DNA of 56,875 nucleotides from Virgibacillus sp. AGTR (lineage in GTDB: Bacteria; Bacillota; Bacilli; Bacillales; Amphibacillaceae), in assembly GCF_016919725.2 (NCBI RefSeq), contig NZ_JAJERH010000022.1:1-56875 (forward strand), given 5' to 3'. Under the pieces are notes generated by a model. It saw only the letters and a program-made list of their open reading frames with translations. It was not told the origin of the DNA and made no database searches. Positions 1-56,875 of the stretch are shown here, piece by piece; the stretch's first letter is position 1, and every line of letters starts with the position of its first letter. Position numbers and translations under genes: made by a program.

Positions 1-66
1 CTCAGAAATAGATAAAATATCGAGCACACTCTTTACAAACGAGTCAAAATGATATTGCTTAGCCAT
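1..66 (-). CDS. Partial CDS, unknown product, cut by the window edge
   Basis: A reading frame on the minus strand starts at ATG 66 and is still open at base 1. The visible 22 residues begin MAKQYHFDSFVKSVLDILSI. A good ribosome binding site (GGAGG) lies 7-8 bases upstream of the ATG. I do not recognise the family from so few residues. The repeat-like sequence just upstream suggests it could be a mobile-element gene, which is only a guess. Confidence 0.4.
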   Translation of the reverse strand, partial: MAKQYHFDSFVKSVLDILSISE

Positions 67-144
67 ACGTAATCCCTCCAAATTATTCCATTTATAATGT
101 CAGAATAACGAATAACTATTTGGTTTTTAAAATATCCTGCTTAA

Positions 145-185
145 CTTGACGGCTATGGGCCGTGCCCGCGGAAAGCGCGTATATT
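145..185. repeat. Short GC-rich repeat of the type dispersed in Bacillaceae
   Basis: The AT-rich intergenic region contains a GC-rich island whose minus strand reads CGCGCTTTCCGCGGGCACGG. A related core, CTTCCCGCGGGCA, recurs around 23370. Similar CTTTCCGCGGGCA strings are common intergenic repeats in Bacillaceae, which is recalled knowledge and not tested here. No open frame covers it. Confidence 0.3.
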
Positions 186-279
186 TTCACGGTGCGGCGA
201 TGATACTCCAATTGATAACATGATTATTCGTATTTTGAGTAAAGAAGTTGTGTTTTGTCTCAGCCTCTTTTTTCAAAAT

Positions 280-897
280 TTAAGCAAGATACGTACCCAT
301 CACTTTATTCACATAGTTACGTGTTTCAGTAAAAGGTGGAATACCTTGGTATTTATCAACATTTCCTGGTCCAGCATTGTATGCTGCCAGAGCTAATTCC
401 ACATTACCGTTATACCGACCAAGCATTTGACTTAAATACTTTGCACCACCATTAATGTTTTGTTCGGCATCAAATGGATTCGTTACCCCTAACCCCTTAG
501 CTGTAGTAGGCATCAACTGCATCAGTCCTTGTGCACCTGCACTACTACGTGCGCTAGGATTAAAGTTTGATTCGTTTTTAATGACTGAATATATTAGTTT
601 CTTATCTAGATTATATGTACCAGCTGCCTTTTCAATCAAATGGTCGATGGATGTATTGGTAGGAATGAGAGACGTATTTGTTGTAACAGCGCTGGTGGCT
701 GTATTTTTATTAGTATTGGACTTTTGTCGCAGGTCTGTACCTGCTTGTAATTGAGAAACTTGATCTAATTGATTTTGCAGCATTTGCTTGAATGCAAGGT
801 CTATCATTGGAGAATGATTAGAAATTGCATTTGAATTTGATGTTAGAATAGACATCGCTTGATATTGCATCATCTGTTGCAGCTCTCTAATCTCCAT
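280..897 (-). CDS. Lytic transglycosylase with SLT domain, CwlQ/YjbJ-like
   Basis: This is a soluble lytic murein transglycosylase that would cleave peptidoglycan glycan strands. The C-terminal ~110 residues carry the SLT fold signature: the catalytic glutamate in KNESNFNP, then SSAGAQGLMQLMP and the late AYNAGPGNV motif. The N-terminal ~80 residues are Gln/Asn/Thr-rich linker. ATG 903 has no space for a ribosome binding site. ATG 897 sits 8 bases after AAAGGGG and gives MEIRELQQMM, so I prefer 897 (205 aa). No signal peptide is visible, as in B. subtilis CwlQ. It is transcribed alone, in the same direction as the ABC operon upstream of it. Confidence 0.85.
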   Translation of the reverse strand: MEIRELQQMMQYQAMSILTSNSNAISNHSPMIDLAFKQMLQNQLDQVSQLQAGTDLRQKSNTNKNTATSAVTTNTSLIPTNTSIDHLIEKAAGTYNLDKKLIYSVIKNESNFNPSARSSAGAQGLMQLMPTTAKGLGVTNPFDAEQNINGGAKYLSQMLGRYNGNVELALAAYNAGPGNVDKYQGIPPFTETRNYVNKVMGTYLA

Positions 898-961
898 GGG
901 CATACCCCTTTCTTTTCTACTACTAGTTTACTATATTTACCAAGATAAGCAATAAAAATTT

Positions 962-1633
962 CTAGAAAACAAGGACATTTTTCCCGGCATTCTGTAACAA
1001 ATTTTTGTAGAAAGAGTCTTGCCCAATACAGATTATACGTGTACATAAGCTTTTTATTTCATCCATATCATGGGATATATATATGATTGTTTTCTCATCT
1101 TTTTTAGCTTGTTTTTCCATGTAACTCCCAATTTCCTTTTTTGATTTGAGATCAATTCCTACTGTTGGTTCATCGAGAAGAATAATAGTAGGGTCATGAA
1201 TGAGACTAATAGCCATATTTAATTTTCTTTTCATTCCACCTGAGAGTGTGTGAGCAGGTTCATTCCATTGATCTAATTTCATTTCTAAGCAAAGCTGCCG
1301 TAGTTCCTCTTCGGTTTTTTTTACCCAGGACAGCTTTTCGAAAAATAACATGTTTTCTCTGACAGTAAATTCATCCCAGATCGCTATTTCCTGAGGTACA
1401 TAGCCTATTTGTTTACGTATTTTCTTCCAATCTGAATTATATGATAAGTCGTTTAATGTTAACGTACCTGCGCTTGGCGTTTGTAATGTAGCGAGGATAC
1501 TCAATAGTGTGGATTTTCCAGCACCATTTTCACCAACCAAACCAATGATTTCACCTTTCTCTACTGAAAAGGTAAGATCTTTAAATATCTGCTTTTTATT
1601 ATAGTATTTTGTTAAATTATCGATATGAAGCAT
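962..1633 (-). CDS. ABC transporter ATP-binding protein
   Basis: This 223-residue protein is the nucleotide-binding subunit of an ABC exporter. It contains Walker A (GENGAGKST), signature LSGGMKRKL, Walker B (IILLDEPTVGID) and the switch histidine in SHDMD. It is short for the drug-exporter class and ends soon after the H-loop. Its start overlaps the end of the upstream permease by 17 bases, so translation is coupled. It is the last gene of the four-gene operon running from 5582 to 962. The substrate cannot be told from sequence; the family includes bacteriocin, antibiotic and lipid exporters. Confidence 0.85.
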   Translation of the reverse strand: MLHIDNLTKYYNKKQIFKDLTFSVEKGEIIGLVGENGAGKSTLLSILATLQTPSAGTLTLNDLSYNSDWKKIRKQIGYVPQEIAIWDEFTVRENMLFFEKLSWVKKTEEELRQLCLEMKLDQWNEPAHTLSGGMKRKLNMAISLIHDPTIILLDEPTVGIDLKSKKEIGSYMEKQAKKDEKTIIYISHDMDEIKSLCTRIICIGQDSFYKNLLQNAGKNVLVF

Positions 1634-2759
1634 AGGATTTCTCCTTTCGGATATACCAAATCATAATAAGTAGTAAAAAGGCATATAGCCAAAAGTTATT
1701 TAGTTCGTTGTTGAGAAATGGTGCTAGCGGATTTAACCATTTCATTATTGGGAATTGGTTAACGATTCCATCTGCAGGAATAATTGCGCCACTTATAATG
1801 GCTGTTAATAATGTAATAATAAAGGCTATTCCATAATAAGTAGTACGATTTCTCATATTAGCTGCTAATAAGAAAGTACCGGTGACAAGCATTAACCGAA
1901 AGGACATCATTGATCCAAGTTTGCTTAGGCTAATTGGCTGATCTAGTAAAAAGTGAAATACAAGTAAAGTAATGATATCACTTATAAAAAACAAACCACC
2001 GTATAGCAGAGTGTTCCACAAACAATAGGACGTAAATGAAAAACGGATAAATGGAAAACGGGTTTGCATGGATTGCCGTTTTTCTTTAATGACCCAATCA
2101 AATAGAAATAACGTTGACAATAAAGCGAAAATAGCCCATAACCCCCACTTATTCCAGGATGGGAGGGAGTTGTTTGTTTGCTCCTCATTGTCATTTTCAA
2201 ATGTGAATGTCGTTCGGAGCAAATTTTGATCACGTTCAATATCCTTACTCTTTTCACTTATTTCCTCCATTGTCCATGTGTTTTCTAGCTCATATTGTTT
2301 ACTTAGTTGCTGTACAGTAAACGCCGTTTTCATTCTACTAGTTTCTTCTTGAACATAGGAAGCAACCATTTCTGAAACAGGTGTATAGGCAAATGATAAA
2401 TCAGATTGATAACTTTTCACTAATCCATTTCTACTGCCTTTTTTTATTTGGTCTTGATAGCCTTCTCTAATAATAAAAACACTATCTAGTTCATGCTTTT
2501 CTAATTGACGTAATGCCTGCTCTTCTTCCAGTATATCTAAACGTATAAGCGGAGATTGATCTAGTTTATCAGCAAGATTTAATGCTAACTCAGTTTTTTC
2601 TTCTAAAACTATCCCAACTGGAATTTGACTGTCTTTCTGTAGACCATTCATTAACTGAGTGAAGCCTATAATAGCTATAATCGGGAGTAGTAACCAAAAC
2701 AATAACGGTATGATTTGGTGTTTCCAATGGAGGAGTCGGCTGTGTAATATAGCTCTCAT
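1617..2759 (-). CDS. ABC-2 type permease
   Basis: This 380-residue membrane protein has one N-terminal transmembrane helix (PLLFWLLLPIIAIIGFTQ), an extracellular domain of about 180 residues and a cluster of about five C-terminal helices. That is the usual plan of ABC-2 (NodJ/YhgE-like) permeases. It overlaps the upstream permease by 4 bases and the ATPase gene by 17. The two permeases share the same layout and are likely to form a heterodimer with the ATPase encoded next. The start at 2759 has GGAG 9 bases upstream, inside the preceding gene. Confidence 0.8.
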   Translation of the reverse strand: MRAILHSRLLHWKHQIIPLLFWLLLPIIAIIGFTQLMNGLQKDSQIPVGIVLEEKTELALNLADKLDQSPLIRLDILEEEQALRQLEKHELDSVFIIREGYQDQIKKGSRNGLVKSYQSDLSFAYTPVSEMVASYVQEETSRMKTAFTVQQLSKQYELENTWTMEEISEKSKDIERDQNLLRTTFTFENDNEEQTNNSLPSWNKWGLWAIFALLSTLFLFDWVIKEKRQSMQTRFPFIRFSFTSYCLWNTLLYGGLFFISDIITLLVFHFLLDQPISLSKLGSMMSFRLMLVTGTFLLAANMRNRTTYYGIAFIITLLTAIISGAIIPADGIVNQFPIMKWLNPLAPFLNNELNNFWLYAFLLLIMIWYIRKEKSYASYR

Positions 2760-3979
2760 TTGAATATCCGCTCCTTCACATTTGAGATAACTAGTAATAT
2801 AAATAAACTAGTAAGAACCATTCCTCCTAAGGGAATAAAGTCAGAGTAAGAACGACCATTAAGGATAATTTCTTGTAGCCAATAGAATGTTTCCGAAGAA
2901 AAAATATAGGCTAAGAGTTCCTGTAACCTAAAAGGTAAATATATAACAGGTATGATAGCTCCGCTTAATAAAAGGAAAATACCTGTATAAAGAGAATACA
3001 CAAGCAATTGGAGTCGCTGTGATGGCACCATAACCTCTAATATAGCTATCCCTAACAGAAAAGCAAAGCAATATAAACCAGTAATACTGCCAATTCTAAT
3101 TGCATCTGATAGTACAATTTCCCAGTTCATGAAGGACTGTATAATAAAAAAGAGCATCATAGCAAGTATAAAGGTAAGGAAGAGCGTTATAAATATTTTT
3201 GCGATGATTTGCTGCAATTCATGAACACCATATAGCTTCATTCGTTGCTTTAAAGTATTCGTGTCTTTTTTGTATAAAAAGTTATAAATGATAAGTAACC
3301 ATAAGGTGATAATTACAAACCATCCAGCCATCGCATAATAAGATACTGGATTAGCCGTTGCTTGATTCGTTATTTCGTTTTTATCAATAATCCGTGTTCT
3401 GCCGATTGTGTAAAAAACAAACTCCTTAAACTGTTCAAAGATGAAATCATTTCTTTTTTCATCATCCATGCCTAATTCTTTTGCATAATGATTAATCGTA
3501 AGGACATTTGCCTGAGAAGCACGAATATGTCTAGTTACACTCTCCACGAATTCTTTTATCATTTGACTTTGTGCAGGTTGATGTGGATTGCCAATAATAG
3601 GTAGTTCCACTGAATGTCCTTGGTAAAGATCATTAGTAAAATCGTTAGGGAAAACAATATATGTACTTAATAGGTTATTTTGAATTTTTTTCTTAGCTAC
3701 TTGCTCTTCCATGGTATTTAGTTGAATATAGGAACTTAATTGTGATGTATCGTCTAATAGGTCAGCAATCATTTTGGTTTCTTTTGATCGATCCAAATCA
3801 ACTAAACCAACCCTAATCGGGTTTGCTTCATCAGGAGTAAAAAAGGTGATAATGATCCAAAGAATTAGTCCAACGATTATAAAAGGAAGAAGCAAAAGAA
3901 GAGGAAGTGATAGCCACTTCCTCTGGAGTTGTATAACATTGTTTTTTGAAAATAATAAAACTATACGTATGAAATGCAT
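2756..3979 (-). CDS. ABC-2 type permease, second subunit
   Basis: This 407-residue protein has the same topology as its downstream partner: an N-terminal helix (LLLLPFIIVGLILWIIITFF), a large outside loop and five to six helices near the C-terminus. The sequence VGLVDLDRSKET after helix 1 matches the VGIVLEEKTE position of the other permease, so the two are probably ancient paralogs. The gene lies 37 bases after the DUF6583 gene and overlaps the next permease by 4 bases (ATGA). The ribosome binding site is weak. Confidence 0.8.
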   Translation of the reverse strand: MHFIRIVLLFSKNNVIQLQRKWLSLPLLLLLPFIIVGLILWIIITFFTPDEANPIRVGLVDLDRSKETKMIADLLDDTSQLSSYIQLNTMEEQVAKKKIQNNLLSTYIVFPNDFTNDLYQGHSVELPIIGNPHQPAQSQMIKEFVESVTRHIRASQANVLTINHYAKELGMDDEKRNDFIFEQFKEFVFYTIGRTRIIDKNEITNQATANPVSYYAMAGWFVIITLWLLIIYNFLYKKDTNTLKQRMKLYGVHELQQIIAKIFITLFLTFILAMMLFFIIQSFMNWEIVLSDAIRIGSITGLYCFAFLLGIAILEVMVPSQRLQLLVYSLYTGIFLLLSGAIIPVIYLPFRLQELLAYIFSSETFYWLQEIILNGRSYSDFIPLGGMVLTSLFILLVISNVKERIFK

Positions 3980-4016
3980 GGTGGCACTTCCATTTCTTTT
4001 CTAAATTTCTAAACTT

Positions 4017-5582
4017 CTAGAATCCTGTACCGCCGCCTTCGGATAACATTCCGAATAACCATTGCTGGAATTTAGGCGTCACTTCCATTTCGAAGTATTG
4101 TCTTAACTCATCTGCTTTCATTTTGCCTAGATCTTTCACGTTATCACCTTCTGGGATATCAACGCTATCAACTGTTTTACCACTTACTTTCGCGTTTAAG
4201 GTAAACATGTCTTGATTAACCGCAGGGCTTTCTACAGAAAAATTATGCTCTGAATTCATTGTGTCTTTCTTGTATGTGGAAGAACCGTTCCAAATTAAAC
4301 TTCCACCGCCACTAGTAGGTTCTTCAAGTGTAAATGTTCGTTCAAAATCTCGTTTATTGTCTTTTAATGTTTCAGTGCCTTCGTATTTGAGTTTCGTATC
4401 TTCAATTGTTAGAGTAATAGAATCTGATGCTTTGTTATCCTTCCAAGCTAAATCTCCAGCGATATTCAGTTTTCCTTCTCCTAGAGAATCTTTATATGCT
4501 AAATCATAATTAAAGCTTTGTTTTTCGTCCTTTAGCAGTTGTGTACCTTTTACTGTAAATGTTACAAGTTCATCCTTGTTCGGCCCCATTTTGATACTTA
4601 CATCTCGTTGAGCGATAACATCATCATGAATCCAAATGGTTGAATTTAAACCATCAGGAATTTGGAAATCCTTAAGCCCGTTTTTGGCTTCAGAAATACC
4701 TGATTCAAAATCAGAAATCATCTGTTCAAATTCGCTATCGACAGCAGTTCCACCGAGTTGTTGAAACGCCATTTGTTCACGAAGTAATTCTTTTACCTTT
4801 TCATCTTTTTCGAGCTTGTCAAGAACTTTGTTTAAAATATTCTTTACCTTTTCTTCTGTAATATGCATCGTGACTTTTTCCGTATCTAATGATTCATTGT
4901 GTACTTTAATAGATTCTTTTTTACTTTCAAATGCATCATCAGGAATTTCATCATAAATCATCTCTGCGTATTCTTTTTTAAAGTATTCTAAATCTTCTTC
5001 TGTCAACGTACCTTCAAACATAGATTCTAAATCGATTGATTCTTCACCGGTAAATGTTGCTGGATCCAATTCATGAAGTAGGGTACCAAAATCATCACCG
5101 TTTAATGAAATAAGTTCTTCAATGAACGGAAGACCTAGCATGAGTTTATCCGCTGTCATGTAGAAATCTACGCCATCAATCTTCATGCCACCAATATCTG
5201 CATTTACTTTTGCTGACATTTCTTTATTTTTCATATCTGTAGCACTTGTTATAGATATTGTTGAATTATTAATTAGCTGGGCGGGATCCATTTGACCATA
5301 ACCAACACTTCCACTTGGAAGGTTGTACTCAGCTGATAAATCAACAGTAGATTCTGTTGGATTTTCCTTTGATTGTTCGACCCATTTTAGCTCTGGCTCA
5401 TAACGTTCTTCGATTTTTTCACTCAATTTTTCAATTGAGTTCTTCTCTGCTAAGAAATATTGCTCCTTCCCTGATAGATTTGTTACTACGAAGGCTGCAA
5501 TACTTCCTCCAACAACTAGCAATACTGCAACAACAATTGCTATTATTTTTGGCATTTTACTTTTTTGTTGTGCTTCACCCAT
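4017..5582 (-). CDS. DUF6583-type membrane-anchored protein
   Basis: A 521-residue protein with a single N-terminal membrane anchor (IIAIVVAVLLVVGGSIAAFV, about residues 11-30) and a long acidic, Lys/Glu/Asp-rich outside domain. It begins MGEAQQKSKMPK. I recognise it as the DUF6583 family of Firmicutes, whose function is unknown. As first gene of an operon with two ABC-2 permeases and an ATPase, it may be an extracytoplasmic partner or sensor of the exporter, which is inference. The start has GAGGGG 9 bases upstream. Repeated beta-rich segments (for example LNIAGDLAWKDNKASDS) suggest a beta-sandwich. Confidence 0.65.
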   Translation of the reverse strand: MGEAQQKSKMPKIIAIVVAVLLVVGGSIAAFVVTNLSGKEQYFLAEKNSIEKLSEKIEERYEPELKWVEQSKENPTESTVDLSAEYNLPSGSVGYGQMDPAQLINNSTISITSATDMKNKEMSAKVNADIGGMKIDGVDFYMTADKLMLGLPFIEELISLNGDDFGTLLHELDPATFTGEESIDLESMFEGTLTEEDLEYFKKEYAEMIYDEIPDDAFESKKESIKVHNESLDTEKVTMHITEEKVKNILNKVLDKLEKDEKVKELLREQMAFQQLGGTAVDSEFEQMISDFESGISEAKNGLKDFQIPDGLNSTIWIHDDVIAQRDVSIKMGPNKDELVTFTVKGTQLLKDEKQSFNYDLAYKDSLGEGKLNIAGDLAWKDNKASDSITLTIEDTKLKYEGTETLKDNKRDFERTFTLEEPTSGGGSLIWNGSSTYKKDTMNSEHNFSVESPAVNQDMFTLNAKVSGKTVDSVDIPEGDNVKDLGKMKADELRQYFEMEVTPKFQQWLFGMLSEGGGTGF

Positions 5583-6021
5583 AAAATATTTCCCCTCTCT
5601 GTATCATACTCCATAATTATATGTATTATTAAACAATCAAAAGGATAACTATGGAAGTATCTGCATTGTTTATATCACTTAATAAAAATGTAGTCAAATT
5701 GTTCCATCCCTACATTTTAAAGCCTACGTAAATCAAGTATGAATTTATCTTGAAACCAAAATAAATTTTAGGTAAAAAGACCTAATTGAATGCGCTTCCT
5801 TATTAAAAAACAACGCGAATCTTGCTCTTAAATTCACTTGTTAATTTTTATGTAGGTAATAATAACTATTTTTTATTTTTTTAAAACGATCTTTATGTAT
5901 GAATTATTGTGATTTTATTTAAACAATAGTGAGAATAAAATATGCTTATATCTGAGCATATAACAACTGATTTTGGCGGGGGTATCAAAAGCAGTAATCA
6001 TTAAGAAGACGGAATTATGGA
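5583..6021. other. Intergenic region, no gene seen
   Basis: About 440 AT-rich bases lie between the divergently placed DUF6583 operon start and the end of sspI. No frame with a ribosome binding site was found. A small hairpin (ATATGCT ... AGCATAT) lies at 5940-5961. The promoter of the ABC operon must lie near 5590-5700, but I see no clear consensus. Confidence 0.4.
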
Positions 6022-6060
6022 CGGAAAAAGAGGGGAAGAATTTAGGCTCTTCTCCTCTTT
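6022..6060 (-). terminator. Rho-independent terminator of sspI
   Basis: On the minus strand a 13-bp stem (AAAGAGGAGAAGA with TCTTCCCCTCTTT, one G-T pair) runs into a T tract just after the sspI stop codon. Confidence 0.75.
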
Positions 6061-6071
6061 ACTGTTTCTCA

Positions 6072-6293
6072 TTAATTATTTGCTACTTCTTTAACACCTT
6101 GTTCTAGCGCTTCAATCATTTCCTGCTTATCCTGTTCATCGGAGTGTTTCCAAATTAGTTCAAAAAGTACCCCTAAACCAGGGAGCATTTTTTCTTCTCC
6201 ATTTTGAATCGCATCTACGATAGTTGCTTCTAATTGCTCCTGATCATTGGAGGAAATATTTGACAATATTGCTTTTCTTAAATTTAAATCCAT
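6072..6293 (-). CDS. sspI: Small acid-soluble spore protein SspI
   Basis: The 73-residue product ([20 protein letters not shown]...) matches the minor spore protein SspI, about 71 aa in B. subtilis, packed in the spore core and made in the forespore. The conserved [13 protein letters not shown] stretch is diagnostic. The gene is monocistronic, divergent from the rRNA methyltransferase gene and followed by its own terminator. Its presence marks the organism as a spore former. Confidence 0.9.
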
Positions 6294-6421
6294 TGTTTCA
6301 CCTCTTTATTGTTGTATATTAAAATGCTGAGTTAATAAACTTGTTGTAGTGCCTAGTTTGACCTATATCCATAGAAATATGTATGATATGATAGAACAAT
6401 TAAAAGTGAGGAATGATGAAC

Positions 6422-7159
6422 ATGTTAACTTCTGTTAAGAATGGTAAGGTAAAAGCATGGAAAAAGCTACATAGACGAAAAGAACGAAAAAATGAAGGTG
6501 TATTCTTAATAGAAGGTTTTCACTTAGTAGAAGAGGCCTGGAATAGTGAATGGGAAGTTATTGAAGTTATCATTCAAGAAGGTATTGCTACGCCAGATTG
6601 GTGTGAAGCAGTTTTAGTAACTGAAGTAAGTGAAACTGTATTTTCCTATATTTCACAAACAAATTCACCTCAAGGAATTGCGGCCGTAGTCAAAATCAAA
6701 AACGTAACAGATGTTTTTGATTATCCTGTACTTTTAATTGACTCACTTCAAGACCCAGGCAACTTAGGAACGATTATCCGTACTGCTGATGCAGCGGGTT
6801 TTTCAGGAATTATTCTTGGTGATGATACGGTGGATGTGTTTAACGATAAAGTAATTCGTGCTACACAAGGGTCATTATTTCATATACCAATTATACAAGC
6901 TAATTTGTTAGAGCAAGTGGAGCAGTTACAGCAGGATGGTGCCGAGGTATGGGCAACTGCCTTACAGGATGCTGAAGTTTATTCGAAGGTAAAGCCTAAA
7001 GAAAAACTTGCATTGATCGTAGGGAATGAGGGAAACGGGGTTAAGCAAGAACTTAGAGAAAATGCGGACAAAATTGTAACAATTCCTATCTATGGTAAGG
7101 CTGAGTCGTTAAATGTAAGCATAGCTACAGGAATTTTAATGTACTACATAAAGGTATAG
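6422..7159 (+). CDS. rlmP: TrmH-family (SpoU) 23S rRNA 2'-O-methyltransferase, YsgA/RlmP-like
   Basis: The protein (about 245 aa) has an N-terminal substrate-binding region followed by the SPOUT catalytic domain. The knot motifs are visible: LQDPGNLGTIIRTADAAGF (motif 1), LIVGNEGNGV (motif 2) and IPIYGKAESLNVSIATGIL (motif 3). B. subtilis YsgA, in the same place before pheS, methylates a guanosine of 23S rRNA. In-frame ATGs lie at 6413, 6416 and 6422. The Shine-Dalgarno GTGAGG ends directly before 6413, so 6422 has the right spacing. Confidence 0.85.
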   Translation: MLTSVKNGKVKAWKKLHRRKERKNEGVFLIEGFHLVEEAWNSEWEVIEVIIQEGIATPDWCEAVLVTEVSETVFSYISQTNSPQGIAAVVKIKNVTDVFDYPVLLIDSLQDPGNLGTIIRTADAAGFSGIILGDDTVDVFNDKVIRATQGSLFHIPIIQANLLEQVEQLQQDGAEVWATALQDAEVYSKVKPKEKLALIVGNEGNGVKQELRENADKIVTIPIYGKAESLNVSIATGILMYYIKV

Positions 7160-7161
7160 TC

Positions 7162-7190
7162 TTGCACACTTTATGTAATTTCTCTATAAT
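7162..7190 (+). promoter_or_regulatory. Promoter of the pheST operon
   Basis: TTGCAC and TATAAT are separated by 17 bases. The transcript would start near 7197, just before the T-box leader. Confidence 0.65.
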
Positions 7191-7200
7191 ATAAATACAA

Positions 7201-7465
7201 TAATATGAAAAGCGTTGAAGGAGCCAGATTTCTATTGCAATATACGATATAAGGGAGAAATGCCAATAGACTGAAAGCATTTTATCGTATAAATAGTTAT
7301 CTATTCACTCTGGAGCAGATACTTGGACCTTGTAAAGCAAGTAAAGGTATTCCGGGAATATCCGTTATCATGATTGAGTTGAGCACATTCTGAAAATGCT
7401 TGTGTTAACTAGGGTGGTACCGCGAAATAAAGCCTCGTCCCTTGTTGGGATGGGGTTTTTTATAT
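7201..7465 (+). promoter_or_regulatory. T-box leader (phenylalanine) controlling pheST
   Basis: The conserved T-box sequence AGGGTGGTACCGCG lies at 7411-7424. A GC-rich terminator hairpin (GCCTCGTCCC...GGGATGGGG and a T run) follows at 7432-7462. A probable specifier codon TTC (Phe) is at 7304-7306, on the 3' side of a stem formed by CCAGA (near 7224) and TCTGG (near 7308), followed by A as is usual. Uncharged tRNA-Phe would stabilise the antiterminator and allow pheST transcription. The specifier assignment is inference; the T-box call is secure. Confidence 0.88.
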
Positions 7466-7532
7466 GGTCATTCCATGGTGGTAAATACGGTTGCTAATCA
7501 AGGTTTAATTATAAAGGAGGCAGGAATAGAAA

Positions 7533-8567
7533 ATGAAAGATCAATTGGCATCAATTGAAAGAGAAGCACTTAATAAGATTGCAGACGCAGAAAGTATGAA
7601 AGAGCTACAAGAGATTAAAGTCGCCTATTTGGGTAAAAAAGGTTCCTTAACCAGTGTACTTCGTGGGATGGGAAAGTTATCAAAGGAAGAACGTCCGGTT
7701 ATTGGCGAATTTGCCAACCGTGTACGGGAAAACATCACAACTTCCTTAGATGAAAAAACAGAAAGTCTAGAGCAAATGGCATTGGAGAAGCAATTAGAAA
7801 AGGAAACGATTGATGTTACACTCCCTGGCCGCCCAATCAAAGTTGGAGGACCACATTTACTCACGAAAATAATTGAGGAGATCGAAGATTTATTCATTGG
7901 AATGGGATTTGAGGTACGTGAGGGACCTGAAGTCGAAACTGATTTTTATAATTTTGAATCCTTAAATTTACCGAAGAATCATCCTGCGAGAGATATGCAA
8001 GATACCTTTTTCATTTCAAAAGAACTGCTAATGCGTACGCAAACGTCACCTGTTCAAGCACGTACAATGCGAGCGTATGGAGGCGATAAGCCTGTGAAGA
8101 TGATATCACCAGGGAAGGTATACCGACGTGATACAGATGATGCCACGCATTCCCATCAATTCACACAAATTGAAGGATTATATATTGATAAGAACGTACG
8201 AATGAGTGACCTAAAAGGTACGTTAGATACATTTGCAAAAAAAATATACGGAAAGGATCGTGAAATTCGATTACGACCAAGCTTTTTCCCGTTTACAGAG
8301 CCGTCTGTAGAAATGGATATCTCTTGTAAGGTTTGTGACGGGAAAGGCTGTTCAGTTTGTAAAGGGTCAGGCTGGATTGAAATTTTAGGTGCTGGTATGG
8401 TTCATCCTAACGTCCTTTCCATGGCGGGGTACGATCCTGATGTTTATAGTGGATTTGCATTTGGCATGGGGCCGGAAAGAATAGCCATGCTTAAATATGG
8501 TGTTAATGATATACGACAGTTCTATACAAACGACATTCGATTTTTAAAACAGTATCATAAAGCATAG
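7533..8567 (+). CDS. pheS: Phenylalanyl-tRNA synthetase alpha subunit
   Basis: This 344-residue class II aminoacyl-tRNA synthetase subunit forms an alpha2-beta2 enzyme with PheT and charges tRNA-Phe. Visible motifs are the N-terminal coiled-coil arm, motif 2 ([21 protein letters not shown]), the Phe-binding region [11 protein letters not shown] and motif 3 ([14 protein letters not shown]). A four-cysteine knuckle ([17 protein letters not shown]) is also present. AAAGGAGG precedes the ATG. pheT follows after 15 bases, and the T-box upstream regulates both. Confidence 0.96.
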
Positions 8568-8582
8568 GGAGGAAGTGAAATC

Positions 8583-11009
8583 ATGCTAGTTTCATTAAAT
8601 TGGCTAAAAAATTATGTAGACATCGGAACCATCAGTCCGGAGGCATTGGCAGAAAAAATTACAAAATCAGGCATCGAAGTTGATGGCATAGAGTATGTAG
8701 CAGATAAAACTGAAAATGTAGTCGTTGGATACGTGCAATCATGTGAGAAGCATCCAAATGCTGATAAATTGAACCTATGTCAGGTGGATGTTGGAGATGA
8801 AATATTACAAATTATTTGCGGAGCTCCAAATGTAGAACAAGGACAAAAGGTCGCTGTTGCCAAACCTGGTGCTGTGTTGCCTGGTAATTTTAAAATTAAA
8901 AAAGTGAAATTACGAGGAATTGAATCTAACGGTATGATTTGTTCCTTGCAAGAGCTTGGTATTGCTGAAAAGTATATTCCAAAAGATAGTGCAGACGGAA
9001 TTTATGTATTCCCTGAAGCAGTTACGGTTGGTGAATCAGTTGAACCGTTACTAAATTTAAACGATGCGATATTGGAGTTTGATTTGACACCTAATCGTAC
9101 GGATTGCTTATCAATGCTAGGTGTGGCTTATGAGGTTGCGGCGATCCTAAATCAATCAGTAGAGCTGCCCGCTCCACAACTACAAACTGCAACGGAAAAA
9201 GCCAAAGATTATATTACTGTAAATGTGGAGGCTAAACAGTGGAATCCATATTATGGTGTATTCGTTGTTAAAGATGTAAAGGTCAAGCCTTCTCCGCTAT
9301 GGATGAGTAATTATCTCATGGCTGCTGGAATACGCCCGATCAACAATGTTGTTGATATAACAAATTATGTACTATTGGAGTACGGTCAGCCATTACATGC
9401 GTATGACAATGATAAGCTACAGTCGGGTAATATTGTAGTTCGTCGTGCAAAAGATAATGAAACTATCGTTACATTAGACGGAGAAGAAAGAACCTTATCT
9501 GAGGAGCATGTAGTCATTACAAATGGAAAAGAACCAATCGCACTGGCAGGAGTCATGGGTGGGTTGGATACAGAAGTTACCGATGCAACGGAAAATGTAT
9601 TACTTGAAGTTGCGTATTTTGATAGTTCTGTAGTCCGAAATGCTGTAAAAGCTACAGGGCTTCGAAGTGAATCTAGTACACGTTTCGAAAAGGGAATTGA
9701 TCCTAATCGAGTCAGGGAAGCTGGTTTAAGAGCTTGTGAATTATTAGAGAAATATGCAGATGCGACTATTTTAACAGGTGTCGTTGAATTTGACGAGTTG
9801 GATCGTAATGAAAAGCAGGTAGACATGGATACGTTTGAAATAAATAAACGATTAGGAACGAACCTACAGGCAACAGAAATTGTTCAGATTCTACAACGTC
9901 TACAGTTTGATTTTGAACAGCAGGATAGTCAATTTAAGGTTTATGCACCTACTAGAAGAGGTGACATCTCCATATTTGAGGATATGTTAGAAGAAGTCGC
10001 TCGTATTTATGGCTATGATAATTTACCATATACATTACCAGCAGGTGCATCGCAAGCAGGTGCCTTATCGAATAGACAGCTGTTAATTCGAAATGTGAAG
10101 CATTTACTTGAGGGAATTGGTTTAATGGAAAGCCGCACATACACATTAACTAGTGAAGCAGCAGTGGATAAATGGATAAGTCCTGAAGTGAGAGAAAAAC
10201 AATATATCCCGATTGAATTAAAATTACCAATGAGTGAAGATCATAAATATTTGCGTTTAAGCTTGCTGCCAGAGCTACTACGAGTTATTTCCTATAATCA
10301 GGCAAGAAATCAGATGGATTTAGCCTATTATGAGATGGGCAGTACGTTTCTAACAAAAGAAAAAGAATTAACAGAACAGCCAGATGAGCGTTTACGTTTA
10401 TCGGGTGCGCTAACTGGAAAATGGGTAGACCATCCATGGCAACAAGAAGGTAAAGAAGTTGACTTTTATGTTGTGAAAGGAATTTTAGAACGGTTATTTG
10501 ATTATTTACGAATTACTGTTTCATATGAGCAAATAAAGCTACCAGAAATGCACCCTGGAAGAACTGCTGTATTAAAAACAAAAGATAAGATAATTGGCTT
10601 CATTGGTCAAGTGCATCCAAGCTTGCAAAGAGAATGGGATATAAAGGATACTTATGTATTCGATATTAATATGGAGGAAGTATTTGCTTCTTATAACCAT
10701 GTTCATTCCTATGATCCGATTCCTAAATATCCTTCAATAGCTAGAGATATTGCGTTTGTATTAGACGAGCATGTTTTAGCGGGGGATGTCAAGCAGACAA
10801 TTGAAGAAATTGGAGCGCCTCTTGTGAAGCGTGTAGATGTTTTTGATGTGTATCAAGGTGAGCATATGGAAGAAGGGAAGAAATCAGTTGCATTCAGCTT
10901 GCTATATCAACATTCTGAAAAAACATTGACAGATGAGGAAATTCAAGTTTCTTATGATAAAATTATTGAAGCAGTGAAGCAAAGCTTTAATGCGTATATT
11001 CGCTCATAA
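8583..11009 (+). CDS. pheT: Phenylalanyl-tRNA synthetase beta subunit
   Basis: The 808-residue beta subunit has the expected order of domains: an N-terminal EMAP/OB tRNA-binding domain (about 40-150, VGYVQSCEKHPNADKLNLCQ), B3/B4 editing domain, B5 domain, catalytic-like core and the C-terminal FDX anticodon-binding domain (YPSIARDIAFVLDE to the end). The start ATG has GGGAGG upstream. Length equals that of the family (about 804 in B. subtilis). A bidirectional terminator follows. Confidence 0.96.
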   Translation: MLVSLNWLKNYVDIGTISPEALAEKITKSGIEVDGIEYVADKTENVVVGYVQSCEKHPNADKLNLCQVDVGDEILQIICGAPNVEQGQKVAVAKPGAVLPGNFKIKKVKLRGIESNGMICSLQELGIAEKYIPKDSADGIYVFPEAVTVGESVEPLLNLNDAILEFDLTPNRTDCLSMLGVAYEVAAILNQSVELPAPQLQTATEKAKDYITVNVEAKQWNPYYGVFVVKDVKVKPSPLWMSNYLMAAGIRPINNVVDITNYVLLEYGQPLHAYDNDKLQSGNIVVRRAKDNETIVTLDGEERTLSEEHVVITNGKEPIALAGVMGGLDTEVTDATENVLLEVAYFDSSVVRNAVKATGLRSESSTRFEKGIDPNRVREAGLRACELLEKYADATILTGVVEFDELDRNEKQVDMDTFEINKRLGTNLQATEIVQILQRLQFDFEQQDSQFKVYAPTRRGDISIFEDMLEEVARIYGYDNLPYTLPAGASQAGALSNRQLLIRNVKHLLEGIGLMESRTYTLTSEAAVDKWISPEVREKQYIPIELKLPMSEDHKYLRLSLLPELLRVISYNQARNQMDLAYYEMGSTFLTKEKELTEQPDERLRLSGALTGKWVDHPWQQEGKEVDFYVVKGILERLFDYLRITVSYEQIKLPEMHPGRTAVLKTKDKIIGFIGQVHPSLQREWDIKDTYVFDINMEEVFASYNHVHSYDPIPKYPSIARDIAFVLDEHVLAGDVKQTIEEIGAPLVKRVDVFDVYQGEHMEEGKKSVAFSLLYQHSEKTLTDEEIQVSYDKIIEAVKQSFNAYIRS

Positions 11010-11130
11010 TAAAAAAATAGGATGGCATATAACGTAAACGCCTATCTTTACAGATGAGAAATAACAGGAAAGAAATAGTATCGGAGGAGGAATACGTAGC
11101 TACAGCACCGTAACAATCGTTTAAAACTAA

Positions 11131-11168
11131 CGAAAGCCGAACGGATTGGAATGACCGTTTGGCTTTCG
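11131..11168. terminator. Bidirectional terminator between pheT and rnhC
   Basis: CGAAAGCCGAACGG pairs with CCGTTTGGCTTTCG across a 10-base loop. It lies between the convergent pheT and rnhC genes and can serve both. The 120 bases between pheT and it hold no convincing gene. Confidence 0.75.
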
Positions 11169-11207
11169 CTTTAACAACATACGTTTAATCAAACCCCGTT
11201 TTTATAC

Positions 11208-12143
11208 TTATAGATAGTTTCTAGCCTTCTTTGTATTAGCGAAATGTGTTTTCGCTAATTTATGTAGGATAGATTCACCGTTAGCATTTATTATTTTAGC
11301 TATTGTTTGATCAACTTTTTTAGAAGCTCCTTTTGGCAATTCAATGCCAACCTGTTCAGAGAGTGAATCCATCTCCTTTAAGAAGCTTGCTCTAGCAATG
11401 ATGGAGCCAGCTGCTACAGGTGTTGAATAACTTTCAGCTTTCGTTAAAAAGTACGTGTTCGAAATTAACGATAAATTTTCTGAACGGATATGCCTTTGAT
11501 ATATCGCCGGTTCACAAAATTGATCAATGACAATTCCCTCTAGTGATACATTCCCAATTTTTTTTACTAAATTACCGATAACATGTTGATGAAGCATGGC
11601 TTTCATTTTTCCTTGTGACCAGCCCTTTTTTTGTAATTGATTATATTTTTCATTATGTAGTATTAATAACGAGTATGGAATTTGTAATTTCATAATTGTG
11701 GATGCTAATTGGCGAATTTTGGCATCGGTTAAAGTCTTGGAGTCTGTAACGCCAATATCTTGTAATTGTTGAATTTGCTGTTTATTTAAATAAACACCGG
11801 CAACTGTTATTGGACCAAAATAATCGCCAGTACCTGCTTCGTCAGTTCCGATATGATTCTTGGCAAATAGGGTTGGATCAGGTGCAAAGCCATGTGCTGA
11901 TGGTTGTCTTTTATGATTTACGCTTTTATAGGATGTTACTGCTTCTGTAACCCATTTTTGCGATGCTTTATCTGGAGCAGCTCCTTGGAACATAACTTTT
12001 CCGGATTTATAGGCTGTAATAACTGCCTCAGGAGTCTTTGCTCTAAACACTGCTCCCTGCGGTGGAGTGGTTAAGAACTTGGCGTAATGTTTTTTCATCT
12101 GGTTAATAGTGTCCTGTGATAGCTTGTAAACCGTCTGAGGCAT
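11208..12143 (-). CDS. rnhC: Ribonuclease HIII
   Basis: RNase HIII cleaves the RNA strand of RNA-DNA hybrids. The 311-residue protein has the N-terminal TBP-like substrate-binding domain of RNase HIII and the catalytic signature GTDEAGTGDYFGPI with the DEAG acidic pair. Later acidic positions appear in DSKTLTDAKI and IVIDQFCEP. The gene is convergent with pheT and divergent from zapA, as in B. subtilis. GGAGA lies upstream of ATG 12143. Confidence 0.93.
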   Translation of the reverse strand: MPQTVYKLSQDTINQMKKHYAKFLTTPPQGAVFRAKTPEAVITAYKSGKVMFQGAAPDKASQKWVTEAVTSYKSVNHKRQPSAHGFAPDPTLFAKNHIGTDEAGTGDYFGPITVAGVYLNKQQIQQLQDIGVTDSKTLTDAKIRQLASTIMKLQIPYSLLILHNEKYNQLQKKGWSQGKMKAMLHQHVIGNLVKKIGNVSLEGIVIDQFCEPAIYQRHIRSENLSLISNTYFLTKAESYSTPVAAGSIIARASFLKEMDSLSEQVGIELPKGASKKVDQTIAKIINANGESILHKLAKTHFANTKKARNYL

Positions 12144-12323
12144 ATAAATCTCTCCAATCTTTTATCTATATAGACTATAGCAAATAAATGTCTGTGAAGA
12201 AATAGCTAGCTTTACATATATTCTTTCATACTACGCCTCATTCGTAGTCGATAGTTTCCTAAACTGCATACTTCATGTTAAGATAAGATGAACAATTTTT
12301 CTTAGTCGGGGGAGGGTAAAAAC

Positions 12324-12587
12324 GTGGCCCAAGATGAAAAAACACGTACAACAGTGGAGATACATAATAAAACATATACTATAATTGGTAATGAACCAAA
12401 GAATCACGTCCAATTAGTAGCGAGCTTAGTCGATCAGAAAATGAAGGAAATCCAAGAATCAAATAGACAACTCGATACGACAAGGTTAGCTGTGCTAACA
12501 GCAGTAAATACGATGAATGATTATTTAAAATTAAAAGCAGATTATGCTTCCCTTATAGGTTCAATAAAAAAGAAAGAGGATAAATAA
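12324..12587 (+). CDS. zapA: Cell division protein ZapA
   Basis: ZapA is a small activator that cross-links FtsZ protofilaments at midcell. The 87-residue protein has the typical N-terminal beta strand segment (TTVEIHNKTYTIIG) and a C-terminal coiled coil. The start is GTG 12324, preceded by GGGGGAGG at proper distance. It is followed after 3 bases by the cvpA-family gene, so the two form an operon as in B. subtilis. Confidence 0.88.
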   Translation: MAQDEKTRTTVEIHNKTYTIIGNEPKNHVQLVASLVDQKMKEIQESNRQLDTTRLAVLTAVNTMNDYLKLKADYASLIGSIKKKEDK

Positions 12588-12590
12588 CTA

Positions 12591-13145
12591 ATGATTGATT
12601 TATTACTATTACTATTATTAATTTTCGGCCTTCTAATCGGGCTGAAAAGGGGATTTATATTACAACTTTTTCATTTAATTAGTTTTATAGCGGCATTTGT
12701 TATAGCCGCATTCTATTATGATGAATTGGGGCCAAAGTTATCACTTTGGATTCCTTATCCTGACCTTGGAGAAGGAGGAGAATGGGCAGCCTTTCTTCAA
12801 GCTCTTCCATTAGAAAAAGGATTTTATAATGCAATAGCATTTGTAATTATCTTTATTGCTGTTAAGATTATCCTGCAAATTATTGCATCAATGTTAGATT
12901 TTGTTGCTTCATTGCCAATCTTACATTCCGTAAATAAACTTTTGGGTGGAATTCTTGGGTTTGTTGAAATCTATTTATTACTTTTTATTTTAATTTATAT
13001 CGCGGCTTTAGTGCCTGTTGTCCAAGTTCAGACTTGGATTAATGACTCATCTATAGCATTATTTATGATTGAACATACACCGTATTTTTCAGAGAAGGTA
13101 AAAGAATTATGGTTTACGCAAATGGCTGAAATGCTTCAAAAATGA
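12591..13145 (+). CDS. CvpA family membrane protein (YshB)
   Basis: This 184-residue protein has four hydrophobic segments, beginning MIDLLLLLLLIFGLLIGLKRGFILQ, the N-terminal signature of the CvpA/colicin V production family. In B. subtilis the ortholog YshB lies at the same place, after zapA. Its function in Firmicutes is not established. It is translationally close-coupled to zapA. Confidence 0.82.
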   Translation: MIDLLLLLLLIFGLLIGLKRGFILQLFHLISFIAAFVIAAFYYDELGPKLSLWIPYPDLGEGGEWAAFLQALPLEKGFYNAIAFVIIFIAVKIILQIIASMLDFVASLPILHSVNKLLGGILGFVEIYLLLFILIYIAALVPVVQVQTWINDSSIALFMIEHTPYFSEKVKELWFTQMAEMLQK

Positions 13146-13153
13146 TCGATAGT

Positions 13154-13232
13154 AGAAAAGACTGGTTCATTTCAACAGGTATATATTGTATGTAATTTAC
13201 AATAATGTTGTAGAGGATCAGTCTTTTTAAGA
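13154..13232 (+). terminator. Long-loop terminator after zapA-cvpA
   Basis: AAAAGACTG near 13155 pairs with CAGTCTTTTT near 13221, with a second inner pairing of TTCAACA and TGTTGTA. The T run supports a terminator before polX. Confidence 0.5.
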
Positions 13233-13257
13233 TAAGAAATGAAATAGGTGATATAGC

Positions 13258-14976
13258 ATGACAATAAATAAAAAAGATGTAATTAAATTAATGGAAAAAA
13301 TCGCTACTTATATGGAGCTGAAAGGCGAAAACCCATTTAAAATAAGTGCATATCGTAAGGCTGCGCAAGCTTTGGAAAGAGATGATCGTTCGTTAGCAGC
13401 TATCGATGATTTCACAAAAATTAAAGGAATTGGTAAAGGTACAGGTTCTGTTATAGAGGAATATATAAAAAGTGGCCATTCGGCTACATTACAGGATCTC
13501 GAAGAAGAGATACCGGCAGGATTAATTCCTTTACTGCAATTACCAGGGCTTGGTGGTAAAAAGCTAGCTAAGCTGTATCAGGAATTAGCTGTTACAGATG
13601 CTAATTCTTTAAAGCAGACAGTTGAAAGTGGTCAAGTTGAACAGTTAGCGGGATTTGGTAAGAAATCTGCGGAAAAAATACTAATTGCTCTTGAGGAGTC
13701 TGGAAAACGCCCAGAACGCTTACCTATTGCATTTATGTTACCAATTGCGGAAAAGATCGAAGCTTATCTAGCTCGAATAGCTGACATAGATAGATATTCT
13801 AGAGCCGGGAGCCTACGAAGAATGAGAACGACGGTTAAAGATCTAGATTTTATTGTGGCAACCGATGCGCAGGAAAAGGTGAGAGATGCTTTATTGGAAA
13901 TGGATACCATTAAAGATACTATCGCTAAAGGAGATACAAAAGTATCTGTCGTTTTAGAAGATGTGTATGATGTCAATGTTGACTTTCGCATCGTAAAAAA
14001 GGAAGAATTTGCATCTACCTTACATCATTTTACTGGCTCTAAAGATCATAATGTAGCGATGCGTCAGCTTGCGAAATCCCGTGGAGAAAAGATTAATGAA
14101 TATGGTATTGAAATAGAAGATACCGGTAAGACGTTAACTTTTAATACAGAAGAGGAATTTTTTAATCACTTTGGTTTAACCTATATCCCACCAGAAATCA
14201 GAGAAAATACTGGTGAAACAGAAGCATTTACAAGCGAATATCCATTGGTTACATTAGATGATATCAATGGTGATCTTCATATGCATACAACTTGGAGTGA
14301 TGGAGCGCAATCATTGGATGAAATGGTTAATCAAGCAAGGAAAAAAGGATATTCCTTTATAGCTATAACGGATCATTCCAAATATCTGAAGGTTGCAAAT
14401 GGTTTAGACGAGCATCGCTTAAGAGAACAGCGAGAGGAAATAGCTAAGCTGAATGAAAAATATGATGATATACATATCTTTTCTGGAGTAGAAATGGATA
14501 TCTTACCTGATGGTCATCTTGATTTTACAAATGATTTTTTACATGAAATGGATTATGTCATAGGCGCTATTCATTCGAGCTTCAATCAAACGGAAGAAAA
14601 AATAATGTACCGACTTGAAAAAGCTCTCGAAAATCCATATGTATCACTAATTGCTCATCCGACAGGAAGACTCATCGGCAAACGTAAGGGATACAATGTG
14701 AATGTAGAAAGACTGATTCGTAAAGCAAAAGAAACGAATACAGCATTAGAGATTAATGCAAATCCTAACCGTCTAGATCTTTCGGATGAATGGGCACGCA
14801 AAGCGCAGGAGGAAGGCGTAACGTTGGCGATCAATACCGATGCACATAACTATCAAATGCTAGAGCATATGAAGTATGGTGTCGGGGTTGCTAGAAAAGG
14901 CTGGATCCAAAAAGAAACAGTAATGAATACATGGTCCAAGGAAGATCTTATAGCGTTTTTTAATCGCAATAAATAG
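13258..14976 (+). CDS. polX: DNA polymerase X family protein (PolX) with PHP domain
   Basis: PolX is a family X polymerase used in base excision repair. The 572-residue protein, equal to the family length, has an N-terminal helix-hairpin-helix region (KIKGIGKGTGSVIEEYIKSG), a nucleotidyltransferase core (residues ~170-315, RRMRTTVKDLDFIVA) and a C-terminal PHP phosphoesterase domain with metal ligands in DLHMHTTWSDG, ITDHSKY, GVEMDI, AIHSS, HPTGR and NTDAH. The PHP domain gives 3'-5' exonuclease activity in characterised homologs. It precedes mutS2. Confidence 0.93.
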   Translation: MTINKKDVIKLMEKIATYMELKGENPFKISAYRKAAQALERDDRSLAAIDDFTKIKGIGKGTGSVIEEYIKSGHSATLQDLEEEIPAGLIPLLQLPGLGGKKLAKLYQELAVTDANSLKQTVESGQVEQLAGFGKKSAEKILIALEESGKRPERLPIAFMLPIAEKIEAYLARIADIDRYSRAGSLRRMRTTVKDLDFIVATDAQEKVRDALLEMDTIKDTIAKGDTKVSVVLEDVYDVNVDFRIVKKEEFASTLHHFTGSKDHNVAMRQLAKSRGEKINEYGIEIEDTGKTLTFNTEEEFFNHFGLTYIPPEIRENTGETEAFTSEYPLVTLDDINGDLHMHTTWSDGAQSLDEMVNQARKKGYSFIAITDHSKYLKVANGLDEHRLREQREEIAKLNEKYDDIHIFSGVEMDILPDGHLDFTNDFLHEMDYVIGAIHSSFNQTEEKIMYRLEKALENPYVSLIAHPTGRLIGKRKGYNVNVERLIRKAKETNTALEINANPNRLDLSDEWARKAQEEGVTLAINTDAHNYQMLEHMKYGVGVARKGWIQKETVMNTWSKEDLIAFFNRNK

Positions 14977-15018
14977 AATTTAACCTATGGAGTAGAGTAT
15001 TTTAAAGGAGAAATAGAG

Positions 15019-17358
15019 ATGAATGAACGCATTTTCCGTACACTTGAATTTCAAAAGATTATTGAACGTTTAACAAGTAAAGCGGAAACAACAGTGGGGA
15101 AAGATTTGTCCCAAAAACTTGAACCATCAACCAATATGGACGAAGTGCTGCAATTACAGAATGAAACCGATGAGGCGATGCATATACAACGCCTAGATAA
15201 AACGATTCCTTTAGGAGGGATCTTTGACATACGCGCTAGTTTAAAACGAAGCGTAATAGGAGGCGTCCTCTCTACCAACGAATGTATGGATGTAGCTAGT
15301 ACAATTTACGGTGGTAGACGTGTCAAAGATTTTATAAGTAAGCTAGAGGAAGCATTCCCTATCCTAAAGGAGCTTGTGGAACATATCAGTCCATTAAGAG
15401 ATCTGGAACGACATATTAAAAGCTGCATCGACGACCATGGACACGTAATGGATAGTGCCTCCCAAAAACTTCGAGGGATTCGCTCATCTATTCGTACGAA
15501 TGAAAGTAGAGTTAGAGAGAAATTAGATAGCTATACAAAAACGAAGAGTAGTATGTTATCAGATGCAATTATTACCATTCGTAACGATCGCTATGTACTT
15601 CCTGTAAAACAAGAATATCGAGGTGCAATTGGTGGAATTGTTCATGATCAATCTGCTTCAGGGCAAACGTTGTTTATGGAACCTAAAGCAGTAGTTGACT
15701 TAAACAATCAGTTGCAGGAAGCAATAATGAACGAAAAACAAGAAATCGATCGTATTTTAAGAGAATTAAGTGCGCATATTGCTAATGAAGAGGCATTTTT
15801 ACAAGAAAATGTTCGTGTGCTTGGGAAAATTGATTTTATGTTTGCTCGAGCGAAACTAGGTCAATCCATGAAAGCTGCGAAGCCAAACATGAATAATAAC
15901 GGCATTATTAAGATGCAACAAGCACGACATCCATTAATTGATATCAACGAAGTTGTTGCAAATGATATAGAAATTGGCGAATCTTATACTTCTATAGTTA
16001 TTACTGGACCGAATACTGGTGGGAAGACAGTCACACTAAAAATGATTGGTCTATGCACGCTAATGGCTCAATCAGGATTACAGATTCCGGCTTTAGATGG
16101 GTGTGAACTTGCGGTTTTTAAGCATGTATTTGCAGATATTGGTGATGAACAATCTATCGAACAGAATTTAAGTACATTTTCTTCACACATGACAAATATA
16201 GTCGATATTTTACAGCACGTTGATGATCAGACACTCGTATTATTTGATGAGCTAGGTGCTGGTACTGACCCTCAAGAAGGAGCAGCGCTTGCTATGGCTA
16301 TTCTAGATGAGGTTATAGCGAGGAATGCTCGTGTCATTGCTACGACACATTATCCCGAATTAAAGGCCTATGGTTATAACCGAGAACACGTCGTTAACGC
16401 TTCTGTGGAGTTTGATGTTCAAACACTACAGCCGACCTATCGTCTATTATTAGGCGTTCCTGGTAGGAGTAATGCATTTGAAATATCTAGAAGAATTGGA
16501 CTTAGTAATCATGTTATCGAGCAGGCCCAAGGGCATGTTGGTGTAGATTCCAAAAGTGTAGAAAATATGATCGCTTCATTGGAAAAATCCCAAATAAATA
16601 CGGAGAAAGATTATGCAAAAGCGCATGAACTATTACAAGAAGCGACAGATTTGCATCATGATTTACAAAGAGCATGGGCGGAATTTGAAGAGAAGCGAGA
16701 AGGTCTATACGAGAGAGCAGAGGAAAAAGCTGATAAAGCTATTAAGCAGGCGCGGGAAGAAGCTGAAATGATTGTAAGTGAGATCAGAAATATGCGGACT
16801 GAAGCAGAATGGAAAGAACATGAATGGATTGAAGCAAGAAAAATGTTAGATTCTGCCAAGCCCAACCTGACTACAAAAGAAAAGCAACAACCAAAAGAGA
16901 AAAAAGGGAAAAAAGAACTTCGTTCCGGTGATGAAATAAAATTGTTAACGATCAACCAAAAAGGGACGGTACTTGAAAAAGTAAATGATAAGGAGTATCT
17001 AGTTCAAGTTGGTATAATGAAAGTGAAGGTTGATCGTAATGATTTGCAATTTATTGGAAAGCAGAATCAAACCATTGAAAAACCGCTAACTACCATAAAG
17101 GGTTCGAATTACCATGTGAAAACGGAATTAGACCTGCGAGGAGAAAGGTTTGAGGATGCATTGTTAAGGCTTGAGAAATATATTGATGACGCACTACTCG
17201 CTGGATATCCAAAGGTCTCGATTATTCATGGAAAAGGTACTGGAGCGCTACGAAAAGGTGTATTGGAATTTGTTAAAAAACATCCAAGAATATCGGATGC
17301 TAGACCTGGCGAAGCTGGGGAAGGCGGTAGCGGTGTTACGATTATTAATCTTAAGTAA
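15019..17358 (+). CDS. mutS2: Endonuclease MutS2
   Basis: MutS2 is a MutS-like ATPase lacking the mismatch-recognition domain. It acts on recombination intermediates and, in B. subtilis, in rescue of collided ribosomes. The 779-residue protein shows Walker A (GPNTGGKT), Walker B ([20 protein letters not shown]), a long coiled coil (about 510-620), a KOW-like segment and a C-terminal Smr nuclease domain ([23 protein letters not shown]). AAAGGAG lies before the ATG. Confidence 0.95.
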
Positions 17359-17379
17359 TCCTGTAAATAAGGAGAAGGG

Positions 17380-17796
17380 ATGTTCAAGGTGTCAGGTTTC
17401 TGGGAAAATATAGTGGTAGAGACAGCGGCTCGATATAGTGTTGTTATACTTTGTACGTTGGTATTTTTGGCTATCTTTGAAATAGTAACGTCATATAAGA
17501 ATTGGGAAGAAATAAAAAAAGGTAATTTTGCAGTAGCGATGGCAACTGGAGGGAAGATCTTTGGAATAGCAACGATCTTCCGTTACTCTATTCAACATAA
17601 TGATACCTTGTTAATAAGTATTGGCTGGGGAATGCTAGGATTCTTTCTTCTTTTAGTTGGTTATTTTATATTTGAATTTTTAACACCAATGCTTAAGGTT
17701 GATGAAGAGATCGGTAACGGAAATAAGGCAGTTGGGTTTATATCGATGATGATTTCAATTGGATTGGCATATGTAATTGGTGCCAGCATAGGATAA
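17380..17796 (+). CDS. DUF350 family membrane protein (YshE-like)
   Basis: This 138-residue protein has four transmembrane helices, the usual DUF350 arrangement of paired helices, with the conserved NFAVAMATGGKIFGIA and NKAVGFISMM segments. It begins 21 bases after mutS2. ATG 17380 has GGAG 5 bases upstream; GTG 17389 is an alternative start. The function of DUF350 is unknown, though related proteins occur in membrane stress loci. Confidence 0.78.
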   Translation: MFKVSGFWENIVVETAARYSVVILCTLVFLAIFEIVTSYKNWEEIKKGNFAVAMATGGKIFGIATIFRYSIQHNDTLLISIGWGMLGFFLLLVGYFIFEFLTPMLKVDEEIGNGNKAVGFISMMISIGLAYVIGASIG

Positions 17797-17808
17797 GGGG
17801 AGAATTGC

Positions 17809-17889
17809 ATGATTTTGGATAGACTGGCTAAGATTTTAATTGCAGTCGCAATTGGTTTTATTATTGTAGGTATTATATGGTTAATATAA
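17809..17889 (+). CDS. Tiny single-pass membrane peptide
   Basis: A 26-residue frame encodes MILDRLAKILIAVAIGFIIV followed by GIIWLI. It has a good ribosome binding site (AAGGGGAG, 8 bases before the ATG) and starts 12 bases after the DUF350 gene, so it is probably the last cistron of that transcript. Its hydrophobic helix suggests a small membrane partner. It has no recognisable family. Confidence 0.55.
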   Translation: MILDRLAKILIAVAIGFIIVGIIWLI

Positions 17890-17956
17890 TTAATATAGCT
17901 ATTAAGTTTACAGCTGATGGATGCTAGCCGAATCCGTATTGCTAAAGATTTACTTT

Positions 17957-17983
17957 ACTTGGCAGAGATGCCAAGTTTTTTTG
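17957..17983 (+). terminator. Terminator after the mutS2-DUF350 unit
   Basis: ACTTGGC and GCCAAGT form a perfect 7-bp stem followed by a run of T. Confidence 0.75.
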
Positions 17984-18064
17984 AAAAAAATTTATATAAA
18001 AATTTAAAAATTAGAAATTAATCGGTATAATAGGTATAAAATAAGGTAAAAGGAGGAGAAGAGC

Positions 18065-19762
18065 TTGGTATATGAAAAAAGCTGGCATCAGCATTACCCA
18101 CCAGAAATAAAGACTAGAATTGCTTACGATGAAAAGCCATTATATGCTTTTTTAGAAAAAAGCGCTAAACAATTCCCTAAAAAGAAAGCGCTTCATTTTA
18201 TGGGAAAAGAGATGACTTATAAGGAACTACACACGCAGGCAACTCAAATGGCAAATTACTTGCAGTCCCTTGGTATGAGAAAGGGTGATAGGATTGCCAT
18301 TATGCTTCCAAACTGTCCGCAATCCGTTATAAGCTATTACGGTGCGCTAATGGCAGGCGGAATAGTAGTGCAAACCAATCCACTTTATAAAGAAAGAGAG
18401 TTACAGTATCAGCTTATCGATTCTGGAGCTACCTTCATCGTTTGCTTAGATATTTTATTACCTCGAGTCACCAATGTAAAAGGTAACACGGATATCAGAC
18501 ATACCATTGTAGCTTGCATCAAAGATTATTTACCTTTCCCTAAAAACCTCATTTATCCGTATATCCAAAAAAGACAATATAATATGGTGGTTAAGGTCGA
18601 GCAAAGTGAAGAAACGCATGTTTGGGAACATATTATGGATGTAGCTCTGAGCTCTTTTGAAGCTGTAGAAATTAATCCTATAGAAGATCTCGCTTTATTG
18701 CAATACACTGGTGGTACAACTGGCCACCCTAAAGGGGTTATGCTAACTCACTATAATTTAGTCTCTAATGTGGAAATGTGTGATGCTTGGATCTACAAAA
18801 CAAAGCCAGGAGAAGAAATTGTATTAGGCGTCTTACCTTTTTTCCATGTATATGGAATGACGGCAGTAATGAATAACTCCATTTTAATTGGTGCAAAAAT
18901 GATACTCCTTCCAAAGTTTGATGCTGGTGAAGTATTAAAAACGATTCATAAACAGAAACCAACTTTATTTCCCGGTGCACCAACGATATATGTAGGTTTA
19001 TTAAATCACCCTAATTTATTAGATTACGATCTTTCTTCTATAGAAGCGTGTATTAGCGGTTCGGCGCCATTGCCCACTGAGATTCAGGAGCAATTTGAAA
19101 AAGTAACTGGAGGGAAACTTGTGGAAGGCTATGGTCTAACAGAATCCTCACCGGTTACTCATGCAAATTTTGTTTGGCATGAGCGTAGAAATGGAAGTAT
19201 CGGAGTTCCATGGCCAGATACAGATGCTAAAATTTTGAACATGGAAACGATGGATGAAGCTGAAATAGGTGAAGTCGGTGAAATAGCCGTTAAAGGTCCA
19301 CAAATTATGAAGGGATACTGGAATAATCAAGAGGAGACGGATCAAGTACTGAAAGATGGATGGTTATTTACTGGTGACTTAGGATATCAAACAGAAGATG
19401 GTTATTTTTACATTGTTGATCGCAAAAAGGATATGATTATTGCTGGTGGATATAATATTTATCCTCGAGAAGTAGAAGAGGTTTTATATGAGCATGAGGG
19501 GATACAAGAAGCTGTTGTAGCCGGTATTCCAGATCTATATCGTGGTGAAACCGTAAAGGCTTATGTAGTCTTAAAGGATGGTTATAAACTGACAGAAGCT
19601 GAATTAAACACATATTGTCGGAAGCATTTGGCAGCATATAAAGTACCAAAGAGATATGAATTCCGCGATGAACTACCGAAAACAGCAGTTGGTAAAATAT
19701 TAAGAAGACAATTGGTAGAGGAAGAAGAGGTCGCTGAAAAAGAAGATATAAAAACAATTTGA
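18065..19762 (+). CDS. lcfA: Long-chain fatty-acid--CoA ligase
   Basis: This enzyme activates long-chain fatty acids to acyl-CoA for beta-oxidation. The 565-residue protein is an adenylate-forming enzyme with the P-loop-like motif LLQYTGGTTGHPKGVMLTH, the YGLTESSP motif, GDLGYQTEDGYFYIVDRKKD and the C-terminal catalytic lysine in PKTAVGKILRR. The start is TTG 18065, with GGAGGAG 8 bases upstream. It is followed by fadR, fadB and etfBA, the B. subtilis beta-oxidation cluster. I see no clear FadR operator in front of this gene. Confidence 0.93.
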   Translation: MVYEKSWHQHYPPEIKTRIAYDEKPLYAFLEKSAKQFPKKKALHFMGKEMTYKELHTQATQMANYLQSLGMRKGDRIAIMLPNCPQSVISYYGALMAGGIVVQTNPLYKERELQYQLIDSGATFIVCLDILLPRVTNVKGNTDIRHTIVACIKDYLPFPKNLIYPYIQKRQYNMVVKVEQSEETHVWEHIMDVALSSFEAVEINPIEDLALLQYTGGTTGHPKGVMLTHYNLVSNVEMCDAWIYKTKPGEEIVLGVLPFFHVYGMTAVMNNSILIGAKMILLPKFDAGEVLKTIHKQKPTLFPGAPTIYVGLLNHPNLLDYDLSSIEACISGSAPLPTEIQEQFEKVTGGKLVEGYGLTESSPVTHANFVWHERRNGSIGVPWPDTDAKILNMETMDEAEIGEVGEIAVKGPQIMKGYWNNQEETDQVLKDGWLFTGDLGYQTEDGYFYIVDRKKDMIIAGGYNIYPREVEEVLYEHEGIQEAVVAGIPDLYRGETVKAYVVLKDGYKLTEAELNTYCRKHLAAYKVPKRYEFRDELPKTAVGKILRRQLVEEEEVAEKEDIKTI

Positions 19763-19803
19763 GCGTTAGCTCTTTTTTTCCTAAAAACTGTACAAGCTAT
19801 CTA

Positions 19804-19852
19804 TTGACATCGTTTTAAAAAGAAGTTAAGATAATGAATGAATAATCATTCA
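19804..19852 (+). promoter_or_regulatory. fadR promoter with FadR-type operator on the start site
   Basis: TTGACA (19804-19809) and TAAGAT (19827-19832) are 17 bases apart. Directly downstream lies the near-palindrome TGAATGAATAATCATTCA (19835-19852), which fits the TGAATGA-N4-TCATTCA operator of B. subtilis FadR. A repressor bound there would cover the transcription start. This implies autoregulation of the fadR-fadB-etfBA operon, relieved by long-chain acyl-CoA in the known system. Confidence 0.8.
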
Positions 19853-19880
19853 TTTTATGTGCAGTTGTAAGGAGAGAAAC

Positions 19881-20465
19881 ATGAATAAAAATAGACCAAA
19901 GTATAAACAAATTATAGAAGCAGCCGTTGAGGTTATTGCAGAAAACGGTTATCATGCATCACAGGTTTCGAAGATTGCCAAAAAAGCTGGTGTAGCTGAT
20001 GGGACGATCTATTTATATTTTAAAAATAAGGAAGACATACTTATTTCAGTATTTGAAGAAAAAATGGGTCAATTTATTAATCAGATAACTGTATCCATTC
20101 AAGACAAACAAGATGCAAATAAAAAGTTATTGGAATTAATTCAAATGCATTTTACACAACTTGCAGAGAATCCTCAGTTAGCAGTTGTAACACAGCTAGA
20201 ACTTCGTCAATCAAATCCTGAATTACGATTAGAAATTAATAAGGTGTTAAAGCCATATTTAACAGTAATTGATTCCATTATTGAAGAGGGTATGAAGGAA
20301 GGTGTTTTCCGAAATAGTTTGAATATACCTCTTGTTCGTCAGATGATTTTTGGTACACTAGATGAAACGGTTACAAATTGGGTGATGAAAGAACGCAAGT
20401 ATGACTTAGTAAAACAAGCATATGAAGTTCATGCTCTATTGACTGAAGGCCTTGCTAATTCGTAA
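19881..20465 (+). CDS. fadR: TetR-family fatty acid degradation repressor FadR
   Basis: This 194-residue TetR-type repressor, the same length as B. subtilis FadR, has the N-terminal helix-turn-helix (YHASQVSKIAKKAGVADGTIYLYFKNKEDIL) and a helical acyl-CoA-binding domain. The start at 19881 is chosen because AAGGAGAG precedes it by 6 bases; an in-frame ATG at 19857 lacks a binding site. The gene lies between lcfA and fadB, and its own promoter carries a matching operator. Confidence 0.9.
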   Translation: MNKNRPKYKQIIEAAVEVIAENGYHASQVSKIAKKAGVADGTIYLYFKNKEDILISVFEEKMGQFINQITVSIQDKQDANKKLLELIQMHFTQLAENPQLAVVTQLELRQSNPELRLEINKVLKPYLTVIDSIIEEGMKEGVFRNSLNIPLVRQMIFGTLDETVTNWVMKERKYDLVKQAYEVHALLTEGLANS

Positions 20466-20509
20466 GCAAAAGAGTGATGTGTACAATTTAAGATAAGGGA
20501 GATGGACTA

Positions 20510-21283
20510 ATGAATACATTAGATTTTGAGGTAGTTAACCATATTGCTTACTTAACTATTAAAAGCCCTCCTGCAAACGCTTTATCTAGTACTCTATTGC
20601 GTGATCTTTCTACTAGATTAGATCAGATCGAAGAGGATATTAGCGTAAAAGCAATCATACTTAGAGGAGACGGTAAATTCTTTTCAGCAGGTGCTGATAT
20701 TAAAGAATTCACTTCATTACAAGCAGCCTCTGATTATGAATTGTTAGCAAAAAAAGGGCAGGAATTATTTGATCGTATTGAGCATTTCTCTGTACCGGTC
20801 ATTGCGGCAATACATGGAGCCGCTTTGGGGGGAGGACTTGAATTATCCATGGCCTGTCACATGCGAATTGTAACTGAAAATGCAAAATTAGGTCTACCTG
20901 AGTTAACATTGGGAATTATTCCTGGATTTGCTGGTACACAACGACTCCCACAATATGTTGGAACAGCAAAGGCGTATGAAATGATTTTAAGTGGTGAACC
21001 AATTAGTGGTAAGGAAGCATATTCCTTAGGATTGGCAAATAAAGTGGTAGATGAGGATATGTTAGAACAGGAAGTAAGACAATTAGCAGAAAAGGTAATT
21101 ATTAAGAGTAAACCAACGATTAATCATGTTATGCAATTAATTCCTTTTGCCAAGACTGGAAACTTTGCTTCAGGTGTTGATGCAGAAGCAAAGGCTTTTG
21201 GACAGATATTTGGAACAGATGATGCAAAAGAAGGCGTACAGGCGTTTGTTGAAAAACGCAAACCAAACTTCCAGGATAAGTAG
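20510..21283 (+). CDS. fadB: Enoyl-CoA hydratase
   Basis: The 257-residue crotonase-family enzyme hydrates trans-2-enoyl-CoA in beta-oxidation. The oxyanion-hole motifs are present (FFSAGADIKEF and AAIHGAALGGGLELSMACH), as is the LGLPELTLGIIPGFAGTQRL segment with a catalytic glutamate. It sits directly after fadR and 19 bases before etfB and is surely in one operon with them. Confidence 0.92.
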   Translation: MNTLDFEVVNHIAYLTIKSPPANALSSTLLRDLSTRLDQIEEDISVKAIILRGDGKFFSAGADIKEFTSLQAASDYELLAKKGQELFDRIEHFSVPVIAAIHGAALGGGLELSMACHMRIVTENAKLGLPELTLGIIPGFAGTQRLPQYVGTAKAYEMILSGEPISGKEAYSLGLANKVVDEDMLEQEVRQLAEKVIIKSKPTINHVMQLIPFAKTGNFASGVDAEAKAFGQIFGTDDAKEGVQAFVEKRKPNFQDK

Positions 21284-21302
21284 ATTGAAGGAGGAAAATG
21301 AA

Positions 21303-22076
21303 ATGAATATTTACGTATTATTAAAAAAGACGTTTGATACGGAAGAAAAAATTAATGTTTCTCACGGTCAAATCGAAGATGATGGAGCAGAATTTATCAT
21401 TAATCCCTATGATGAATATGCGGTAGAAGAAGCAATTAATCAACGAGATGAACACGGTGGTGAAGTTACAGTAGTAACTATTGGGGATGAGGATTCCGAA
21501 AAGCAACTACGGACTGCTTTAGCAATGGGGGCAGATAAGGCGGTATTAATTAATACGGAGGATGATTTGGAGAGCGGGGATCAGTATACAACTGCTAAAA
21601 TTTTGGAAGCGTTTTTTGAAGATAAAGAAGCAGATCTCATCTTAGCAGGAAATGTGGCTATTGATGAAGCAAGCGGGCAAGTTGGTCCCCGCCTTGCGGA
21701 AGCGTTGGGTATTCCTTATGTAACAACAATCACTAGTCTAAAAATTGATGGCGAGGTCGTAAACATTGAAAAAGATGTAGAGGGTGATGTGGAAATTATT
21801 GAGACGTCACTTCCTGTTTTAGTAACGTGTCAGCAAGGACTAAATGAACCACGTTACCCGTCACTACCAGGTATTATGAAAGCCAAGAAGAAGCCATTAG
21901 AAGAACTGGAAATTGATGATTTAGATTTAGACGAAGATGATGTAGAGCCGAAAACAAAAACTATTGATATCTTTTTACCACCTGAAAAAGAGGCTGGCCG
22001 AGTGCTTGAAGGTGAGCTTAACGAGCAAGTAGTAGAATTGGTTTCATTATTAAAGAATGAATCAAAAGTACTGTAA
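21303..22076 (+). CDS. etfB: Electron transfer flavoprotein beta subunit
   Basis: EtfB, with EtfA, carries electrons from acyl-CoA dehydrogenases to the quinone pool. The 257-residue protein starts MNIYVLLKKTFDTEEKI at ATG 21303, preceded by AAGGAGG. The conserved beta-subunit signature is visible as VDVEGDVEIIETSLPVLVTCQQGLNEPRYPS with small changes (here KDVEGDVEIIETSLPVLVTC). The AMP site motif is near EASGQVGPRLAEALG. Confidence 0.93.
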   Translation: MNIYVLLKKTFDTEEKINVSHGQIEDDGAEFIINPYDEYAVEEAINQRDEHGGEVTVVTIGDEDSEKQLRTALAMGADKAVLINTEDDLESGDQYTTAKILEAFFEDKEADLILAGNVAIDEASGQVGPRLAEALGIPYVTTITSLKIDGEVVNIEKDVEGDVEIIETSLPVLVTCQQGLNEPRYPSLPGIMKAKKKPLEELEIDDLDLDEDDVEPKTKTIDIFLPPEKEAGRVLEGELNEQVVELVSLLKNESKVL

Positions 22077-22104
22077 TTTCTTATGACAGAGAGGAGAAAG
22101 TTAC

Positions 22105-23094
22105 GTGAGTGAAAAAATAGTAGTAATTGGGGAAACAAAAGACGGTTCATTACGGAATGTATCTTATGAAGCTATTGCAGCTGCAAAAAAGGTAGATGCT
22201 GAAGCAGAATTAGTCGGCGTTATTTGTGGGTCTGGTGAGTTAGAGGAACTAGGAAAAGAGATGATTTATTATGGTGCTGATCGTGTCGTAACGATCTCTC
22301 ATGATAGCTTAACAGCCTATACATCTGAAGGATTTGGGCAAGCGGTTTTAGCTGTTATTCATGAAGAGTCGCCAAAAAGTATTGTAATGGGACACACATC
22401 CATCGGTAAGGATTTAACCCCGAAAATTGCCAGTAAATTAGAAACAGGATTAATTTCTGATGCGGTAGATATTGAGGTTGAAGGGGATAAAATTCAGTTC
22501 GTTCGACCAATATATTCAGGTAAGGCATTTGAGAAGAAAATAATTACGGATGGTATCACGTTCTTTACGATTCGTCCAAACAATATACCTGCATTAAATC
22601 GGGATGAAGCACGTTCGGGAGAAATCACGCCAAAGAATTTAGACATTACAGATATTCGCACGGTTATTAAAGATGTGGTAAGAAAAGCATCAGAAGGTGT
22701 TGATTTATCAGAAGCTAATGTAATCGTTGCAGGTGGACGTGGTGTTAAGAGTGAGGATGGATTTAAACCACTTTATGAATTGGCAGAAGTATTAGGTGGA
22801 GCGGTAGGAGCTTCACGCGGGGCTTGTGATGCAGAGTATTGTGATTATTCATTGCAAATAGGGCAGACTGGTAAAGTTGTAACACCAGATCTATACATTG
22901 CTGTAGGTATATCAGGGGCTATTCAACATCTAGCGGGGATGTCGAATTCTAAAGTAATCGTTGCTATTAATAAGGACCCTGAAGCAAATATCTTCAATGT
23001 AGCTGACTACGGCATTGTTGGAGATTTATTTGAAGTAATACCATTATTAATTGAAGAAGTGAAAAAGCTACAAGAAGGAATAACGAATAGCTAA
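22105..23094 (+). CDS. etfA: Electron transfer flavoprotein alpha subunit
   Basis: The 329-residue FAD-binding subunit has the signature of alpha subunits near the C-terminus: VGQTGKVVTPDLYIAVGISG in slightly varied form, then GAIQHLAGMSNSKVIVAINKDPEANIF. The start is GTG 22105 with GAGAGGAG upstream. It is the last gene of the fadR-fadB-etfB-etfA operon and is followed by a terminator. Confidence 0.93.
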   Translation: MSEKIVVIGETKDGSLRNVSYEAIAAAKKVDAEAELVGVICGSGELEELGKEMIYYGADRVVTISHDSLTAYTSEGFGQAVLAVIHEESPKSIVMGHTSIGKDLTPKIASKLETGLISDAVDIEVEGDKIQFVRPIYSGKAFEKKIITDGITFFTIRPNNIPALNRDEARSGEITPKNLDITDIRTVIKDVVRKASEGVDLSEANVIVAGGRGVKSEDGFKPLYELAEVLGGAVGASRGACDAEYCDYSLQIGQTGKVVTPDLYIAVGISGAIQHLAGMSNSKVIVAINKDPEANIFNVADYGIVGDLFEVIPLLIEEVKKLQEGITNS

Positions 23095-23130
23095 TTTTAA
23101 TGAAACCTATGGTAATAGTTATATTTTAAG

Positions 23131-23164
23131 CTGTCGAGTAGTCATTCTCGGCAGTTATTTTTAT
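23131..23164 (+). terminator. Terminator of the fad-etf operon
   Basis: CTGTCGAG pairs with CTCGGCAG (one G-T pair) across a short loop, followed by TTATTTTT. Confidence 0.7.
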
Positions 23165-23578
23165 AATGCGAAAAGACAGGTTAACCGATCTTATTTAGAC
23201 ACTGCTCGTGTTTTTATTGCTTGATGAGTTGTGAGAATAATAATGAAAAAACCATACGGATCATTGGCTTCGTTATGTTTTGCTATTTCAGGTTGCAAGA
23301 AGATGTACATATCATTCGCTGCTTGTCCGAGTAATCAAGCTAGCTATAAGTTATGAGTATGGTTAGGACGCTTCCCGCGGGCAAGAAAAAACGAAGTTAG
23401 GTCATGTAGCTTCTCAACTAATATCAGCAGTTTAAGGCAGTGAGGTGAATGCTTTAAATAACAGCAATAAAAGAAATTTTTATAACTCATATACGCATAA
23501 GCAAATTATTAGTAAGGTTATACTAACGATGATATACTCAACGTAAGAATTAAGCTTCATATTAGGAGGAGTAATATA
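23165..23578. other. Intergenic region before trxA with a repeat remnant
   Basis: About 410 bases carry no frame with a ribosome binding site. A GC-rich core CTTCCCGCGGGCA around 23370 resembles the repeat near base 165. The trxA promoter lies probably near 23515-23545 (several TATACT-like boxes), and AGGAGG precedes trxA. Confidence 0.4.
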
Positions 23579-23893
23579 ATGGCGATTATAAATGTAACTG
23601 ATCAAAACTTTTCTAAAGAAACTGCTGAGGGTTTAGTACTAGTAGATTTTTGGGCGCCTTGGTGTGGCCCTTGTAAAATGATTGCACCAGTACTTGAAGA
23701 AATTGATGGAGAAATGGAAGACAAAGTACAAATTGTTAAATTAGATGTAGATGAAAACCAAGAAACTGCTGGTAAATATGGTGTAATGAGCATACCAACT
23801 TTATTACTATTTAAAGATGGAAATGTTGTTGACCAAGTTATCGGTTTTCAACCAAAAGAAGCTCTAGTAGATTTAATTAACAAACACGCCTAA
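23579..23893 (+). CDS. trxA: Thioredoxin
   Basis: The 104-residue protein has the redox motif WCGPC in [17 protein letters not shown] and the cis-proline in SIPTLLLF. It is the general cytoplasmic disulfide reductant. TTAGGAGGAG precedes the ATG. A perfect hairpin after the stop separates it from uvrC. Confidence 0.96.
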
Positions 23894-23930
23894 ACATTGT
23901 ATACTAATAAATAGAATGTATGAAATTGAT

Positions 23931-23964
23931 AAATCCCTTGTTGCAGATGTAACAAGGGATTTTC
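23931..23964 (+). terminator. Terminator of trxA, upstream of the true uvrC start
   Basis: AAATCCCTTGTT and AACAAGGGATTT form a perfect 12-bp stem with an 8-base loop. The hairpin lies inside a possible N-terminal extension of the uvrC frame, and for that reason I start uvrC downstream of it. Confidence 0.7.
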
Positions 23965-23984
23965 TAAAGGGATTGGATGAACTT

Positions 23985-25799
23985 ATGAATCAGTTAATTA
24001 AAGAAAAGCTTGCAGTGCTCCCAGCTAAACCAGGGTGCTACATTATGAAGGATAAGCATGAAACGGTGATATATGTCGGCAAATCGAAGCTTTTAAAAAA
24101 TAGGGTTCGCTCCTACTTTACTGGAGCAAATGATCGTAAGACGCAGCGGTTGGTTCAAGAGATTGAAAGCTTTGAATATATTGTAACATCATCGGAAATC
24201 GAAGCACTCATTTTAGAAATGAATTTAATAAAAAAATACGATCCGAAATACAATGTCATGCTAAAGGATGATAAATCGTACCCATATCTAAAGATAACTT
24301 CTGAACGGCATCCACGCTTGCTCATAACAAGAAAAGTTAAAAAAGATAAAGGGAAATATTTTGGACCTTACCCAAATGTCATCGCTGCTAGAGAAACCAA
24401 AAAATTACTTGATCGACTTTATCCGCTTAGAAAGTGTAATAATCCACCGGGGCGCCCATGTCTTTATTATCATATGGATCAATGTTTTGCATGTAGTGAA
24501 ACACCACCGACGAAAGAGGCATATGATGAGATTGTTCAGAATGTATCCTCCTTTTTACACGGCGGTTATACATCCATTAAACGTGATTTATCACAGAAAA
24601 TGTATGAGGCAAGTGAACAGTTAAATTTTGAGAGAGCTAAGGAATTGAGGGACCAAATACAACATATTGAATCTGTCATGGAGCAACAGAAGATGACCAT
24701 GAATGACCAGACTGATCGGGATATATTTGGTTATAGCTTTGATAAAGGGTGGATGTGTATTCAAGTATTCTTTATTAGGCAGGGGAAATTAATAGAACGT
24801 GATGTTGCCGTATTTCCTTTCTTTGACGAGGCAGAGGAAACATTTATTAGCTATATTGGTAGGTTCTATCTACATCAGAATCATCCGAAGCCAAAACAAG
24901 TTCTTGTACCATTGGGCACAAATGTAGACTTACTGAAGGATCTTTTGGATATTGATGTTCATACACCCTATCGGGGGCGAAAAAAAGAGTTAGTTGAACT
25001 CGCTACTGAGAATGCAAAAATTTCGTTGAAGGAAAAATTTTCGATCATCGAAAGGGATGAAGAACGGACAATTGTTGCAGTAGAGCATTTAGGCGAACGA
25101 CTAAATATTGAAACACCCCATCGAATAGAAGCATTCGATAATTCCAATATACAAGGTACAGATCCAGTATCTGCCATGGTTGTTTTCATTGATGGAAAAC
25201 CAAATAAGAAAGAATATAGAAAATATAAGATTCGAGATGTTGAGGGGCCAGATGACTATGAAACGATGCGAGAGGTTATCCGTCGAAGATATACGAGGGT
25301 CTTGAAAGAAAACCTACCATTACCAGACCTGATCATCGTTGATGGAGGGAAAGGTCAAATGAGCGCGGCACTAGACGTTCTCGAAAATGAACTTGGACTT
25401 GATATTCCTTTATGCGGTTTAGCAAAGGATGATAAGCATAAAACCAGTGAATTATTATACGGTGTACCACCAGTTGTCGTACCATTGGATAGGAAATCAC
25501 AGGAATTTTATCTTGTTCAGAGAGTACAGGAAGAAGTACATCGTTTTGCTATCTCTTTTCATAGACAGTTACGTGGGAAAAATGTGTTTCAGTCAGAATT
25601 AGATAAAATCCCAGGTATTGGTGAAAAAAGGAGAAAGCTGCTCTTAACGCATTTTAAATCGATTACTGAAATTAAAAAGGCAGAGATAAAGGAATTTACT
25701 AAGCTAGGCATACCAAAGAATACAGCAAATGAAATCATTACTTATTTAAATAGCCCAGAAAATGAAGAAGAATTGTCCCAAAATCGTCCTAAAACATAA
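23985..25799 (+). CDS. uvrC: Excinuclease ABC subunit C
   Basis: UvrC makes both incisions in nucleotide excision repair. The protein (about 604 aa) has the GIY-YIG nuclease domain at its N-terminus ([21 protein letters not shown]), a Cys cluster, the UvrB-interacting UVR motif ([20 protein letters not shown]), the RNase H-like 5' nuclease domain ([24 protein letters not shown]) and C-terminal helix-hairpin-helix motifs ([16 protein letters not shown]). Start 23985 gives [19 protein letters not shown], which matches known UvrC N-termini. An ATG at 23916 would read through the trxA terminator. Confidence 0.94.
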
Positions 25800-25832
25800 T
25801 TTGCGTCTGGAGCAAGCATATATCTTAGCTAA

Positions 25833-25877
25833 AGCAAAAGCCGAACTAGAATTTTAAATCTGTTCGGCCCTTTGCTG
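25833..25877 (+). terminator. Terminator after uvrC
   Basis: AGCAAAAGCCGAAC pairs with GTTCGGCCCTTTGCT across an AT-rich loop. It lies between the convergent uvrC and yslB genes. A second weaker hairpin at 25944-25980 lies nearer to yslB. Confidence 0.6.
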
Positions 25878-25985
25878 CTACTATTTGCCATGTTGACAAA
25901 CGCTATATTCCGAAGTATAAACATTCGTTATTTACAAACATAGAAAGACCTCTCAAAAAATAGACTCTTGAGACAACCTCTTTTA

Positions 25986-26435
25986 CTATCTGCTTAGCAC
26001 AGCTGTAAATTCTACCTGGTGAATGCGTGAATGAACGGATTCGACACATTCACAATCACAGTTTTCTGTCATTTGCAATGCTTCGGCTAAAAAGCCAGCC
26101 TCTAATCGAAAGTCAGCTTCAAATGGTGCCTTTAATCGTTGAACAATTGAATCCGACATTAACTGAAACACCATTTCTTTCTTTTTGTTTTTAACTAGTT
26201 CCAATTGTCCCCAACCTAAATTTTCAAAAATAATGAAAATATCTCCCATTGTACTTAATTCAAACTTCCGTGCTAGTTTTCTTCCCATGAAATATAAGAG
26301 AGTATGAGATTCTCTTCCTAATAATTCTGGTAAACCTACGTAGCGTAGAATATCATAACCGGCACCTGCCGTATGTAATTCTTCCATCTGGGAAACGGTA
26401 ATCGTTGTGTCAGTTTTGTTTGTCATGAATGTCAT
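25986..26435 (-). CDS. yslB: DUF2507 protein YslB
   Basis: The 149-residue cytosolic protein contains the DUF2507 pattern (GYDILRYVGLPELLGRESHTLLYFMGRKLAR, then GWGQLELV). B. subtilis yslB lies in the same place before sdhC. Its function is unknown; the fold resembles a haem/heterocycle-binding (4-vinyl reductase-like) domain, and the final part carries CDCECVESVHSRIH. It is transcribed divergently from sdhC. Confidence 0.85.
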   Translation of the reverse strand: MTFMTNKTDTTITVSQMEELHTAGAGYDILRYVGLPELLGRESHTLLYFMGRKLARKFELSTMGDIFIIFENLGWGQLELVKNKKKEMVFQLMSDSIVQRLKAPFEADFRLEAGFLAEALQMTENCDCECVESVHSRIHQVEFTAVLSR

Positions 26436-26600
26436 CCTCTCTAAATCATAGCTTAAAAGACTAACGAATTATGTACTTCATAGCTACTACTATTATTATC
26501 TATATATTGTACCGATTTCGCAAGTATACAAAGGAAATTGATTCAGTTTTTAGTTCATATTATGGATATACATAATTCTTCATTTTTAGGTACCGTTTTC

Positions 26601-26629
26601 TTGACGCTTTATGGAGATAGAAGTACAAT
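26601..26629 (+). promoter_or_regulatory. Probable sdhCAB promoter
   Basis: TTGACG and TACAAT are separated by exactly 17 bases. The transcript would have a leader of about 190 bases. Confidence 0.6.
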
Positions 26630-26734
26630 AAACATGTCACAAATTGTACATTATCAACCTCATCAATTTTTATTATTTTACACGCTGTGAAACAGTAAAG
26701 AAAAGTATATCTAAACATAGACTTTTCACCATCA

Positions 26735-26760
26735 GTCTTGGCAATGCGCCAAGCTTTTCT
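26735..26760 (+). promoter_or_regulatory. Hairpin in the sdhCAB leader
   Basis: CTTGGC and GCCAAG form a short stem followed by CTTTTCT, between the proposed promoter and sdhC. It could be an attenuator, a stabilising structure or a weak terminator. I cannot decide from sequence alone. Confidence 0.4.
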
Positions 26761-26825
26761 AATTAGGTTGATGTGATGTGATAAAAATGAAACTAACATT
26801 GATTAAACTAAAGGGGGGTAACACA

Positions 26826-27440
26826 TTGGCAGAGCATCGTGAATTTCTAACTAGAAGATTACACTCGTTACTAGGCGTAATTCCAATTGGAATATTTTTG
26901 GTTCAGCACTTAGTGGTGAATCATTTTGCTGTGTATGGTGAAGAAAACTTTAACAAGGCAGCAGACTTTATGCACGGTTTACCATTTCGACTCTTATTGG
27001 AATTCGTAGTCATTTACCTGCCTATCTTGTTTCATGCTATTCTAGGGGTTTATATTGTATTTGTAGCACGAAGCAATACGAAAAACTATGGTTTTTTCCG
27101 AAATTGGATGTTCGTCTTACAACGTGTAACAGGAATTATTACCTTTGTCTACATTGTATGGCACGTTTGGGAAACAAGAATTCAGATTGGTTCTCAGGGA
27201 GCAGATTATAGCTTAATGGAAGGAATACTTTCTAGCCCATTCATGTTCTGGTTCTACATTATTGGATTAATAGCAACTGTTTTCCATTTCGCAAACGGAC
27301 TTTGGAGCTTCTTCGTGACATGGGGTATTACGCAATCACCGAAGTCGCAAAAAATTGCTACATATGCAACGGTCGTAGTGTTTTTAGCATTGAGCTATGT
27401 TGGTGTAAGAACGTTAATTACATTTGCATACGGAGTTTAA
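26826..27440 (+). CDS. sdhC: Succinate dehydrogenase cytochrome b558 subunit
   Basis: This is the di-haem membrane anchor of succinate:menaquinone reductase. The protein of about 204 residues has five transmembrane helices and four His haem ligands in the helices (RRLHSLLG, LFHAILG, YIVWHVWE, VFHFANG). The start is TTG 26826, which has AAAGGGGGGT upstream and gives the usual N-terminus after the Met (AEHREFLTRRLHSLLG). It is the first gene of sdhCAB. Confidence 0.93.
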   Translation: MAEHREFLTRRLHSLLGVIPIGIFLVQHLVVNHFAVYGEENFNKAADFMHGLPFRLLLEFVVIYLPILFHAILGVYIVFVARSNTKNYGFFRNWMFVLQRVTGIITFVYIVWHVWETRIQIGSQGADYSLMEGILSSPFMFWFYIIGLIATVFHFANGLWSFFVTWGITQSPKSQKIATYATVVVFLALSYVGVRTLITFAYGV

Positions 27441-27468
27441 CTAAAGAACAAGGGAGTGAGCATCTATT

Positions 27469-29232
27469 ATGAGTAATCGAAAAATAGCCATCGTCGGTGG
27501 AGGGTTGGCTGGATTAATGGCAACTATAAAAGCGGCCGAAGCAGGAGTCAATGTTGATTTATTCTCCATTGTACCTGTAAAGCGCTCTCACTCTGTATGT
27601 GCCCAAGGCGGTATTAATGGTGCAGTAAATACGAAGGGAGAAGGGGATTCTCCTTATATCCATTTTGATGATACTGTATATGGTGGTGACTTTCTTGCGA
27701 ACCAACCACCTGTTAAAGCGATGTGTGATGCAGCGCCAAGCATTATCCATATGCTAGATAGAATGGGTGTTATGTTTAACCGGACGCCAGAAGGATTGCT
27801 AGATTTCCGACGTTTTGGTGGAACACAGCACCATCGTACAGCATATGCAGGGGCAACTACAGGACAGCAATTATTGTATGCGCTAGATGAGCAGGTTCGT
27901 CGCTATGAAGTAGAAGGACTTGTAACGAAATATGAAAATTGGGAGTTCGTTCATGCCGTCATTGATGAAGAAGGTGTTGGAAGAGGGATTGTAGCGCAAG
28001 ACATTAAGTCACATGAAATTAAGGCCTTCCCATCTGATGCGACGATATTCGCAACTGGAGGCCCTGGAATTATCTTTGGTAAGTCCACGAACTCCGTTAT
28101 TAACACAGGTTCAGCTGCTAGTATTTTGTATCAACAAGGAGCAAAATATGCAAATGGTGAATTTATTCAAATTCACCCAACAGCCATTCCTGGAGATGAC
28201 AAATTACGTTTAATGAGTGAATCTGCTCGTGGTGAGGGTGGACGAGTTTGGACGTATAAAGACGGTGAGCCTTGGTATTTTCTTGAGGAGAAATATCCAG
28301 CTTACGGAAACCTCGTACCACGTGATATTGCGACCCGAGAAATTTTTGATGTTTGTGTAAATCAAAAACTAGGAATTAACGGGGAAAATATGGTTTATTT
28401 GGATTTATCCCATAAGGATCCGAAAGAACTTGATATTAAGCTTGGCGGTATTATTGAGATATATGAGAAATTTGTCGGTGAAGACCCTCGTAAAGTTCCA
28501 ATGAAGATATTCCCAGCAGTTCATTATTCAATGGGTGGTCTATGGGTAGATTATGACCAGATGACAAACATTCCAGGAATATTTGCAGCTGGAGAATGTG
28601 ATTATTCACAACACGGCGGTAACCGTTTAGGGGCTAACTCCTTACTATCTGCCATTTTTGGTGGTTCAGTTGCTGGTCCGAATGCAATTAAATACGTTGA
28701 AGGGTTAGATAAACATGTTGATGATTTATCGCCTGAACTATTTGAGTCTAATGTCAAAGCGGCAACAGAAGACTTTGAAAAGCTAATGAAGATGGATGGG
28801 GAAGAAAATGCCTATCAAATTCACAAAGAGCTTGGTGAATGGATGACAGATAATGTTACCGTTGTTCGTGACAATGAGAAGTTATTAAAAACAGATGAGA
28901 AAATTCAAGAACTGCTTAAGCGGTGGGAAAATATAAATATTAATGATACATCGCGTTGGAGCAACCAAGGCGTTATGTTTACTCGTCAGTTGAAAAATAT
29001 GCTTCATTTAGCACGAGTTATTACACAAGGAGCATATAACCGTAACGAAAGTCGTGGAGCCCACTATAAACCAGAATTCCCTGATCGAAATGATGAGGAA
29101 TGGTTAAAAACGACAATTGCTCAATTTGATAAAGAAACTGAGTCACCTCAGATTACGTATGAAGAAGTCGATGTGTCATTAATTAAACCACGTAAACGTG
29201 ATTACACAAAGAAAAGCGAAGGGAGTAAGTAA
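27469..29232 (+). CDS. sdhA: Succinate dehydrogenase flavoprotein subunit
   Basis: The 587-residue subunit oxidises succinate to fumarate with covalently bound FAD. It shows the dinucleotide fold (IAIVGGGLAGLMA), the flavinylation histidine in RSHSVCAQGGINGA, and the active-site Arg in the SESARGEGGRVW and QHGGNRLGANSLLSAIFGG regions. It lies 28 bases after sdhC and 2 bases before sdhB, forming complex II with them at the inner face of the membrane. Confidence 0.96.
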   Translation: MSNRKIAIVGGGLAGLMATIKAAEAGVNVDLFSIVPVKRSHSVCAQGGINGAVNTKGEGDSPYIHFDDTVYGGDFLANQPPVKAMCDAAPSIIHMLDRMGVMFNRTPEGLLDFRRFGGTQHHRTAYAGATTGQQLLYALDEQVRRYEVEGLVTKYENWEFVHAVIDEEGVGRGIVAQDIKSHEIKAFPSDATIFATGGPGIIFGKSTNSVINTGSAASILYQQGAKYANGEFIQIHPTAIPGDDKLRLMSESARGEGGRVWTYKDGEPWYFLEEKYPAYGNLVPRDIATREIFDVCVNQKLGINGENMVYLDLSHKDPKELDIKLGGIIEIYEKFVGEDPRKVPMKIFPAVHYSMGGLWVDYDQMTNIPGIFAAGECDYSQHGGNRLGANSLLSAIFGGSVAGPNAIKYVEGLDKHVDDLSPELFESNVKAATEDFEKLMKMDGEENAYQIHKELGEWMTDNVTVVRDNEKLLKTDEKIQELLKRWENININDTSRWSNQGVMFTRQLKNMLHLARVITQGAYNRNESRGAHYKPEFPDRNDEEWLKTTIAQFDKETESPQITYEEVDVSLIKPRKRDYTKKSEGSK

Positions 29233-29234
29233 GA

Positions 29235-29999
29235 ATGGCTGAACAAAAGACAGTTACTTTTATCATAACTCGACAAGCCGGCCCTGATTCTGCTCCTTAT
29301 AAGGAAACATTTAACATTCCTTACAAAAAAAATATGAACGTTATTTCTGGATTAATGGAAATTCGTCAAAATCCAGTTACTGCTGATGGGAAGAAAACAT
29401 CACCAGTACAATGGGATATGAACTGTTTAGAAGAAGTATGTGGTGCTTGTTCTATGGTGATTAATGGAACAGCTAGACAGTCATGTGCCGCACTAGTAGA
29501 TCAATTGGAGCAGCCTATCCGTTTGGAACCGATGTCTACGTTTCCGGTAGTTCGTGATCTAATCGTTGACCGTGAACGTATGTTTGATGCATTAAAACAA
29601 GTAAAAGCTTGGATTCCAATTGACGGAACACATGATTTGGGACCAGGACCAAGGATGCCTGAGAAGAAGCGGCAATGGGCTTATGAATTATCTAAATGTA
29701 TGAGTTGTGGTGTTTGTTTAGAAGCCTGTCCGAATGTAAACGATAAATCTAACTTCATTGGTCCAGCAGCATTGTCTCAAGCTCGCTTGTTTAATGCTCA
29801 TCCAACTGGAGAAATGAATGCAAGTGAACGATTAAACGGTTTAATGGAAGATGGCGGAATTGACGGTTGCGGGAACTCACAAAACTGTGTGCAAGTATGT
29901 CCGAAGGGTATTCCGCTTACAACATCAATTGCAGCAATGAACCGTGCGACAAATATTCAAGCATTTAAAAACTTCTTTGGAAGTGACAATGCACATTAA
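29235..29999 (+). CDS. sdhB: Succinate dehydrogenase iron-sulfur subunit
   Basis: The 254-residue subunit carries the three Fe-S centres: a plant-type [2Fe-2S] site (CLEEVCGACSMVINGTARQSC), a [4Fe-4S] motif (CMSCGVCLEACPN) and the [3Fe-4S]/[4Fe-4S] region (CGNSQNCVQVCPKGI). Electrons pass through it from SdhA to the haems of SdhC. It ends the operon; a terminator follows at once. Confidence 0.96.
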   Translation: MAEQKTVTFIITRQAGPDSAPYKETFNIPYKKNMNVISGLMEIRQNPVTADGKKTSPVQWDMNCLEEVCGACSMVINGTARQSCAALVDQLEQPIRLEPMSTFPVVRDLIVDRERMFDALKQVKAWIPIDGTHDLGPGPRMPEKKRQWAYELSKCMSCGVCLEACPNVNDKSNFIGPAALSQARLFNAHPTGEMNASERLNGLMEDGGIDGCGNSQNCVQVCPKGIPLTTSIAAMNRATNIQAFKNFFGSDNAH

Positions 30000-30018
30000 T
30001 GATGAATGTTAAATAAAA

Positions 30019-30053
30019 TGGCCCCTGCCAAGATTGGCTGGGGTCATTTTTAC
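30019..30053 (+). terminator. Terminator of sdhCAB
   Basis: AATGGCCCC...GCCAA pairs with TTGGC...GGGGTCATT and is followed by T residues. It lies inside a spurious N-terminal extension of the following thioesterase frame. Confidence 0.75.
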
Positions 30054-30083
30054 AAGTTTAACAAATGGAAAGGGGTAAGGGAG

Positions 30084-30518
30084 ATGCGAATTGCTTACAT
30101 AGAAGACATGGATCATTGGCGTTCTACGTTTTCTTTCTCAATACCGATTAAGGTTCGTTTTTCGGAGACGGATTTATTTGGGCATGTGAATAATACATCA
30201 CCATTTATCTATTTTGAAGAAGCAAGAATTGAATTCTTAAAATCAAAGGGAATGTTTATTAAAGAATCAGAAGCCATTCCTGTTGTTTCTGATTTACAAT
30301 GCGATTATTTACAACAAATGTATTTTGATGAATCCTTTGACGTCTATGTTAAAGCAAACCATGTCGGGAATACCTCATTAGATCTGCATTATATGGTTCT
30401 TAATGAGAAAGGAGAAATAGCCTTAACAGGACGGGGAAGATTAGTATATATTAATCCAAAAACGGGGGAAACTGTTTCTTTACCAGAGGAAATGAAGGAA
30501 TTGCTTGTGAAAAATTAA
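30084..30518 (+). CDS. Acyl-CoA thioesterase, 4-hydroxybenzoyl-CoA thioesterase fold (YsmA)
   Basis: The 144-residue hotdog-fold protein has the typical active-site region RFSETDLFGHVNNTSPFIYFEEARIEF, where the Asp and His align with 4HBT enzymes. The start at 30084 has GTAAGGGAG close upstream, and earlier in-frame sequence contains the sdh terminator. B. subtilis ysmA sits in the same place between sdhB and gerE. The substrate is unknown. Confidence 0.82.
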   Translation: MRIAYIEDMDHWRSTFSFSIPIKVRFSETDLFGHVNNTSPFIYFEEARIEFLKSKGMFIKESEAIPVVSDLQCDYLQQMYFDESFDVYVKANHVGNTSLDLHYMVLNEKGEIALTGRGRLVYINPKTGETVSLPEEMKELLVKN

Positions 30519-30530
30519 ATGCTCAAACCT

Positions 30531-30561
30531 AAATCGGCTTTCCAATAAGGAAAGCCGATTT
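30531..30561. terminator. Bidirectional terminator between ysmA and gerE
   Basis: AAATCGGCTTTCC and GGAAAGCCGATTT form a perfect 13-bp stem with a 5-base loop, between convergent genes. Confidence 0.85.
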
Positions 30562-30563
30562 GA

Positions 30564-30788
30564 TTAGAGCTTCAATTCCCCCATGCGAAGGAGCTCTACT
30601 ACAGCCTGTGAACGCCCCTTAACTCCTAGCTTTTGCATAGCATTTGAAATGTGGTTGCGGACAGTTTTTTCTGATATGAATAATTCCTGGGCAATTTCTT
30701 TTGTTGTTTTATCTTGTACTAACAGCTCGAAAACCTCTTTTTCACGTTTTGTTAATAATTGCTTCGGTTTATACTCGTTGTCCTTCAA
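30564..30788 (-). CDS. gerE: Spore germination/late sporulation regulator GerE
   Basis: GerE is the 74-residue LuxR-type DNA-binding protein that tunes late mother-cell (sigma-K) genes for spore coat formation. The whole protein is a helix-turn-helix (LTKREKEVFELLVQDKTTKE, ISEKTVRNHISNAMQKLGV), exactly the B. subtilis length. The start is TTG 30788 with GGAGGGG upstream. It is on the strand opposite to ysmA and the MarR gene. Confidence 0.93.
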   Translation of the reverse strand: MKDNEYKPKQLLTKREKEVFELLVQDKTTKEIAQELFISEKTVRNHISNAMQKLGVKGRSQAVVELLRMGELKL

Positions 30789-31091
30789 ATGTTAACCCCT
30801 CCTTGCTGTCAATAGAGCTGCAGATTGAAGGGAAATTATTTAGTCACTATAGCTTATGTTGGATCAAGGAAACGGTGCGTACATTTGTCGTGGTAGTAAT
30901 TGATTTATTTAAAAGAAATTTTAATATAGGAATCAGAATGTCTTATAATAAAATAACGATCAATATACACGTGATTTGAATAGGATGAATGTAGCACTAT
31001 TTCCTATTTGGTTGTAAATGAATATCACTTTACGGGACTGCAGTACGTTATGTAAAATAGTCATATACGGGAAGTAATTCTAGGAGGTTAC

Positions 31092-31547
31092 ATGTTGAAA
31101 TCAAACGCAACAACAGATACAATAAATAAGATTGAAAAAAGAATGCGCTACATTTCAGGAATCATAAAACAAAAGGGACGACAAATATTAAATAATTATC
31201 CAATTACTTCTCCGCAGTTCATTGCATTGCAATGGCTATTGGAGGAAGGGGATTTAACGATCGGAGAACTATCCAATCGGATTAGTCTAGCTTTTAGCAC
31301 GACAACTGATTTAGTAGATAGAATGGAAAATAATAACCTTGTTGAAAGAGTACGAGATGCTAAAGACAGAAGAGTAGTACGTATTCACGTTCTTGAAAAA
31401 GGAAAAACAATTATCCATGAGGTGATTGAAAAGAGACAGCAGTATCTTGGCAACGTACTTGAAAATTTTTCAGAAGAACAAGTGGAAGACTTACATGAAT
31501 TACTTTCATACTTGCATGAGCAAATGATAAGTATAGATGATAAATAA
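31092..31547 (+). CDS. MarR-family transcriptional regulator (YsmB)
   Basis: The 151-residue protein has a winged helix with the MarR pattern LTIGELSNRISLAFSTTTDLVDRMENNNLVERVRDAKDRRVVRIHVLEKG. It lies 24 bases before racE, the B. subtilis ysmB-racE arrangement, and is probably cotranscribed with it. TAGGAGG precedes ATG 31092. The regulated target is not known. The 300 bases upstream hold no other gene. Confidence 0.85.
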   Translation: MLKSNATTDTINKIEKRMRYISGIIKQKGRQILNNYPITSPQFIALQWLLEEGDLTIGELSNRISLAFSTTTDLVDRMENNNLVERVRDAKDRRVVRIHVLEKGKTIIHEVIEKRQQYLGNVLENFSEEQVEDLHELLSYLHEQMISIDDK

Positions 31548-31571
31548 AACTTCAAAGAAGAGGCGATATGG

Positions 31572-32396
31572 TTGAAGCAGGCAATTGGGGTCATTGACTC
31601 TGGGGTAGGGGGATTAACCGTAGCACATGAACTAATGAGGCAGCTACCGAAAGAAAAGCTGATTTATTTAGGTGATACTGCTAGATGTCCCTATGGACCA
31701 AGATCAAAAGAAGAAGTAAAGCAATTCACGTGGGAAATGGTCGATTTTCTACTGGAAAAAAATATAAAAATGCTTGTTGTCGCATGTAACACGGCCACTG
31801 CATTTACATTAAAATCATTAAAAGAGGAACTAGATATCCCGGTAATTGGTGTTATTCAACCTGGAGCAAGAGCAGCAATTAAATTTACAAGAAATAATCA
31901 TATTGGTGTTATTGGAACAGAAGGTACTGTTAGAAGTCATGCTTATACGAATGCACTTAGAAATATTAAAAGCGAGTTAGAGGTTAATGCGCTAGCATGC
32001 CCCATGTTCGTACCTATGGTTGAACAAGGGATACTTGAAGGAAGTCAGGCAATAGAAGTTGTTGAAGATACGTTAGCTCCATTATTACAATACAGTAATA
32101 TGGATACGTTGATCTTAGGATGTACGCACTATCCGTTAATTAAAGATACTATCCAATCTGTTATTGGACAACATATAACAATTATCTCATCAAGTGAGGA
32201 GACGGCAAGGGAAACGAGTACGATATTGGATGTACATCAACTGTTTAATAAAGATGATATTTATCCGGTTCACCAATTTTATACCACTGGTGACTTAGAA
32301 ATTTTTATTGAAATATCCAAAAGTATCTTTAAAGAGCCTTACTTGCAAATGGTAACGATTGAAAAAGCATATCTCCATCAATTACAGGATTCTTAA
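31572..32396 (+). CDS. racE: Glutamate racemase
   Basis: The 274-residue enzyme supplies D-glutamate for peptidoglycan. Both catalytic cysteines are visible (VVACNTATAFTLKSL and LILGCTHYPLI), as is the N-terminal GVIDSGVGGLTVAHELMRQL. The start is TTG 31572 with GAGG upstream. A terminator hairpin overlaps the stop codon region. Confidence 0.95.
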   Translation: MKQAIGVIDSGVGGLTVAHELMRQLPKEKLIYLGDTARCPYGPRSKEEVKQFTWEMVDFLLEKNIKMLVVACNTATAFTLKSLKEELDIPVIGVIQPGARAAIKFTRNNHIGVIGTEGTVRSHAYTNALRNIKSELEVNALACPMFVPMVEQGILEGSQAIEVVEDTLAPLLQYSNMDTLILGCTHYPLIKDTIQSVIGQHITIISSSEETARETSTILDVHQLFNKDDIYPVHQFYTTGDLEIFIEISKSIFKEPYLQMVTIEKAYLHQLQDS

Positions 32397-32417
32397 AGCT
32401 AAGAATCCTGTTTTTTT
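32385..32417 (+). terminator. Terminator of racE
   Basis: CAGGATTCTT and AAGAATCCTG form a perfect 10-bp stem followed by seven T residues. The racE stop codon lies in the hairpin. Confidence 0.85.
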
Positions 32418-32488
32418 ATTTTTGCTTGGTCTATTTTCGCAGTGGGCTCGTATATATAATAGTACAAACCATCGTAGGAGGGAAAGAT

Positions 32489-33565
32489 ATGCAGAAGCGC
32501 GGAATTTTTTTGATTGCGGGTACAGTAACAATGTCCATTATATTATCCGGGTGTTTTCAAGGTGAGCAGTCCTTGGAGGAGGAAATGATCGATCCTCCAC
32601 AAAATGCAGAGCCCGTTGATAATCTGGAAGATTCAGATGCAAAAGCTAATGAACAGAGTGAGGATGAAGACAACGTCTCAGAGACAATAGCACGTGATCT
32701 GTATTTAATTGATGCAAATGGAATGGTAGCGTCTCAAACATTGGAATTACCAACTCCTGAATCGAATAAAGTAGCTACACAGGTTTTAGAATATTTAGTA
32801 AAGGGTGGACCGATTTCCCAGTTACTTCCTAACGGATTTCAAGCAGTTCTACCAGAAGGAACTGAAGTTCTAGGCATTAATTTGCAGGAAGATGGCACAA
32901 TGGTAGTTAACTTTTCGAAAGAATTTGCAAACTATGAAGCGAAGGATGAAACAAAAGTTCTAGAAGCCGTAACATATACCTTAACGCAATTTGAGAATGT
33001 AGAGGAAGTTCAATTAAAAATGGATGGAATGGCATTAAAAGAGATGCCAGTTAATGGAACACCAATTGGTGAAGGGTATTCCAGGGAAAATGGAATTAAT
33101 GTAAGTGATACTGGGGTTTCTGACTTCATGCAAAGTAAAACGGTCACAATGTACTATCCAACGGAGCATGATGAAAATCGATACTACATTCCTGTGACAC
33201 AGTATGTAGAACCATCTGAGGAAGTAGATGAGTTCAGTGCTATCGTTAAGAACTTACTGAAGGGTCCAGGAATTCAATCAAATGTAAAGCAAGTCTTTAA
33301 TGATTCAGCTGCATTGACGAGTAAACCTTCATTAAAAGATGGAGTTTTACAACTACATTTTAATGAATCTATACTTAAAGAACAGGATAAATCCGTAATC
33401 GCTGATGAGGTAATGGAAACGCTAGTTCGAACGTTGACAAATGTACAGGGGGTGGAAGCTGTTCAGGTTAACGTGGAAAGTGTAGAGGAACTAGTCAATG
33501 AAAATGGTGAGGCTTATACGGAACCAGTAACGAAACAGCAGTTTATACCGACAGAGAAGTTATAG
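32489..33565 (+). CDS. gerM: Germination/sporulation lipoprotein GerM
   Basis: The 358-residue protein has a lipoprotein signal with lipobox LSGC (Cys22) and two GerMN domains (about residues 60-190 and 210-340; each has a KxLLKGP/YLVKGGP-type segment). In B. subtilis GerM works in the mother cell-forespore channel complex and in germination. Start 32489 has AGGAGGG upstream. An acidic linker (NLEDSDAKANEQSEDEDN) follows the lipobox. A strong terminator ends the gene. Confidence 0.92.
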   Translation: MQKRGIFLIAGTVTMSIILSGCFQGEQSLEEEMIDPPQNAEPVDNLEDSDAKANEQSEDEDNVSETIARDLYLIDANGMVASQTLELPTPESNKVATQVLEYLVKGGPISQLLPNGFQAVLPEGTEVLGINLQEDGTMVVNFSKEFANYEAKDETKVLEAVTYTLTQFENVEEVQLKMDGMALKEMPVNGTPIGEGYSRENGINVSDTGVSDFMQSKTVTMYYPTEHDENRYYIPVTQYVEPSEEVDEFSAIVKNLLKGPGIQSNVKQVFNDSAALTSKPSLKDGVLQLHFNESILKEQDKSVIADEVMETLVRTLTNVQGVEAVQVNVESVEELVNENGEAYTEPVTKQQFIPTEKL

Positions 33566-33567
33566 CT

Positions 33568-33595
33568 AAAAGAGGCTTTGATAAGCCTCTTTTTT
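33568..33595 (+). terminator. Terminator of gerM
   Basis: AAAGAGGCTT and AAGCCTCTTT pair across a 4-base loop, followed by T residues. Confidence 0.85.
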
Positions 33596-33637
33596 ATAGT
33601 CTAGGAAATCCATGTGGATAAATAGGCGCGTGTTGAG

Positions 33638-33752
33638 CCGCGTCCAGCTCCAGTTGCCCAGAAACTAGGCGACCTCACGAATCGCCCTGCGATAAGTCAT
33701 CGTCGGACCGTGATTCCTTTATCTCTATTGACTCGCTCCAGTCGCTACGTTT
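33638..33752. repeat. GC-rich intergenic repeat of Bacillaceae type
   Basis: A 115-base GC-rich block in the 480-base gap between gerM and rph contains CCGCGTCCAGCTCCAGTTGC near its start and GACTCGCTCCAGTCGCTACG at its end. Strings of this kind (GTCCAGCTCCAG..., GACTCGCTCCAGTCGCT) recur in intergenic spaces of Bacillaceae genomes, by recall. The rest of the gap (33753-34075) holds no gene I can support; an 11-codon frame with a ribosome binding site starts at 33873. Confidence 0.4.
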
Positions 33753-34075
33753 CTTTTTAGTGCATGTAAAACCACAGGCTATGTGAAAACAAGGAATGTA
33801 ATAAAAAATCTCCAAACGTTATAAAGAAACTGGCCACCAAACCAATTTCGAATAACGAGAGGAGATCTACTTATGTCGAGTGACAATAGTTTATCATATA
33901 CCAGGTGAGATTGTAAGTAGCTTATTGTCCGTATTTCTAATATACACATCTTACTGCTATTAGATTGGATATGAGAATCCCAAGTGACACTTGTTTCCTT
34001 CTGTAATTTATGTGTATTTCAATAGTGCTTTTAACAAAAAATATGTTAAGCTAATGGTTGAACTAAGGAGGAGTT

Positions 34076-34846
34076 ATGATGAGAACTGATCAACGTAATC
34101 GTAACAGCTTACGTCCTGTTACAATCACACCGAATTTTCTACAGCATCCAGAGGGTTCCGTGTTAATTCAAGTAGGGAATACTAAAGTAATATGTAATGC
34201 AAGTATAGAAGACAGAGTTCCTCCGTTTATGCGCGGTCAAGGTAAGGGATGGATAACTGCTGAATATGCAATGTTACCAAGAGCAACCGAACAGAGGAAT
34301 ATAAGAGAATCTTCAAAAGGAAAAGTTAGTGGTAGAACAATGGAAATACAACGCTTAATTGGTAGAGCTTTACGCTCTGTTGTTGATTTAGACAGCATTG
34401 GAGAACGGACTGTATGGGTGGACTGTGATGTCATTCAGGCGGATGGTGGAACAAGAACTGCTTCCATTACTGGTGCATTTGTGGCTGTAGTGTTAGCCTT
34501 CGAAAGTTTACTTCGTCGGAAAGTCTTATCCAAAATGCCAATTACTGATTTTCTTGCCGCAATATCTGTGGGGGTATTGCCAGATGGCATGGAGATATTA
34601 GATTTAAACTATGAGGAAGATTCCAAAGCTCATGTCGATATGAATATAGTTATGACAGGTACCGGTGAATTTGTAGAAATTCAAGGGACAGGAGAAGAAG
34701 CGACATTTAGTATGAAACAGTTAAATGAACTGCTGCAATTAGCTGAACAGGGAATACAGACAATTATTATGAAGCAGCGTAAAGTACTTGGAGATATCAC
34801 CAATAGAATTGGAGAAAGTGTTACAGCAAAAGGAGAAAGCAAATGA
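34076..34846 (+). CDS. rph: Ribonuclease PH
   Basis: RNase PH is a phosphorolytic 3' exoribonuclease that trims tRNA precursors. The 256-residue protein shows the family core: the [19 protein letters not shown] segment, the [15 protein letters not shown] type segment (here [16 protein letters not shown]), [19 protein letters not shown] and a late acidic motif, [25 protein letters not shown] lies before the ATG. It overlaps rdgB by 4 bases. Confidence 0.95.
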
Positions 34847-35451
34847 AGCAAATCATCATTGCTACGAAAAATAAAGGGAAGGCTAATGAGTTTAAGGAGT
34901 TTTTTAAGCCCTATAACTTAAAGGCACTTTCTTTAAATGACTTAGAAGACCTTCCAGATGTAGAAGAAACAGGTGAAACATTTAAAGAAAATGCTGCCTT
35001 AAAAGCAGAAGAAATAGCTTCCATATTATCATTACCTGTACTTGCAGATGATTCTGGTTTAGTGATTGATGCATTAGATGGTAGACCCGGTGTTTATTCT
35101 GCAAGGTATGCCGGGGAACATAAAGATGATCAATTAAATATAGAAAAAGTGCTATCGGAATTACGTGGTATTCCTGAAGCTAAACGTACTGCTAGATTCG
35201 TTTGCGTTCTTGCTATTGCATCTCCAGGATCTAAAACACGTTTTTATACAGGGTATTGTGAGGGGAGAATTGCCGATAACCAATATGGTGAAAATGGTTT
35301 TGGTTATGATCCAATTTTTATACCTAAAGGTTATCAGCAAACAATGGCACAGTTATCATCGGATAAAAAAAATCAAATTAGTCATCGTAGAAATGCAATT
35401 GTTCAGCTAGAAGATACAGTGACACAACACGGATTACTAATTAAGGAATAA
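34843..35451 (+). CDS. rdgB: Non-canonical purine NTP pyrophosphatase, RdgB/HAM1 family (YsnA)
   Basis: The 202-residue enzyme hydrolyses dITP, ITP and XTP. The N-terminal [17 protein letters not shown], the central [25 protein letters not shown] and [13 protein letters not shown] motifs are all present. The start overlaps the rph stop (ATGA), so translation is coupled. Confidence 0.95.
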
Positions 35452-35461
35452 GGTGGATTCG

Positions 35462-35971
35462 ATGACAAAAGTACTTATATTAAGCGATAGTCATGGATTA
35501 ACGGAAGAATTAGATAAGATTAAACAACGTCACAATGTGGATTATCGATTTCATTGTGGAGATTCTGAATTGGATTTGGATGAGAACGAAATGGATGGAT
35601 TTTATACAGTTATTGGAAACTGCGATCATGACATACGTTATCCAGAAGAACAGACACTTACTATAGGCGGTTTAACCTTTTTAATAGTTCATGGTCATTT
35701 ACATCAAGTTAAAACGAATCTCATGCATATATCATACCGTGCAGAGGAATTAGGAGCACAAATTATATGCTTTGGCCACACACATATCGCAGGGGCAGAA
35801 CAACGTGGAGATCAATTATTAATTAACCCAGGTAGTATACGATTGCCCCGGGTTCGCAAAGAGAAAACATACGCTATAATGGAATGGGAAAAGAAAGAAA
35901 ATATCTTATTACGTTACTATACAACTGAAGGTGAATTAGTTCATAATCTGCAGTATGAGTTTACATTATAA
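35462..35971 (+). CDS. YfcE/YsnB-type metallophosphoesterase
   Basis: The 169-residue protein has the calcineurin-like metal motifs LILSDSHG, HCGDSELD, GNCDHD, VHGHLHQ and GHTH. It follows rdgB after 10 bases. ATG 35462 is chosen because GGTGG lies at the right distance; a GTG at 35453 is in frame but has no site. The substrate is unknown. A terminator follows. Confidence 0.87.
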   Translation: MTKVLILSDSHGLTEELDKIKQRHNVDYRFHCGDSELDLDENEMDGFYTVIGNCDHDIRYPEEQTLTIGGLTFLIVHGHLHQVKTNLMHISYRAEELGAQIICFGHTHIAGAEQRGDQLLINPGSIRLPRVRKEKTYAIMEWEKKENILLRYYTTEGELVHNLQYEFTL

Positions 35972-35981
35972 AACAAAATAC

Positions 35982-36018
35982 GCATCCATCCTGGACATTG
36001 CTCCAAGGATGGATGAAA
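35982..36018 (+). terminator. Terminator of rph-rdgB-ysnB
   Basis: CATCCATCCT and AGGATGGATG pair perfectly around a loop of about 12 bases. Confidence 0.75.
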
Positions 36019-36041
36019 TTAAAATTATTTATTAGAAACTA

Positions 36042-36070
36042 TTGACAAAAGCTGTATAAGTTTATATAAT
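36042..36070 (+). promoter_or_regulatory. Consensus promoter of the tRNA pair
   Basis: TTGACA (36042-36047), 17 bases, TATAAT (36065-36070). It reads into tRNA-Gly and tRNA-Arg, and onward into the integrase gene because no terminator lies between. Confidence 0.85.
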
Positions 36071-36135
36071 GATTCTTGTCCGTTAAAAACGGAGTAACTA
36101 TTAATCAATTGTTTTTTCATACATAGTAATGATAT

Positions 36136-36209
36136 GCGGGTGTAGTTTAATGGTAAAACCTCAGCCTTCCAAGCTGATGACGAGGGTTCGATTCCCTTCA
36201 CCCGCTCCA
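36136..36209 (+). tRNA. tRNA-Gly (anticodon TCC)
   Basis: The 74-base cloverleaf has a 7-bp acceptor stem (GCGGGTG with CACCCGC), D-loop AGTTTAATGGTAAAAC, the anticodon TCC in loop CTTCCAA, TPsiC arm GGGTTCGATTCCC and an encoded CCA end. Confidence 0.95.
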
Positions 36210-36222
36210 TACATATTTTTAT

Positions 36223-36296
36223 GTCCCAGTAGCTCAGCTGGATAGAGCAACAGCCTTCTAAGCTGTGGGTCGGGAGTTCGAATCTCTCCTGGGACG
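36223..36296 (+). tRNA. tRNA-Arg (anticodon TCT), integration target
   Basis: The acceptor stem GTCCCAG pairs with CTGGGAC; D-arm AGCTCAGCTGGATAGAGC; anticodon TCT at 36257-36259 in loop CTTCTAA; T-arm GGAGTTCGAATCTCTCC. No CCA is encoded. Its 3' half, from the anticodon stem onward, is part of the 55-bp direct repeat that bounds the integrated element, so integration restored the tRNA. Confidence 0.95.
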
Positions 36297-36307
36297 TCTA
36301 ATAGCGG
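36253..36307 (+). repeat. attL, 55-bp core repeat in the tRNA-Arg 3' half
   Basis: The repeat runs from GCCTTCTAAGCTGTGGG through the tRNA end to GTCTAATAGCGG. It is identical at 52700-52754. It covers the anticodon loop, the T arm and the acceptor 3' strand, plus 11 bases beyond the tRNA. Confidence 0.93.
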
Positions 36308-36460
36308 CTAATAGGCGTCATTCGTACGATAGACCAATCGAAGAGTAATCCGATGATATCCTTCGATAAACGGTTTTCTAGTGCGTATTTTGGCGGTATA
36401 GTCGGACATCAACACTTCCGAACGTGTGACAAAATTGTCTACGTAAGGAGGTGTTTTATT

Positions 36461-37507
36461 TTGTCTAAAAAAACGTATATCGCAGAAAGAAGTGGATTTG
36501 CACGACCGACAGCCGATCGTCATGTCCAAAGGCATCCGAATGTCCTACATTCACCAGATATGAAAATTAGCGAAGCACTTGAAGTATTCGTACAAGCTAA
36601 AAGGGCTGAGGGTTGTCGAGAAAGGACAGTCGGAGAATATTATCGGCATATATCGTATATAATTGATTATCTAGGAGAAGACATTCTGTTAGACAATTTA
36701 ACACCAGATATGATAAGAAGTTATATCAGTTATTTATTAAGCGAAAGAAAGGCGTATGAGGGAGATAATAAACGACAAAAGGATAAGAAGGGTCTATCGC
36801 CTAATACCATTAATATCCGCTTGAGAACGCTTAAAACAATGTGTAGATTTTGGTATCAAGAAGGATATATGCTAAATAATCCGATGAGTACCATAAAGTT
36901 AGTTAAATCTAATCATGTTCCGGAAGTACAAGGGTTAACAGATGAACAAGTAAGAAGTGTTTTGAATTATTACGATGAAAGAATGTACTCAGAGTGGAGA
37001 GATAAAACATTAGTATATCTCCTGCTCGATACTGGCTTAAGAATTCAAGAAGCTGTTTCGTTAACGATTGGTCAAATAGAAGTAAGACAAAACTTACTTG
37101 TGATCCCCTCTGAAATTGCAAAGAACCGAAAATACAGAGATGTACCAGTAAGTCGTGAAATTGTAAAACAATTACTGGAATTATACCAAGAGTCTCGTAG
37201 ATATTTTGGGAATATTGACCGCATATTTATGAACTCATACGGAGAGCCTCTCAAAGCTGATACTTTTAGAAGGAGACTAAATCGCTTAAAAAAGAAAATC
37301 GGTATGGACACTTTACATCCACATCAATTTCGACATACTTTTGCTCGTGATTATTTATTAAATGGCGGGGACTTGTTTACATTGCAACGTATTTTAGATC
37401 ATGCCGATATTAAGACAACTAGGAAATATATACAAATGGATACAGAGCATATACAAACACAGCATTTAAAACATTCGCCAGTTCGAAAATATATTCGACG
37501 AAGATAA
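36461..37507 (+). CDS. int: Tyrosine recombinase (integrase) of the element
   Basis: A site-specific recombinase of about 348 residues. The N-terminal half carries a SAM-like core-binding domain (KISEALEVFVQAKRAEGCRE, INIRLRTLKTMCRFWY). The catalytic domain shows the first Arg (DTGLRIQEAVSLT), HQFRHTFARDYLLNGG, the LDHADIKTTRKYIQM segment and the nucleophilic Tyr. The start is TTG 36461, with a perfect AAGGAGG at 36445-36451; a longer frame from ATG 36353 has no binding site. The gene is read in the direction of the tRNAs. Confidence 0.93.
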   Translation: MSKKTYIAERSGFARPTADRHVQRHPNVLHSPDMKISEALEVFVQAKRAEGCRERTVGEYYRHISYIIDYLGEDILLDNLTPDMIRSYISYLLSERKAYEGDNKRQKDKKGLSPNTINIRLRTLKTMCRFWYQEGYMLNNPMSTIKLVKSNHVPEVQGLTDEQVRSVLNYYDERMYSEWRDKTLVYLLLDTGLRIQEAVSLTIGQIEVRQNLLVIPSEIAKNRKYRDVPVSREIVKQLLELYQESRRYFGNIDRIFMNSYGEPLKADTFRRRLNRLKKKIGMDTLHPHQFRHTFARDYLLNGGDLFTLQRILDHADIKTTRKYIQMDTEHIQTQHLKHSPVRKYIRRR

Positions 37508-38054
37508 TAATTGAACTAAAGGGTCATCTATCTCGACAGGTGGCTCTTATAAATAACACACCGTTCCAAACGCGTATTTGCACTCGTGTATAGCCGACTG
37601 CATACTCCGATATAAGCGAGGACATATACGCAACCTAGACGGCTATCTGTACGCGTCTATACGCAAGTTAAGCCGGAGATTATTCGTAAGCAGCATGTAA
37701 CGCAATTTCTCGGAATTTTTACTTCCGCTGATTTCCGAATTAGCCGGAGTTTTTACGGGATTATTTCCGTCAGTATGCGCAGAATTATCGGGCGACAGGC
37801 GCTTGCGTGCGACCCCTCGAACACTTTGACGGCATTGTAAATAACCGAGCTTGGCGTTCATGACGGAAATACCTCCGATTTCTCCGCGATTTTATACGTG
37901 ATTTTATACAGTATAATTCTTGTATAAACATATAGCCGATACACATTGATTATAAACGTTGATATGACGGTATTTAAAACGTTACTTCCGATTACATACA
38001 TTATGTAAACTTAAAATAGGTTATCCGTATATAACCGTTGTTATGAAAGGATTT
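37508..38054. other. Left-end non-coding/regulatory region of the element
   Basis: Apart from a possible minus-strand ORF this region is rich in short repeats. Five TTCCG/CGGAA motifs lie in 37690-37890. A 10-base inverted repeat TATTTCCGTC/GACGGAAATA spans 37762-37871. TTATACA-N10-TGTATAA lies at 37904-37927, TTACAT/ATGTAA at 37992-38008 and GGTTAT/ATAACC at 38019-38036. It may hold integrase arm sites, operators or an origin; none is proven. Confidence 0.4.
37643..37861 (-). CDS. Possible small protein, unknown
   Basis: This 72-residue frame (MNAKLGYLQCRQSVRGVARK...) has a strong GGAGGT 8 bases upstream of its ATG and the TTATACA/TGTATAA inverted repeat about 45 bases upstream, as expected for a promoter/operator. 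The composition (Asn/Ser/Arg-rich) gives no family. It may be a false frame in a regulatory region. Confidence 0.35.
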   Translation of the reverse strand: MNAKLGYLQCRQSVRGVARKRLSPDNSAHTDGNNPVKTPANSEISGSKNSEKLRYMLLTNNLRLNLRIDAYR

Positions 38055-38216
38055 ATGTCGATTTGTATTTACGATTCACAACGCCAATTCCAGCGGTTAA
38101 ATTCGTATAATTATGCGTTTGTTATGCAATCGTTACAGCTCGTTAAGAACGCCATACAAAGCGAGAAGAAAGCGGATAACAAGCGAGCAAATCGGAAATC
38201 GGAAATACATCGTTAA
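38055..38216 (+). CDS. Small basic hypothetical protein
   Basis: The 53-residue frame begins MSICIYDSQRQFQRLNSYNY and ends with a very basic tail (KNAIQSEKKADNKRANRKSE...). AAAGGA lies 4-5 bases before the ATG, and two inverted repeats lie within 65 bases upstream. The basic C-terminus may bind nucleic acid. I know no homolog. Confidence 0.45.
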   Translation: MSICIYDSQRQFQRLNSYNYAFVMQSLQLVKNAIQSEKKADNKRANRKSEIHR

Positions 38217-38367
38217 ATATAGCTAAATATGTGCGTAAGAAAACGATATCGCGTGTGAAAATTCGAATGGGGTGGGGGTGGTCGTTTCTCTATCGGCTTT
38301 GTCAGGCGGTTCTTTAATCCGCGTATTAAAATTTCATTTCGACTTCCTCCGCAAAAAAGAATCGAAT

Positions 38368-38663
38368 ATGCGAGAAATCGTAGGAAAAGCCTACACGGAG
38401 TTGGGGCGGGAGTTAAAGGAGGCGCAGGACGAACTATCAAGAAAAGGGGGAAACCATGATGGATTTTCGGAAAGTGGCTTGCACATATAGGAATAGAAAG
38501 ACGGCAGGCTACTCGGTTAATCCAGCGATATAATCTAGTCATTGGGACAAATTGTCCCGAAGAGGAAAACCTAATCGAAGACCTGCCCGTCTCCCTCACG
38601 TACGAAATCGCCAAGCCTTCCGCAGACTCCACGCCAGTAACTCATCGTAATCGTCAGGTTTAA
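38368..38663 (+). pseudogene. Broken DUF3102-like gene, frameshifted
   Basis: The first frame reads MREIVGKAYTELGRELKEAQ and then DELSRKGGNHDG. At about 38463 the coding sense moves to another frame: IFGKWLAHIGIERRQATRLI, and further ENLIEDLPVSLTYEIAKPSA, up to a stop at 38661. The joined product looks like a DUF3102-type phage protein (compare HGEFGKWLEEV in the opposite-strand gene). One missing base explains the shift. The end after KPSAD is antisense to the neighbouring gene, so the true C-terminus is lost. Confidence 0.55.
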
Positions 38664-39205
38664 CATACTCCGTCCTAGTCTCGTACTTTACTTCCGGCGG
38701 TTTATTCCGTTCCTCCGTTAATGTTTGCGCTAGTTTCCGGTTGTCCTCGTCCGACAATTCCCTTGCCTGCTGCGCCTGCTGTGCTTTCGCTTCCGTCGCC
38801 TTAAGTTGGCGCTTTAATTCGCGTAACTCTCGAACAGTCATCTCGTCGGGCGTTTTCTCCTCGCCTGTCGCTGTGGTGTGCGTGGAGGTGCGTTCGTCGG
38901 GCGGGAGTGTTGCGATAAGGTATAAAGCGTTCAACCCGAGATTGTGGTACGTATCAGAATTTACGCCAATCTCTTCCGATACTTTCATCATCCGGTTTGC
39001 TACGTTCCAATCCGTATCGACCTCCTCTAACCACTTTCCGAACTCTCCGTGCGCTAGGTCGTTTTCCTTTACGTGTTTCAAACGCCTGCCTATTTCGAAG
39101 ATTGCTTCGCCTGCGATTCGTTTGAATCTGACGATTAGTCATGCGTTGATTTCTGCTGTTAATAGAAAAGAATCAAGAAAGCCGTTAGTATTATTAACTA
39201 ACGAC
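38596..39205 (-). pseudogene. DUF3102 family gene with 5' nonsense codon
   Basis: The open part (TTG 39081 to 38596, 161 aa) reads KHVKENDLAHGEFGKWLEEV and ends in a coiled coil (KRQLKATEAKAQQAQQAREL). In frame upstream lies IAGEAIFEIGRRLKHVKEN, then a TGA near 39140, then NNTNGFLDSFLLTAEINA, which is the usual N-terminus of these phage proteins. No start codon is left. The last ~12 residues (WSLRKAWRFRT) lie in sequence shared with the convergent DUF3102-like gene. This suggests a recombination joint there. Confidence 0.5.
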
Positions 39206-39225
39206 TCTCATTTATGAAATCTATG

Positions 39226-39306
39226 TTATTTTTTGTTTATAGTAATAGTTATGTTTAATTTTCTCGAGATGTAAAGAAAGACTAATATAGCGTAAAATAT
39301 CTCCAT
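39226..39306 (-). CDS. Possible tiny membrane peptide
   Basis: A 26-residue frame MEIFYAILVFLYISRKLNIT... has GGAGGT just upstream (4 bases, a tight spacing). One hydrophobic helix is followed by a basic tail. It overlaps the dead 5' region of the DUF3102 gene area. Weak candidate. Confidence 0.3.
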   Translation of the reverse strand: MEIFYAILVFLYISRKLNITITINKK

Positions 39307-39487
39307 AAATACCTCCGGAAAAGTGAATTAGAGATACAACCGGTTGCCTCTGTTGAGAGTATAAGTGACAACATTCTGGAATGCAATCATTTTAGCGAAA
39401 AAATAGAGACGCTGTCGCTATAAAACCATATATACAAACGCTTATAAAATTTCAAAAAAGAATTAATCCGGTAATTTTATCGGACGA

Positions 39488-39706
39488 CTATTCTTCGATT
39501 TCTTCAATTACGATAAGTTTATCTATACTTTTCAACTTCAACTCATTTGTGATTTTGTTTAAAACATCTATAGGTAATTGTTTACTCTTGTTATGGTAAA
39601 TATCATGAATTGTGGCTCTGCGAACTTCAATTGCATCAGCAAGCTGAGCTTGTGTATAACCTTTCTCTTTCAATAACTCATCTAATCTTATTCTAATCTT
39701 TTTCAC
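39488..39706 (-). CDS. XRE-family repressor of the element
   Basis: The 72-residue protein is one helix-turn-helix domain (YTQAQLADAIEVRRATIHDIYHNKSKQLP) with a short acidic tail. The start is GTG 39706, preceded by AAGGAGAGG. It faces the early genes across a region with three copies of a TTAC-GTAA operator and two divergent promoters. It is likely to be the Cro/CI-type switch protein that keeps the element quiet and controls its own gene. Confidence 0.85.
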   Translation of the reverse strand: MKKIRIRLDELLKEKGYTQAQLADAIEVRRATIHDIYHNKSKQLPIDVLNKITNELKLKSIDKLIVIEEIEE

Positions 39707-39744
39707 GATTGATCCTCTCCTTATTAATTTTCTATTATAAATAT

Positions 39745-39773
39745 ATTATAAAACTAATTACGAAAATAGTAAA
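39745..39773 (-). promoter_or_regulatory. Repressor-gene promoter (leftward)
   Basis: On the minus strand TTTACT and TATAAT are separated by 17 bases. The first operator (39758-39772) lies within the promoter, so the repressor can act on its own gene. Confidence 0.6.
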
Positions 39774-39835
39774 TTTAGTGTTGACAGTTACGAAAATAGT
39801 AATTATAATATGATTAAGAATTACGAAAAACGTAA
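39758..39835. promoter_or_regulatory. Three operator sites TTACGAAAATAGTAA
   Basis: TTACGAAAATAGTAA occurs at 39758-39772 and 39788-39802, and the variant TTACGAAAAACGTAA at 39821-39835. The sites have half-sites TTAC/GTAA and are 30 and 33 bases apart, about three helical turns. The middle site lies in the -35/-10 spacer of the early promoter and the third just after its start. Confidence 0.85.
39781..39809 (+). promoter_or_regulatory. Consensus early promoter (rightward)
   Basis: TTGACA (39781-39786), 17 bases, TATAAT (39804-39809): a perfect sigma-A promoter reading into the early genes. Its spacer contains operator 2 and its start region is followed by operator 3. Confidence 0.88.
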
Positions 39836-39865
39836 TTTAGTAACAGTTAAGGAGGTGCGATATAC

Positions 39866-40048
39866 GTGGAAGTAATTAACAACGGCAAGTCAATAACGAT
39901 CACCTGTAGCTTTACCGAGGCCTCCGTACTAGTTGGCGCAGTACAAAAAGGTGCTTTTGCCTATCAATTAGAACGTGCGGAAGAATTCGCGGAAGAGGCG
40001 TTCAAAATGGCGGATAAGTTACAGAATCCATCCATTAAATTAGATTAA
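39866..40048 (+). CDS. Small early protein, unknown
   Basis: The first gene behind the early promoter encodes 60 residues (MEVINNGKSITITCSFTEAS...). The start is GTG 39866 with AAGGAGGTG upstream. The sequence ends in an amphipathic, acidic helix (RAEEFAEEAFKMADKL). No family is recognised. Confidence 0.65.
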   Translation: MEVINNGKSITITCSFTEASVLVGAVQKGAFAYQLERAEEFAEEAFKMADKLQNPSIKLD

Positions 40049-40073
40049 ATAAACCAAAAGGAGAGCGATAAAT

Positions 40074-40346
40074 ATGCGATTGACACAACCCTTGCAACCA
40101 GCAGCGAATATCACGTGGATAAGCGGAGAACCGGAACAACTCGAATTAGTATTCGGGACTCCCGAGGAACAGGCGGAAATAGAACGACTGGCCGAGCAGG
40201 AACGCGAGCTAATCCGTGATTACCTATACCAATACGTACATCCTGCGCAACTGCCGGAGTGGATCGAGGCTATCATACTCGACCATGACTTCGAACTGCA
40301 TCAACTCGATAAAATGCGAGAGGAGGTGAGCGCAAATGCGAAATAA
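40074..40346 (+). CDS. Small early protein, paralog of the next gene
   Basis: This 90-residue acidic protein contains YQYVHPAQLPEWIEAIILDH in its C-terminal half. The same pattern recurs in the next product as YSYVEPGQLPGWVERMFVST. AAAGGAGAGCG lies before the ATG. The gene overlaps the next by 11 bases. The function is unknown, but the tandem copy suggests an early gene duplication. Confidence 0.7.
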   Translation: MRLTQPLQPAANITWISGEPEQLELVFGTPEEQAEIERLAEQERELIRDYLYQYVHPAQLPEWIEAIILDHDFELHQLDKMREEVSANAK

Positions 40347-40620
40347 ATATTGTAACTATACGGAAATCATGACGAGATACAATCAGTTGCAAGCGGACGA
40401 ACGCAACGAGTTACCCGAAGAACATCCGGAAAAAGAGGCGCTACTTAAAGAAATGAGCGATAACTTAGGCGATATTGTTCAGGCGTATTTCTTCTCTTAC
40501 GTTGAGCCGGGGCAGTTGCCCGGATGGGTTGAGCGCATGTTTGTAAGTACGGATTTTACTAACGACGAGTGGGATATCATAATGGCCGAGGTGACTCAGC
40601 GTGCGAAGGCTACTAAGTAA
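40336..40620 (+). CDS. Small early protein, paralog of the previous gene
   Basis: The 94-residue product has the shared motif Y-x-x-P-x-QLP-x-W-[IV]-E followed by a DF pair about 10 residues later (STDFTNDEWD), as in the gene before. The start overlaps the preceding gene and has GAGGTGAG upstream. Unknown function. Confidence 0.7.
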   Translation: MRNKYCNYTEIMTRYNQLQADERNELPEEHPEKEALLKEMSDNLGDIVQAYFFSYVEPGQLPGWVERMFVSTDFTNDEWDIIMAEVTQRAKATK

Positions 40621-40858
40621 AACGTGGACGGTTAGGTTCGATACTTGGGACGTTTGCCACTTCGTATTATTCGCAATGACATTAGCGTTTATTTATTACG
40701 CACTTATTAGATAGTTTGCGAGCGAATACGGGCTTGCTGACCAGCGGCAACTGGCACAGGTTACCGTATCTCCCTTGCAAGATAGGATCATTAAAAAACC
40801 GACGGCAATCGAGGAAGGCTACTGGGCGCGGCAACGTTCGGTAGCTTTGGCGATTTAA
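40601..40858 (+). pseudogene. Small membrane-protein gene with in-frame amber codon
   Basis: GTG 40601, with GAGGTGA upstream and inside the preceding gene, opens a frame coding a membrane helix (DVCHFVLFAMTLAFIYYALI) that stops at TAG 40712-40714 after 37 residues. The same frame continues open for 47 more codons (FASEYGLADQRQLAQVTVSP...) to TAA 40858. Either a 37-residue peptide is made or an 85-codon gene was broken by an amber mutation. Confidence 0.45.
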
Positions 40859-41156
40859 ATTGTAAGAGGAAAAATTTATTTTTATAGCTTTTAAGTCAGT
40901 CGGGGCAACGGATATGATGGAAATGGTAAAAAATAGGATGTACCTCAAACGGTAACCATTTTGTTATTTAGTAAGTAGGGGCTATTAAATTTTAACAAAT
41001 TTTTATTTTGAGGAAATGTTAAAAAATCCCCGATTTTGAATCAAAAATTGATAATCTTGTAGGGGATTGCGCGAGAATAGCTTGAGAAGGGTATTCAATA
41101 TTGTAGGGTTTTTTACGAGAGAGAACGCCTTAATTTTAAAAAGGAGAGGTTGCGGG
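40859..41156. other. Intergenic region before parB
   Basis: About 300 bases have no supported gene. ATAATTTT-like AT stretches and TTTTTAC boxes near 41010-41120 could hold the parB promoter, but no clear consensus is seen. A frame in phase with parB runs upstream to 41067 but lacks a binding site. Confidence 0.35.
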
Positions 41157-42143
41157 ATGAACGTTACTAAAGTTAAGTTGTCGCAAATTATCGCAAATAA
41201 GGATCAGCCGCGTAAGGATTTTAACCAGGAGTCGATTAAGGAGTTAGCGGAATCAATTGGGAAAGAAGGTTTGTTATCGCCGATTACTGTTAGGAAAGTG
41301 TCACGTGACACTTTCGAAATAGTACAAGGCGAACGCAGGTACAGAGCCGCACAAGTCGCAGGGTTGACCGATATTGACGCAATCATAAGGGAATTGTCGG
41401 ACGAGGACGCTTTTCACCTGGCAGTTATCGAAAATATTCAGCGCGAACAGTTGACGGCAATCGAGGAAGCACGGGCGTTTCAGAAGTACGTCGAACTCGG
41501 ATATAAACACGAACAGATAGCAGAAAAGGTTAGCAAGAGTCGGACGTATGTATCGAGTAGGTTGCGGTTATTGAAGTTGTTACCTGGTATTCAAGATTGG
41601 ATTGCAGAAGGTAAAATATCAGAAGGTCATGCGAAACAGTTACTCGCTGCAAATAACGAGGTTTGTCGGATAATGGAGGTTTGTAGGTTCGTGCACGGTA
41701 CGGAAGACTCATATATCTATTTTCAAAGGTTATTTATGAGTGCTTTTAAGGATATAGAAAAAATCAGCGTAGGTGATGTAAAACATTTTAAGGATAGATT
41801 TAAGTATTTACTTGTTAGAAGTGAATTATATTGGCTTACATTTCAAGCATTACCGGACAGTTTAAAGGACGACGAAAGAATAAGAAAGTTTGCGTTATAT
41901 TCTATATCACTTGTAATAGAACTGGGTAGCGACTTATCGAAATTCACTTATGAAGATGTTAAGGCCATGTTTGAATATGCGATAGAGCACAAAAGCAAAG
42001 ACACTAAATTATGGGAGATCTACAAGGCTATGGAAGAATGGGAGGAATTCATGCGGGAGAATGACTTTAGTTTATTAGATGAAGATGAACTTGTAAAACA
42101 ACTTAAAAGTCGAGATTTATTTACTGAAATGAACATCTATTAA
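41157..42143 (+). CDS. parB: ParB/Spo0J-type DNA-binding CTPase
   Basis: The 328-residue protein has the complete ParB N-terminal domain: the QPRKDFNQESIKELAESI segment, the CTP-binding box GERRYRAA (58-65) and ENIQREQL (92-99), followed by the central helix-turn-helix (YKHEQIAEKVSKSRTYVSSR, about 116-135). The C-terminal part is phage-specific. ATG 41157 has AAAGGAGAGG upstream. There is no parA partner in the element. A perfect parS-like palindrome lies in its own coding sequence and another directly after its stop. Confidence 0.9.
   Translation: MNVTKVKLSQIIANKDQPRKDFNQESIKELAESIGKEGLLSPITVRKVSRDTFEIVQGERRYRAAQVAGLTDIDAIIRELSDEDAFHLAVIENIQREQLTAIEEARAFQKYVELGYKHEQIAEKVSKSRTYVSSRLRLLKLLPGIQDWIAEGKISEGHAKQLLAANNEVCRIMEVCRFVHGTEDSYIYFQRLFMSAFKDIEKISVGDVKHFKDRFKYLLVRSELYWLTFQALPDSLKDDERIRKFALYSISLVIELGSDLSKFTYEDVKAMFEYAIEHKSKDTKLWEIYKAMEEWEEFMRENDFSLLDEDELVKQLKSRDLFTEMNIY
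41294..41315. promoter_or_regulatory. parS-like palindrome inside parB
   Basis: AGTGTCACGTGACACT (41297-41312) is a perfect palindrome which extends to 22 bases at 41294-41315. It shares the TCACGTGA core with the B. subtilis parS site but has different flanks. It falls in the codons for KVSRDTF of ParB. Confidence 0.75.
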
Positions 42144-42159
42144 AGTGTCACGTGATACA
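42144..42159. promoter_or_regulatory. Second parS-like site directly after parB
   Basis: AGTGTCACGTGATACA starts on the base following the parB stop codon. It matches 13 of 16 bases of the internal palindrome, including the whole TCACGTGA core. Confidence 0.72.
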
Positions 42160-42595
42160 AAAGAGGAGACAACAGAAAATCCTGGCACAATTCAAATTAA
42201 AGTGGCGACAATAAAGTTATAACTACTACAGCCGAATTATACGAGTTAGCAATTAAAAGTGCTAAAAATCGTTTAAAACGTTGATATACCGCGGTTTATA
42301 GCGCCTTCCCCTTAAAAGAAGGGTATAAAACGTGCTAAAAGTATTTAGACGGTAATAGCTGACGAACAGAGTGAGGAAAGCAATGTTTTATCAGTAGTAC
42401 CGCGGAATAAACCGAACAAAAAGAACAAAACATTGCGCCTTGAATACAAACCAATTCAAGCCGCGGTCATTATTATTTACCGTATATTTCGGAAGGGGTT
42501 GATTATATGTATTAGTCGAAGGTATTAGGTTTACCCGTAAACAGCGAGATAACCGTCTGTAGTAGTCAAAACGATTATAAAGGGGATGAGGATTT
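42160..42595. other. Non-coding region with short repeats, candidate replication or packaging site
   Basis: Between parB and the helicase-like gene CCGCGG occurs three times (42289, 42400, 42461), two with ACCGCGG and nearby TAAACC/TTTATA. Hairpins lie at 42303-42322 (CCTT...AAGG) and 42439-42460 (CTTGAAT/ATTCAAG). A degraded coding trace (AELYELAIKSAKNRLKR, near 42233-42285) has no start. It could be an origin; this is inference. Confidence 0.4.
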
Positions 42596-43798
42596 ATGGC
42601 GAAAATAAACGTAGTTGATTCGATTATGGGTAGTGGTAAAACATCATGGGCGATCCAACACATGAACGGAGCAAGTGTACTCGAAAAGTTTATCTATATC
42701 ACACCGTACCTAGAGGAAGTGGAAAGAATTCGCAGCAACACGGATCGGACATTTACTGAGCCGAACAATAATAACAAGGACGGTAGTAAAATGCGGAGTC
42801 TTAAGGAATTGATCGCGGACGGCCAGGACATAGTTTCGACGCACTCACTTTTCCAAACGGCAGACGACGAATTGTTGGAGTTACTAACCGATTCCGGATA
42901 TACGTTGATATTGGACGAAGTAATGGACGTTATCGAAAAGGCAAACGTTACCGAACGGGATATTCGCGATTTGAAAGCGTTAGGTCATATCGAAATAGAA
43001 AATAACCGCGTTATATGGAATTGCGTTGACTATGACGTGAACGCCAAGTATGCGGATATTATGAAGTTATCACGCGCAGGCAATCTATTCTATCATCGCG
43101 GCAGGTTCTTAATATGGGCGTTTCCACCGAGGGTATTCGAAACTTTCGTAAACGTGTACGTAATGACATATTTGTTTGATGCGCAGATACAGCGGTATTA
43201 TTTCGATCTATATAAGTTTGAATACGAGTATTATTCCGTCAAACATAACGACGAAAAATACGTAATTACTCAATATGACAAAGAGTCGGAGAATCGCAAA
43301 GCACTGTATAACTTGATGAATGTCTATGAAGGAAAACTGAATGCTATAGGAGATCGAGATAATGCTTTTAGTTCTACCTATTTAAAAAATATGAGCGCAG
43401 GAGTAGAAGAGTCAATCAAAAATAACATTTACAATTACTTTCGAAATGTAGTTAAAGCAAAAGGTAAGGAAATTTTATGGACGACTGTTAAGGATGCTAA
43501 ACCAGGACTTTCCGGAAAAGGTTATGCCCGATCATTCTTGCAGTGTAACGCTCGAGCTACAAACGAATATCAAGACAGAAAGGCATTAGCATATGTATTT
43601 AATCGATATATGAATCCTATAGAGCGAGCCTTTTTTGAAGATAACGGAGTCCAAGTTAATCAAGATTTGTTGGCGGTTAGTGATTTATTGCAATGGGTAT
43701 ATCGTTCTCGTATTAGAAACGAACAACCTGTTGAATTATATTTACCTTCGAGTCGCATGAGACGGGTGCTAAGGCAGTGGTCAGAAAATGAAATATAG
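42596..43798 (+). CDS. Helicase-like P-loop ATPase of phage replication type
   Basis: The 400-residue protein opens with Walker A (DSIMGSGKTSWAI, residues 8-20) and has a DExx Walker B (LILDEVMD, about 104-111). A region near the C-terminus (LLQWVYRSRIRNEQPVELYL) looks like the Arg-finger motif VI of SF2 helicases. It is not a ParA: the deviant Walker motif is missing. AAAGGGGATGAGG precedes the ATG. Its place after parB suggests a role in element replication or DNA remodelling. Confidence 0.75.
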   Translation: MAKINVVDSIMGSGKTSWAIQHMNGASVLEKFIYITPYLEEVERIRSNTDRTFTEPNNNNKDGSKMRSLKELIADGQDIVSTHSLFQTADDELLELLTDSGYTLILDEVMDVIEKANVTERDIRDLKALGHIEIENNRVIWNCVDYDVNAKYADIMKLSRAGNLFYHRGRFLIWAFPPRVFETFVNVYVMTYLFDAQIQRYYFDLYKFEYEYYSVKHNDEKYVITQYDKESENRKALYNLMNVYEGKLNAIGDRDNAFSSTYLKNMSAGVEESIKNNIYNYFRNVVKAKGKEILWTTVKDAKPGLSGKGYARSFLQCNARATNEYQDRKALAYVFNRYMNPIERAFFEDNGVQVNQDLLAVSDLLQWVYRSRIRNEQPVELYLPSSRMRRVLRQWSENEI

Positions 43799-43812
43799 AA
43801 AGGGTGTACTGG

Positions 43813-44655
43813 ATGAAACTAAAAAAACTTAAAGCTCTCCATGCCGTAGAATACAGCAAAGATTTTCCAAAACAAAAAATTACAGGCATAGAACAGTTTG
43901 CCAATGTTTCTGATGTTACCTTAAAACGGGCGCCATTAAACACGTTAGAGGGCGTAGCTAATACGCTAATCTTGAACGCGCAGCACGCCGAGCAGGAACG
44001 AATCAAAGCAAATCCCCCGGTCTATGATCGAGCATATGTGGAACGTGCAGATTACTCGATTATGTCGCTATATTCCGATTATAAGGAAGAGATCGAGGCT
44101 GACCGTGCAGCATGGGCGGATTATCGAGAAGAGCGGAAGAAGTGGCGGAAGTGTGCACATAAGTTTTGTCTTAATATGTATCCGATAGATCGCGCTAACT
44201 TTAAAGGAAAGCGAGCTAAACGTAGTGATAGTCGATTTTGCTGCGAAACTTGTAAGGACGCACATCACGACGCAATAAAACGTTATAAAGAAACTGGTTC
44301 GTATCTTCCGCGGTGGTATTATATACCTGCGTTAGATGATACGGTAGGTGATCGTACACGTAGACGTGAATATGCAACAGAAACGGACTCACTCGAGAAA
44401 GAAATAAATAAGAATCGACCGATCAGACATGCGCCGTTAAAACGAGAAAAGCCGCCTGTATATCCTGTAACGACGTACTATTTATCGGAACTAACAAATG
44501 AAGAAATAAAGGCGAAAAAACTAGAAAAATATGTTGATAAAATGCAATTTATCCGTGGGGAAAATCCCTATAATAGTAGACGGGTTAGGACGCCAGCCGG
44601 CAGCGTCTTAGCCGATAATTTTTGTACAATATGGCATAAAAGGGAGGGAATGTAA
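43813..44655 (+). CDS. Zinc-finger-like phage protein, unknown function
   Basis: This basic protein of about 280 residues has an inner cysteine cluster (CAHKFCLNMYP ... RFCCETCKDAHHDAIKRY, about residues 120-165) of MYM/FCS zinc-finger type, followed by a Lys/Arg-rich tail. ATG 43813 has AAAGGGTG upstream; GTG 43804 is also in frame. It overlaps the next regulator gene by one base. It may bind nucleic acid. Confidence 0.65.
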   Translation: MKLKKLKALHAVEYSKDFPKQKITGIEQFANVSDVTLKRAPLNTLEGVANTLILNAQHAEQERIKANPPVYDRAYVERADYSIMSLYSDYKEEIEADRAAWADYREERKKWRKCAHKFCLNMYPIDRANFKGKRAKRSDSRFCCETCKDAHHDAIKRYKETGSYLPRWYYIPALDDTVGDRTRRREYATETDSLEKEINKNRPIRHAPLKREKPPVYPVTTYYLSELTNEEIKAKKLEKYVDKMQFIRGENPYNSRRVRTPAGSVLADNFCTIWHKREGM

Positions 44656-44870
44656 TGGAAAAGGAAACATTTAAGGCGATTAGGTTATATTTGGGTATGA
44701 GCCAACAAAAATACAGTGAGTATTTGGGCATTGCTCAGTCGACAGTATCAAAAATTGAAGCCGGTAATCGTGGTGTATCGGATGTAATTAGAGCTAAGAT
44801 TGCAAAGAACTTTGAACCTACGGAAGAATTTATGGATTACCTAGAAAGAAGCAAAAAACTAGCAATTTAA
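44655..44870 (+). CDS. XRE-family helix-turn-helix protein
   Basis: The 71-residue protein is a lambda-repressor-like domain: LYLGMSQQKYSEYLGIAQSTVSKIEAGNRGVS. It overlaps the preceding gene's stop by one base. It ends an upstream gene block; an AT-rich 100-base gap follows. It could be a second regulator of middle or late genes. Confidence 0.8.
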   Translation: MEKETFKAIRLYLGMSQQKYSEYLGIAQSTVSKIEAGNRGVSDVIRAKIAKNFEPTEEFMDYLERSKKLAI

Positions 44871-44976
44871 TTTTTTTCTTTTTTATTTATCATTTATGTG
44901 TAGTTATAGTTATCCAATTTAATTATATGTCAACAGATTCGAAATGTCAATAAATAAATTTTGGAGGAATTATAAA

Positions 44977-45333
44977 ATGAAAAACGAAACAAGCAACTGG
45001 CGTGAAGAAAAAGCCGAACTTGAGCGCAAACTAATCGACGCAAAACAAACGGTAATGAAGTACGAGGGGGCATTGTCGCCGCATGAGCGCACCATAACGG
45101 ATAGCGACTATCACCAAGCGAAACGGGATGTGATTTCAATATACACCGCTATACAAAACGGCGATCATGAAGCCGGCAAGCCTAGCGATCCATACAAAGG
45201 TATGACGGTAGACCAACTTCGCGAAATATACGAAGAAAAGAAAAGCGAGTATACAGGTACCGCAGGTTCTGTGCGACAAGCTGCGGAATTAATGCGAATA
45301 GATACGTTAATTCAACAATCGGAAGGAGATTGA
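44977..45333 (+). CDS. Hypothetical phage protein, Lys/Glu-rich
   Basis: A 118-residue hydrophilic protein with an N-terminal coiled coil (NWREEKAELERKLIDAKQTV). ATG 44977 has TTGGAGGAATT upstream. A longer frame from 44944 has no binding site. It ends where the next gene begins. No family recognised. Confidence 0.6.
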   Translation: MKNETSNWREEKAELERKLIDAKQTVMKYEGALSPHERTITDSDYHQAKRDVISIYTAIQNGDHEAGKPSDPYKGMTVDQLREIYEEKKSEYTGTAGSVRQAAELMRIDTLIQQSEGD

Positions 45334-45335
45334 AA

Positions 45336-45818
45336 TTGAAATATACGTTATATCTTGCGCTAGCGACAGACGATAAACGCTCGGTATATGCTTATACTCT
45401 AGCTAATTATGAGGGTGAGATCACTAGCGGAACTTTTATCACGGCAGGTAAACGAGGGTTTGACGATGTATACTGCGGTCATGTTGCTTTACAACGTGCA
45501 TTGAGAAAATCAGCGAAGGAAGCCGGGGTAATCCAATTAACCGTTATGTTAGACCATAGCCTAATAGATTCGATTGGCTTTGAGCTGGCTAACGTTAACC
45601 CGTCTATTTATCCGTCATTATGTCGTACTACTCAAAGGATCATGCGCCGGTTTGATAAATGCGAATTAGCTGCGATGGGCGATGAGGAAGATATGCAACC
45701 ATATGAGGTCTCGGTTTGTGACGAAGCACTGGACGCGTTAGACGATTGTCGGACGGTTAAAGGGCGCTGGGCGTTGCTAAAAGATACGATTTTAGGGAGT
45801 AAAAACATTATTAGATAG
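45336..45818 (+). CDS. Hypothetical phage protein, possible RNase H-like fold
   Basis: About 160 residues: MKYTLYLALATDDKRSVYAY, then GEITSGTFITAGKRG, then helices and LTVMLDHSLIDSIGFELANV. The alternation of strands and helices resembles RNase H-like folds, but catalytic acids are not evident, so this is a weak idea. TTG 45336 is chosen because GGAAGGAG is 7 bases upstream; TTG 45330 is too near. Confidence 0.5.
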   Translation: MKYTLYLALATDDKRSVYAYTLANYEGEITSGTFITAGKRGFDDVYCGHVALQRALRKSAKEAGVIQLTVMLDHSLIDSIGFELANVNPSIYPSLCRTTQRIMRRFDKCELAAMGDEEDMQPYEVSVCDEALDALDDCRTVKGRWALLKDTILGSKNIIR

Positions 45819-45830
45819 GGGCTTGATAAA

Positions 45831-46484
45831 ATGAAAATGTCAAAAGAGTTAGAGCAGTTATTAAAAGATTACCAAACTGAGGATAAAGAAGCTCAACAAC
45901 GAAGCGAAAAAACTGCGAAGCAAGTGGAGGAATTAACCGACGAACTAGCTGAAACAAAAGCTAAACTAGCAGAGGCCGTCGATAAGTCGCTCGAAAATCC
46001 TACCGACCATAACGCCCAAGCCGAGCATGAACTCCGCAAAAAGGTTGCCGAGCTAGAATTACAACTACAAGGTGCGCAACATAAAAAATCGCGAGCGTTT
46101 GGTTTTAATACGTCACGTAAAAAAGGGTTAGCAAAACAAGCAACGGAAAAAGCGAAACAGGAAGCACATAAGTACTATAACGATAAACAGCCAAAAGCAG
46201 CAAAGAAGATCGAAGAAGCTAAGCTAGCATATCTTAACGCCTTAGCCGATTACCACGACTTAGCGAAAGAAGCTGCGCAATTACAGCGAGACATCGCTCA
46301 GCAAGTCGGTTATCAACTGGATAATTCCGATTTAGTCAGCAACGTATCCTTATATCCATTCAATTTTCAGGGGAGCCGCCAAGTTTACGGGATTACAGAG
46401 CCGGAGGTACTGCGAGCATATAAGAACGGTATTATACGAAAAAACTCGGTGGCAGAAGGTAAACAACGCGGAGTAGATTTATAA
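45831..46484 (+). CDS. Coiled-coil phage protein
   Basis: The 217-residue protein is mostly a Lys/Glu/Ala-rich coiled coil (residues ~1-90 and 105-165), with a small C-terminal folded part (SNVSLYPFNFQGSRQVYGIT, VLRAYKNGIIRKNSV). It might be a scaffold or DNA-organising protein; no family is recognised. A terminator follows. Confidence 0.55.
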   Translation: MKMSKELEQLLKDYQTEDKEAQQRSEKTAKQVEELTDELAETKAKLAEAVDKSLENPTDHNAQAEHELRKKVAELELQLQGAQHKKSRAFGFNTSRKKGLAKQATEKAKQEAHKYYNDKQPKAAKKIEEAKLAYLNALADYHDLAKEAAQLQRDIAQQVGYQLDNSDLVSNVSLYPFNFQGSRQVYGITEPEVLRAYKNGIIRKNSVAEGKQRGVDL

Positions 46485-46491
46485 GAATATC

Positions 46492-46518
46492 GAGGCGCAT
46501 AAGAGCGTCTCTTTTTTA
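46492..46518 (+). terminator. Terminator within the element
   Basis: GAGGCGC and GCGTCTC form a 7-bp stem (one G-T pair) followed by seven T residues. Confidence 0.8.
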
Positions 46519-46534
46519 TTGGGGGATAAATCAG

Positions 46535-46894
46535 ATGTTAAAGGACGATATAAAAAAGCAAGTTGAAACAAGCTGCGCAACTTACGCAGGTAACGGGCAA
46601 TGTCATTTAGACCGACCATGTCCGTTTTTTAATGCAGAGACAACCGACAATTTACCACGTTGTTTGTACTTCGAAAACGCAGTACTGCCCGCAGATGACA
46701 AGTTAAAATCCCGTTACTGGCAGTCGTTCGGGGTTGCATATTGGGGCGAGTTTGCCAAAGTATGCAAGCGTTGTGAAAATACGTTTAATCCAGGTAATCA
46801 AAAACGTAGGCAATATTGCGATGAGTGCAAGGAGCTTCAACGAAAAGAAAAACGGAATAAGAGAATGCGAGAGTATCGAAAGAATACCGGATAA
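46535..46894 (+). CDS. Cysteine-rich VLP-domain-like protein
   Basis: The 119-residue protein has an N-terminal cluster (CATYAGNGQCHLDRPCPFF ... CLYFENAVLP), the pattern of the cysteine-rich VLP domain found on mobile elements, and a second zinc-ribbon-like part (CKRCENTFNPGNQKRRQYCDECKELQ). The basic tail suggests nucleic acid binding. GGGGGAT lies before the ATG. Confidence 0.65.
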   Translation: MLKDDIKKQVETSCATYAGNGQCHLDRPCPFFNAETTDNLPRCLYFENAVLPADDKLKSRYWQSFGVAYWGEFAKVCKRCENTFNPGNQKRRQYCDECKELQRKEKRNKRMREYRKNTG

Positions 46895-47035
46895 ATGCAA
46901 GTTACAAAGTGACGCTTTTTACGCTAAACATAGCGATATAAAGCAAATAGAGACGATCTGAGACGTTTCAATTTTTACGAGTGTATTTATATTCAAAATG
47001 CTAATGTGACGCTTTTTAAAGGGGGAGTTCAAACA
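46895..47035. repeat. Gap with a 13-base direct repeat
   Basis: GTGACGCTTTTTA occurs at 46909-46921 and again at 47006-47018, 97 bases apart. No gene is supported between them. Confidence 0.4.
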
Positions 47036-47167
47036 ATGGAAAAACAAAGAACAAAGAGAAACAAACATAAGAAGCGACGTAATCGCCGGGCAACATACTC
47101 AATCAGATTGTTATTATCGCCGGAAACAAAAGAAAGATTACTAACCTTTAAAGGGGTGGTGGAGTAA
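47036..47167 (+). CDS. Small very basic protein
   Basis: A 43-residue frame (MEKQRTKRNKHKKRRNRRAT...) with GGGGGAG 8 bases before the ATG. The first half is almost all Lys/Arg, which suggests nucleic acid binding. The stop codon is next to the start region of the following gene. Confidence 0.55.
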   Translation: MEKQRTKRNKHKKRRNRRATYSIRLLLSPETKERLLTFKGVVE

Positions 47168-47172
47168 ATGTA

Positions 47173-47448
47173 CTGTATAGCTCGGCCGAAACTGAGTTAA
47201 TTGCTAGAGATAAAGCCGGTAATACTACTTATTTATCTAACGTATCTAGAACGCTTAAATTGGACGAGTCTAATCGATATTACACGCTGATTGGCGATGG
47301 CCATACATTAGCGCAAGGTATTTACGTGAATATATTTAAGACATTATCGGAGTTAACTAAGCGAGGATTAAGTTACCCGGACAAGGTTACCGGCGATGGA
47401 TGGTCTATGAGTTATGACGACTACAAAGAAGGGGGTGAGAACGCATGA
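47173..47448 (+). CDS. Conserved-looking small phage protein, start unclear
   Basis: The open frame reads LYSSAETELIARDKAGNTTY, LSNVSRTLKLDESNRYYTLI and on to the end, without gap. It lacks ATG, GTG or TTG near its 5' end; CTG 47173 follows GGTGGTGGAG at a usable distance. ATG 47168 lies in another frame and ends after 10 codons. Either CTG is used, one base was lost, or the first usable start is internal (ATG-less TTG 47260). The sequence as a whole looks like a real protein. Confidence 0.5.
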   Translation: MYSSAETELIARDKAGNTTYLSNVSRTLKLDESNRYYTLIGDGHTLAQGIYVNIFKTLSELTKRGLSYPDKVTGDGWSMSYDDYKEGGENA

Positions 47449-47846
47449 GTAAAAAATTAACTGACAAACAAATCGCAGCAATAGCAATCATATCGCAGCC
47501 TAAAAGGGCTGGAATGACCTACGAACAGATAGCAGATGAAGTAGGGGTAACACCACGCACGTTATATACCTGGCGAAACGAGGAGCGATTTAATAAAGCC
47601 TTAAAAAATAAGATTATGAACGACACAATCGATAGGCTACCGGAAGTAATGGCGTCTGTACCCGATCATATAATCGATCAAGGTAATGCGGCGATGCTTA
47701 GGACGCTATTACAAGCGCACGGGCTACTCACGGAAAAGCACGAAGTAACATCCGCAAATAATGATAGTCGAGATATTGACGAAATGAAAGCGGAATTAGC
47801 GGAATTTAAGAGTCGTCGAGGTGAAAACGTTGAAAAAACAGAATAA
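47445..47846 (+). CDS. Terminase-small-subunit-like HTH protein (phBC6A51 type)
   Basis: The 133-residue protein has an N-terminal helix-turn-helix (MTYEQIADEVGVTPRTLYTWRNEERF, about 22-47) and a helical oligomerisation part. This is the layout of phBC6A51-type phage proteins described as small terminase or transposase-like HTH. It overlaps the previous gene (ATGA) and has GGGGGTGA upstream. The large terminase that should follow is missing, so its packaging role could only work with a helper phage. Confidence 0.7.
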   Translation: MSKKLTDKQIAAIAIISQPKRAGMTYEQIADEVGVTPRTLYTWRNEERFNKALKNKIMNDTIDRLPEVMASVPDHIIDQGNAAMLRTLLQAHGLLTEKHEVTSANNDSRDIDEMKAELAEFKSRRGENVEKTE

Positions 47847-47958
47847 ACGACTGCGAAGCGATAAGGACGCAAGGAAACGTAAAAAGCCAAATGATGCCTT
47901 AACATGGCAAAAAAGAATGATGGAAGAACTAAAGCAAATAAAAGAAATGGAAAGTTAA
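47830..47958 (+). CDS. Small basic protein behind the terminase-like gene
   Basis: A 42-residue frame begins at TTG 47830, inside the end of the preceding gene, with GAGGTG upstream. It reads KKQNKRLRSDKDARKRKKPN then DALTWQKRMMEELKQIKEM. The basic N-terminus and amphipathic C-terminus are unlike random sequence. A terminator follows. Confidence 0.45.
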   Translation: MKKQNKRLRSDKDARKRKKPNDALTWQKRMMEELKQIKEMES

Positions 47959-48002
47959 ATATATCCCGTCTGTACTACTAGGGGAAGGTAGGAGGGATTA
48001 GT

Positions 48003-48032
48003 AAGGGGCGTTTACCAGCGCCTCTTTTTAAT
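48003..48032 (+). terminator. Terminator within the element
   Basis: AGGGGCG and GCGCCTC (one G-T pair) form a stem followed by TTTTTA. Confidence 0.75.
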
Positions 48033-48059
48033 GTCCAAAAACGGAAAGGAAGCGATTAA

Positions 48060-48182
48060 ATGACGAAATTAACTAAGTTTTTCAGCTATGCAATTTCAAC
48101 GGTAATCCTCACAGGGTTCTTTCTATTGTTACTAGGATTAATGATGGCAGGATTACAGCTTATTTTTGGATTGATATTTTAG
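48060..48182 (+). CDS. Small single-pass membrane protein
   Basis: The 40-residue product (MTKLTKFFSYAISTVILTGF then FLLLLGLMMAGLQLIFGLIF) is one long hydrophobic helix with a basic start. GGAAAGGA lies 8 bases before the ATG. It might be a holin-like or immunity peptide; no family recognised. Confidence 0.55.
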   Translation: MTKLTKFFSYAISTVILTGFFLLLLGLMMAGLQLIFGLIF

Positions 48183-48193
48183 GGGGAGTAGTA

Positions 48194-48370
48194 ATGAAAC
48201 ACACCAAAAAAGATATACAGGATATTGTAAATGAGTATGTTGGAAAGCCAACGCAATTAATACAAAGCCAGCCGAGCATAGAGACGTACAAGCAGTCCGC
48301 AAAACTAGTCGCGACCGGTGAGCGGAAGTTAAAACGATTAAAGCTATCCGCAGAGGAGCGGCGGCAATAG
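48194..48370 (+). CDS. Small protein overlapping the tape-measure frame
   Basis: A 58-residue frame (MKHTKKDIQDIVNEYVGKPT..., ending KRLKLSAEERRQ) has GGGGGAG 5 bases before the ATG. Its last ~48 bases overlap the still open tape-measure frame, which lies in the -1 phase. It might be a leftover of a tail chaperone region or a new product of a deletion joint. Confidence 0.5.
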   Translation: MKHTKKDIQDIVNEYVGKPTQLIQSQPSIETYKQSAKLVATGERKLKRLKLSAEERRQ

Positions 48371-50331
48371 TAGCCGGAAAGGTTATATTCGGATTAATAG
48401 CGGTTTTTACTTTAATACCCGCAGCAATCGCAGGCATCGTCGTTGCCGCGAAAAACTTCGACGTAATCAAGGAAAAGGCGCGAGACATGGCGGACGCTAT
48501 AAAGCAGGCGTTCATAAAATTACCGGAAACACTACGGACAGCGGCGAGTAAGATATCGCAATCATTACGCGACATGTTGCCGGAACCAGTCGTCAAGGCG
48601 CTAGATAAGGCTGTGGACAAACTATCGGACATATTCGGAGAGCTTGCAGACGTATTTAACGACATCTTAAACGGAAACTTCGAGAAACTAGGCGATATAT
48701 TTGCGAAGTTAATACCGACCATTGTTGGCGTGTTAGTCGGCGGTTTGCCGGGTCTAGCGATAGCAGGATCGAGGTTCTTGCCCGCATTAGCGGACGGAAT
48801 TACGAAGAACATCGACAAGATATCTGACGCAGCTAACGATATGATCGGAGAATTTATCGACGGGGTAAACAAGTATTTACCGAAAATACTCGAGGCTGGC
48901 GTAGAAATTATCGAAAATGTCCTCGAAGGCGTTGTAACGGCTATACCGAAAATAGTAGAAGTGGCAACGACGATCATAACGTCATTAATCGATACAATAA
49001 CGGAATATTTACCGAAGTTGATCGAATCAGGTGTCGTAATACTAACGAGTCTATTGCAAGGAATTACCGAGAGTTTACCGCTAGTAATTGACGCTGTGCT
49101 ACAGTTAGTGCAGTTTTTAGTCGGAGCAGTTACGGAGTTATTGCCGGTCATTATCAACATAGGTCTGAAGATATTAACAGCAATAATCACCGGCATAGTA
49201 GATAACTTACCAATGATTATCGATACGGCTGTTAAGTTAATGAACACACTAGTTACTTCAATTATGGAGTTACTTCCGATGATACTCGAAGCAGGTATCG
49301 ATATTCTAATGGCGATCGTACAAGGGATCGTCGATAATTTGCCGAAGATAGTTGAGGCGGCTACCCAATTAATTTCGAGACTGATCGATACTGTTATCGA
49401 ATTACTACCGGAAATCATTGACGCAGGTATTAAGTTATTGCTCGCGTTAATCGAAGGAATTATCGACGCATTACCACAATTAATCGAGGCTGCGGTCTAT
49501 TTAATTGTTAAAACAGCGGAAGAGTTGATAAATAACTTACCAAAGATAGTTGAAGCGGGCGTAGAGTTAGTAATAGCGATTATCAAAGGTATCGGAGATC
49601 ATTTGCCGGAATTGCTGAAAGCTGGCGGAGAACTAGTCGTTGAATTAGTGAAAGCGATACTTGAAATGTTACCGGACATTTTCGACGCAGGTGTCGAATT
49701 AGTTGGCGAACTTATTGACGGGGCGTTAAGTATGCTTGAAGAAGTAGGTGCTGCGGCGCTAGAGATTGGCGGTAAATTTCTCGATGGAATCGGTAATTTT
49801 GCCGGAGATATGTGGGACGCCGGTGCCGATCTCGTAAACGGATTAAAAAGCGGTATTGCGGACAAGGCGGACAGTGCGGTTAGAGCTGCGGAGAGCTTAG
49901 GCTCGAAAGTACTAACGGCGACAAAGAACTTCTTCCTCGTTAAATCGCCATCACGCGTATTCCGTAACGAAATCGGGGCGATGCTCGGTAAAGGTTTAGC
50001 GCTAGGTATAAAAGACGAAATATCCAACGTAGAAAGAATGGCGCAACGCCTTTCAGAAGCTGCGACGCCGGAACAACCGAAACTAGCCGGAATAGATATC
50101 GGAGACATGCGCGGACACAGCCGTCAAGTTACCTCAAAATTACAAGCGGAAATGGGCGGAGCTAACAAACGAGGGGACACGTATGTAACGAATGATTACC
50201 GAGGCATGTTAGATGGCGCGGTATTTAACATACGTGAGGAAGCGGACATAGACCGGATTACGGAAGACATTGCGCGAAAGCAAGCGAAAACAAATACGCA
50301 GAAAGGGAGGGTGACGAAATCATGGGCGTAA
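48322..50331 (+). pseudogene. Tail tape-measure protein, 5'-truncated
   Basis: The frame is open from 48322 but has no start before ATG 48487. Upstream residues already look genuine (a hydrophobic stretch VIFGLIAVFTLIPAAIAGIV typical of tape-measure proteins). From 48850 to 49720 follow about eight tandem repeats of ~39 residues of the type LPKIVEAGVELVIAIIKGI, then the conserved C-terminal VKSPSRVFRNEIGAMLGKGL. Tape measures set the tail length of siphophages and are normally 1000 or more residues; about 614 (from 48487) remain here. Head and tail genes expected upstream are absent. Confidence 0.75.
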
Positions 50332-50384
50332 ATGAGCGTGGTCGGCGCCCTCTGTTTTTATTCGGATTTAAGGAGGAAATCAAA

Positions 50385-51176
50385 ATGGGAGCATTATTAT
50401 TAACTGACGAAGATATATCGAAAATTAATCAAATAAAATCACGTACATTCCGTGGATATTCAAAAGCGACTGGTGGTGGAGGTGCTATCGTTAAATCTAC
50501 AAAAGGTGGCGGCGGTACAACTCGAAGTACAACCAGCGGCGGAGGAACCACGGCAACCTCGAGCTCGGGTGGAGGTACATCGAAAAGTACGCAAAGCGGC
50601 GGCGGAACCTCGCAAACGTCGAGTGCGGGCGGTGATCATCGACACCGAGTGTTTAGACATATGTCGGACGGTGGCTCTTCACCGGCTAGGGCTTACGTTG
50701 CAGCAAACGGAGCAGGCGTACATGTACAGGCGTCAACGCCCGAGGACTTATGGACGGAGGGGAGTAGCGGTAATCACTCGCATAGCGTATCGGTACCTAA
50801 CCATTCGCACAGTTTTACCGTTCCTAACCACACGCATACAGTCACCGTACCAAATCATAGTCACGAGGTTTCTATTCCGAACCATTCACACGAGGTTACT
50901 TTACCGAATCATACGCATGAAATATTGCATGGTATCTTCCGACTAAGTGAGTTGCCTACATCGGTAGAAATCAGAGTCGACGGTAATTTGACGCCTTACA
51001 CCGAAATAAGCGGACAGAATCTCGACCTTATTCCGTACTTGGCGAGAGATAGTAACGGTAAGATAAAAAGAGGCGCGTGGCACGAGGTTTCAATTAAACC
51101 GGATAAACGTTCACGAGTTAATGCGAATGTAATTTCTAGGTTATTTATACAAAGTCTTATAGGAGGTACACATTAA
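50385..51176 (+). CDS. Phage tail protein with Gly-rich and NHSH repeats (C-terminal part)
   Basis: This protein of 263 residues has a low-complexity Gly/Ser/Thr region with regular GGG every ~12 residues (for example TSGGGTTATSSSGGG), the GGDHRHRVFRH joint, six repeats of the pattern PNH[ST]H with one every 7-8 residues, and a compact end (HGIFRLSELPTSVEIRVDGN). This matches the C-termini of Bacillus siphophage tail endopeptidase/minor structural proteins. AAGGAGG precedes ATG 50385. The N-terminal catalytic part is not present, so it may be a remnant fused to a new start. Confidence 0.65.
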   Translation: MGALLLTDEDISKINQIKSRTFRGYSKATGGGGAIVKSTKGGGGTTRSTTSGGGTTATSSSGGGTSKSTQSGGGTSQTSSAGGDHRHRVFRHMSDGGSSPARAYVAANGAGVHVQASTPEDLWTEGSSGNHSHSVSVPNHSHSFTVPNHTHTVTVPNHSHEVSIPNHSHEVTLPNHTHEILHGIFRLSELPTSVEIRVDGNLTPYTEISGQNLDLIPYLARDSNGKIKRGAWHEVSIKPDKRSRVNANVISRLFIQSLIGGTH

Positions 51177-51742
51177 TGTCGCTAGTTATGACGATCGCTA
51201 TGCATGATTTCGTAGTTATGTCAAGTGATTTACGTGCCGTTCACGTTGAAGATGAACAAATTAAAAAGGAGGGTGTGCGGAAGGTGTTTCGATTTAATGA
51301 AAAGGTTGTATACGGACTAACCGGCGACCTAGATGTATTCGACGACCTAAACACACACCTGTCAGAACATAAATCGGAAAAAGCTAACGTACAGGCTGTT
51401 TCGAGAATAATTCGCAAATACTTGCGAAAGCGTCTTGACGATAATTCCGAAATACAGTTAAGGGCGCATATAGCCGGTATTGGTGACGGTAATAAGGTAA
51501 CGATAATCGAGCTAAATCATGACGATAACTATAAGCAGCATAAAACGTTGCCAGGTCCGGAGGATGCGTATTGGCGTACAATGTATTGTCGCGTTCCCCC
51601 TATGCCGAAAATAGAGGAACGATTCGGGGAGCTAAACGACTGTACTCCGGAAAGTATTAGCGCATTACTACGTGAAGTTAACGCGGAAGTTGCGCAAGAG
51701 GACGGAAGTGTTAGCGAAGAATGCGAGGTTGAAGTGGTATAA
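51176..51742 (+). CDS. Ntn-hydrolase-like (proteasome-fold) phage protein
   Basis: The 188-residue protein begins MSLVMTIAMHDFVVMSSDLRAV and contains KVFRFNEKVVYGLTGDLDVFDDL, the pattern of proteasome-beta/HslV-like folds found in tail regions of Firmicute phages. No clear N-terminal Thr/Ser/Cys nucleophile follows a propeptide, so activity is uncertain. AGGAGGT lies just upstream and the start overlaps the previous stop by one base. Confidence 0.6.
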   Translation: MSLVMTIAMHDFVVMSSDLRAVHVEDEQIKKEGVRKVFRFNEKVVYGLTGDLDVFDDLNTHLSEHKSEKANVQAVSRIIRKYLRKRLDDNSEIQLRAHIAGIGDGNKVTIIELNHDDNYKQHKTLPGPEDAYWRTMYCRVPPMPKIEERFGELNDCTPESISALLREVNAEVAQEDGSVSEECEVEVV

Positions 51743-51756
51743 AGCGGTATAAATAG

Positions 51757-51791
51757 AGCGGGCGTTCCTTCGGTTGAGGGGGCGTCCCGCT
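51757..51791. terminator. Bidirectional terminator
   Basis: AGCGGGCG pairs with CGTCCCGCT (one bulged T) between the convergent Ntn-hydrolase-like and lipoprotein genes. Confidence 0.65.
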
Positions 51792-51800
51792 AATTTATCC

Positions 51801-52382
51801 TTACTTTGCTTCCGTTGTTTCTACTATTCTTTCAAATTTCTCCGGCTTGTCGTCGAGTGTGCGATCCATTATACGAACAGGATTACCAGGGTATAAAAGT
51901 TCGTAGGCGATTACAACATCGACCGTTGCTCCACTTTTTATGTCGGTTTTCCATAATTTTGCAAGTTCAGGTTTATAATCTTCTGGAAGAAAACTATTAC
52001 CACCGCTCAACGTCTCAACTGTTGTATCTGTTTCTTGAACAGCATTCAATACTGTCGCTGCTTCCATCCAAGGAGCTTCTGGACTATCACTCTTATTTGT
52101 AAATTCCATTTCTATAGCTAGAATTTGTTTTTCCTCGTAATTACCTGTTAGTTGTTCTATGTTTTTAATAACTATCTTACTATCTTCTGTTTCTAAAACA
52201 GTATCACTTAATTCTTTTGTTGCTTCTTCTTTCTTTACTTCATCTTCTGTATCTGATTTATCTTGTTGAGTATCGCTATCAGCGCTCTTTGAAGTTCCGT
52301 CAGCCTCTTTTTCCCCACTTCCGCAAGCAATTAAAGTTATAGCAAGTAAAGCTATCAAAAGTAAAAACACTAATTTTTTCAT
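51801..52382 (-). CDS. DUF5067-type lipoprotein, possible superinfection exclusion factor
   Basis: The 193-residue protein has a lipoprotein signal MKKLVFLLLIALLAITLIAC with Cys20, an acidic/Ser/Lys linker (KSADSDTQQDKSDTEDEVKK) and a DUF5067-like beta domain (ILAIEMEFTNKSDSPEAPWM). On prophages such surface lipoproteins, transcribed opposite to the lytic genes near an attachment site, are often expressed in lysogens; some block DNA injection by related phages. That role here is inference. The start has GGGGGAG upstream. Confidence 0.75.
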   Translation of the reverse strand: MKKLVFLLLIALLAITLIACGSGEKEADGTSKSADSDTQQDKSDTEDEVKKEEATKELSDTVLETEDSKIVIKNIEQLTGNYEEKQILAIEMEFTNKSDSPEAPWMEAATVLNAVQETDTTVETLSGGNSFLPEDYKPELAKLWKTDIKSGATVDVVIAYELLYPGNPVRIMDRTLDDKPEKFERIVETTEAK

Positions 52383-52532
52383 TACTACTCCCCCTATTTA
52401 TTAGTTAGGTAAATAGTAACAGTGATTACATAATATTTCCATATATTTAATAGAATTATTCGAAATATGGTTTGTCTTTAATCTGTCTTACAAATTCTAC
52501 GAGTTTCTACTATTAGATATATAGAAATAAAT

Positions 52533-52561
52533 TTGACCTGAATTCAAGATGACGATATAAT
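52533..52561 (+). promoter_or_regulatory. Outward-facing promoter at the right end of the element
   Basis: TTGACC, 17 bases, TATAAT. It reads toward attR. In the integrated state only a 17-codon frame and the right flank lie downstream; in a circular element the next gene would be the integrase. Confidence 0.65.
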
Positions 52562-52565
52562 ATCG

Positions 52566-52619
52566 ATGTTGGACAAAGTAAAACGTATTGTCAGTCAAGT
52601 TCGGAAGTTGTTTCGCTAA
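52566..52619 (+). CDS. Possible leaderless 17-residue peptide
   Basis: ATG 52566 lies 4 bases after the TATAAT box, so the RNA would start on or beside it. It encodes MLDKVKRIVSQVRKLFR, which is basic and amphipathic. No ribosome binding site can exist on such an RNA. It may be coincidence. Confidence 0.2.
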   Translation: MLDKVKRIVSQVRKLFR

Positions 52620-52699
52620 GTATTTTTAAATATATCGCTTAGACCATCGCTAGAGTAACCGTTTGATGAATCGTACATAGGTATCGAAGTAAAAGTAGC

Positions 52700-52754
52700 G
52701 CCTTCTAAGCTGTGGGTCGGGAGTTCGAATCTCTCCTGGGACGTCTAATAGCGG
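52700..52754 (+). repeat. attR, 55-bp copy of the tRNA-Arg 3' half
   Basis: The sequence is identical to 36253-36307. The bases before it do not complete a tRNA, so this is the displaced copy. Confidence 0.93.
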
Positions 52755-52771
52755 AGGTAAAACTCCGTCAG

Positions 52772-52832
52772 ATAAGCCTTCTAATCCGTTGGTTGAATCG
52801 GTCAACTAACGATTAGGTGGCTTATTTTTTTG
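52772..52832 (+). terminator. Original terminator of the tRNA pair
   Basis: ATAAGCC...CTAATC...GTTGGTTGA pairs with TCAACTAAC...GATTAG...GGCTTAT in a long stem followed by seven T residues. In the element-free chromosome it would lie just behind tRNA-Arg. Confidence 0.82.
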
Positions 52833-53708
52833 GGCTCTAAAATATATGTTGGGGTACTGAGAAAATTCAGCTAAATAAAAACACGCAAACTCCGAATTTT
52901 GTTAGACTTGTTTTACCCACAAAACAAAAACAAAAGGAGTTGCGTGTAAGTGAATTTTAACATGTCTTTACCAGGTTTAGAAGCCTTTCGTATTAAAAAA
53001 ACAGTTGAAAATGGTGGAGTTTTTCAGCTCCATGTGGAACTGGATGCTAAGCCCCATCGTTGTCCAGTATGTAATGTGCTTACAAAAAAGGTGCATGATT
53101 ACCGTACGCGTCGCTATAAATGTGAACAACCGAATTGTGAAAAACGTTTTTATGAGAATAACTCATTAGTAGAACGCTATCAACGGCAGTCTAAAGAACT
53201 AAAGCAAGCTATTGCATTGGAGCTAATTCATGGAAAAAACTTTAAATCTGTTGCCTCTCGATTTAACATTTCCTCAACTACTGTAATGCGTAGGTTTGAT
53301 GAAGTGGGATCTAGTTTTTTGAAGGAAACAAAAGAGTTGCCTTCTGTAATCGCCATTGATGAATATAAGGGAGATTCAGACGGAGAAAAATACCAAACTA
53401 TTATTGCCGATCCGGTGGATCGGAAACCCCTGGAGATATTGCCGGATAGGAAAAAGGAAACGGTAGAGACTTATTTGAAAGAACATGGGCAAAGAGTAGA
53501 AGTGGTGGTTATGGATATGAGCCCTGCTACATTAATTAGATCTCTTATGAATGAATTTGTTATCCCTATAGAAAATGTGGTTCCACATAATCATTGGAGT
53601 GGAAAAAACTGTCCTAAAAATCTTTTATATCAATTTGGACGATTTCAAGATCAATTTATGGATTCCACCCCTCCTGACATCAAATCTATATGTACCAACA
53701 GGAAATGA
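52832..53708 (+). mobile_element. Truncated ISL3-family insertion sequence
   Basis: The left end GGGCTCTAAAATATATGTTG fits ISL3-type terminal repeats (GGCTCT...). It abuts the T run of the tRNA terminator. No matching right end is found downstream, and transposase homology stops about two thirds through the frame. Confidence 0.6.
52950..53708 (+). pseudogene. ISL3-family transposase, C-terminally truncated
   Basis: GTG 52950 (AAAGGAG upstream) begins MNFNMSLPGLEAFRIKKTVE. The zinc-finger segment CPVCNVLTKKVHDYRTRRYKCEQPNC, the helix-turn-helix and the first catalytic Asp region (PSVIAIDEYKGDSDGEKYQT) are present, then VVVMDMSPA. After that (about 53525) the residues no longer look like ISL3 transposase, and only 252 of about 400 residues exist. 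The tail (VPHNHWSGKNCPKNLLYQFG) may come from another gene, with a second frame 53575-53796 that also ends without context. Confidence 0.75.
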
Positions 53709-53857
53709 CTTATTTGCTCCTTTTGTATTTGCTGGTACCGTTACTGCATATAAACCTGTCGGTGTTTCCTATATTAAAAAATTCGTGTATATTTAAATTA
53801 ACTTTCTACTATGAGAGGGGATGACTTGTTATCAGAAAGAACAAAGCATATTTATAT

Positions 53858-54049
53858 TTGATATTACTTATTGCAGTAATATCAATATTTGTACCTAGTG
53901 TTGTCGAAAACATTATGGAGTATGGAAAAGATAGTTTTCCCCTGACTACAAATTATTATATAAAATATATTATTTACGTAATCAGTGTTCACTTAAGTTT
54001 ATTTTACTTAGTAGCTGTACTATTAGTACTCATAATAAAAAATAAATAA
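53858..54049 (+). CDS. Small two-helix membrane protein, start unclear
   Basis: The frame encodes LLIAVISIFVPSVVENIMEY, a linker and IIYVISVHLSLFYLVAVLLV. It is open upstream to 53825 (IRKNKAYLYLILL...), where GAGAGGGG lies, but no ATG/GTG/TTG occurs there in phase; TTG 53858 is the first usable start. One lost base or use of ATC would explain this. A terminator follows. Confidence 0.45.
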   Translation: MILLIAVISIFVPSVVENIMEYGKDSFPLTTNYYIKYIIYVISVHLSLFYLVAVLLVLIIKNK

Positions 54050-54071
54050 TAGAACACACTTGTGTTACTTG

Positions 54072-54113
54072 CAAAGGGGATGTAATCTACTACATTCCTC
54101 TTTGTATTTTTTT
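54072..54113 (+). terminator. Terminator of the small membrane gene
   Basis: CAAAGGGGATGTA pairs with TACATTCCTCTTTG across a short loop, then TATTTTTTT. Confidence 0.85.
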
Positions 54114-54183
54114 AGAATGAAATTACAAATATGTATATTGTTGCTATGAATATACGGTTGAGTTAATTGTATTTGAAAAGTAA

Positions 54184-54213
54184 AAAGCTCCTTCAGCAAA
54201 AAAGAGCTTTAAA
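54184..54213 (-). terminator. Terminator of the 31-residue peptide gene
   Basis: On the minus strand AAAGCTC and GAGCTTT form a stem followed by TTTA, 24 bases after the stop of the small gene. Confidence 0.65.
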
Positions 54214-54236
54214 TAATTTAGGTATCTTAATAAATA

Positions 54237-54332
54237 TTATCTTCTAAAGTATCTTAATACCCCTGCTATTGATAACGAGAGAATAGCAATTAAACCAACG
54301 ACCGAAATGAGCATAAATAAATAAAAATGCAA
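54237..54332 (-). CDS. 31-residue membrane peptide, toxin-like shape
   Basis: TTG 54332 has AAAAGGAG upstream at good spacing and encodes a hydrophobic helix (LFMLISVVGLIAILSLSIAG) followed by VLRYFRR. A short hydrophobic peptide with a basic end and its own terminator resembles type I toxins, but many small sporulation or membrane peptides look the same. Confidence 0.45.
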   Translation of the reverse strand: MHFYLFMLISVVGLIAILSLSIAGVLRYFRR

Positions 54333-54386
54333 GATAACACTCCTTTTATTCTCCTGTATCAATATTATAATTGGTTTAATCAGAAT

Positions 54387-54636
54387 TTACAAATTAGGTT
54401 TAATTATGAAATAATTAACCGTCACGCGCCACTTTCTTCTGTACTGGTCCAGCTGAAAGGATATTTTTTTACTTAAATGTCTTACTTTTTTATGGTAGAA
54501 ACAATAAGCCAATATACTCTTTTTCGCGTATTTCTAGAACACGTATATAACGCTCCGTAACGTTGTTATTGCTATCTATTTAAAAGATATTGATTTTTTG
54601 CTTATTTTCCTCAGAACGATTAAGTAACCCTTTCAT
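54387..54636 (-). pseudogene. Broken WYL-domain-like small gene
   Basis: From ATG 54636 the frame reads MKGLLNRSEENKQKINIF, a TAA, then IDSNNNVTERYIRVLEIREK and EYI. The next frame continues LAYCFYHKKVRHLSKKIS. Joined, this matches the small WYL-like proteins of Bacillaceae (I-Y-x-D...TQR-x-I-x-V...AYC-x-x-x-K). One nonsense and one frameshift mutation disable it. Confidence 0.55.
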
Positions 54637-54793
54637 AACAAGACCACCCTTAAGAACATTTGTTATTATTATATACGTACTTTAGTTCTGTTTAATGATT
54701 AAAAAAGAACCCACTTCTTATGGGTTAAATTAACACCTAAAAGTTAATCCGTTAACTTATCAACTAATTTCATAATTCCATTAGAACCTTCAA

Positions 54794-54985
54794 ATGGTGG
54801 AAATGAATAGAAAGCAAGAATTAGTTGATTTTTTATCTGATAGCTTACCTGTTCTTTCTGACTATATTAATCAAATCGTCTTGCTAATACCAAGAGGTGT
54901 AGAAAATTTGGAAATAGATCATATCAAAAAAATAGTTCCTAAGTTATTGCAGTTAATTAGCCACATAAAAGAAGGGTATTTATAG
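54794..54985 (+). CDS. Hypothetical small protein
   Basis: A 63-residue, all-helical looking protein: MVEMNRKQELVDFLSDSLPV, then SDYINQIVLLIPRGVENLEI and a helical end. Neither ATG 54794 nor ATG 54803 has a well-spaced binding site. The composition is like that of a real Bacillus protein. No family recognised. Confidence 0.4.
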   Translation: MVEMNRKQELVDFLSDSLPVLSDYINQIVLLIPRGVENLEIDHIKKIVPKLLQLISHIKEGYL

Positions 54986-54989
54986 AACA

Positions 54990-55400
54990 AGAGATGATTT
55001 TAGCTACAGAAAAAAGTTTACATACAGAAATTACGTACATTTCCATGATGTCCTTAGTAGATTCCCTTAGCTCCTGCGGTGTGAATTCCATTAATCCAGA
55101 TTGACTACGGCTGAGCTACTTATAGACTATTTTACCAACTCTTTTTATATCGTATAATACTTCGTATGAAGTTTCTTTTTTGTTTCAATTTGTAAGCAAT
55201 AAGCTTTTTATCTTGTTCATAAACTTATATAGCCATTGATTGGTATTACAATAATATCCTGTATTAGCTGTTTTAACTCAGTAAATTTAATCAACTTCTT
55301 TCTAGGAATTGATTAATGAAAAGCCCTCATTAAAATTAAGGGTTGTTACTACTACATATCTCTATGTAAACTATTAGTTGGCATTTGCAACTTTACGTTT
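54990..55400. other. Gene-poor AT-rich region
   Basis: No supported gene. A minus-strand frame (55091 to 54957, MEFTPQELRESTKDIMEMYV...) has protein-like composition but no ribosome binding site; it may be a remnant. Confidence 0.3.
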
Positions 55401-55450
55401 ATTTCACAAAAAATAAATTTATTGTAATCTATTCTCAAGGAGGGATTAGT

Positions 55451-55858
55451 GTGGACATTTCATTTGGACACAAAATAAAAAGTTTGAGAGAAAAAAACGG
55501 TCTATCTCAAGAGAACCTTGCAAAACAATTAAATGTATCTCGCCAAGCTGTATATAAATGGGAAACAAATAAAGGATATCCAGACATTGTTAATCTAATT
55601 CGAATCAGTGATATATTTGAAGTAACGCTTGATGAATTAATTAGAGAGGATAAAGATCTACAAGACAAAATTACAATTGATGAAGAAGAGTACTTTGAAA
55701 AATTATCTGATCCAGGTTTTTATATAGGAATAATTATACTCTTTATTAGCATATTTATTGAGAATTCACCTGACTATTTAATGATACTTGGAATTTTATG
55801 CATGGTGTTTTTTGATGATTTATTAAAGTCAATTAAATCAGCTATTCGATTTAAATAA
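55451..55858 (+). CDS. XRE regulator with C-terminal membrane segment
   Basis: The 135-residue protein has a helix-turn-helix (LSQENLAKQLNVSRQAVYKWETNKGYPDI, about 20-48), the usual LDELIRED linker, and a hydrophobic C-terminus (YIGIIILFISIFI, LMILGILCMVFF) that may anchor it to the membrane. GTG 55451 has AAGGAGGG upstream. Such membrane-bound XRE proteins are common next to small transporters or toxins; no target is evident here. Confidence 0.78.
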   Translation: MDISFGHKIKSLREKNGLSQENLAKQLNVSRQAVYKWETNKGYPDIVNLIRISDIFEVTLDELIREDKDLQDKITIDEEEYFEKLSDPGFYIGIIILFISIFIENSPDYLMILGILCMVFFDDLLKSIKSAIRFK

Positions 55859-55944
55859 CCATACATATCCTTGTTTTTTCAAAAATAAAAAGTCCTTACT
55901 AAAATTTGACATGTACCCTTTGTCAAGGACATGTGAAAAAAAGA

Positions 55945-56180
55945 CTATGCTACATCCAAAAGATGACTTCTGTATAGCACTGGAGTCATCTTTTTAAGAT
56001 CCCATTGATATCTATAGTTATTGTAATAAATCATGTATTGTTTTATTTCTTCTTCTGAATTTTCACACTGTGTTATATAAGCTTCATCATTAAAATCACC
56101 AAAGAACGATTCTTGAGGGGCGTTATCCTAACAGTTTCCTCGTCGTGACATAGATTGTCCTAATTTATATTTCATTAGTA
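55945..56180 (-). pseudogene. IS3-family transposase OrfB, C-terminal fragment
   Basis: The translated fragment is LGQSMSRRGNC, a TAG codon (56127-56129), then DNAPQESFFGDFNDEAYITQ and the end QWDLKKMTPVLYRSHLLDVA. The DDE-type glutamate region (ESFF) is recognisable. It lacks the N-terminal two thirds of the domain. Confidence 0.75.
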
Positions 56181-56246
56181 ATACCTTCCTTGATATAAAT
56201 GCGTCTTTTGCTAATTTTACTCTTGGAATTTCCTTTGATTTCCGGA

Positions 56247-56606
56247 TTATATCTGCTGCCATTCTAATGCAAGGCTACTAGAAACGTTATATACCAGCAA
56301 TTCATTTGTTGATCCATCCTTAATGGTGGATAAATATGCTTTCTTCCCACTGCCATCAAATAAATAAGACCATCTATTATCAGCAGATTTAATACGATCT
56401 ATTCCAAGTATACTTATATCAAAACCATACTCTACAAATATCTCTCGGAAACTTTTCTTATTTGTTTTCTGTAATGAAAATGCGCTTAAATTCATCTGTA
56501 TAAGTAATTCCTCACTAACTGATTTAACATATGGATAACGTGAACGTATCTTAATTTCTTTTTCTGTAAATAATTTGTTACTCATTTTAGTTTTCCCATT
56601 AAACAT
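56247..56606 (-). pseudogene. IS3-associated HTH protein (orfA-like), degraded
   Basis: The 119-residue frame contains NKLFTEKEIKIRSRYPYVKS and FREIFVEYGFDISILGIDRI, the pattern of the HTH proteins encoded at the start of IS3 elements in Bacillaceae (NPYVKSV...EECGFD...G..RI). The middle is shortened and the end is not a normal OrfA. ATG 56585 is a more usual start than 56606. Confidence 0.6.
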
Positions 56607-56673
56607 AAAAGTACCCTATAGAGTAGTATTTTTAAAGTGTCTACTCTGTATGGTACATTCTAATAGTCGGGGC

Positions 56674-56775
56674 TTATTTTTTCTTGTTTTCACTCTTTAA
56701 AACATTCATGTAAGCTAGTAATAAAATAAGAAAACCTATACCTAAAATGCCTCCCACTGTAAATAAAAAATCCAT
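56674..56775 (-). CDS. 33-residue single-pass membrane peptide
   Basis: ATG 56775 follows AAAGGGCGG and encodes MDFLFTVGGILGIGFLILLL then AYMNVLKSENKKK: one transmembrane helix and a basic tail. It lies outside the IS3 end. No family recognised. Confidence 0.5.
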   Translation of the reverse strand: MDFLFTVGGILGIGFLILLLAYMNVLKSENKKK

Positions 56776-56875
56776 GTTGAATACCGCCCTTTAAAACAAA
56801 TTTATATAATTCAATTATTCTATAAATTGAGTCCAAAGTCCACTTATTTATGGTAATATCTAGAAAAAAGACGAT

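Follow-up and report, generated by a model that had tools for sequence, protein, structure and literature searches.

A clade of orphan ParB proteins in Bacillales mobile elements, with a parS-like palindrome at the end of the parB gene

The parB gene and the element that carries it

The stretch of DNA considered here, which we call the window, comprises 56,875 nucleotides of Virgibacillus sp. AGTR (contig NZ_JAJERH010000022.1, forward strand). It harbours an integrated phage-derived element bounded by two identical direct repeats, in which a parB gene lies beyond a divergent repressor-like gene and upstream of replication-type and packaging genes (Table 1); one further phage-like gene completes what could be recognized. 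The reading frame of parB, with aaggagagg ahead of its ATG start and a TAA stop at 42141-42143, encodes 328 residues. Its product belongs to the ParB/Spo0J superfamily, as both Pfam domains exceed their cut-offs: ParB_N (PF02195) with 107.9 bits for a cut-off of 26.3, and HTH_ParB (PF17762) with 75.4 bits for a cut-off of 22.6. The protein starts right at the ParB_N domain (MNVTKVKLSQI), as do nine other aligned proteins of the clade described below. Beyond the HTH domain, no Pfam match was found in the three clade proteins scanned, and the best match of the C-terminal part of the window protein among PDB sequences reached only E 0.13, this part being alignable, loosely, across ten aligned clade proteins. 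It thus appears to match no known dimerisation domain, which counts against reading the protein as a CTP clamp.

Table 1. Parts of the Virgibacillus element and their positions in the window
Feature	Position	Strand	Remarks
attL, left 55-bp direct repeat	36253..36307	+	identical copy at 52700-52754; overlaps 3' end of tRNA-Arg(tct) 36222-36298
tyrosine integrase	36353..37507	+	PF00589, 125.8 bits; phrog_1 integrase
small HTH protein, repressor-like	39488..39706	-	phrog_3 / phrog_8 transcriptional repressor/regulator, E 4e-9 / 5e-8; transcribed away from parB
parB, orphan ParB	41157..42143	+	ParB_N, HTH_ParB and a C-terminal part without Pfam match
perfect 22-bp palindrome GAAAGTGTCACGTGACACTTTC	41294..41315		inside parB, codons 46-53; contains the exact clade 14-mer GTGTCACGTGACAC
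parS-like site AGTGTCACGTGATACA	42144..42159		gap of 0 after the parB TAA; 14/16 to the clade consensus TGTGTCACGTGACACA; place conserved in the clade
ATPase-like protein, GSGKT motif (by eye)	42596..43798	+	phrog_2467 (unknown function), 251.9 bits; next gene past the 3' site; a role in replication is conjectured from its position
conserved element protein	43804..44655	+	40% over 275 aa to L005; 35% over 164 aa to L078
terminase small subunit	47445..47846	+	phrog_2538, 77 bits
tape-measure-like tail protein	48487..50331	+	phrog_5493, 314.4 bits
attR, right 55-bp direct repeat	52700..52754	+	start-to-start distance from attL 16,447 bp

Elements of similar size are found elsewhere. Two of them, L264 and L265, reside in Rummeliibacillus suwonensis, with start-to-start repeat distances of 16,454 and 15,290 bp, and a third related locus, L005, is found on a 16,464-bp contig. 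L264, which contains the clade locus L076, encodes an integrase matching that of the window together with scaffold, major head, tape-measure, tail and small terminase proteins; it extends from 628 to 17140 between 59-bp repeats placed in the 3' end of an apparent spo0A gene, named by eye. These elements of 15.3-16.5 kb may represent a satellite family in Bacillales. Their sizes recall phage satellites of the PICI type, yet the elements also have tail genes, and L264 has head genes as well; a small terminase was seen both in the window element and in L264, and no match to a large terminase or portal protein appeared among the proteins searched in either (eight in the case of L264). Other members of the clade described below belong to apparently larger prophages; around the parB gene of L077, for instance, the region runs on into genes that look by eye like those of a terminase and a portal. 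Plasmid prophages equipped with other partition systems have been described for the Bacillus cereus group in the part of the literature at hand (PMC8026635).

Two palindromes in the window

The initial annotation had drawn attention to a palindrome within the coding sequence of parB and to a second site at its stop codon. Both stand: the former is perfect over its 22 bp, while the latter follows the TAA codon directly and has one base changed within the 14-mer GTGTCACGTGACAC. The core TCACGTGA by itself is found twice in the window for 0.68 expected, and at least two copies arise in 13 of 100 shuffles; this count is within chance and is not used as support. The 14-mer at up to two mismatches is also seen twice, for 0.08 expected, a number reached in 0/100 shuffles, and composition would predict only about 1e-6 exact copies in the parB coding sequence. 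Throughout the genome of the host (4.7 Mb in 215 contigs), the 16-mer AGTGTCACGTGACACT at up to two mismatches is represented by the two sites of the window and by two copies on contig C166, both without the CACGTG core, so that copies with this core occur nowhere outside the two window sites. The chromosomal segregation genes of the host, soj, spo0J and noc, are all on contig C90 together with one perfect parS of the host type, TGTTTCACGTGAAACA, from which the sites of the element differ, as had been proposed.

The two sites do not have the same standing. The initial annotation had named the absence of the palindrome from this position in homologous parB genes as a refuting outcome, and for the internal copy this is what was observed: among the 14 loci scanned (all the clade loci described below apart from L062 and L222-L225), only the window has it there. 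It falls in a loop whose sequence changes from one relative to another, reading KVSRDT in the window protein and P-x-G/D plus two residues in most of the nine other aligned proteins. We can therefore understand the internal palindrome as an extra site of the window lineage, the conserved site being that at the end of the gene.

A separate clade of ParB proteins

Related loci were gathered by scans with the window protein, by a scan with the site pattern and by a profile built from ten clade proteins. They make up 19 distinct loci in Bacillales genomes and viral contigs: the window, L005-L009 (L009 sitting inside L084), L062, L076-L083 and L222-L225, the latter from four further Paenibacillus genomes. 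Rummeliibacillus, Rossellomorea, Siminovitchia, Paenibacillus and Gordonibacillus are the named hosts. The pattern of the site, used by itself, selected 62 viral stretches with the 14-mer and retrieved in this way a new member of the clade, L062. In a quick tree of 82 rows, which took 19 of 75 other ParB proteins and from which L008 and L009 were dropped for their broken frames (as they were from the residue tallies), the 17 clade rows form one branch with an SH-aLRT value of 100, separate from 29 Bacillales ParB and 17 Noc proteins, the deeper placement of this branch being weak (74). Over the ParB_N and HTH domains, mean identity amounts to 70% within the clade, a figure inflated by eight near-identical Paenibacillus rows, to 42% with ParB and to 38% with Noc.

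A search of 158 further genomes from the family to which the host belongs gave no member at E<=1e-45. In 398 genomes across the class, the matches at E<=1e-43 besides the window were confined to one other genus, in 8 genomes; four of these were aligned and keep N178, a residue that the clade has replaced (see below), and they are not members of the clade. No phage record had a match covering at least 80% of the query, one record of a plasmid collection did so with 30% identity, and a scan of viral contigs with the L077 protein found nothing. ParB proteins of other phages (L010, L165, L167-L173) are without the clade motif in the stretches examined; a faecal phage record, L261, has an ordinary parS, and L262 and L263 have neither. 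One of these contigs, L171, shows three copies of AGTGGGTACCCACT around its own ParB gene (6781-8959), perhaps a site of its own, while L044 encodes a different ParB (10743-11789; 38% identity over residues 12-168) about 2.5 kb from an exact 14-mer at 8351.

Six of the 19 clade genes (L006, L008, L009, L082, L083 and L225) are apparently interrupted by changes of frame or premature stops, with the 3' site remaining in each case, which means either that the module is not always kept or that some assemblies err.

The missing ParA

A standard ParABS system combines a ParA gene, a ParB protein with a ParA-binding motif and a cognate parS. Comparison indicates that the last of these has a counterpart close to parB, and both the ParA gene and the ParA-binding motif are absent. 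A tblastn search with the Soj protein of the host gave no ParA-like match within the window, and none beside parB at any of the 14 clade loci tested (the same set as for the site scan), apart from one chance match at E 0.95, while the same test recovered ParA at 66 of 71 other ParB loci. The proposal of a ParB without ParA on a phage-derived element is thereby borne out. The LG-K/R-G motif that binds ParA is missing from the window protein, though present in the Spo0J of the host (MAKGLGKGI), and this makes the suggested hijacking of host ParA less likely.

Nucleotide-binding motifs and DNA contacts

The motifs facing the phosphates of the nucleotide, GERRxR and ENxQR, are preserved: G58, E59, R60, R61, E92, N93 and R96 are found in 17/17 clade rows and Q95 in 16, with H in its place in the remaining one. 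Boxes II and III are thus intact, while Box I differs from that of canonical ParB at one or two positions, with a variable loop, GLLSP in the window protein and GLQEP in other members. GLQEP is listed among CTP binders in the part of a recent survey at hand, which also states that the nucleotide of ParB-type proteins is not predictable from sequence (PMC12704722). Because Box I departs from the canonical form, the nucleotide of the clade could be other than CTP. Q98 was considered as a mark of the clade and dropped, as other ParB proteins largely share it, partly because the search pattern IENIQREQ selects Q.

The residues in contact with DNA are numbered here after Caulobacter ParB and are presumably placed correctly through the GKSR motif. 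The contacts with parS that are conserved in ParB and Noc are Q162, G170, K171, S172, N178 and R204, and the switch between the two families involves R173/G201 in ParB and Q173/R201 in Noc, according to the available part of the study concerned (PMC7383237), with which the host Noc agrees in showing Q173, R201, K179 and K184. All 17 clade rows have the ParB-like R173 and G201, the Q173/R201 pair with which Noc reads NBS being absent, and K or R at position 179. The clade differs at two of the conserved contacts. Position 178 is S or T in 16/17 rows (I in L225, whose gene match breaks in two), for N in 75/75 other ParB and 29/29 Bacillales ParB proteins, and R204 has become K in 17/17 rows, a change found in 3/75 of the others. 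The replacement of Q162 by H (H118) was discarded as a clade mark, being shared by 43/75 other ParB proteins.

The site at the end of parB

A site is present at the 3' end of parB in 19/19 clade loci, the end of broken genes being judged from the last homologous piece, and 18 of these sites match TGTGTCACGTGACACA at 14/16 or better. The exception is L005, with 12/16, where one half and the core are spoiled; L009 reaches 14/16 with a changed core. Among nine intact genes measured, eight have a site beginning 0-5 bp past the stop codon; it overlaps the stop in L078, and in L062 it is within the last codons of parB. Aligned with TGTTTCACGTGAAACA, the consensus TGTGTCACGTGACACA reads as the bacterial parS with one base altered per half: position 4 of the 16-mer changes from T to G and position 13 from A to C, each of these changes being kept in 13/14 tallied sites. 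None of the 14 clade loci contains a 15/16 match to parS, and among 71 other ParB loci only 9 reach 14/16 to the clade motif, in every case owing to a true parS.

The site accompanies the gene across genomes, which agrees with the idea of the initial annotation that this ParB is specific to the element and has a parS-like site of its own. In 8 genomes hosting the clade, the 14-mer at no more than one mismatch is found at 17 sites, for 0 with a reversed control; 12 of them belong to ParB elements, 4 precede a methyltransferase gene on other contigs and 1 is elsewhere. Among 75 Paenibacillus genomes, all 7 with a clade ParB have the exact 14-mer, in at least two copies each, and 8 of the 68 without it have a single copy (control 0/75); the association has a Fisher p of 3.2e-6, kinship ignored. 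Four of these eight lone sites are upstream of a methyltransferase gene and four have neither gene within 1.5 kb. Of the 62 viral stretches retrieved through the 14-mer, 46 have neither gene in the part examined and are unexplained or due to chance, and one more, L044, has the different ParB noted above. In a single metagenome sample, IMG/VR 3300038315, several contigs (L023, L029, L068, L069, L070) lack any ParB match although GTGTCACGTGACAC occurs in them as many as five times.

A cassette and a second site in Paenibacillus

The linkage of gene and site may be followed in related Paenibacillus prophages. L240, without parB, and L244, with it, match on both flanks at about 89-93%, and the unmatched block of L244 (9363-10578, about 1.2 kb) consists of parB (9411-10556) and the site (10560-10573), with little else. 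The gene is therefore gained or lost jointly with its site. In L244 (9333-10608) and in L243 the block is flanked by a perfect 30-bp direct repeat, GCGCCTGTTAACACGGGCGCTTGGGTGACA, of which L240 has a single copy, so that the cassette was perhaps gained or lost by recombination between the repeats; no comparable repeat flanking the window parB was noticed by eye. The upstream half of L239-L244 is a variable region with genes resembling restriction-modification systems and other large genes, which by eye has the look of a hotspot for defence cargo.

A second copy of the motif is located in Paenibacillus prophages about 225-330 bp upstream of a gene for a protein combining ParB_N with an N6/N4-methyltransferase, and 151 bp upstream in L007; L239-L244, L006, L007, L046 and L073 are among the elements with both such a gene and a nearby palindrome of the clade type. 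When the methyltransferase genes were sought for themselves, irrespective of the site, 20 were found in the 75 Paenibacillus genomes, 15 with a 16/16 site, 2 with 15/16 and 3 with none. The second site is intact (16/16) in 7/7 elements with a clade parB and in 8/13 without; its decay in the absence of parB (5/13 versus 0/7, p 0.083) is not significant. No clade ParB was found in nine viral records with a site near the methyltransferase gene, many of which are fragments; the one ParB match of G617 (5e-6) lies inside the methyltransferase frame. As the second site is perfect in eight elements lacking parB, the motif may have another reader there; it may also serve a ParB coming from another element, or be a relic. 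This second site is the main loose end in our reading of the clade.

Proposed role and competing explanations

We regard it as probable, with substantial room for doubt, that the clade represents a ParA-less CTP clamp with a private parS, moving as a cassette, and a third, mobile lineage that is neither chromosomal ParB nor Noc. The existence of the clade and of its site, their linkage, the lack of ParA nearby and the altered contact residues emerge from sequence comparison, and we infer from them what the protein may do. It would recognise the private palindrome TGTGTCACGTGACACA, and its gene would travel jointly with this site, the two forming a parB-parS cassette without ParA. With CTP opening and closing it, as the conserved Boxes II and III suggest, ParB would load at the site that ends its own gene and, in the window, at the second copy inside parB as well. 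Once closed, the clamp would slide over the adjoining early region, which has the repressor on one side and the genes for replication and packaging on the other; gene order suggests that this would happen after induction. In doing so, it may mark and organise the DNA of the element in cis while the latter is excised and replicating, with no motor to help it. The evidence does not discriminate between silencing, packaging, replication control and recruitment of SMC; partition driven by a motor would be the least likely role.

A rather unlikely possibility, though the foremost of the alternatives, is that the protein is a regulator in the manner of KorB or VirB, which would load, slide to nearby promoters and repress or de-repress the replication and packaging operons, the site in front of the methyltransferase operon being a control point. 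KorB of plasmid RK2 is a relative of ParB, itself a CTP switch, that regulates transcription; it has a ParA partner, IncC, and many operators. It is related in sequence to the clade and belongs to the same fold family (1.3e-23 to profile A1), differing in that the clade has one or two sites and no ParA. The location of parB beyond a divergent repressor-like gene would suit such a role, which is also kept open by the second site, as in most cases examined this precedes the start of the methyltransferase gene by no more than about 225-330 bp. The conserved 3' site is less accommodating: in L076, L077, L078 and L081 the next reading frame begins 35-51 bases past the parB stop, hardly leaving room for a promoter, so that the conserved site would be a loading site inside an operon rather than an operator. 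Furthermore, a consensus scan of the plus strand of the window from 40600 to 42800 yielded no promoter-like match, and the second site persists in the eight elements mentioned above without the protein that would read it.

It is improbable, more so than regulation, that ParB at its site borrows the machinery of the host, recruiting SMC or ParA to segregate or condense the excised circle. The host does possess Soj and Spo0J, and staphylococci and streptococci segregate by ParB-parS without ParA, a mechanism likewise proposed for ParB-only phages in the part of the source at hand (PMC10286716). Against this, the window protein lacks the ParA-binding motif that the host Spo0J displays, and the elements integrate, hence have no obvious need for stable inheritance as plasmids.

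The palindrome might also be the target of another protein, a methyltransferase, recombinase or terminase, and adjoin parB only through common descent. Sites near methyltransferase genes without parB, and flanking modules that differ between elements, could be explained in this way. We give this idea little credence: parB and the 3' site are the most shared part of the elements, other genes being weakly matched or in few of them among the matches listed; the window element, L264, L265, L166 and L266 have no match to the ParB_N-methyltransferase; and the motif departs from parS by a single symmetric change, with contact residues of ParB changed too. As for an ordinary, degenerate ParB next to a chance palindrome, the chance count of the TCACGTGA core and the uniqueness of the internal copy could be invoked in its favour, yet the shuffles of the 14-mer, the 3' site in every clade locus and the linkage across genomes led us to reject chance, and almost nothing is left of this explanation.

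Relation to known systems and significance

The ParA-less clamp with a private site that we favour resembles several described systems without coinciding with any of them. Like Noc with NBS, it would be a paralogue of ParB without its own ParA and with a diverged palindrome, and TIGR04285, the Noc family, is its best NCBIfam match. Yet the window protein scores 190.2 bits for a cut-off of 315, and it has nothing like the N-terminal stretch of the host Noc, MVKPFNRFFGIG; the clade keeps R173 and G201 where Noc has Q and R, going by the part of the study at hand (PMC7383237), alters another base of the site than NBS does, and lies outside the Noc branch. Membership of the Noc lineage, or of that of the host ParB, was therefore rejected on score, residues and tree. 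With Spo0J/ParB and parS it shares the ParB_N and HTH domains, Boxes II and III and a palindrome centred on CACGTG; it departs from them in having no ParA nearby, T to G in each half-site, N178 replaced by S or T and R204 by K, and, in the window protein, no ParA-binding motif and a C-terminal part without Pfam match. The orphan ParB proteins of prophages have likewise the ParB-CTPase fold, no ParA and a mobile setting; their cognate sites are not named in the available part of the report (PMC12704722), and the clade adds the site and its linkage to the gene. Staphylococcal phages of the Lacachita type, temperate and with parB and no parA, are similar in this respect, no site being described in the part of the paper at hand (PMC10286716). 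Two relatives of the Lacachita protein carry the annotation methyltransferase or methylase, and it may therefore be of the ParB_N-methyltransferase kind and not of the clade.

In the literature searched, which comprised neither preprints nor most subscription papers, we found no report of the clade or of its site: the 14-mer was absent and the 12-mer TGTCACGTGACA appeared only in two unrelated papers. The view that no such system had been described thus holds for the clade and its site, and has to be tempered by the prophage orphan ParB proteins already in print, as far as the accessible part of that report goes (PMC12704722).

These orphan proteins are known as sequences, and their function is hard to test without their sites. 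The clade brings such a site, a change of one base per half with respect to parS, and matching changes in residues that touch DNA (N178 and R204). In a wider perspective, which we advance tentatively and believe somewhat less than we doubt it, this would be a third natural specificity of ParB besides parS and NBS, embodied in a self-contained, horizontally moving cassette devoid of ParA, and acting as a CTP clamp in cis on the early and packaging regions of temperate phages of Bacillales and of satellite-like elements of about 16 kb. ParB being the best-known CTP switch, the clade offers a clean test of how its specificity evolved and of what use a clamp may be to a phage without ParA, while the private site could double as an orthogonal label for DNA.
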